From positions 1-37,863 of the forward strand of contig JAKSYS010000611.1 of NCBI GenBank assembly GCA_022925895.1: a stretch of 37,863 nt of DNA, read 5' to 3'. Below are positions 1 to 37,863 of this stretch, in pieces. The notes under the pieces are model-generated. The model searched no databases and was not told the origin of the DNA. It saw only the letters and a list, made by a program, of their open reading frames with translations. The translations under genes and the position numbers were made by a program. How positions within the stretch are numbered: the first letter of the stretch is position 1; each line of letters opens with the position of its first letter. This DNA is from Fragilaria crotonensis (lineage: Eukaryota; Bacillariophyta; Fragilariophyceae; Fragilariales; Fragilariaceae).

Positions 1-77
1 CATAGGAGAAAATTGTAAGTCCACTAGGTTTTCTACGTGAATCTTGTGTAGGTCCTGGTACCTGCGCTTCAACGACG

Positions 78-989
78 ATGATGGACCCTTCCGTTCATCA
101 TGCCACCGGCCGCCTTCAACCAACAAGCGATCTTCCATGCGATGACGACGACACCGTAGTTACACCCAACCGTGGTGAAAGCTCAAAGTCAATTGTCAAG
201 TCTAGCGTCGAAATAACGCTTAGATTTCATTTTGTCCCATCTCAAAACAACGACAACATTCATCCAGCAATCCTTCACGCAAATTGGATGCAAGAAGCTA
301 TTACGGCCTTCGGTAGCGATAAGATTCAGTTCTTTGATAATCGAAATCGCCAAGTCAGTAAGATCGAGCCACTTCGCATTGACCACGAGATGCATGTCCA
401 GCAGTTTCATCTCCATTTTGATCGTCACACTCGTCAGCACAGGAATACAATGTCTACCAACAACAATCAGGACCATAAAAGCGTTTTGACTTATATTGTT
501 TATCGAATCCGTTCGGTGGTTTCCTTGAGCGAACTAAAGGCAACCAATACAATCTCCAAGTTTATGAAAGAACATAATTTCTACGTGAATGAACATCGTT
601 GGAGCGAAACGGACTGGGAAACGACACAACTCGGTTTTCTCTATGGTCTAGATCCACAGTTCTATGACATTGACCAAGCGACAACCAAGTTCACCAATAC
701 CTTACGTCAGGTGTTATCACGGATGAAGATCCCCAAATTTAGATTGGTTTATTGCTCCCCAAAGATCAAAACAGCGAAACGACGCATCGTCGGTACCAAA
801 GCGTACGCAGTCGAAACTTTGAGAGCAGATCGAGATGAGCTTAGCAAACAACTGAAAGAAGCATACAACGAAAGCGGAACCTTTGTACCGATTCAAATGA
901 GAGCTCGTCACCCAGATGCATTTGAGCGGTTCATCAAAGCACAGACTCGAAATCACATTGGACAAGATGCAATGCACTATCTTTCCTAA
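78..989 (+). CDS. Unrecognised retroelement-type ORF, probably 3'-truncated
   Basis: A 303-codon open frame begins at a double ATG (78 and 81). No catalytic motif is visible. The protein has a disordered, acidic N-terminus (a DDDD run near residue 22), then a mixed alpha/beta body and a basic segment near residues 225-240 (KTAKRRIVGTK). The body includes LGFLYGLDPQFYD near residue 187 and VPIQMRARHPDAFE near residue 270. From memory it resembles ORF1/gag-like proteins of repetitive elements in diatoms, but I cannot name a family. The frame stops just before an abrupt change to a G-rich then A/T-rich, non-coding-looking stretch at about 988, so the ORF may be cut there by the next element. It is one of the few ORFs here without an internal frameshift. 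Confidence 0.45.
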   Translation: MMDPSVHHATGRLQPTSDLPCDDDDTVVTPNRGESSKSIVKSSVEITLRFHFVPSQNNDNIHPAILHANWMQEAITAFGSDKIQFFDNRNRQVSKIEPLRIDHEMHVQQFHLHFDRHTRQHRNTMSTNNNQDHKSVLTYIVYRIRSVVSLSELKATNTISKFMKEHNFYVNEHRWSETDWETTQLGFLYGLDPQFYDIDQATTKFTNTLRQVLSRMKIPKFRLVYCSPKIKTAKRRIVGTKAYAVETLRADRDELSKQLKEAYNESGTFVPIQMRARHPDAFERFIKAQTRNHIGQDAMHYLS

Positions 990-1205
990 GGGGGCGGGCC
1001 TAAAAATAGATAAAATATCTTCAGATATAGATAATATTACTTGATATGGCGGGTGTCATTTTGAACTGAGGATTTGTACGCTGGTGTCAATTTTTGTACG
1101 TCGTGTGTCACTTTTTATTTAGAGACGTGTACGTCGGGTGCTACGCCGCGTTCCCGTAGATCCTGTACCATCTCAATTGGCGCGCCCAGGTGTTGCAGAA
1201 GTACG
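990..1205. repeat. Non-coding spacer with degenerate short direct repeats
   Basis: No gene is seen. Between about 1048 and 1145 the motif GGTGTCA, followed by a T-rich run and then GTACG, recurs imperfectly three times at roughly 20-35 bp spacing. Such clusters can be subterminal repeats of a DNA transposon, but I found no matching inverted copy elsewhere in the window. Confidence 0.3.
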
Positions 1206-2742
1206 ATGCATTCTCATGCAACAACATCGTCAATCATACAACAACAAAGCATCACACTTGTAACCCAAAAGAGAAAGCTGGATTTTGGTCCAATTCAAGA
1301 ACTGTTCACCTTTTCTCCATTCGGACTTGGCTGTCAAGAATGCAAAATCAATACTCCAATTCGAATGGATGAAAGGTGCATCCGTGATCATTTGAAAAAG
1401 CACACTATGGAAAGCGGTATTGCTTTAGTTTGTTCACTCCATGACATGTTTAAAGCACAACTTGATGTTGCAAAGGCATCAGGAACCATTGAACCATACC
1501 GTATTGACAATAAAACATACGCAGGGTATTCATGTACTTGTGGTCAACACTTTCATTCCAAGAAAGGAAGTGCAATTCGACATTGCAACAAGCCTGGTTG
1601 TGATGCTTCCAAACTAGAGAACGTTGAGCTCATCAAGCTTTGTTGCGGTCGATACGTTTTCCCATGCCCAAGTCTCAGCCCTCTTCAACGAAGCACCTTG
1701 CATCACGGAACAATTTGATTATGGCAAGGCGAGAGCTGCTTTGTTTCCGCTACTTCCACAAAGGGAAAAACAGGACAATACATACACTCATATGTTCACC
1801 CCGCTTAATTCAGGCTGTGGCGGTGGCAGGCAATTTGTTGAAAAAATCAAGACCGACTTCATCTTGATCTATTCACCACCAAATCCATTAACTGAGGTAT
1901 TCCTGGTTAAACTTCACCGGCTTGCTGAAGTCTGGCTTCTGAACTATGCTCAGAAGAATATCAAAATGGTACCTGGTGATCTTCGTGCAGCATTGCAAAC
2001 ATTTGAAGGTGGCGAAATTGAAGATGTGTCACAACGATGCACATACACCATGCAACATGATCCATCTACATTACTAATTGAACTCAAAAAGCTTTTATCG
2101 TATTCGTTCCGACGAGGTCTGTTTGTCAACAAGAAATTCAACAACAGAGATCATCCCTTGGCTGTTGAGTTCTGTTTAACGTCCGGATTCCGTGTTGAAA
2201 AAGAGGATTCCAAAATCAAAATGATCTCTTGCGACACTGTTTCCTCACTCATTGCAAAGGTAACATCGGTTTTGAAAGCTGGTATTTGTTCCGTTATATG
2301 TTCATTTTCCGAAGACGCTTTTACGTCACATGGTCCCGCGCTCATCACTACAGTAAGAAAATCGCATGTCCTCCATTCTCTGTCACCAATGCTCCGTCAA
2401 ATTTGTGAAATGCACCGCAGACTCCCCAAAAGGAGGAAGACGACACTCAATGAAAAGGGAAACATTGTCGTTGATCAGTTTTCTTTTCTGTTCAATGACT
2501 GGTCAAAAATTGTTCCACGGACAGTCCAGTTGATGAGGGTGGCAATTTCAAACTTAGCGGAGGGCATTTCTTGGTGGGAGCCAGTACATCTAAGAGTGCA
2601 GATCCGATGTCATGATGTTTATAATAACTCATTACTTCGTAATTCCGTACGAATGTTCGTATTTTTGGAAAAAATCCTCCGACATGCGTGCATCACGTAT
2701 ATTTTCCTACGCTCCTCAGGAACTGAAAATATCCTGCTTTAG
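1206..2742 (+). pseudogene. Zinc-finger protein ORF, frameshifted, function unknown
   Basis: The first in-frame ATG is at 1206. The frame reads to about 1665, where a one-base shift moves the coding sense into another frame that stays open to 2742. The N-terminal part contains a CQEC pair followed by IRDHLKKH, which looks like a C2H2-type finger (1345-1405). A second Cys/His cluster, CTCGQHFH...RHCNKPGC, lies at 1534-1602. The C-terminal part (about 370 codons) has no motif I recognise. It contains a conserved-looking stretch (LTEVFLVKLHRLAEVWLLNY near 1890-1950) and a basic patch (RRLPKRRKTT near 2420). It lies upstream of and co-oriented with the transposase, so it could be an accessory DNA-binding gene of the same element. 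It could equally belong to a different, older repeat. The real C-terminus is unclear; sense coding may fade near 2600. Confidence 0.45.
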
Positions 2743-2899
2743 CATTTTACGAGAACAGTAGGCAATTCCTGTTCCTTTTCAAAGATCAGGGTCTAAACCC
2801 TTTGTAATTACGAAACTGTAGCAAGTTCGTTTTTACTTTGCGTTTTACGCACTGTTTCACCAATCAAAGCATTTGTTTCGTCTCGAATTATGATCCTCA

Positions 2900-3016
2900 G
2901 TAAGTATACACTGTTTCGTCTGACGTATAGCGTGCTGGTATTATGTTTAGTGATCAGTACGATGTATGATATGATACGTGTAACATGTAGTACCAAATGT
3001 CTTCCTTGTCCTACAG
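2900..3016 (+). other. Candidate intron upstream of the transposase start
   Basis: A strong donor (GTAAGTATAC at 2900) and a pyrimidine-rich acceptor (TTGTCCTACAG ending at 3016) bound 117 nt. Splicing would join an upstream ATG (2890) in frame to the transposase reading frame, adding a short hydrophobic leader before the ATG at 3052. It could also be a 5'-UTR intron. The rest of 2743-3051 is A/T-rich with no gene visible and would hold the transposase promoter. Confidence 0.4.
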
Positions 3017-3051
3017 GCATCACCGCCGTCTCTATTTTTTATGAATGTAAC

Positions 3052-3265
3052 ATGTCGAAACGACGCCGGAAGCAACAAGGATGTGCTCCAATTTATTGCG
3101 AGAATCCATTTTGTCCTCAGGATGGAAAGGCGTACACCAGCATGTCGGCATTTACTCAACATATTGGCAGATCAGCGTCATGCGAACAATATGTTCACGG
3201 TCATTTGAATTTACGTTCCATTACTCGCGAAAATGCCACCTCCTCTACTGTTGCAACAAACACCA
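3052..3265 (+). pseudogene. Plavaka/CACTA-like transposase, 5' part
   Basis: ATG at 3052 opens MSKRRRKQQG, a basic start. It is followed by a Cys/His cluster in which CENPFCPQDGKAY and FTQHIGRSASC form a C2HC/C2H2-like finger. This kind of N-terminal finger is expected in Plavaka-type transposases of the CACTA group. The frame breaks after ATSSTVATNT, where LINE A is inserted. The same five residues, with one substitution (VVTNT), reappear in frame at 12594 and lead into the rest of the transposase. That supports one gene split by a retrotransposon with a target-site duplication. Confidence 0.6.
3250..3265 (+). repeat. Target-site duplication of LINE A, 5' copy
   Basis: The 16-bp GTTGCAACAAACACCA matches 12594-12609 except for one C/T difference. 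The two copies lie exactly at the points where the transposase frame stops and resumes. Confidence 0.8.
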
Positions 3266-3363
3266 CACAATTTTCTAGAAAATTTTCGCAAATACGTTCT
3301 GTCCGTCGTTCGTAATTGCGTACGTTAATTAGGAAGTTGTCGCGTACCCTACCTCCGTCGACC

Positions 3364-6300
3364 ATGACCATCGGATCGGTTCTATCCCCTCCCATGGCGT
3401 ACCCTGCTCATCAGGATCCCAACCAGACGTTGTATGGTTTCCATTGCGACGTTTGGGAAGAAAGCCCCAGCCCAGCGTTTGGCCAAGATTGGTTTCCCCA
3501 CGAAGAACGATTCCGTCGGGATGCCAATGCAAACGCTTACCGTCAATATGGCAATCCAATTGCATGGAATCGGTACATTACTCTTGGTTACTTTGCCCTG
3601 GAGGATTGTGTTGAGTTCGATCAACTCTGGAAGAATTTCGACAAAGACCCACTCGCAGTCCACAGAGTCATTTGGTATCAATTCATGTATCACGTTGATC
3701 GCGACATGCCAATCCCAGAACGTTTGAGTGCCTGGGCAATGAACGTTTCTCATGCATATCTCGAATACCACGACGCAACATCTCTTGCAATGGACACACT
3801 TGTCAAGTGGAAATCTCAGGAGTTTAACACTTCGATGGATACCGAACCCACAGATGATCCCTGGATCCCTGTAGTGGCAACCCGTCGCAGTCGAAACAAA
3901 AGCCCACCGGCACCCCCCATCGCATCCAACAATACTACTCAGTCGAGGAAGCCACCAGGAACAATGCACGAGTTACCGAATCGAAAAGTCAACCAGAATC
4001 CACAGACTGCGATGCTTAAAGATTGGTCGCGCTATCAGAAACTTGTCAGGCCTGCTTCCAGACCACCGAACGTCTCTACAGTCCCTGAAGATGAAGATGA
4101 AGATGTTAATCCAATTGATCCCGATGCTCACGTAGATAATGGAAGCGGCTCTCTCCAGGGATCTTTGGCAACACCAGCTCCTCATCGTCCCTCATCCTTT
4201 CCCACGATCGCTGTCAACGATGGGTCTCATCGGCTCACATTTAAGTGGAGTGTACCAAATCGGATCCAAGCTTACGAACGTGACAAAAAACACTCTTATG
4301 GAAAGTGTCCGAAATGCCCTACAAACTCTCTTCACAGACGAGGATGGCATGATCGTCCGCTGGAACGACGAAGACCTCGGTTCCTCAGCCCTGTTATCCA
4401 GTTTGAATGTTTCCGAGCTTCGCGAATTTCTCTCGCCGACATTCAAGTTCTGGAAATCCACCTCCCAGCTCGGTTTTAGTATGAGATTTCGTTTTGCAGA
4501 TAATCCGGTTTCATGGCAATTGAAGGAGCACACGAAGTCATTCTTGAGAGCGTCCTCGATCGACGTATTGATTTCTAATACGAAAAGCACTAGTGGGAAT
4601 ATCGTAACGGCTGGGTACATTTTGTTGAAAGCTCCGAACACCACTTCCCTACATAGGTATACTCAATTCCTGCGAAGCCAGTTGCCAGAGACAACTCCTT
4701 TCTTCGATATAGTTCGGTTCAAGAAAACCCCTTTGGATCAACTTATTCCACATCTTGTGGTTCAATGTGGGAGAAAGCCATGTGACGATGATCAGCCAGA
4801 CATTTCTTCCTTTGCTTACAGGCAAATCCAGCGCCCTTTTCCTTCCAAGATACGCATTCGGAGCTATGACAGAAGAGCAAGTTAGCAACCAATTTCTTGT
4901 CCACGAGAAGTGGGCAAGATCTCTCACTGCACTACCACTCGCTCCCTTAGTGTTCCATCTCGATCAAAAACGTATTGAACACTGCAACGACGGCACCTCT
5001 ATCGAACGCTCTACACGCGAATGGGCAGCTACGTTGACATTCCCAGACGGCACACCCGGGTTATGTGATGTGGTGAATGGCACAGCAGAAAAGAAAGCGT
5101 ATTTGCTCTCTCCGACAAATTTCTCAGAATATGCTAAGGAACAATTGCGACAGTACCGATTGCGACTTTCACCTCCGAGTCGCCGAGAGGCTCGGTTCCG
5201 TGACAACGTTCCAGATCTACCGGACATCATTCATATTAAGACAGCCATTCACTCGAATGTATCCTTTATGGAAGATCTTCTGAAGTCGGACGCCTGGAAT
5301 CCTCCCCATGGCTCTAAGTCACATGCCGTAAACTCTGGTATACGCACAAATGCCACATCGAAACCAAACGCACCAACTTATCCGCAAGCTCGCAATGCGT
5401 GGGCTATGCCGCCTAAGTTAAGTGCACAACAATCACAGAAGACAAGTGGAACGCTCCCTAGCGGCGGTGATGACTCGGTAACACTCGGCAGTGGTGGCGA
5501 AAACTCAATTGGGACGGCCGAGCGTAGCACAGCTTCAACTCAGTCGACTACTTTAGCATCAGAATCCCCTTATCATGCACGGCTCAGGGAATTGGAAAAC
5601 GTCACAAAAACAAAACTGAAAGTGTTGGAAGAAACAAGTAGAGATTCAGCAAACAAACTTCAGTCGTTGGAAAAACAGCTCGGACGTCTAGACAACATGG
5701 ACAAACAAATGGAGACGGTGCAAGAAGATCTCAAATCTGTGGCTCGTAAACTGGAAGAATCCATGGAATCTCAACATGGCATCTCCGACGGATTGCTCTC
5801 ATTCCAGAAACATTCGCAGAAACAATTTGAAGACATGGGATCCCATTTGGTGACTGCTGTGGAAAACGTGAATACCTTAACAGGCGCCATGTCAGATATC
5901 AAAATCGAATTTGCAAAAATGTCCCAGTTCATGCAAGACCTGGCTTCCCGACAACAGGTTTCGCCACCAGCTCTCGAATCTTGCCACCGTAACAATCACC
6001 GGAAGGTTCAGCTCCACGTCAACGATGCAGCGGCACAATCACAGCCAAGTTCATCGTGTGATACATCACTCGGATCTGCACACTCCAAGCAATCTCACGA
6101 CTCCGACACAAACTCATCAGCAGTCTCTGATAATTCAAAAGCTTCCTCAACGCTTCGATCCCCTCCTCCAAAACGAACAAGGGAGGGCCGAGTCTTGGAA
6201 CAAAACGATTCGATGATAATTGAGCACCACGAGGCTAACTGTTCTCTCGCACACGACGCAGATGGGCAATCGAACGAAGTCGATGATGGCTCAGCAAGCG

Positions 6301-6506
6301 GCTCCGGGTCTAAAGTGGTAGTCAATTTAGAGAATCGGTTCAGCGGTGTTCCATTGATGCAAGTACCAGTTGATTCTGGCCGTACACCACGACTCTCTAG
6401 CGACACGTATCAACAATCTCCCGACATTCCATCACCTTCTACAGCAGCTCCACTGGACTCTCAATACACTCCCTCCCATGGTCCAGATGGAGCGGGAGGC
6501 GAATGA
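3364..6506 (+). pseudogene. LINE A ORF1 (RNA-binding/chaperone-like), two frameshifts
   Basis: The ATG at 3364 is the first good start, and its frame is open from about 3316. Coding sense runs in one frame to about 4260, in a second to about 4790 and in a third to the TGA at 6504-6506, for roughly 1,040 codons in all. No zinc knuckle is seen. The N-terminal third is followed by an acidic linker (EDEDEDVNP near 4090) and a mixed alpha/beta region (4350-5150). A long coiled coil at 5580-5945 shows regular Leu/Met heptads and is followed by a Ser-rich tail. A coiled coil is typical of LINE ORF1 proteins, which trimerise and coat the element RNA. That function is inferred from position and the coil only. 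The stop overlaps the ORF2 start. Confidence 0.65.
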
Positions 6507-9500
6507 GTTATAACACGGTCTCGCGAGAAACCAACGGTAGTACGAACAATTCAGATGAACTAAATCCCCTCGTTAACAACCCCGATCATGCCCTACAACG
6601 AGCGAAGTCCCAATGGAAGGCCTTCTTCGCCCACTCCAATATGTGCGAGCGGCAACAGTCTCCAGCGGTCCAAGCTAGGAGATCAGAAACGGTATTAACG
6701 TCGGCAAATCGCAGAAGCAATGCCCCGTGGGGCGACGTATTGCAAGAAAAGCCATCTCACGTCACGCGGATATACTCGCAAAACGTCAACGGATTGACAT
6801 TCGATCGGCGCGGAGGGCAGTTTGAGGAGGTTTGCCGTGTTCATAAAGAAGTCCAGGCAGACATATTTGTGGGACAGGAGCATAACCTTGACACCACTCA
6901 ATATCATGTTAGAAGCTCCTTGTATGACGCAGCCAAGCAACATTGCGAACGCGCAAGATTAATTTTTGGCACTACTCCCATCCCATTCCACTCCACGTAT
7001 AAACCAGGGGGCACATTCATTCTGTCGTCCGGTAATTTTTCGGGTAGAATGGCAAAACAAGTTCAAGATCCATGGGGACGATGGGTCCTTCAGGAATTTG
7101 CAGGCCGGCAAGGCAGACTTTTGGTAGTAGTGTCAGCATACCAACCAGTCGACAAGCGTGGAGATCAAGGTGTCTTGACGGTCGCTTCTCAACAAGCAAG
7201 CTTGCTGCGGTTATCGAAAGATTCAGTCACGAACCCTCGCAGTGCCTTTCGACGAGACCTCTTGAAGGCGATGCGCCCATACAAGAGCGCTGGAGCAGAG
7301 ATATTGTTGATTGGCGACTTTAATGAACCTTTTGGATCGGATCCAGCCGGTATGAGCGGGATTGCAAGTCATCTAAGCTTGACAAATTTGATGGCTGTTC
7401 GCCACTCAGCATCGCCACCAGCGACGTACGCTAGAGGATCAAAATGCCTTGACTATGCCTTAGCAAGTAAAACCGTGTGCGATGCCCTTCTCCGCGCGGG
7501 ATACGAACCGTTCGATGCAAGACTATCATCCGATCACCGCGGCTACTTCTTCGACTTCCATACCGATACCTTGCTGGGTAATCTCACGCAAGATCTGGCA
7601 ACTCCTCAACAACGAATGCTGAGTGCGTCCAATGTCAATCAAGTAACCAAATACATCAATGAGAAATACGACCTCTTGCTTGCACACAACGCGTTTGTGA
7701 GAGCGGAGCGGCTTTCCTATCTTGGCAACAGACATCAGTTTGCAGAGCGGTTGGACCGAGTGGTGCTGGAATCAAGTTTGGTCGCCGAGTCTCGCATTCC
7801 ACAATTCGGAGCACCAGCGTGGTCTGTCAAATTAGCACAAGCTCGGCAACTGGTCCAGTGGCTTCGCAAGGTCTTATCGACTCTCCGGACTCGTATTGAC
7901 CACACCAACATATTGGCCAATGATCGCCCTGCGGAATTTGATGGTCCAGTCCCATCTACGGTTAAAGAATGCTCACGACAACTACGAGTCGCCAAGCAAA
8001 CAGTCTGCAACATAGTGCAACAAAGTTACACCCATCGCGATCAAGAACGAGCGGAACGTATTCGGGACTTGGAGATTTCCGCCTCTTCAGGAGACCGGCA
8101 CTTGGCGCGTATTCTGAGGAGGCTAAAGAAGGCAGAAGACATCAAACTCCTCTTCAATAAACTACAATGCGCGCGTCAGGGTAATCAGAAGAAAGGGGTG
8201 GTGCGTATTGAAATACCTCTCCATCCAGAGGATGACCCAAAGTCTTGCACTCAGTGGACACAAGTCGACATTCCGACTGAAGTAGTTCGTCATCTGCAGG
8301 ATCGTAATCGAGCGCACTTCGGACAAGCCCATGGTACACCGTTCACGGTCCCGCCATTATCTGACCACCTCGGGTTCACTGGCTCAGGTCCAGCACAGGA
8401 TCAAATGCTCAAGGGGGAATTCGATGTATCGCCCTATGCACCTAACGTCCGACTTCTGTTGTCACATCTACGTCACACCCAAGAGATGGCAGAAGATAAC
8501 GCTCGACCAACAATATCCGAACGTGAATTTGTGGGAAAGTTGCGCGTTTGGTCGGAATCCACTACTACCTCTCCGTCCCGAATGCACCTAGGTCACTACA
8601 AAGCCCTAATCGCTCGACACGCCTATACAACAACCGCGCCTGACGAAGAGCTCACACAAGAATTTCGAGATAAACGGGATGAATTGAATAGACGGCAACA
8701 AGCATTATTGCAGCTTCATCTGTCGTTGTTAAATTACGCCCTTGAACGTGGTTACTCGTACACCCGATGGCAAACAATCGCAAACACAATCCTTTTCAAA
8801 GACAAAGATAATTTCAGATTACATCGCACTCGTGTGATTCATATATACGAAGCGGACTTTAATCTGGCGCTGGGAGTTAAATGGAGAGCGGCGATGCGAC
8901 AAGCTGAAGATTTGCGGTTACTAAATGAGGGTCAATATGGATCACGGTCATATCGGAACGCCATCGATCCAGTCTTTATTGAGGAATTACAACTAGAAGT
9001 GTCCCAGGGCAACGAGGAAACCGGTAACATTTACAAATTATGACGCAACTGCATGTTATGACAGGATCATTCCCAACTTGGGAATGACGGTTAGTCGCAA
9101 GTTTGGTGTTCCCGCCTCGGTTACACAAATGAATGCGGAAACTCTACAACAGGCAGAGTATCGAGTACGTACGGACATGGGGCTGGCTCCCACTGGCTAT
9201 CGACACACCATGGACCATCCTATTTATGGCACAGGCCAGGGGAGCGCGAATTCACCGGCAATCTGGTGTTTTCTCTCCAGCACCCTGTTTGATTGCTACG
9301 ACACACTAGCATCCAAAGCATCTTACTGCGATCCGACAGGCAGCGTCATAGCGGACGTCGGTATGGTGGGTTTTTGTCGACGATTGTAACGGCCAGACAA
9401 ATTCCTTCCAAGAGGAAGTCACGCCGCAGTCGGTCCAACAGTTAGTTCAACAAACTCAACAGAACGCCCAAGTGTGGACAGATATGTTGACCGCCAGTGG

Positions 9501-12479
9501 AGGCGCCCTCGAACTCGCAAAATGCTCATGTCATATTGTTCAATGGCAGTTCTCTGCTCAAGGCGCGCCAGTGCTCGTTCCAAAGGGCGCATCATATATG
9601 GCTCACGAAATAACGGTATGGGACAATCATAGTGAACGTCAGGAGAACTTTCAAATCCTCGGGGCTTACCAGGCACACAAAACGCTCGGGCACTACAAAG
9701 ATCCTGCAGGAACTCAAGGCGAACAATTCCGTCAATTATTACACAAGAGCAACGACATAACATCATTCCTATGGAAATGCCCTCTGACGCGATTGGAGGC
9801 GTGGACATACTACTATGCTTGTTACTTACCAGCTGTCGGCTACCCATTATCATGCTCCTTTTTCACACAGAAGCAACTCGACAAAATTCAGAGGAAAGCG
9901 ATGTCGATAATTGTTCCTCGGTGTGGATTTAACCGACACACCAAACGCGAAATTCTTTACGGCCCGTTGCATCTCGGAGGTGCAAGCTTCAGGCATTTAT
10001 ATGTCCAGCAAGGAATTCAACAAACCCTACTGTTTCTGAAACATTGGCGTCGCTCAACGGTCACTGGAAAGTTGCTACGCATCGCAGTGTCGTGGTTTCA
10101 GGTCCAGGTTGGTACTTCATACTCGATCTTAGACCGTGTCGATCCCGTCTTACCGCAATTGGAATCAAAATGGCTTGCATCGCTCCGATCCTTCTTGTCT
10201 ACAATTGGGGCACGTCTGATGGTCGATTCGTTTAGTCCTCCTCAACTACAGAGACTTCATGATTTTAATTTAATGGATGTCATTCAGGAGTCAGGGCAGT
10301 TTACTCTTTCAGAGCTTCGTCGATTAAATTACTGCAGGCTGTATTTAAAAGCGACGACAGCGTCGGATATTGCACAACCAAACGGCCGGTTCCTCGATAT
10401 GTGCAAGTTACAGGGCGAGTCCAGTCTATTCAGCAGCAAGACCCACGGTAATTTTATACACCAAGAAAGACCGTCCGAAACGGAATGGAAACTGTGGCGG
10501 AAAGCGAATAGTCTCTGGAGTTCTCCCACCGGCGAATTCCGCCAACCGCTCGGGGAATGGGTGCTAGACATTCGCAAACAAAGACAACGCCACCACGCTT
10601 ATTGGGCTGACTCCGCAGCGTGGATCCTGATTGATGGGCTCTACACAAAGTGCGCGGCGGTGGGCATTCGAGTGGTCCGTGAAACAATCGTGAAAGTGGC
10701 ATGGGACAACCTTCCCGACGACGCGATAGTCTCCCAGGTGAACGGTATGAAAGATCCAGGTTTTTGGTGGGTATCCTACGATGGAGCCTTTCAGTACGAC
10801 GTTCCGTCGGTTCCACCAGCAACGTTTGCCCAATATGTTGCGAGATTACCCGAGTGGGAAGAAGCACTATTGCATCACACGGACTTGCTTTTCGATCCAT
10901 ATACGGTAGCGACTATGCTGTCGTCAGGTGTGCGCTCCGTGAGTGATGGCTCTGAATGGGACCAAACTCAGGGCTCGTTCGGGTGGTCCCTCAGCGATAA
11001 GAATGGTATCCGTTGCGCGACAGGGATGGGTCCCGCGTATGGAAGCTCACCAACGTCCTACCGGTCCGAGAGTTATGGAATGCTATCCATTTTATGTTTT
11101 CTTCGCCGGTTAGCAGAATTTACCGGACACCTATCCCCGTGGGAGGGCATCGTGGCAACAGATAGCGATAGTCTGTTGAAAACCTTGCGTAAGAAAACCG
11201 TCGTAGCCCCCCCTCCTACAGAAGACAATCTTCCACAACATCCGATCGCGGCATTTCCTCTGGACCCACTCTTGCCGGAGTGGGATGTAGTGAGGTATTC
11301 AGGTGATGGCGCAATCAATGCCGGGCCTCGCGTTACAATATGTGGCGGGACACCAAGATAAGAAAAAGGCAATTGGACAGCTCTTTACTTGCGAGGTTGA
11401 ATGTCGAAGCGGATGCATTGGCAACTAAGTATCAACGTGAATATGGCCATCACCAACCAATCGTACCTCTAACGACATGGGCGGGTGTTCATTTGATATT
11501 GCCAGCGGGGACTATCACTTCTCATTATGAAACCGCCTTGCGGTATCAGGCAACGTCAGCTCCTCTCCAACATCATATGATGAAGAGATATTCTTGGACC
11601 CTCGAAGTCTTTCATTACATAAATTGGAAAGCACATGGGAAGAGTTTAAAACGACACTTATCCAAACGGACGCACTTGATCAAATTCGTTCATGGGATCC
11701 TACCGACGAACGCTACCCTGCATCGGAAGGATCCGCTGCGAAATCGGTGTCCCGCATGCGGAACCTGCGCGGAGACATGGTCGCACATCCCCCGCTGTAA
11801 GACCAATGCCAGAGAGGAATGGAGGACGGCATTGTTAGCAGCAACGATCAACACGTGCAACAAATGGAATACAGACCCACAACTTCGTTTGATCCTATGC
11901 AATGCGATATCAGGATGGCTAGCCCACAGCGAGACCTCACCTGAGGCATTTGTTATGGGTTCTAGTTCTTATCCACATGAGTACGGACGGCTCATCCGCC
12001 AACAGAACGCAATCGGATGGGACCAGATTTTCCTGGGTAGATTCAGCCTGGAATGGGATCGGCTTCAAGACGCCTTTTACTCAAGGCAGCTAAACGCCTC
12101 ACAAAATAAGGCAAGGACAAGTCACAGATGGCAAATGGCAATCATTCGTACAGGATGGGCACGATGGTTTCTGCTTTGGTCAATGCGGAATCACGATCTA
12201 CATGGCGCCGATGCATCAAGCCGAGCTCAGGCCATTCGGAAAGAAGTTGATCGGTCGTTGCGTGAGATTTACGATATGAGATCACAAATGGAACCTAGTA
12301 TGCAACAGGTGATATGTAAAGACGTGACGGAGCATGTCACAAAAACAACGAGTTACAACCAAAATTGGCTGGCGGTGTATGGTCCCTTGGTGCGTGAAAG
12401 CATTAAACGAGCAAAATCTTTGGCAGTACAAAATGTGAGACCAATCACGGAGTGGTTAGTTCGAAAATCGACGTCCTGA
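6503..12479 (+). pseudogene. LINE A ORF2: endonuclease, reverse transcriptase, RNase H
   Basis: ATG at 6503 overlaps the ORF1 stop as ATGA. Residues 88-352 form an AP-endonuclease (EEP) domain with its catalytic residues present: N94 (SQNVNG), E126 (VGQEHN), D272/N274 (GDFNEP), D317 (LDYAL) and D344/H345 (SSDHRG). This domain nicks the target DNA. The reverse transcriptase follows, with TTTSPSRMHLGHYKAL near 8565, motif A NYDATACYDRI near 9040, a GTGQGSANSP motif near 9230 and motif C GFVDD near 9370. Frameshifts fall near 9030, near 9370 (one extra T in a T run) and near 11350. An RNase H domain (VSDGSEWDQ near 10940, TDSDS near 11160, VAGHQD near 11345, LNVEADALA near 11400) precedes a Cys/His motif (CPACGTCAETWSHIPRC near 11745). 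LINE B encodes the same order. Confidence 0.88.
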
Positions 12480-12536
12480 CGATTATCACCTTCTGGATGC
12501 TACCTGCACAAGGTACTGTTCAGGCGTATAGGTCGA

Positions 12537-12555
12537 ATGTCCCTGGTACGGACAT
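12537..12555 (+). other. Hairpin in the LINE A 3' UTR
   Basis: ATGTCC (12537-12542) pairs with GGACAT (12550-12555) around a 7-nt loop, about 30 nt before the T run. LINE B has a hairpin in its own 3' UTR, which makes it a candidate reverse-transcriptase recognition structure. Confidence 0.35.
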
Positions 12556-12583
12556 AGCGATAGTACGTTAAATAGATGTTGGG

Positions 12584-12593
12584 TTTTTTTTTT
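12584..12593 (+). other. Poly(T) tail of LINE A
   Basis: Ten T residues on the coding strand close the element directly before the 3' target duplication. Most LINEs end in poly(A) or a short A-rich repeat. LINE B ends the same way in its own coding orientation. Confidence 0.75.
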
Positions 12594-12609
12594 GTTGTAA
12601 CAAACACCA
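12594..12609 (+). repeat. Target-site duplication of LINE A, 3' copy
   Basis: GTTGTAACAAACACCA differs by one base from 3250-3265. It is in frame with the resumed transposase gene (V-V-T-N-T). Confidence 0.8.
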
Positions 12610-15277
12610 AAAAGCCCTCTGTGTTACGCCGCGACATGGTAAACAACATACCGCCTCTTCCTGACGATGAAGAGGATTTGGGATTTGCAGTTACCGATGC
12701 ACACAGTTTGCCATGCGATGACGAAGACGCCATTTTCGACAACGAAAGCAATTGTCTTGACGTGCCTACCTTTGCTTTCCGGCCACCGCAAGAAGGTGCT
12801 GTTTTGTCCAGTAGTGGATTTATGTACACTACTCAACAAAAGTGGACCGTCGCATTGTTGAAATTACTGGACGACATAAATGCTCCTGATTACGCATTTC
12901 GTTTGATTATTGAATGGGCTTTATCCGCCAAAGATGATGGATACAGTTTTCAACCACCTGGCGGTGTTACACGGAATGCAAATGTTGATATTTTATTCAA
13001 GTCTGTACCTAATGCTCCCCTTCTTCGCCCCTCTATTCAACCCGTGCGGCGTGTTGACGGTTCCTCAAGCAACGTGATTGTTTTTGATTTTGTTCCTCAA
13101 CTTCTACGCCTGCTCCAAAACCCCAGTGTCATGAAGCCAGAAAATCTTGCTATCAACTTTAATGCTCCCCTTTTGCGTTATGAAAGTCCTGGCAATGTTC
13201 TTGGTGAAGCATTGTCTGGTAGTGTATACCGTACTGCTTATCAGCGCTTCATCAGCGACCCTTCTCGTCAGCTGTTTGTTCCTATTATTCAATGGATTGA
13301 TCGCACTTCCGTGACAGGAAATGATAGGTTTTCTTTAAAACCTTACATGTTTACGCCCGCAATTTTTACCGAATCATTTCGTCGAACATTCAAAGCTTGG
13401 GGGTATCATGGATTTCTTCCAAAATCAAAAAATTCTCAGCGCAAAACCAAACCAAAAACAAGGTGTCAACATTGGCAACTATCACGCCGAGCTTCGTGTT
13501 GTCTTAAATACATTCCGTTCTGCTGCAACAATCGTCTTGAAATATAACTCTTCCTATTGGACCTAATGGAAGCATTACGGTGGATATTGTTACGTGCATT
13601 TTGTTTGTCATCCAAGACATGCAAGAAGGCGATATGTTGTGTGGTCGATATGGACCACACACCCTTTAATTAAAGGCATTGTCGCTCCTGTGATGTCAGT
13701 TACGACGACCTTGACAATCCAGAGGTTAATTGTACCTTTCTGCTTTCTCGCAATATGGATTTTATCGCTCAAAGTGAAGACAAAGAACTCCGGTCACGTT
13801 GGTCTCAGCACAAGTTGGATAATGCATTCAATCACATGCCACTGGCTGATCCTGTACGTGGAATATTCGGCGCAACTCCTGTGGAAACCATGCACGCGTA
13901 TCGTAAGGGTATGATTGAAATGGTAACCTTTCTTGTTTTGGATAATGTTCCGGCAAGCAAAAGGCATTGCTTGACGATCTTGCATTAAAGTTTCACAAAT
14001 CTCACCGTCAAACTTGGCGAGGTGAATACCCTGCTACTGACTTCACAAATGGCATTACAAATCTGACCAAGATTAGTGCTTCAGAGCGACTCGGTTTGGT
14101 TTTGTTTGTAATCTTGGCGCAATACCATGAAGGGTGGCAAATTTTGGAATCTGCGCTGAAACAACGTACAGATACATCTCTGACTGATGTAGTGGAATTA
14201 CTCGAGGCCATGCTATGTTTTGATGCATGGCTCAACCGAGACACGTTTTGGAATTTAGAAGACGCTGAAACTGCCAAAGAATCAGCACAATTTTCTATCA
14301 AAGTACTGATGGAAATGTGCAGCAACTACCTACCCACAACAAAATCCAACCGCTGGAATTTTCCGAAATTCCACGAGTTACTGCATATTGTTGATGATAT
14401 GTCAAGGTTTGGTGCACCCACCAATTATTGTGCACAACGTCCTGAATCTCTTTTGATTGCCGCCGCAAAGCAACCAGGAAGGCGTGCCCAGAAACGTCAT
14501 CAAGGAATTGATTACGAGCTCCAAGCTGCACAACGTTTGGCTGCTTCAGGTATTATTGAAACAGTTTATGAGAGAATCTTTGACACTCCGTCGCTGTTGT
14601 CACACGAAAACATCACCCCACCAAGCACAAATTCAAACACTACGCAAGACAATAAGAAAACTGCGCAAAGCCCAATTTCGAGCATTTCACAAAGTACGGA
14701 CCTAGCTACCACTTGCACGATCCACCTCGAGCCATCGACCACTGAGCCTGGTAATGTTACTTATCGACAGTGCTGGTCAAGTACCACTAAAGTTGAGCAC
14801 TTGACTTTGCCAACCCCTTTGCTGATTTTCTTATGCGAAAAGTTTGGTCCCCGAGTTCATATTTGCACACAGTACAAACGTGATGCATTCACCTTTCGAT
14901 GTCATCCTGCTTTCCAATCTGGAAATGCAATCTATGATTGGATGTTAGTCAAATTTGAAACCAAAGCAGATGGCAATCAAGAAGCTGGTGTTGATTACTT
15001 CCCATGCAAACTTGTGGCTGTCGTATTCAATAAGGATGCTGTTGTTCCAAACGATGACGACAAATACCGACTTGTTGTTCAATGCACACTCAACCGAACT
15101 GGTGTTAAGTCTGTGTTGCTGACGGAATGGTGGTGGTCGCCTGAATATGTGATTATATCACCAGCCGCCATTTTCAATCCGTGTTTTGTTATCACCATAA
15201 AGGAAGACCAATCTATTGTGATGGAGACATTAGCATACGAGAAGTGGCCAGGAGAATTTACAAACACTAAGTATTAG
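12594..15277 (+). pseudogene. Plavaka/CACTA-like DDE transposase, main part, frameshifted
   Basis: This continues the gene begun at 3052; without LINE A the whole is about 960 codons. The stretch FVPIIQWIDRTSVTG...SLKPYMFTPAIF...FKAWGYHGFLP (13270-13420) resembles the first catalytic-Asp region of Plavaka-type transposases (DKT/DRT, then the host name-like LG/GY-LP block). Next come a possible second Asp region (DMQEGDMLCGRYGPHT near 13615) and a Cys cluster (HCRSCDVSYDDLDNPEVNC near 13680), which together suggest an inserted zinc knuckle. A helical block with VETMHAYRKGMIEMV (13885) follows and may hold the catalytic Glu. Frameshifts occur near 13435, 13540, 13665 and 13970, and a stop interrupts the second frame, so the copy as read is dead. 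The tail after 14600 is Ser/Thr-rich, then a folded-looking C-terminal domain. The family call rests on motif memory and could be another DDE superfamily. Confidence 0.55.
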
Positions 15278-15308
15278 GCACTTAAACAGAAACCGCAGCT
15301 TTTTATGT
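15278..15308. other. Narrow gap between convergent genes
   Basis: Only about 31 bp separate the stop of the plus-strand transposase (15277) from the stop of the minus-strand multidomain gene (15309). The transcripts probably overlap at their 3' ends. Confidence 0.6.
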
Positions 15309-16410
15309 TCACTTAGCCCTCTTGGACGGGAGCGTCATAGCCTGAATTCGATTCTTCTTTCCTCCCACGTATCGGAACATAAATCCTCTTCGAAAATCAA
15401 TGAAAGTGCTCTTTTCTGTTTCCGTACAAGTGCAATAGTCCAGAGCTTTTTGACATAATGGAATTGCAACAACTTCGTTAGCATCGTAAATGAATCCTCC
15501 ATGAATGGTAACCGCATGATTACTGTTGCCATCAGAAGCAAGAAGCACACCCACGAATACCACAGTCTCGTTCAATTCATTTTTCCAATCGAAATGTCGT
15601 GGCTTCCAGGCTGGCTGTAACCACTTTGGAAGTACCTCCGAGGCGTAGGTCATAACCTTCTTCAATGCATTAACTGTTCCATGGGCCAACTTTTCTTTTC
15701 CATACTCAGCGATCTTCGTAGCTTCATTGACAAATCCCAGCTCGAATAATGCACTAGCAAAGGAATTTGATACGCATAGATCTTCCCCCTCGTTTTGGAC
15801 AAAATGCACTTTTGGAGCGCCTGTTACCGTCAAATCAGGATGTTGGTCCAGTGATGACTTCTTCCAATCTCCAACAGGTATGTCAACGAATCCTGTTCGA
15901 GTCTCTTTAAGTTCGTTCAGAAATTTTGTTGGAAGTACATTATCAAGAAAATCCAAGTCTTTCTTGACTCGTTTTCCGTCGGCGTTTACCACGCTCCAAT
16001 GAGGAGGAACAGTTATATCTTTTCGTGGAACTTCTTTCTTTTTCGGTTTTTGTTTCTGTGGGAGCGTTTGACGGGTAGGTCCTCTTTCTGTGTCTCTCTC
16101 ATCTCTATGACTTTGTCATAATCAAGAATGTTTCGAGTCTGTTCTGGAACAAATTTTACTCGCGTGATTTTCTTGTTCTCCAGAAACACTTCCATATCAG
16201 CTGGAATCGGAAAATACCTCCCATCGGACTCGAGGTTTAGCACATGGTTGATGACATCGTTAGCAAATCCTGCTTCCTTCCTGAACCACTCTTCTGTGAC
16301 TGGGATATGTTTTCCACGTTATCACCCTCGTCGTCCGTGTACTGCACGCGCCACGAATTTGTTTTCGGAACGCACATACTTAACGCCAGTTACTAACATA
16401 GCCTCGTCAA
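15309..16410 (-). pseudogene. Minus-strand multidomain gene, C-terminal papain-like part
   Basis: This is the last part of the minus gene that begins near 32327. The final frame, counted from a methionine at 15992, has 227 residues. It holds a putative cysteine-protease core: Cys73 in DLCVSNSFASAL, His159 in SNHAVTIHGG, and Asp170/Asn172 in FIYDANE. Cys-helix followed much later by HAV.I...IYDAN is the order expected of papain-like folds. Upstream, in other frames (16013-16410), is a segment with VKYVRSENKFVARAV and EVFLENKKITRVKF, which I do not recognise. A basic stretch follows it (RNKNRKRKK near 16040). Frameshifts lie near 16005, 16300, 16340 and 16400. The protease assignment is an inference from motif spacing and has not been tested by alignment. 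Confidence 0.45.
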
Positions 16411-17570
16411 AAGGTAATCATTTTCGAATTGTCTACGGAAATGTCGTCTTTCTTTCTTCATTGCCTTGAGCAGTTCTGTGTAGTACAACTTGATGATTTC
16501 CTTCTGACTTGTAGATTTCGCTTCTTCCACACTCGAGGTCATGATCTGGCGATACCACTGCAGGTCCATTTGGTGTTGCTCATTCGAACTCCAGTTCCAT
16601 TCAAGGAACCGCTTTTCAACGTACACATCCATTGCATTTGTGTCAATTGGTCTAACTTCATTGCATTTTTCCCACTTTTCGTAATATGCAACAAGCAATT
16701 CCTGAGCAAACGGAGGCGACTCTTGTTCCAATAAGTTTGCTTGACTTTTCGGTTCCATTTCGAGTACTTCTTGAATTCCGAAAAAATGATTAGGATCACC
16801 ACGTCCGACATCTTTCCAGTTTGCTTCCCACGTATTGAATTCCAGCATATCATCTGTTGGTATTTCTAACCAAGGAAGATCTTCTCGTTTCAGCTTCGTT
16901 TGCTGGAACGATTCATGTGCATTTTGTTGAATGGAATTTGTCAACTCACGTCCACTCAACTTTCTCTTCTTGCTTTTTTTACGATAGCTTTTTTCTTGCT
17001 CGTGCACACTGTCTGATTCGGTAGGAAGTTTAGTTAGCTCCATTTGCCCGTCTTCGTGCATGGGATCATCTGCGTCCTTCGGAAATTGAGATAGCTCCAT
17101 TTGCCTGTGTTCTTGATCGTGCACACTGGCTGTGTCGGGAGCAAAGTGAGATAGCTCGGCATCTGTTGGAAATTGATATAGCTCCATTTGCCCGTCTTCC
17201 TGCACGGGATCATCGGTGTTTGTCGGAAATTGAGAATGTTCTATTTGATCCACAACAGTTTCACCTTGTTGTGGACCGTTGTCCTTGGTTTCTGTACTTT
17301 CTTTTTCATCCGCAAGCTTCACTTCAAGGTCAATGAGGAAATCCATTTCGGATCCATTTCCAACTTCAGGAACTTCATTTTCTCAATTCCTTTTTGGTCC
17401 ACATATTCTTTGTTCGACGATTCTTCATCCTCCGAATCCGACGAATCAGTTGATGGGTCCTCATTTGTTTCTTCACTATGTGTCCCTAGCAGTTCTAAAA
17501 GGGTTGAAGCTGCCCTGTCCTTTTCCCCTTCTTCGTGATGCTGAAAATCATTGTGAGGCCATCTGAGCAA
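16393..17570 (-). pseudogene. Minus-strand multidomain gene, acidic repeat region
   Basis: Two overlapping frames, switching near 17340, carry the region between the Ulp1 domain and the C-terminal domain. The first is very acidic (EETNEDPSTDSSDSEDEESS near 17430). The next contains a degenerate repeat built on EDGQMELxxFPTDxD, at least four times between 17020 and 17240. A basic cluster (RKKSKKRKL near 16970) could be a nuclear localisation signal. The remainder (16393-16930) looks folded and Trp-rich (EFNTWEANWKDV, FLEWNWSSNEQ) without a known motif. No separate start is needed because coding sense runs in from the Ulp1 part. I infer a linker or docking region. Confidence 0.45.
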
Positions 17571-18072
17571 GGCTTTGTTTTTTCGTAGCCAGTTTGATTG
17601 CTGTGCATCTCTTCAGTGGGACGAACTGAAACCCTTCTTGGTATAGTAATCCAATACAATTCTGCAAGTCGATCAAAAAGTACAAAGAATTCCTCCCGCA
17701 GATTTGCCAGGTAACAATCTTTTCTGAATTACCGGTCAATTTATTGTTGTGTAATGTTCTTGGAAAATCGATGAAAAACTCAGGCTTATCGTCTGCTGCC
17801 ACACCCTCAATCTCCTCAATAAATATATTGTAACGAGCAAAGGTTTTGCAGTACCTTTCATCATGCTCATTATTTTTCCCAACAACGTCACGGAGAATTG
17901 TGGCAACTGCAGCAAGAACACCGAACGCACAATTGTGTGTATCTATCTGCTTTGGTAACCAGCGCCGCCCAGTAATCCTCATGGCCGGGAAGTACCGAGT
18001 ACCCCTCAAATAATGTTTTGAAGACGAATGAAAAACTTCGAGCATTTTCATTGGAACATCTTTAAATGAGGG
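17548..18072 (-). pseudogene. Ulp1/C48-like protease, C-terminal half with nucleophile Cys
   Basis: Reading on the minus strand from the DIRS junction (18072), the frame contains KQIDTHNCAFGVLAAVATIL. The Gln (17949-17947) and Cys (17931-17929), six residues apart, match the oxyanion Gln and nucleophile Cys of Ulp1/SENP peptidases (Q-x5-C, here QIDTHNC). The catalytic His and the candidate Asp lie on the far side of the DIRS-like insertion, at 24736 and 24697. The junction codons are continuous: the Ala codon ending at 24563 is followed by the Pro codon at 18072-18070 if 18073-24562 is removed. Ulp1 enzymes process SUMO precursors and remove SUMO. Transposon copies are known, but their substrate is not predictable from this sequence. 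The frame ends with a stop near 17548, where a shift leads into the acidic region. Confidence 0.65.
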
Positions 18073-18073
18073 G

Positions 18074-18230
18074 GATTAACTAGAGTAGTGTCTTTGTCGA
18101 TTCGAGTTCGTTCGGATTGTGAGCAATTCGTATCTTGTGTTGTGTTGTGTCGTGGTGTTCGTCTGTCTGTGTCTCGTGTTCGTCTGTCTGATGGCGACTG
18201 CCCGTCCTTTCCCGATCTTCGGACATGCCA
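18074..18230. repeat. 157-bp terminal direct repeat of the DIRS-like element, left copy
   Basis: Identical by eye to 24406-24562 and in the same orientation. It begins GATTAACTAGAG and ends CGGACATGCCA, and contains short TGTG and GTCTGTCTG repeats. As the 3' end of the minus-strand element it may hold the end-recombination site. Confidence 0.9.
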
Positions 18231-18594
18231 CGAAATAAATTCCGAGTCTTGTCCAAATTTCTCTAAGTCCGTTTAGTCGGATGAGTCGTCTGCTTCGTGG
18301 TTTCGTCGTACCGTTGTCTCGCACTGTCGCGTCGATTCGTGTGTTGTCTGTGGTCATTCTCGTTTCTCTTTGTGCTCGTGAGACTAGTAGAAATAAATAG
18401 ATGGCATCGGAATCTGGTCCTAATAGTTTTGTCTCTCTCTGGTTCGTCTCGCGGTGTCGGTCCCGTGATAGTTATCTAGCGGGGTCCGTCGCGCGATTGT
18501 GAGTCGACCTGGTTTCCGCCATTTTCCGGTTGTCGTTCGTCCGCAGAATCTGGGGCGATCGTGTAGAAAGATTGTCGACTCGTCATGCGTGCGG
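18231..18594. other. DIRS-like 3' non-coding region
   Basis: About 364 bp between the recombinase stop and the left repeat. I see no open frame of note, no inverted copy of the terminal repeat and no second copy of any flanking block, so the B1-A2-B2 arrangement of split-repeat elements is not apparent. Confidence 0.4.
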
Positions 18595-19700
18595 CTACTC
18601 GAGTGTCGAGTCCGGCACTTGAATTCGGAGGTATCTCATGAACGTCTGGCTTCGCCACCCCACCATCTGAATCGTCTCACTTGGAACTCCGGCGAGGTGC
18701 ATGGCCATCGCGGCGCCTGATCTGATCGAGTGAGTGCCGATGCCACTCGCCTGGAGGCCAAGCCTCTCCTCCCTGCGAGTCGTCGCCATCCTGAGCTGCC
18801 TCAGTATGGACTTGGAAGAGATGTGTTGGGGTTCGTCTGAGTCCTGCGTCCTGACGGCGTTAATCTTCGGGTTCGTCCGTGAATGGCAATCGTAACTCCG
18901 TACCCTCGTCGTCAGGTCCGCTAGCACGCGGACGGGGCAGATGTCCGTTTGTCCCTGCCTGTCGTTTCGATGCTGAGTCACTGTCGCGCCTTTGTCCCCG
19001 TTCTTTGTCGCCGGAAGGTGATCGACACGGTGTCGGCATTCTCCAGTTGTCCTCGGTCGGTTGTCTGCAGGTCCTGTCCCTTCTGTCGGAAACGAACGTC
19101 GTCCACTCTGATCACTGATGTCGTCCGTCGGCTTCCGACATCGGAATATTCGCACGACCTCATGGCGAAAAAGAACGCGACCACCACAAGTTGTCCAATA
19201 GCGATGTCCGTCTCGTTTCTTGCCCAGGATCGAACCTTTCGAATCACCTCTAACGGCAGCGCCTGCTGTGGGGTAGGTCCTGGGTCCGTCGGCGTAACGT
19301 TTCAGTTGTAAAGCCAGAAGGGGTCGAGTCGTCCGGCGGCGTCGTGGATTGGGCTCTCAAATTTGTTAAGCCTGAAGGCCTGAGCCACACCGTCGAGGGT
19401 GGCACGAATGGAACCGGACAAGGGTCCATTGCCAGCTTCCTGAGGTTGTCGGGAGCGAAGCCGTCCGTCCCGAAGGGCGGCGGCGAAGCAGGCGAACGTT
19501 CTGCTTTCGCTTCGTCCGAGTCCTTGAGAAAAGGCTCCTCCGACTCCGTCGATTCGTCCGAGGAATCTTTCGTAACAGCGCCAGCTGCTATCGCGCTTGG
19601 CACGGGTTGAGTCGGCAAGAGCTGCGTTTGGGCAGCAGCTGCAGCCAGCCTCCAATCTGCGAAATAAGGGCTGGCCGCAAAGGGATGATCCTGAAGTTCT
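18595..19700 (-). pseudogene. Tyrosine recombinase of the DIRS-like element
   Basis: The coding sense is spread over several frames on the minus strand and ends at the stop at 18595. The catalytic residues are visible. An Arg lies in FFFAMRSCEYSDV (near 19170). A basic motif is at the turn near 19010 (SITFRRQ, then KNGDKGATVTQHR after a frame change). The H-x-x-R box is THSIRSGAAMAMHLAG (near 18710). GWRS follows, and the presumed nucleophile Tyr is in FMRYLR near 18625. The upstream part (19300-19700) looks like the N-terminal core-binding domain, with GSIRATLDGVAQAFRLNKF. The enzyme would integrate the circular cDNA by strand exchange, which explains the lack of a target duplication. At least two frameshifts interrupt it. 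The N-terminal boundary is approximate. Confidence 0.75.
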
Positions 19701-21800
19701 GTGGAACAAACGGTGAGCAGTTTTTCGTGATCAAGTCTGTCAGTGCCGCGTCGTCTAGAGCGAAATCTCGGGAGAGCATGTCCGCCACCTTGTTCTCTTT
19801 CCTGGGAACCACTGCGTGTAGTGGTCTATCTCGTGCGTGAGGCAGAAATCAGCGAACGCTCGGGCTATCGTCAGGTGAAGCGGACAATCGTCGTTGAAGT
19901 TCGACTTAGCAAGCCATCCCGCTGCTGAGGTGCTGTCTCCTGACTGAGCAGAACGTCTTCGTCCGTCCACGCGGCCCCTTCGTGGAATTCCACGATCATC
20001 CCCACAAAGGCAGCAAGGAACTCGAGAGTGTTTAGGGTCGCTCGCCCCAGCAGGTGCTCTGGTAGCTGATATCGCCACGCCAGGCCGCTCTTGAGGCAGT
20101 AGCCTCCGATGCCTTGTGGGCATGCGTCCACCCTCACTATGCGCGTCGGCCACCGGCAAACCAGCCTGTTGATCGAGATACCTCGCGACGCCTTCTGAAG
20201 GAAAGCCTTCCACAGAATCAGGTCGTCCAGTTGGGGTTTGGTCAGTCTCGCCTTCCCGGCCTGCTTCGAACGCTCGCAGGCCTTGTATAGCCTTCCCATA
20301 AAGTGTCTTGCGTAAGGGATGACGTAGGCGGCGTGGCTAAAACGTCCGAGGGTCGTCTCTAGGTCTCTCGTCGTCACGAAGGCATGTCTGTGCGTCAGCA
20401 TCCTGTCAACGGCTTGCGTCCAGCTCATGTGCTTATCGTGAGGCAGTGCGACGACGAAGCGGCGTGTCCACGATCCATCCGAGGATCATCTTCCTCTCGG
20501 ATGGTTTGGCCTCGGCCAGGAACTTTGGGATCGCAAGGATATCGTCTCTGGGAAAAGTCTCCTTAACCTCGGGGTCGCAAGGCCTCCCGACCAGGTGGAG
20601 CGCCAGCGGATCGCGGCAGCGCTCTTTCTGCGTCGCGGGGTTGAAGGCCCCAAAATGTCGTCCAGGTAGCAGTCGAAGCGAGGGAGGTCGTCGTAGGGTG
20701 GATAGTTCACTGCGAAGTAGTCCGCCTTGCCGAAAACACTCATTTTGTCGACCGACCCTTTGTCATTGTCCACTGCCCCTTCGGTGTCCAGGAGGTGCTG
20801 GTGCGGCGAGTGGTAGACGCTCGGATCCCAGTCGTCCCTGCGGACAAGGTCGTTTGCCAAGTCCGTGATCATCTCCGACACGTCGCTCCATTGCGATGGG
20901 TTTGGCGCTCCACCGAACGTCATCCTCAGCGCCACTAACAGCAGGTCGTCGATACTCGTGCAGGACTTCATGGCTGTGGCTGCTTTGAGATGGATTCGTC
21001 TGTAGGCGGATTTGCAGTCGACCTTCGTCATCCAGATAGGCTCGTCTGGCCATAGTTGGCGCAGGAACGAGATGTGGTACATGAGTCTGCTGAATGCTTT
21101 TCCGAAACGTGCTTCTGTCAGTTGGGATGTGTCCACGCGTTCATTTACGCTTCGTCCTGCCACTCCGCTCGGGCTGAATGACTGGTCATGTGTCAGTCGG
21201 AGTTTCTCTATTGAATTTCCTTTCTCGTCGATCGACGTCTGCGCGACCATCCCCAGAGGCGCGACCTCGCATCCCTTGATCTCTAAGGCGGCTTCGCGGC
21301 AGTGGTAGCTGCCAACCCTTGAGGCTTCGTCCTTCAGCATGGATATCAACTTTGCCTCGTGGCCTCGGGCCGATTTGTGATTGCCGCGAGCTAAGTTGGC
21401 GCGCACGTCCGCGAGGCGGTCAGAATCCGAGATCTCGCGAAGCGGAACTCGGCCCCTTCGGAGATGCGCTCCTGAAAACGCGGCCAGAGGGGTGGGCGGA
21501 CAGGAGCGGGGCGAGAAGTTCGGTGGGGCGAAACTCGGATCCCGGCGTCAGGGCGCTGAACGGCTGGGCCCGAAGGGCGGCGTCGAGGTCGAGGGCGTAC
21601 CGTTTGAGCACCGCGAGGTTGTGGCGGGCGGCGTCGTGCGTCCAGTCGAAGCGAAACTCCGTCGCGTGGGTGCGCGGTTGGCCGGAGTGCAAAATAGTGG
21701 CAAGGGCATCGGCCAGGCGTGGTTCGGGAGTCGGGAACGGCGAGTCGACGTTCGGGAGCGGATCGTCGGCAATGGCACCAACGATGGGAACTTACCGGGA
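19590..21800 (-). pseudogene. Reverse transcriptase-RNase H of the DIRS-like element
   Basis: The start is not certain; coding sense is visible from about 21800. The main reverse transcriptase frame (21406-20486) has motif A WMTKVDCKSAYRRIHL (Asp at residue 130 of that frame), motif B LRMTFGGAPNPSQW (near 164) and motif C FDCYLDDILG (YLDD at 247-250). After a frameshift near 20650 comes the connection region, then RNase H: RVDACPQGIGGY (near 20130), NTLEFLAAF (near 20020), GDSTSAAGWLAKSNF (near 19920) and KENKVADMLSRDF (near 19780). Together these supply the usual D-E-D-D residues. The YLDD box, RNase H order and position before a tyrosine recombinase are characteristic of DIRS elements. Frame changes near 21410, 20650, 19950 and 19810 disable it as read. 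Confidence 0.8.
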
Positions 21801-22179
21801 AGCGGGCGTGGCGTGTCTGCGAGGGCTGATGTCGGCGCGTCGTGGGCGTCTCCGGGCGACAATGCGCGCGCCACGGAGTGGTCGGTCGGTGGCGAGTCGA
21901 GGGCGGGAGCGTAGCGCTCCAGGCCCGACTTCGTTTCGTGACGGGTCGTCGCGGGCTGGCGAGATGCGGGCGTCGGCGACGTGGCGGGGCGAGAAGGTTC
22001 GTGCGCGTGGGTTCCCGCGGGACTGTCTCGGGCGGCAGATTCCGATAAAGTCCGGGGCGTCCTACGTGGCGTCTGTTGTGGAACTCGGCCGTCGACCGTT
22101 CCTGGTCGAACGCCCATTGCGACGGCTGTGCGACGAAGGCGGGCTGGAAGTAAGCAGATGCAGAGGGTCCTAATTTTGT

Positions 22180-24368
22180 TTTCTTGCTGGGCGGCGTCGC
22201 GTCGGACGAGGGGCGGCGCATGCGCGCCCGGCACTGCTCTATCCACGCTCGTACGGCGGTCGTCTGTTCGGTCGTGAGGGCGACGTGCGAGGCGCTCAAG
22301 AAACAGCTCTTGACGCACTTCCCGTTTAGGTGCCACCTGCAGCACATGTTCGGGATCGGTCCACTTCGGACGTGATCGAGGAACACCTGCCAAGTGTCGT
22401 TCGCGTCTCTCGGGAAAGGTCCTGCTGTGGGTTTGTGACTGCGTCCGCGGGTTGCCCGCGACGTCCGGCTCGAGCGCTCCGGCGGCGGCTACAGGCTGCG
22501 AGTCGCCCTTTGGTCGACTCCACGTCCCAGCCGCTCCTTGAGGAAGTCGCAGGCCGGGAAGACAAAGGCGCCGTCCTCCAACTGCTGCCGGGTGGACCTG
22601 ATTTCTAGGAGTGCTGGGTTGATCTCGTCCTCGTGTTCGACTCCAGCGCAGAGAACTAGGTATTGTTGCATGCGTTTTCGATGAACCAACCTAACCTGCA
22701 CGCGGCTGAGGGGTCAGCGTGCGCTAGCTGGCGGAGCGTCGCCAGTGTGGAGCCGACCGCCCTGGTCAGGAAACGGCTCCACTCGTCCAACATGTGTGTG
22801 AGCGGGAATTGGCTCCGAAGGAGCTCCAGCACTCCGCTCATGTTCTCGATAAGCCGCGCGAGTTCGTGAAAATCTTTCGGCACCGTGAAGTTGAGTTTTG
22901 TCATGCTCTTGATGTCCTTCTCCGAGAAGCCCGTGGTCGTGTCGGTCGTCTTGAGTTGCATTTGCACAAGGGTGCTGGCGTGATCAGAGGCTTCTCGCCC
23001 GATCGCTGCTGCTCGGGCGAACGTCTGGGGACCGCAACAGAAGAGGCTGAAGGCCCCTGGCCGGTCAGGTGTGTCGGCCGTGAAAGAAGCGGTGCGGATT
23101 GCGGCGCAGAAGCCCATGGGAATGAACGCGTCTCGACCTTTGGTGTTCCTCAAGAAGTGGTGGATGTGGTTTTGTACGTAGGCCACGTTGCTAAGCGTCA
23201 GGATGTCCGAGAAAGACTGGACCGGGCGGCTGCGAATCATCCTGTCGGCGTCCCTTTCGGACACGAAAAGGACCATTCGTTTCGTCGACGGCGGGAAAGA
23301 GTCAAAGCCTGTCTTCGACGTTTGGGGGGACGAGGTCGCTGCGTTTGCTGCCTGTCGCTCCAGTAACGTTGACAGGTTTCGAATGGCGTCCTCTGTGCGT
23401 CCTGGCGTGCTGGCATGGTCGTCCGTCCGAATGAGGCTCCTAGCTCTGACCGCCAGATGCTTGAGGTGTAGCGATTTCGCCCATTCGTCCGATCGTTTGG
23501 AGTATGCGTTTGATGCCGCCACCCCTCGCTTTGTCGGTCCCGGGGTCCTCCTCGAGTTTACCGCTACGCTGAGGACCCACCGCGGGATGTAAGAGGCTGC
23601 CTCCGCGCGGATGGTTGCTCTGGACGGGTCTGGGTCCTCGCTCGCTCTCTGTTTAATGGCGTTGACGATCAGTAGGGCGAGCTCCTCTGGCGCGGTGACG
23701 TAAGTGTCCATGATGGCGGCTGCGATGAAGGCCGGCACCGGGACGGTGGGCTTCATCGTGAACCCGACGACCGTGACGTCGTCTGTGTCGTCCTCGCTCG
23801 CTTCGACTGGCTTGCTTGGCTTCGCCCGGTGCTTCGTTCCGCTTCCTTTCTTCGGTCGTCCTCTGGTTGCAGTCGGCAGGGTGCCGGCTGGCTCGGCTTC
23901 GCGCGTGGCTCCGGTGCTGACGCCTGACACCTGGGCACGTGTCGTCAGAGATTCATTGATCGCCGCCAGTACGTCCGACGTAGAATTCCACGAGAGCATC
24001 CTCGACCAATCAAAAGGCGTTCCGATGTGTCGCTCTACGACCTGTTTCGTGTCGACCGCCATGGCGGCGGCGAAGCCGCCAGCCCCCATCAGTGCCCAAA
24101 GGGCGTTCGTCCCGTCGTTGAGTCCATCGTCAGCGTCGTGGTGGAAGTGGTGAAAGAGTCGGATGACTCCGTGCGTGTTTACCATAAGGTGGGCGACTTC
24201 CGGAGAGCACAAGTGTACGAATCCTGTAGAATTTGTACTGACCGAGTTCGTCTTCGAATTCAAAGCGCTGAGCTTTTCGACGACCTCCCACTGGTCGAGC
24301 TTCCTGAAAACGTCCAACCACGTCAAGGTCATCGTCATCGGTGAGCGAGCGTCGTCTGACCCCTCCAT
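22180..24368 (-). pseudogene. Gag-like ORF1 of the DIRS-like element
   Basis: ATG at 24368 lies 38 bp inside the right terminal repeat. A 570-codon frame runs to 22656. It has an acidic/basic linker near residues 155-200 (GRPKKGSGTKHRAKPSKP, then EDDTDD) and a long helical C-terminal region. Sense continues in another frame (LCAGVEHEDEINPALLEIR near 22640). After a further shift it reaches a Cys-rich finger, MCCRWHLNGKCVKSCFLSASH near 22320, which resembles the C-terminal zinc finger of DIRS gag proteins. That would bind element RNA. A stretch of Arg/Pro-rich translation after it probably lies past the true end. The start is supported by the short leader between repeat and ATG. Confidence 0.65.
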
Positions 24369-24405
24369 TGCGTCTGTGGTTCAAGTCGGGTCGGGGGAGA
24401 GGCCA

Positions 24406-24562
24406 GATTAACTAGAGTAGTGTCTTTGTCGATTCGAGTTCGTTCGGATTGTGAGCAATTCGTATCTTGTGTTGTGTTGTGTCGTGGTGTTCGTCTGTCT
24501 GTGTCTCGTGTTCGTCTGTCTGATGGCGACTGCCCGTCCTTTCCCGATCTTCGGACATGCCA
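24406..24562. repeat. 157-bp terminal direct repeat of the DIRS-like element, right copy
   Basis: Identical to 18074-18230. It sits 38 bp upstream of the gag-like ATG on the minus strand, so it probably contains the promoter and transcript start. Confidence 0.9.
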
Positions 24563-25403
24563 GGCGAGATTCAACAGAAACAAAATGCCATGTTTCATTG
24601 GCATATCCCCAGATCCGCTTGGTTCATAAGGACAATAACGCAAAAATGTCGGAACTAAGTTTCGAGATTCAACAGGGGTTTCCGGGCCAAACGTATCAAT
24701 ACAACTCGCATTGAAGATGAAGGTTGCCGTCCAGTGATTTTCTGCGCAGAAGGGAAATACGATCAATTTCTTGGTGAGTATGCATGGGTTTGACCGAAGT
24801 ACTTTTTCGACCACAAAATTCATAGTCTTGTAATGCAATTCTTCCTTTTCGTGAAGCTTCAATGATATTGCAAGCTCTGAACATAGTTTCTGAGTGAGTG
24901 CATCGTGTTCCTTAAGTCGTTCCTTCACGTTACAATATTCTTCCCACTTGGGGTGATCCTCATTTATAGAAAAGTGAAGTCATTCACATTTCCTTTGATG
25001 TGCGAAGGGTAGCACGTTGTGTCTTCAAAAATTGTAATTGCAATCTTGCATTCACATAATCAGTACGCTTCAGAAGCCAATGACACATTCTTTGTATAAC
25101 TGCATGGAATGATGGTAACATGATCATTGTATCGTCCATCAGCCATGATGACAGCAAGCATCATGTCCAATTCACCGAGGCTGATGTAACCAGTTCCATT
25201 CTTCTCGCTATGCTGGATGCGCCGAATGGACAACATCTCGCCACCGACACAAAATGCGTCAGGTGGGCATAAAGGATCCTGGAGGGGGTGTGGTAGCAAG
25301 ACACGGATGTGACTAAGCCCGGATGTCGCCGCAACAAAATCATTGTACAGTAACCTCGTGGTTACATCTCTTTGCTGCTGTGCTGTCGGCGGGTAACGGC
25401 ACC
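24563..25403 (-). pseudogene. Ulp1/C48-like protease, N-terminal half with catalytic His
   Basis: On the minus strand the frame running in from LINE B (WCRYPPTAQQQRD at 25403) continues to a stop near 25060. Coding sense then resumes through two or more frame changes (25060-24960) as NEDHPKWEEYCNVKERLKEHD. From 24928 it encodes LIVFPFCAENHWTATFIFNASCID. The His-Trp pair (His at 24736-24734) and a downstream Asp (24697-24695) match the HW...D part of the Ulp1 triad. The nucleophile Cys follows beyond the DIRS-like insert at 17931. The protein is interrupted after FLLNLA at 24563. Upstream residues (LLYNDFVAATSGLSHIRVLL) probably belong to the N-terminal lobe or a linker domain. Confidence 0.6.
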
Positions 25404-25420
25404 ACATGACAGGCAGAGCA
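25404..25420. repeat. Target-site duplication of LINE B, left copy
   Basis: The 17-bp ACATGACAGGCAGAGCA is identical to 30825-30841. The last A is shared with the tail. On the minus strand it encodes A-L-P-V-M of the interrupted gene. Confidence 0.85.
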
Positions 25421-25432
25421 AAAAAAAAAAAA
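25420..25432 (-). other. Poly(T) tail of LINE B
   Basis: Thirteen A on the plus strand read as thirteen T at the 3' end of the minus-strand element. The preceding bases (AGCACGTTAATTAGAT in coding sense) match the end of LINE A (AGTACGTTAAATAGAT). Confidence 0.75.
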
Positions 25433-25499
25433 CTAGAAATCTAATTAACGTGCTGCCGCTTTGCCCAAGACGAAAAGCAGTCGACTCACACGGATAGGC

Positions 25500-25519
25500 A
25501 CTGCACTGGGATGTGCAGT
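25500..25519 (-). other. Hairpin in the LINE B 3' UTR
   Basis: ACTGCAC (25500-25506) pairs with GTGCAGT (25513-25519) around a 6-nt loop, about 70 nt before the T tail. The sequence differs from the LINE A hairpin but the setting is the same. Confidence 0.35.
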
Positions 25520-25551
25520 AGCTATCGTCGCTGTGATTCCGGGTATTGGAT

Positions 25552-28500
25552 CTACTGTGCGTTGAAATACTCACGGATGGACCTCATACCATTCGTTGCG
25601 CGCTGTTTGACTCGTCTGTAACTTTCCTTAAAGATGGGAGCGTTGATCGATAACCAATTCTTAACAACTCCCAGAGAATGCTGTTCATGGTCTCCCACCT
25701 CCCGGTGCAGTAGTTTTATGCGTTCGCCTCATACATGGAGCGATGACGATAAATCTCGGTTAATTGGGAGCGCACTTCGCGTTTGGATGCTTCTGCTTTG
25801 GTACGTTCATCATGTCCATGAACTTCCAGATTTCGTTGCTTCAGAGGGTGTACCATCTTTCCCAAACGTATAAGATTAAATTTGCCTGCCATGCCGCACT
25901 GCATCCGTCCTTGTCGTCGGCGCCCTGTTGACTCTCGCAATACCGACGCTGATGTTGGCTCCAGGCGGTACTAAATCTCCCAAGAATAATTGACTCCAAC
26001 CAATGTTGTTTTGTTGACATATAATACTACGCAGAGTGGGATGGTATTGTTCCGGTGACAAGGTAATCTCCTTGGTCGTCGAATTTAACCATTGTCGAAG
26101 ACCGTCCATCATCAAGCCGCACAACAGAGGGTGAGTATCGGACCGGATACAGAAATCTCGAATGCCTGTCAGAAATTTATTGCGCCACTCCACTCGGGTT
26201 GTATGTGCACATCGGAGAATGTGAAGATAATCCTCGTTATTCGATCCACAAAGGATGCATTGACGTGTACCTCCATCGAATTTATTTGCTCGCGCATGGG
26301 TGGGCAAAATGCCGTGCAAAGCTTGACGACATGAGTATGAGGAACTGAAGTCCTGTTTATCGCTGTCGCGTGCGCATCCCAATTGATTGATTGAAGAGTT
26401 GATTCAGTCCATGCGTTCTTTTCGCGGATGTAATTGAGTAGGGGTTTAGCGGATGCCTCGTGAAGTAAGACGGATGAATATTTGCCAGTTACTGTTCCAT
26501 CTGGGAGGAGTAAGTGCGCTCGGGCTAAGGGAGACATGAGTACGAACGGGCGTCGAGCTCCATATTCCAGGTTGTACATTCCTGCCTGTGCGTCGGCATC
26601 GACGTTCAGCTGACCGAGAAGATCAAGGTTTTGATAAGACCTTTGCTTGTCCTGGTGCCCTTTGACGTGTCGGAGTTTGACGTGGTAGTCCTTGTAGTGC
26701 GGATTGGATCTCGATTAGAACGTCCCAGTCGGGGCGTAAACAATCGAGCACAACGGTCCCTTCATCGAGGTCCACCGGTTCCTCCTCTTCTTGAGGATCA
26801 ATATCCCCGATCTGCAGGGTATCCAGGACGCTTTGACTATCGGTCGCCAAAATTCCTTTCCACTGTTCCTGCATCCCTGTAAATTCTTTGACCCGAATTA
26901 AGAATCGAAGGAAAGACAGGAGCCCATATGCTTCAGCTCTATATGAGTGCGGTCGTCGTCCTCGTGCCGGGCCCATCCCAAATGCGACTCGTTCATTCGT
27001 GCGCGAGCTTAAAACCCACCCGTAGGATCCATATTGCTCCTTTGTAACAGACCCGTCGCTGACGGCTCTAAAACCGTGAGTTAAGTCGAGACAAAGCGAA
27101 AAGGGTCCACTGTGAGGGAGACTTGACGCAATAGGTCCGTTTCCCATGGTTCAAGTGTGGAAATAAACAAATCGAAGGTAGCTGTCGCTGAAGGAGGTAC
27201 GTGGGGAATCTGGATGATGGTTGCTGGAGTGCCTTTTATGCACCATACTCCGTTTGGTCCCATTTCCACTTCGATTGGTCGCGATCGTTCAGGCAGCTGT
27301 TCGTATCTCCGAAGACCTGACGTGGCTGATGGGCGATACCGGTTGGATCCATTTTGTCTGAAGACTGCGTACGATCCTGTCTCTGTGCGAATGAACATAG
27401 AACGGCGATACTTGTACGCGAAAAATTCGAAACGATGATCTGAAAGGATGAAGCCAGGCTCCGAGAGGTTGCAAAGATGTCCTCGGAGTCGCTCCAGATT
27501 CGATTTGCGGATTGCCATAACTTCCACTCTTTCTCGGACGGGCGATCTTGATTTATGGTGTGCCATCGTGTGCGGCTGCTATACAGCGAGGATGTACCGC
27601 GCAGAAAACATGGGTCGAGCTCCAGTCCGTTTGGTTTCGCTATGTCGGACAATGTGACTGCCTGGAGGTAAAGTCGGCAGTAGTTCAATCTTCTTATTTC
27701 CGAAGGGGAGAATCGATTCGCCTGAAGAATCATATCCATCAAATGCCTGTCCTGTTCGCGCTGCGGCTGTGGGACGCGTGGGTTGTCAAGGTGAAGTGAT
27801 GCTGAGATGGACGCAAGAAAAGTACGAAGACTTCTGATCCATTTCGATTCGAGGTGGGGAAGTGGGACTTCTACTCGTTCGAGAACCGAGAAAGACATTC
27901 CTACAGAGAGATGTAGCCATGCCATCGTGCATTGGAGAAGTTTACCCACTGATGTTTGTGTCCTCCAATGGCGAAGGAAATAGGTGGTTTGTGAGATACC
28001 TTGTTGGACAGTGAGGTGACGAAACTCCGCTCCTCCCAGATCTCTCGGTCCATACAGCACTTCGGATTTTGTGTTGCGATTGAACCCGCATTTTGCAGTG
28101 ATGATTGCCATTGCCCTAGTTTGGATAGCTCTCAATTGGGAATTGGAAAGGAAGGAGGATGTCAACGGGTATGCCACGGCGGGTATGTAACAAGAGCGGT
28201 AATATGTCCACGCTTCCTCGCGAGTAAAGTGAGTCGACCAGAGGAATTCAGTAATTGTATCGCTTTTGTGTTTGAGTTGTCTGAATTGCGTTTTCTGTAA
28301 TCCGCAAGGCTCTTTGTAATGACCGAGAGTCTTATGTGCAACCGATGGTGGAAGATAATCCAAGGTTTGGACCGTGCCCGTGAGAGGGTCGATGATTTGC
28401 AGTGGTGGTATCTCGGTTTGAATGTTCGAGAGAACCGGTGCTCCTTGAGCCGAAAATTTCCAATACATCACATGGTATGAACATTTGGACAACTCCAGCG

Positions 28501-30823
28501 CTCCGCCTGTTGCTTGTAAAAGTGTTGACCATTCGATAGCATTTTGCTTCGCTTTATAAACCATGGCGCGAAGAGTATTGGTGTTTTCTGGTTCAAAGAA
28601 CGAGTTCACTTGGCCGTTACTGTCGTCGACAAAGCCGATCATCGAGACCTTGTTTGGATTTGACCAATCTGGGTTGCAGTATTGAGCTGTCGCTGCCTTC
28701 GATTCATAGCAATCATACAATATACTCGACATGAAACACCATATCATTGGCGAGTTACCGCTCCCTTGGCCTGTGCCATAAATCGGCATTTCGGGAGAAT
28801 GCGAATACGAAGAATCCGACAATCCAAGCTCCGTCCGAACGTGATATTTGGCATTGAGGAGAGTGTTTCCGTTGGATTGAGTTGCGGATTTTGCCACACC
28901 GAATCTGCGACTCGCGATCATTGCCAAATTGGGTATGATACGGTCATAACACGCGCTAGCATCATAGTTGGTTTGAAGAAACATTCGTCTGCTCAGCCGA
29001 GAGATTTCAAACTGCAATTCTTCTATCATGACCGGATCCACGGCGTTTCGTCGTGGTCGCGAACCATATTGGCCGTCATTTAATTGGTTCAATGCCTCGG
29101 ATTGGTACAACGCCACCCTCCACTTGATTCCTAACATGAGATTGAAATCTGCCTCGTATATATGGATGACTCTGGTTCGATGAATCTTGACGCTACCGGG
29201 GTCTTTGAACAGAATTGTATTAGCAATATTTTGCCAGCGACGAAACGAGTATCCTCTTTCCAGTGCATAATTAAGCAACGATAAATGCAAATTTGCTAAG
29301 AATTGTTGCATATAGTCGTATTCTGCTTTGAGAGCAAGTTGTCGTTTGTGTTCCTCTGTTTTCTCGTCGTCTAGCCTTGCAGACGGGTCTAAAGGGGGGA
29401 CATTGGAGTACTTGTGTTTTGCAAACAAGGCTTTGTAATGCCCTAAGTGCATACCCGATGGTGAAGTGGTAGTGGATTCTCTCCATGCTCGGAGTTTTCC
29501 TTGGAATTCTTCAAGGGAAACGGTAGGGTATGTTTGCAGTGAAGCGATCTCGTGCGTTTGCTTTAGGTGTTGAAGCAGCATTCGTACCGACTCCTGATGC
29601 CCGTCCAGTTGGTAGTTCCCGTCGAGTATTAGTTCTGCATTTGGTGAATCCCACAAAACCCAAGTCTTCTGCTAGCGGATCCACGGTAAACGGGGTGCCA
29701 TGTGCTTGTCCGAAATGTTGCCGGTTTCGACGTTGAAGATTTTCCACAATCTCGGAAGGAATATCGATAGTCTGCCAATCAGTGCATGTTTTTGGATCGG
29801 TTGCCGGTGGTCGAGGAATCTCGAGTCTGGTTACACCCTGTCGTTGCCCTTTCTCTTTTGCTGCTTTTATTTTCTCGGTTACTCGCTTCACTTTTTCGTT
29901 CCTTTTTAATCGACGTAACAATGTGGCGTGTTTTTTGTCAGCTTTAAGCATAGATCGATCGAGTTCCTGGATACGTTCATCTCTTTCTTGATCCCGTTGG
30001 CGATAACTGTCCACAACCAGTTTGTCAATCTCGGCCTGCGTTTCCCGGAGTTTCTGTTTGCATTGTTGCATGGAAGTCGGGAGCTGTATATCTAGGTTCC
30101 CGGATGTTATATGTTTCGTTATGATTCGGGAGTGGTCTAATCCGGTACGATGCATAGTCATCCATTTCTTCAATATGACTTTTCGTAAACGAGCTTGACT
30201 TAACGCGACTGACCACGCCGGTTCTCTGAACTGCTTAGTGTTCTTTTCCGCATCCAGGCTAGCTTTCAAAACATCTGAATCGAGACGTTCAGCGAAAGCA
30301 TGTCTGTCGCCTGGCAACGACAATTGATCCGATCGACGTTGAGCGTTCCTCTGCATCAAATAGTCATATTTCAACTTGATATACTGCGTCACTTGCTCAA
30401 TGTTGTTGGATTTTAACGTCCTTTGCGAGTGGGGTGCTAGTTTTTGGGTCATATTTCCAAATAGCTTGTCATTATCCAGATCGAAGTAATAGGCTCGGTG
30501 ATCTGTTGCAAACCGTTCGTTAAACGCTTCGTAACCGCAAGAGAGAAGCGCATTTGCAACTCTTTGGGTAGCAAGTCCATAATCTAAGCACTTTCTCCCC
30601 TGGAATAAGTTGCAGGTGGCTTGTGTTGGTGCCGAGTCTGCATCATGTTAAGAAGGTGAAGTTCAGCAGCTATCTGACTCATACCGTCAATATCCGAACC
30701 AAATACTTCGTTGAAATCGCCCACGAGGATCAGCTCTTCCCCTTGGGAAATTCGTTCCTGCAGAAACTGTCGAAGATCGCGTTTAAATGCTTTGCGAGGA
30801 CTCAACGAATCGTTTGATTGAGT
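25552..30823 (-). pseudogene. LINE B ORF2: partial endonuclease, reverse transcriptase, RNase H
   Basis: The frame enters at 30823 inside the endonuclease domain (SPRKAFKRDLRQF, then VGDFNEVFG near 30720) and ends with a stop at 25552 after IREYFNAQ. The reverse transcriptase is intact over 29656-27236: TTTSPSGMHLGHYKAL (near 29465), NYDASACYDRIIPN (near 28960), YGTGQGSGNSPMIW (near 28770) and MIGFVDDSNGQ (near 28640). RNase H follows: VSDGSVTKEQ (near 27060), ATDSQS (near 26845) and, after a frame change, KGHQDK...LNVDADAQAG (near 26640-26590). A Cys/His motif CILCGSNNEDYLHILRC lies near 26260-26210. Frameshifts near 30590, 30480, 29650, 27390, 26680, 26340 and 25700 break it. Many positions differ from LINE A at the protein level, so these are different families or old copies. 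Confidence 0.85.
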
Positions 30824-30824
30824 T

Positions 30825-30841
30825 ACATGACAGGCAGAGCA
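30825..30841. repeat. Target-site duplication of LINE B, right copy
   Basis: ACATGACAGGCAGAGCA, identical to 25404-25420. It marks the upstream (5') side of the minus-strand LINE. Confidence 0.85.
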
Positions 30842-30876
30842 GTGGCATCACCATCAATACAAACAGCAGCATCAAC

Positions 30877-30990
30877 ATCAATAACTGATGTTGAACCTTT
30901 CACTGGCGTCAGAATGGCATCAGGGGCATCAACATCAATAACTGATGTAGAACCTTTCACTGTCGTCACAATGGCATCAGGGGCATCAAC
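30877..30990 (-). repeat. 57-bp tandem repeat encoding VIDVDAPDAI units
   Basis: Two near-identical 57-bp units (30877-30933 and 30934-30990) plus partial copies on both sides are in frame with the minus gene. Each encodes 19 residues on the pattern VIDVDAPDAIxTxVKGSTS. The VIDVD core next to acidic and Ser/Thr residues resembles SUMO-interacting motifs. Confidence 0.8.
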
Positions 30991-32327
30991 ATCAATAACA
31001 TCAGCAGGTGGAGCTTCAGTTCCTTTTGATGTTGAAACTTCAAATGTTGCTATAGGAGTCTCGACGTCAATGGAATCTGCATGTTCAGTTTGCACTTTCC
31101 TTGCAGCTTCCAGAGCATCACCGTCTTCTGTCGCTGGTGTGTTTGTGTTCCCTTGGAGACGAGACGATACAGGACATTGTCGAAGGTGGCACAGGTACGG
31201 TAACCATTCTTTTTCCAAGTTAGAGATACCTTGAAAAAAATTTTGGGTGGAGAGTGGACCAAGTTGTTGCGCAGTCCCACTTCGTTGATATCAAGGAAAC
31301 CAATCGATTTGATAAATGCAAATGAGATGGAATCAATTGCATTTACCTGCATGAAAATGTCAATCGTAATTTCACTGTTTTTTGTTGCTGTTTGCGTTTG
31401 CACAGTACGCAGTTCCGTATCCAGCGTTGCTCTCCGATTATCAAAAGCGCACCTTTTGATAATTAACTTCATCAGGAAAGAACCAATTCCTTTTCGACGC
31501 CACGATGAGAATAGGTGTGCGGGGAAGGGTCCCATGTCACGGACACCTAACCATCGAACGAATGCTGTCCCTGGTTTCTCATCATAACAAACACGGAAAG
31601 TCGTTGCTGCCACAACAATTGTATTTTTGTTACGCACAAAAGAATTAGGCAACAGTGATTTTGCCTTTTGCCTGAAAGCAATCAAAGCAATTGTCTGATC
31701 GACTTTCAATCCGTCGGATACGATGACCTGTTGTTCCTCGTTTAGTGAAAATGTCGTACTGTAGAAATTGAATAACATGCGATGCGCCCATTCTTGTAAA
31801 CTCTCGTGCTGCTTTGACGGTGGCAGTTTTTTCTCGCTCGATTGATTAGGTTTGTCCGGTACAGAGCTTGGGTTTAAAAAAATAACATCGTAGCCCCACC
31901 GGAATTGCTTGTTTTCTGGCTGTTTGTGAATAACCTCCAACCAGTTGAGGTCAGTCGTCAATTTTGAAAATACGGAAAGGCGCATTGCTGTCAATGGGGT
32001 TTTGTGGATGTTTGCGTATACATCGTGGCTTTTTTGAGGCGTGGGACTGGTCCCATTTCGCACTTTACATGTATGCTCCCTAAATTCGTCAGCCTCCAAA
32101 TACTGGTACAAATTCTCAAGGTGATCATTTGTACTAAAAATGTCCAAGGGCAATCCTTGATTCGAAATCATAGCTTTGTGCTGCTTCGTCAGCGTTGATT
32201 GAGGAACGGTACCAGCACACAGTTTGTGTGTAGATTCAGCTGAATCTAGTTTCGGTTGCCTATGAACTCCGTGGAGACAATACGATCTTGGTGATCCACT
32301 GGTGAGGCACGACTGGTTCGGAAAGCG

Positions 32328-32986
32328 CTATTACTGCGCAACCTCGCAGGTGACCAGGTGGAAGCACTTCAGAAAGCGGCAAGGACCCTGTTACCGCTTC
32401 ACAACTAACGATACGAAGCACACAGCTTGAACGGAAGGCGTGATTGTACTATTGATCTGGGGGATCAAGCGGAGGCTTCGGAATTGACGAACAAAAGAGA
32501 TGAACACGCGTTCGTGTGATCGATGAAACGAAGTGTGAAGTGACAAAAACCATTTCGTACTACGGAGCGGTGTATGCATAGCTCGAATTCATGAAACGTA
32601 GAAACCTGGTATATTCGCCAATTAAAAAAATCTGAACTGTCGACTTGCTAAACCGGCGTATGTACTGTTGCAGGACATATGTACATCGTACATCAATGAT
32701 GTCGTATCGTACCATTATCCTAGAAAACATACGGCGACCTATGCTGTTCACAAATATCACGCGCGGCGGCCGGCGGCGGCTGCCTTGGATCTCGCAACTA
32801 GTACAGAATGGTACTGGACCTACTGCTGATTTACGTCGACTCCATGATCACCCTCACTCGTAAAAAAAAGCTCATTTCGGTGTGCTATCGAAGTTCAAGT
32901 TTTTGAAGATATCACGTGTGCATTCTTCAACAAAGGAGAAGGTATCAAACTGCCTTTGCGGTGATCGTTGTCGTTTAAATTTGATA
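32328..32986. other. Intergenic region between divergent genes
   Basis: No convincing gene. Stops block the minus frame at 32328-32333. The stretch would hold the promoters of the minus-strand multidomain gene and the plus-strand SANT-like gene. It includes a C/G-rich run (GGCGGCCGGCGGCGGC near 32765). The right end of the DNA transposon should lie in or beyond here, but I could not find a terminal inverted repeat by eye. Confidence 0.4.
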
Positions 32987-34633
32987 ATGCCACCAAAGGA
33001 GAAGCTTGCTAGAGGGAGAGGTTCTGCCTTCAACACAGACGAGTTGACTTTTTTATTGACGAATGTCGAAAAGGTAATTCCTGCAGGCATAACTGGGTGG
33101 GACACCATTGAGAGATTGCACAAGGAGCAGTACCCGGCTAGGAACAGCGAAGCGTTGAAGAGAAAGTTCGAAGCATTGCACAAGAGCGATGTTCCAGCAG
33201 ATGAAAACAATGTGATGTACACACACATCATAAGGGCAAAAGCAGCGCGAAACCTCATTGTTGATGCGTTGAGGGCGGAGGAGGTCAATGGAAGCATCAA
33301 AATAAAAGAAGCTGGAGATGGTACAGAACGGAAGTTGGTAAAAAAGGACGTCTCCTCTGACGTGAATGCCGACAGCAAGGCGGAGTTTAAAAAACAAAAT
33401 AAATCACTGGCAGATGACGGGAAAAAAACAGAGGCAAATGAAAATCATTCTTCAAACAATGTCAAGAAAAAGGAGGGAGCGCGTCCATTCCAAAACGACG
33501 AAATTAAATGCCTCTTGCAGCTCGTGGCAGGCGCTTTACCAGTGAGGTTAAACGATTGGGATGCCATTCACAATGCATATAGACAGAGCTATGGTTACAG
33601 GACGAGGGGAAGCTCTGAAGAGGAAGTTCACATCTTTGCTACGAACACCCGTTCCAGAAGGCGCAAGTAATCCAAACTGCGTGGTGGCAAGACAATTAAA
33701 CGACAAAATCAAAGAAAAAAGAATGAAGAACACCATCGAAAAGGCTGCCTCAGAAAAAGCTAGAAAACACAATGCAGTGGCTGCCAAAACCAACGCAGGT
33801 TCCAAACTTCATAAGGGTGCGAGGAAGAAGGATAACAAGAAAGACCAAGACAAAGAAAATGACGGAGATGATGACATGGTGGACAATGGGAAGGAAAACC
33901 AGGAAGAAAACGAAGAAGAAGAGGGGGAAGACGACAAGGACGACGACGAGGATGACAAGGAGCATGACGACGAGGAAGAAGTGGGGACGACGACGACGAG
34001 GACGACGACGAGGACGCGAGGATGACGACGAGGATGACGCACGAGGACGCAGCGAGACGAGGATGACGGCGACGAGGACGACGAGGACGAGCGAGGGCAA
34101 GGGGACGAGGCGAGGACGAGGATGCGGCGACGAGGACAAGGACGAGGATGACGCGACGAGGACGAGGACGAGGTTGACGACGACGAGGAAAGAAGTGGAA
34201 AAGGGTTGCGAAGACTTCACAAAAAGTGAGAAGAGCGCAGGACTATGAGGTACGAAGGACGGGACGGAAGTTTGGTTTGGTTCGCAAGAAGAAGACGGCA
34301 GAGGTGCAACAAATGAAAAATGAACATGTATTGTTGTTGAAAGAACAGACACACAAGCTGCTTCAACATAAAAGAAAATTGGAAAAGGAAATCGGCAGCG
34401 TAAAGGCAAAAAAAATGAAAGTAGGTAAGGTGATCGGAATCAAAAAGCAAAAGGAAGATAAGCTTGCTATGGTGCTTGGCGAGTTAGTAGACATCCACAA
34501 ATTATTGCTGAAAGAGCGGAAGATTGAGAAACGGGTGAGAAAAATGGAATTGAAAATACAGTCCGAGTGCATGCTGTCGTTTATGAATTGGATGCAAGCA
34601 ATGCTAGAGAGAAATGAAACAAAAAGAAAATAA
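32987..34633 (+). CDS. Tandem Myb/SANT-like DNA-binding protein, frameshifted as read
   Basis: ATG at 32987 opens MPPKEKLARGRG. The first SANT-like domain (33020-33270) has FNTDELTFLLTNVEKVIP, GWDTIERLHKE and SEALKRKFEALHK. This is the pattern of a Myb/SANT-like family (I think DUF6818) found in protists and fungi. A second copy (33480-33715) has FQNDEIKCLLQLV, DWDAIHNAYRQ and, after a one-base shift near 33605, GEALKRKFTSLLRTPVPEG. A Lys/Asp/Glu-rich linker runs into a GAC/GAG microsatellite. Another frame change leads to a basic coiled-coil tail (34226-34633; KNEHVLLLKEQTHKLLQHKRKLEKE). It is probably nuclear. The frameshifts may be real decay, introns or assembly errors. It may be a host gene or an accessory gene of a mobile element. 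Confidence 0.6.
33908..34192 (+). repeat. GAC/GAG-rich imperfect microsatellite
   Basis: About 285 bp of interrupted GAC, GAG and GAT triplets with changing phase. In the sense frame it encodes an Asp/Glu tract. Insertions inside it push the frame into Thr/Arg codons, and such tracts are prone to slippage and misassembly. Confidence 0.85.
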
Positions 34634-35459
34634 TTTAGGGCCGTATAAGGTAGTAACTAGATGTATTTTTTTTACCAACGCATCAGCTAAATGTTATTTG
34701 TTGCTTATAAACGAGACACGAACATGCACAATTTTCTTAGTCATCTTTGGAATGAGAGATTTACTTCGGTGAAAAAACCCAAGATGTGACATTAGGATCG
34801 TATGGAACAGAATAATCGTACGAGACAATGCACTCGCGTTCCTCTGTACCAGGAATAGTCTGCCATGTAAAAATAGGAGGAGGCCAAAGGCGTCGCGAAC
34901 GTCGAAGTTTGCGTATTCCGACAAGTTGTCGTCGAGGCGGTGATTCTCGAGTACGTCGGATCCCACATTTGCAGGCAACGACGCTACGCATGGGTTGCCA
35001 TGTGTTGTACAATTGGAATCGTTGGATGGAGCAGTCTTGTCATGAGCCTTGTAAAATTGCAATCGATCTCGTTTGTTGTAGTTGAATCGATCTCGTTTGT
35101 TGTAGTTGATTTGTCAATTGCAGAGATTGTTTGAGATGGTACGGAGCTTTTGGAGGAATAGAGGAAGATGCCGGAGGACGGGACATGATGATTGGGGTAT
35201 GGTTGGGTTAGTAAGTGGAATTGTGATTTATTTCGCGCACAACACAAGGGAAAACACAAATGCTGATTCAAATGCACAAATGCTGTACTTGGCTGTACTT
35301 GTATGCTTTGGTACGATGTACAACGAATGCAAAATATGCTCATGCAGAATTTACCGCCTTGATTTGAAAATTAAATACTGTTAACAGTCGACGAAAGTAA
35401 ATAGTACCGCGGGAAGCGGCGGCATTTAAATTTTGAAATCATAGCACTTTATACAAACC
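34634..35459. other. Gap with a short tandem duplication
   Basis: No confident gene. A minus-strand frame at 35012-34761 has protein-like content (PPPIFTWQTIPG, DYSVPYDPNVTSWVF) and could be a remnant exon. A 24-bp unit, AATCGATCTCGTTTGTTGTAGTTG, is present twice in tandem at 35061-35084 and 35085-35108. Confidence 0.35.
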
Positions 35460-35579
35460 GTAATGTCATATAATTACAAAAACCTCCAAGTAGAAAGTTT
35501 CTCTACTCTGTTTTTTTGCCATGCCAAGAACGAGCACAAAATCAGTCACCATGAGCGAAGCAAAACAAGAAAGACAAAG

Positions 35580-36976
35580 CGTATGCCACCATTAAACGTA
35601 CTGATTCTAATGCTATTGTTGAACAAGGTAAAGTTTCAGACAATGCATGTTTTGTGTATGATGTTCAGAATACAACAAAGCAAATTCATTTGCCAGATGA
35701 ACAAAAATCAATTGCTGTGGAGCGGGTCGTTCACATTCCAAAAACAAAGGAGGTAAGCCTTTGTTCACGGACAACAAAAAAACCTTGAACATGAGTATGA
35801 CGGCAATTTCCGTGACAAACATGACGAGCATTGTGAAAACATGTGTCAAAACAATTATTTTTCGTAAATGCAAGTTTTATTACAGAGATGTGCATGGACG
35901 TTACAGTACGAAAGAAAACACAATGTGTGGTCAGATTGTCAAACACTGCAATATCACCGATCCAAACGAGGACTGGTGGTACCAGATTCGCCCGATTGTT
36001 GTCAACACCATTACGGATCATCGCAACAATTGTATTAAAGCTATACAAAACGATTTAGCGGTACGTTTTCTTGGACATAATGCTGATTGGGCTTTTCAAA
36101 AGAAAATACTAAACAAAACTTGAAACAGGACCTTACAATTACCGTGGAGGGCGACCTATGTATGTTTATATGAACGGGACGCAGATTGATATTGATAAGC
36201 TGTTGATGATGCGTAAGAATTGTGGATTTTACTGTGAAATTATTGATATGTACGCACCAGCAATCGTATCCTCCAAAGAATGGAACAACAAAAGCAAGAT
36301 GAAGGCGTATTGTGGAACTGACAATCCAAAGGAATTCGGAAAACATATTTTGACTGTTAGTGACGAGGCATTCCTGTTAATTGTGCTGATCAATTACTCT
36401 GCGCACTGGTATAGCGAGATTCAGAAGAAGGCAAAGTGGTACGTTTGCCAATGTGAACCTTTATACGATGTATTATTTCAGGAAACTAATGCCAACGTAC
36501 AAACACTGGACAGGCACACAACGCATGGACTGCTCAAGATGAACAGGAACATGTGGTGAGTAACTTCAGAAGGTAACAAGATAATTTCAAACTTGACTAA
36601 CGATTGGTATTTCTACAGATCGCAGCAAAATATACATATTCACGAAAGAAGGGGGCAGAAGAACAGTTTACGCCCAGATAACGGAGGCGGAAGTGGCTGG
36701 TCTGAAGAAGGCAAACAGTACTTTGACTTTTTATACCGAGCTGTACAGGCAGACAGAAACCAACAGGCAGGAGTAGGTGGATCCAGAAAGGACGGCATTT
36801 CATTTAACAAAGAACTGTTGAATTTCTTTTTGGGCAGACAATTTGCTGAAGAAAACACATCGCATTCAGGGATGGAAAAGCCCGTGAAAAAGAAAAAGGT
36901 AACACGTGCGATGATTTCACAGACTCCGAAGATGAAAACGACAACAGTGCAGACCCAAGTCGCATTAACAACATAA
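35580..36976 (+). CDS. Unrecognised gene, probably spliced, exons in different frames
   Basis: Coding sense appears in four blocks. Block 1 (about 35580-35752) contains AYATIKRTDSNAIVEQGKV and ends at a GTAAGC donor. Block 2 (about 35875-36060) contains ITDPNEDWWYQIRPIVVNT and ends at a GTACGT donor at 36061. Block 3 begins after TTGAAACAG (36128) with PYNYRGGRPMYVYMNGTQID and ends near a GTGAGT donor at 36555. Block 4 follows TTTCTACAG (36618) and carries SGWSEEGKQYFDFLYRAV before a stop at 36976. The donors and acceptors look real, but two junctions do not keep frame, so indels or pseudogenisation are likely. The motif G-W-S-E-E-G-x-x-x-F-x-x-L-Y-x-x-V-x-x-D-R is one I associate with uncharacterised repeated proteins of diatoms. 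I assign no function. Confidence 0.4.
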
Positions 36977-37373
36977 TTGCAATGTAAAGCCTTTCAGTTC
37001 CATGTGCAACCACAAGGAATACGAGACGAGCGAAGCAGAAACACCGTCATAAAAATAAGAGAATACTTAAATCAACATTCAGGTAAATGCAAACGACGAT
37101 ATATTTTTAGGAAGACTTCGCAATGCTTATTTACCAGACACGAGCAAAGTAAAAACAAACACTGGCCACTCGTGTTGACTGGGACGCTGCTCGGTTAAAC
37201 CAGCATCAGTTAAACATACTTCATGTCAGAGGTTACGTAAACACTTACTTGCTTGTGCTAGTAGGGTCCGAAACAAATACGTCGGAGAAAGAAAAAAAAG
37301 AACCGACAAATACGTATTGTACACATGGTAGTAATGAGCCTAAGACCATGTTTTCTGACCTTGTTTGTTACAG
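36977..37373. other. Intergenic or intronic stretch
   Basis: No gene that I can support. Several GT-AG pairs are possible (for example an acceptor TTTGTTACAG ending at 37373 directly before the next exon), so part of this may be 5' exon or intron sequence of the gene that follows. Confidence 0.3.
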
Positions 37374-37378
37374 AAACA

Positions 37379-37863
37379 ATGAAAATATTACACGAATTTA
37401 CTGAGGGACATTTTCAGAAATACGAACAAAAAGCTCGTAGGTGGAGAAGATCGCTGAGCTGTATATCTCGTGAGTACCCGAAAAAACAATCCAAGAACCT
37501 GAACTAATTTTTTTCGAATTTACGTCTTGTAGACGGATTTGCACCCTTAGATGTAGTTGATGTTCTGACAAACGTAAAAGTCGTTGCTGATGAAGACACC
37601 GGTGACCTTTTTCTTGCCGACATTCATCCCGTCTGGAAAGCTGATTTCATGCTCCCACTGTATCATTTTGACCATTTGACGGCGCAGTTGGAGATGACAT
37701 TTCATGGCTTTGGTGGTGGTTCCGCTAGGTTAAACGAGTTGCGTGATCCAACCATGTTTCACTGCTTGTTTACCAACAACACAATTAACTATACTCTTTC
37801 TTCCACGAAAGGCTTCAATGCCATGTCGAGACGAACATGCAAGGAAATTGAGCGCAAGTTACC
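37379..37863 (+). CDS. Partial unknown protein, two exons, runs off the window
   Basis: ATG at 37379 follows a possible splice acceptor at 37373. Exon 1 runs to 37469 (30 codons plus one base). A 63-nt intron (GTGAGTACC donor at 37470, CTTGTAG acceptor ending at 37532) then joins C to AC, making a His codon (SCIS-H-GFAPLD). Exon 2 is open to the window edge, about 110 residues, with an acidic start (VVADEDTGDLFLADIHP) and a hydrophobic/aromatic centre (FMLPLYHFDHL, FHGFGGGSARLNEL). No known motif is recognised. The clean phase-1 splice, which preserves an open frame of more than 130 codons, is the best intron evidence in the window. Confidence 0.5.
37470..37532 (+). other. Predicted 63-nt intron
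   Basis: GTGAGT donor, a run of T with a pyrimidine-rich tract, and a TTGTAG acceptor. Removal joins two coding blocks in phase 1, and in-frame stops inside (for example TGA in the exon 2 frame and TAA before the T run) support it being spliced out. Confidence 0.55.

Follow-up and report, generated by a model that had tools for sequence, protein, structure and literature searches.

The minus strand of this locus encodes a GNAT-like acetyltransferase, a Ulp1-like domain and a third domain with Cys and His beside a transposase, raising the questions of whether they form one gene and what such a gene would do for a transposon. The window (the whole 37,863-nucleotide stretch of DNA analysed) was found to contain one broken Plavaka-type DNA transposon (2587–37553) with CATCTAAG termini and a TA duplication, interrupted by two LINEs and one tyrosine-recombinase-type retroelement. 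Its features were as follows.

2587–2606, plus strand: left terminal inverted repeat CATCTAAGAGTGCAGATCCG, TA directly before it, 18/20 match to the right end
2797–3315, plus strand: ORF for the zinc-finger-like N-terminus of the transposase (MSKRRRKQQGC..C..H), running at its 3′ end into the first LINE
3267–12593 (approximate boundaries), plus strand: LINE (endonuclease/reverse transcriptase) splitting the transposase, Exo_endo_phos 7.8e-10
12576–13547, plus strand: part of the Plavaka-like transposase bearing the first catalytic Asp (WIDRTSVTG), with a PF18759 match (E 3.3e-4, 20.4 bits) short of the cut-off
13674–13985, plus strand: part of the Plavaka-like transposase bearing C(2)C (RHCRSC)
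13946–15277, plus strand: C-terminal part of the Plavaka-like transposase, bearing HELLH and, in YELQ, the final Glu, motifs read by eye
15309–16115, minus strand: C-terminal Cys/His domain (DLCVSNSFASALF ... HAVTIHGGFIYDANE), at least 99 places in its own genome
16393–17382, minus strand: linker region (MID)
17548–18075, minus strand: Ulp1-like domain, second half with Q-x5-C, aligned with 14 relatives
18074–24562, minus strand: tyrosine-recombinase-type retroelement containing direct repeats of 157 bp that are identical to each other; by eye its ORFs look recombinase-like and RT-like
24554–24979, minus strand: first half of the Ulp1-like domain, containing HW and interrupted by the retroelement
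25060–25440 (element part to ~25420), minus strand: Ulp1-like domain, N-terminal part, 34% to copy C449
25421–30824, minus strand: LINE, apparently 5′-truncated, with a 17-bp target-site duplication ACATGACAGGCAGAGCA
30825–32327, minus strand: GNAT acetyltransferase domain and following linker, SWRRKGIGSF at 31476–31505
32864–34633, plus strand: divergent gene with a DUF6818-like N-terminus (PF20681 E 0.0012, below cut-off) and an acidic low-complexity middle
35701–36976, plus strand: second divergent gene without a family match (chance level only against Pfam), accompanying many copies of the element; 98 places in the genome
37534–37553, minus strand: right terminal inverted repeat, TA directly after it as the 2-bp target-site duplication

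Inverted repeats and 2-bp target-site duplications were present in all six copies in which both ends were read, and all six had the termini CATCTAAG..CTTAGATG; the CATCTAAG start of the window element was common to copies C449, C728, C686, C2 and C454. Less damaged copies measured 11.6–12.2 kb and contained a single gene of ~1,640 codons, with no introns in the frames read, encoding GNAT, Ulp1-like domain, linker and C-terminal Cys/His domain in this order and convergent with the transposase. Besides the two insertions reported in the earlier note there was a third, the LINE at ~3267–12593 inside the transposase. This first LINE was flanked by a near-identical 16-bp duplication GTTGYAACAAACACCA (by eye) and by the exact repeat AACAAACACCA at 3255/12599. 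ORFs 27236–29671 and 29511–30647 of the second LINE resembled those of the first by eye and had no match in Pfam. The element at 18074–24562, three ORFs of which were scanned against Pfam without a match, is presumably of the tyrosine-recombinase type, judging by the resemblance of its ORFs to those of such elements.

Identification of the neighbouring gene as a Plavaka-like transposase was borne out. A 1,038-aa transposase ORF in C728, whose N-terminus the 2797–3315 ORF resembled by eye, matched Pfam Plavaka (PF18759; E 4.4e-9, 36.4 bits, cut-off 26.3), a family found at 80 places in the genome. C(2)C and H(3–4)H motifs between the second Asp and the last Glu were read by eye both in C728 (RHCRAC, FHELKH, YELQ) and in the window pieces (RHCRSC, FHELLH, then YELQ), and the target duplications were of 2 bp. 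By its sequence the element is a Plavaka-type (CMCT clade) cut-and-paste transposon. As far as the available part of PMC12730594 describes them, Plavaka elements of fungi share with it the CATC..GATG termini (PlavakaB), target duplications (2–3 bp there, 2 bp here), the C(2)C and H(3)H motifs between second Asp and last Glu, and, in some families, an accessory gene beside the transposase. The termini given there for PlavakaB are CATCA..TGATG, whereas the present element had CATCT in 6/6 copies, indicating a Plavaka relative rather than PlavakaB as defined in fungi. The accessory gene of some fungal Plavaka is a TET/JBP dioxygenase, here replaced by GNAT/Ulp1-like/Cys-His. The hosts there are fungi, whereas the present genome encodes light-harvesting proteins that resemble, among others, those of algae whose antennae are of the chlorophyll a/c type, so the host is not a fungus.

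The minus-strand pieces proposed earlier were all recovered: GNAT-like (31050–32327), Ulp1-like (25060–25440, 24335–24979 and 17548–18075), linker (16393–17382) and C-terminal domain (15309–16115), as was the distance of 31 bp between the stop of the minus-strand gene and that of the plus-strand transposase frame (13946–15277). That these pieces read as one polypeptide across two insertions held for the fusion in other copies but not for the window copy, which had further frame breaks; linker and C-terminal domain lay in different ORFs there and in one ORF in C220 and C733. Open frames covered GNAT, Ulp1-like domain and linker in C449 (1,414 aa), the same with only the start of the linker in C872 (1,145 aa), GNAT and Ulp1-like domain in C686 (914 aa), C454 (947 aa) and C2 (1,077 aa), the Ulp1 end, linker and C-terminal domain in C259 (821 aa), and linker and C-terminal domain in C220, C733, C686, C2, C314, C131 and C157 (494–702 aa, C2 having 702 aa). 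Every domain joint was crossed by an open frame, in different copies, and a single frame spanning the whole gene was absent from every retrieved copy.

By tblastn against the same genome, the GNAT query was found at 62 places or more, the C-terminal domain at no fewer than 99 and the 13946–15277 transposase piece at 131 at the least, copy numbers far beyond chance. Gene order was then counted from every one of the 99 C-terminal rows and of the 131 transposase rows, leaving out 5 of the 62 GNAT rows (short N-terminal matches only) and 108 of the 150 Ulp1 rows (matching the retroelement end of the query), with an upstream reach of 20 kb for C572 and C264 and 7 kb elsewhere. Among the matches listed, 58 of 72 C-terminal-domain loci had a convergent transposase and none a same-strand one; GNAT lay upstream at 37 of these 72, Ulp1 at 38, and all three occurred together at 25. 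The larger distance between GNAT and C-terminal domain in C572 was due to insertions; the distance was also larger in C264. No C-terminal domain was seen within 6 kb at 18 of 77 transposase loci (matches listed), suggesting that the helper is not universal or was overlooked in fragments. Identity of the C-terminal domain correlated with transposase identity (rho 0.61, from 36 non-independent pairs of 9 copies). The support asked for in the earlier note was therefore obtained: numerous copies keep one domain order and a convergent Plavaka-like transposase between terminal inverted repeats. The fusion of GNAT, Ulp1-like and Cys/His domains in one gene is genuine, and the genome contains dozens of its relatives.

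The window GNAT matched Acetyltransf_1 under the cut-off (E 0.016–0.026), those of C131 (24.8 vs 23.6 bits) and the remote C312 (24.7 vs 20.7 bits) scored above their Pfam cut-offs, and a GNAT profile found NAA50 in the PDB (E 0.0022). In an alignment of 11 rows, W209, R211 and G215 of the acetyl-CoA loop SWRRxGxG were invariant and R210 and G213 nearly so, as were F271, G276 and F277 of motif B; the loop WRRKGIGSF noted earlier carries the R/Q-x-x-G-x-G/A pattern, followed by motif B. NAA50-type N-acetyltransferases align through this loop (R-x-x-G-x-G) and the F...GF motif, over only ~60 core positions. A model from the single window sequence (pLDDT 37) was too poor for fold comparison, and GNAT relatives were not confirmed among viral contigs. 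The predicted GNAT identity is solid.

The Ulp1 triad fared less evenly. Its His (14/14 rows), Gln and Cys (both 15/15) were conserved in alignments that include near-identical copies, but the catalytic Asp was not, its column holding Asp in 0/14 and Cys in 14/14 rows, again with near-identical copies included. The first half found in the window also lay inside a 614-aa open frame in C408. Of 10 rows, 3 gave a C48 match, the best at E 0.013. Hhalign gave E values of 0.002, 0.0018 and 0.025 against canonical Ulp1 sets and 0.69 and 0.82 for two control profiles, with probabilities of 2–15% (14% at E 0.002) from small, shallow profiles. Against the PDB the profile gave chance matches to chaperonin only. 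From motifs and weak profile scores, the Ulp1/C48-like assignment is a weak one. With Cys in place of Asp, this part may be a Cys-His dyad enzyme, as such dyads can be active, or a modifier-binding module. The ordinary Ulp1 genes of the genome, taken as its PF02902 matches, were considered and set aside, none of the element's domains being among them.

In the C-terminal domain C89, H175/H180, D186 and N188 were invariant in 14/14 rows, some near-identical. The papain-like order of Cys, His and Asp/Asn thus stood as a sequence pattern. A profile search of the PDB returned 0 matches, and Pfam and NCBIfam gave single-row chance matches only. A model of the single window sequence reached a pLDDT of 42, too poor for fold comparison, and relatives were not confirmed among viral contigs and prokaryotic genome contigs. 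A papain-like fold is at most a candidate for this domain.

Between C131 and C140, C259 and C872, dN/dS was 0.13–0.15 for GNAT and 0.07–0.09 for the C-terminal domain, and between C131 and C140 and C872 only it was 0.13–0.15 for the second Ulp1 half; these low values amount to a single comparison, of C131 with one group, at dS of 1.2–1.6, near saturation. The first Ulp1 half, bearing the His, was compared in close pairs only (0.22–1.36). Close pairs reached 1.9, for which frameshifted stretches within their alignments are at least partly responsible.

A remote GNAT/Ulp1-like protein was found downstream of Mutator (MULE) transposases at 13 of 21 loci counted by eye, the 21 being 25 contigs less C312, C317, C687 and C55, in which the C-terminal domain is present. 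Its GNAT was related to that of the Plavaka side (hhalign E 2e-7, probability 94%), and the Ulp1 stretches gave E 0.009 and 4%. Those MULE-side (clade-B) relatives that were read had the protease Asp and had lost the His; together with the missing Asp on the Plavaka side, this makes protease activity doubtful. DUF6824 followed the GNAT/Ulp1-like pair in both MULE loci scanned for it (C860 and C388). A dioxygenase-like gene in MULE locus L034 had its best PDB match at E 0.22 to a translation factor, oxidoreductases following at 0.33–1.4, and had no match in Pfam.

What might such a protein do? In the explanation that we prefer, to which as a whole we give roughly even confidence, the minus-strand gene would be the second main gene of the transposon, encoding one protein of ~1,640 residues that helps the element to transpose or to avoid silencing through an effect on host protein modification. 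The protein would alter protein modifications, either in trans or at the transposase complex: the GNAT may acetylate a chromatin, repair or transposase target, the Ulp1-like domain may bind or remove a ubiquitin-like modifier (SUMO-type), and the element would stay expressed or its transposition intermediates be tolerated.

The main competitor, distinctly less probable though to be taken seriously, is that the Ulp1-like part, perhaps with the C-terminal domain, lacks catalytic activity and works instead as a scaffold or as a reader of ubiquitin-like modifiers, leaving GNAT as the sole enzyme. Cys at the Asp position in all 14 rows, clade-B relatives with Asp and without His, and a GNAT that is the clearest part common to both clades (94% against 4% for Ulp1) favour it, whereas His, Gln and Cys in all aligned Plavaka-side rows, the low dN/dS of the second half and the activity possible for Cys-His dyads do not. 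Two candidate thiol-protease domains per chain and long, variable linkers would also suit a self-processing polyprotein whose Cys domain(s) release separate GNAT, Ulp1-like and linker products; we consider this improbable, self-cleavage by the Ulp1-like domain being unexpected if that domain is dead.

It is more doubtful still that a captured host gene is carried as a passenger with no function for the element. Gene capture by transposons does occur, according to the available part of the review PMC13317346, but place and order are kept here across subfamilies whose transposases are mostly 41–62% alike, and dN/dS is low in the one comparison. Least credible is a wrong joining of separate genes or chance ORFs: the pieces stand in different frames within the window, but relatives have open frames over each joint.

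An acetyltransferase joined to a Ulp1-like domain in a transposon, with low dN/dS and with relatives in a second superfamily, would mark host protein acetylation and SUMO-type modification as a point of control with which transposons have to deal. The occurrence of a related GNAT/Ulp1-like pair with MULE elements in the same genome looks like that of a transferable helper module. Tentatively, and with somewhat less than even confidence, we suggest that two unrelated superfamilies, Plavaka/CMCT and Mutator, in one alga-like lineage share a transferable GNAT-Ulp1-like (reader or protease) module whose C-terminal unit can be exchanged (Cys/His domain, PHD-like finger, DUF6824). For acetylation/SUMO, such a module would correspond to the TET/JBP dioxygenases that are passed between superfamilies of fungal transposons and for which aid to escape from silencing has been proposed. 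Ulp1 and OTU domains are already known as transposon companions, as are TET/JBP dioxygenases in some fungal transposons. A GNAT-Ulp1-like transposon fusion was not found described in the open-access PMC literature, and the word acetyltransferase is absent from PMC2836005. According to that paper, Ginger1 transposons carry C-terminal Ulp1, OTU or PHD domains, thus using ubiquitin/SUMO-type thiol-protease domains as here, with PHD seen in both, but fused to the transposase itself rather than in a separate gene. Mutator-like elements of plants and animals, as the same paper reports, carry a Ulp1 domain for which a role in transposition has been suggested; it is a recognisable Ulp1, whereas the present C48-like domain has diverged and is joined to GNAT. 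Ordinary Ulp1 matches also lay within or next to MULE frames in the genome studied here.

The window contained a single transposon enlarged by three insertions, two LINEs and a tyrosine-recombinase-type retroelement, and carrying two genes divergent from the minus-strand fusion gene:

2587–37553: transposon, with 20-bp terminal inverted repeats (18/20 identical)
~3267–12593: LINE 1, inside the transposase, with a flanking duplication of 16–17 bp
18074–24562: tyrosine-recombinase-type retroelement, its 157-bp direct repeats identical to each other, its ORFs tyrosine-recombinase-like and RT-like
25421–30824: LINE 2, with a 17-bp flanking duplication
32864–34633: DUF6818-like gene, divergent from the fusion gene, Pfam score below the cut-off
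35701–36976: gene of unknown family, divergent from the fusion gene, found at 98 places in the genome

The inverted repeats started CATCTAAG and were flanked by TA. By a rough estimate, 38 kb of sequence could contain a pair this good by chance; the present repeats were taken as the element ends because their start was common to other copies in the genome (62 Mb, 881 contigs). The five other copies with both ends read each had a 2-bp target duplication (CA in contig C449, GA in C728, AA in C686, TA in C2 and TT in C454). C449, C686 and C728 were 89–99% alike over ~11.6 kb and C2 and C454 99.7% alike across 12.2 kb, and in both groups similarity stopped at the inverted repeats wherever both sides could be read. 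The repeat region of the retroelement had many near-identical matches at other places in the genome, suggesting that this insertion is probably recent. By eye, the two LINEs were apparently related, each ending in a T-run on the coding strand. The family of the 35701–36976 gene was often found on contigs bearing element copies.

The window transposase piece matched Pfam Plavaka weakly (20.4 bits, under the cut-off of 26.3), and an open frame of 1,038 aa from C728 (868 scanned) matched it above the cut-off (4.4e-9). By eye, the C728 protein contained Asp, Asp, C(2)C, H(3)H and Glu in order, agreeing with the order described for CMCT clade transposases in sections of a 2025 paper (PMC12730594). 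The same sections give PlavakaB 2–3 bp duplications and ends of CATCA..TGATG, whereas those of the present element were CATCT..AGATG.

The earlier note proposed that removal of two insertions would restore one polypeptide. The domain joints were borne out by open frames in relatives, but the window frame itself had additional breaks. In C449 the GNAT, Ulp1-like domain and linker lay within a single 1,414-aa frame, and in C259 an 821-aa frame comprised the Ulp1 end, linker and C-terminal domain; the latter two were also read together in C686, C2, C314, C131, C157, C220 and C733. Introns were unnecessary in the frames spanning these joints, and the predicted C449 protein comprised ~1,300 + 338 residues.

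Four own-genome searches detected the C-terminal domain at at least 72 loci; these counts are lower bounds because a single diverged and broken copy supplied all the queries. An opposite-strand transposase lay within 2 kb downstream in at least 58 of the 72 (median gap 151 bp), and a same-strand match within that distance in none. Upstream, GNAT was found in at least 37/72 and the Ulp1-like domain in at least 38/72, and at least 25/72 had all three. Eight of the 72 lacked matches to transposase, GNAT and Ulp1-like domain, and 18 of 77 transposase loci had no C-terminal domain found within 6 kb.

Among 11 aligned GNAT rows, the acetyl-CoA loop SWRRxGxG was invariant or almost so and the F...GF motif almost invariant. 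With E up to 1, Pfam Acetyltransf_7 matched 7/11 rows and Acetyltransf_10 and Acetyltransf_1 5/11 each (best 2.3e-5); the C131 GNAT was above a Pfam cut-off and that of the window below. Against PDB, the profile matched human NAA50 structures at 0.0022.

The Ulp1-like domain matched Pfam C48 in 3/10 rows (best 0.013). Against a canonical profile built from same-genome Ulp1 proteins and a SENP1 fragment, the HW strand, YCS/YDS and Q..C motif were aligned at E 0.002; two canonical subsets gave 0.0018 and 0.025 and two control profiles 0.69 and 0.82, with low hhalign probabilities (2–15%) for the Ulp1 comparison. In rows that included several near-identical copies, His was conserved in 14/14 and Gln and Cys in 15/15, and the catalytic Asp position read RYC in 14/14. 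Of the Ulp1 triad claimed previously, His and Cys stood and Asp did not. Judged by its motifs, the domain appears Ulp1-like in action or Ulp1-derived, with an incomplete catalytic triad. Ordinary Ulp1 (PF02902) occurred at 44 places in the genome, some within or beside MULE transposase frames.

All 14 aligned rows of the C-terminal domain, some near-identical and others down to 27–29% identity, had invariant Cys, two His, Asp, Asn and Glu. The order Cys ... HAVTIH ... YDANE is presumably that of thiol proteases or related papain-kind enzymes. Searches gave zero matches in PDB and only chance-level matches in Pfam and NCBIfam, and the single-sequence structure model was poor.

Comparison of C131 with C140, C259 and C872 (effectively one comparison, dS 1.2–1.6, near saturation) gave dN/dS of 0.13–0.15 for GNAT and 0.07–0.09 for the C-terminal domain; the second half of the Ulp1-like domain, also near saturation, gave 0.13–0.15 (C140 and C872 only). 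For its first half only closer pairs qualified (0.22–1.36), and very close pairs scattered up to 1.89, at least partly from frameshifted ends. Copies more alike in the C-terminal domain also tended to be more alike in the transposase (rho 0.61, 36 non-independent pairs from nine copies).

Remote relatives (clade B), and opposite-strand ORFs in two clade-B loci, were located as follows:

C312 (locus L025) 3315–7893, also C687 and C317: GNAT-like, Ulp1-like, PHD-like finger, linker and C-terminal domain
L034 (C388) 7379–8878: opposite-strand ORF
L039 (C183) 4083–4643: opposite-strand ORF

C312, C317 and C687 were also matched by the C-terminal-domain search (32–36% identity), with the upstream domains, including the PHD-like zinc finger, recognized by eye; the C312 GNAT was above the Pfam cut-off. 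The convergent neighbours in C312 and C687 (a “YPERNREV”/“HPERNREV” protein) were unlike the Plavaka transposase and matched no Pfam family. The C312 GNAT/Ulp1-like protein matched 25 contigs, itself included, and a same-strand MULE transposase lay ~3–6.5 kb upstream in 13 of the 21 contigs lacking the C-terminal domain. In C860, C388 and C183 a same-strand MULE transposase (in C388, outside L034) was followed by the GNAT/Ulp1-like protein; the next ORF contained DUF6824 in C860 and C388, and the ORF scanned in C183 had no DUF6824 match. Between clade B and the Plavaka-side clade, GNAT aligned at 2e-7 with 94% probability; the Ulp1 alignment was collinear, at 0.009 and 4% probability. By eye, C312, C317, C388, C860 and C183 had lost the Ulp1 His (DW, NW or SW) and retained the Asp (YDP or FDP). 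C55 was a further remote relative, known from search matches alone. The L034 ORF resembled a 2-oxoglutarate dioxygenase (HLDDD ... RYHHCLSSR), with no Pfam match and weak oxidoreductase matches only in PDB (E 0.33–1.4).

The best account of the fusion protein, as read from its domains, would be a transposon-encoded helper that acetylates a protein (candidate targets being the transposase, histones and repair factors) and may also act through a ubiquitin-like modifier; acetylation appears the better supported half. A GNAT/Ulp1 transposon protein was not found described in the open-access literature searched. Published parallels are offered by the Ulp1 and OTU domains of Ginger1 and Mutator elements, for which portions of PMC2836005 propose a transposition or repair role, and by the TET/JBP dioxygenases shared, according to sections of PMC12730594, among fungal transposon superfamilies.

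An algal source, perhaps a stramenopile, would fit the light-harvesting proteins encoded at 61 places in the genome: the one sampled against PDB matched best LHCI chains (9vfj), with violaxanthin and fucoxanthin chlorophyll a/c proteins next.
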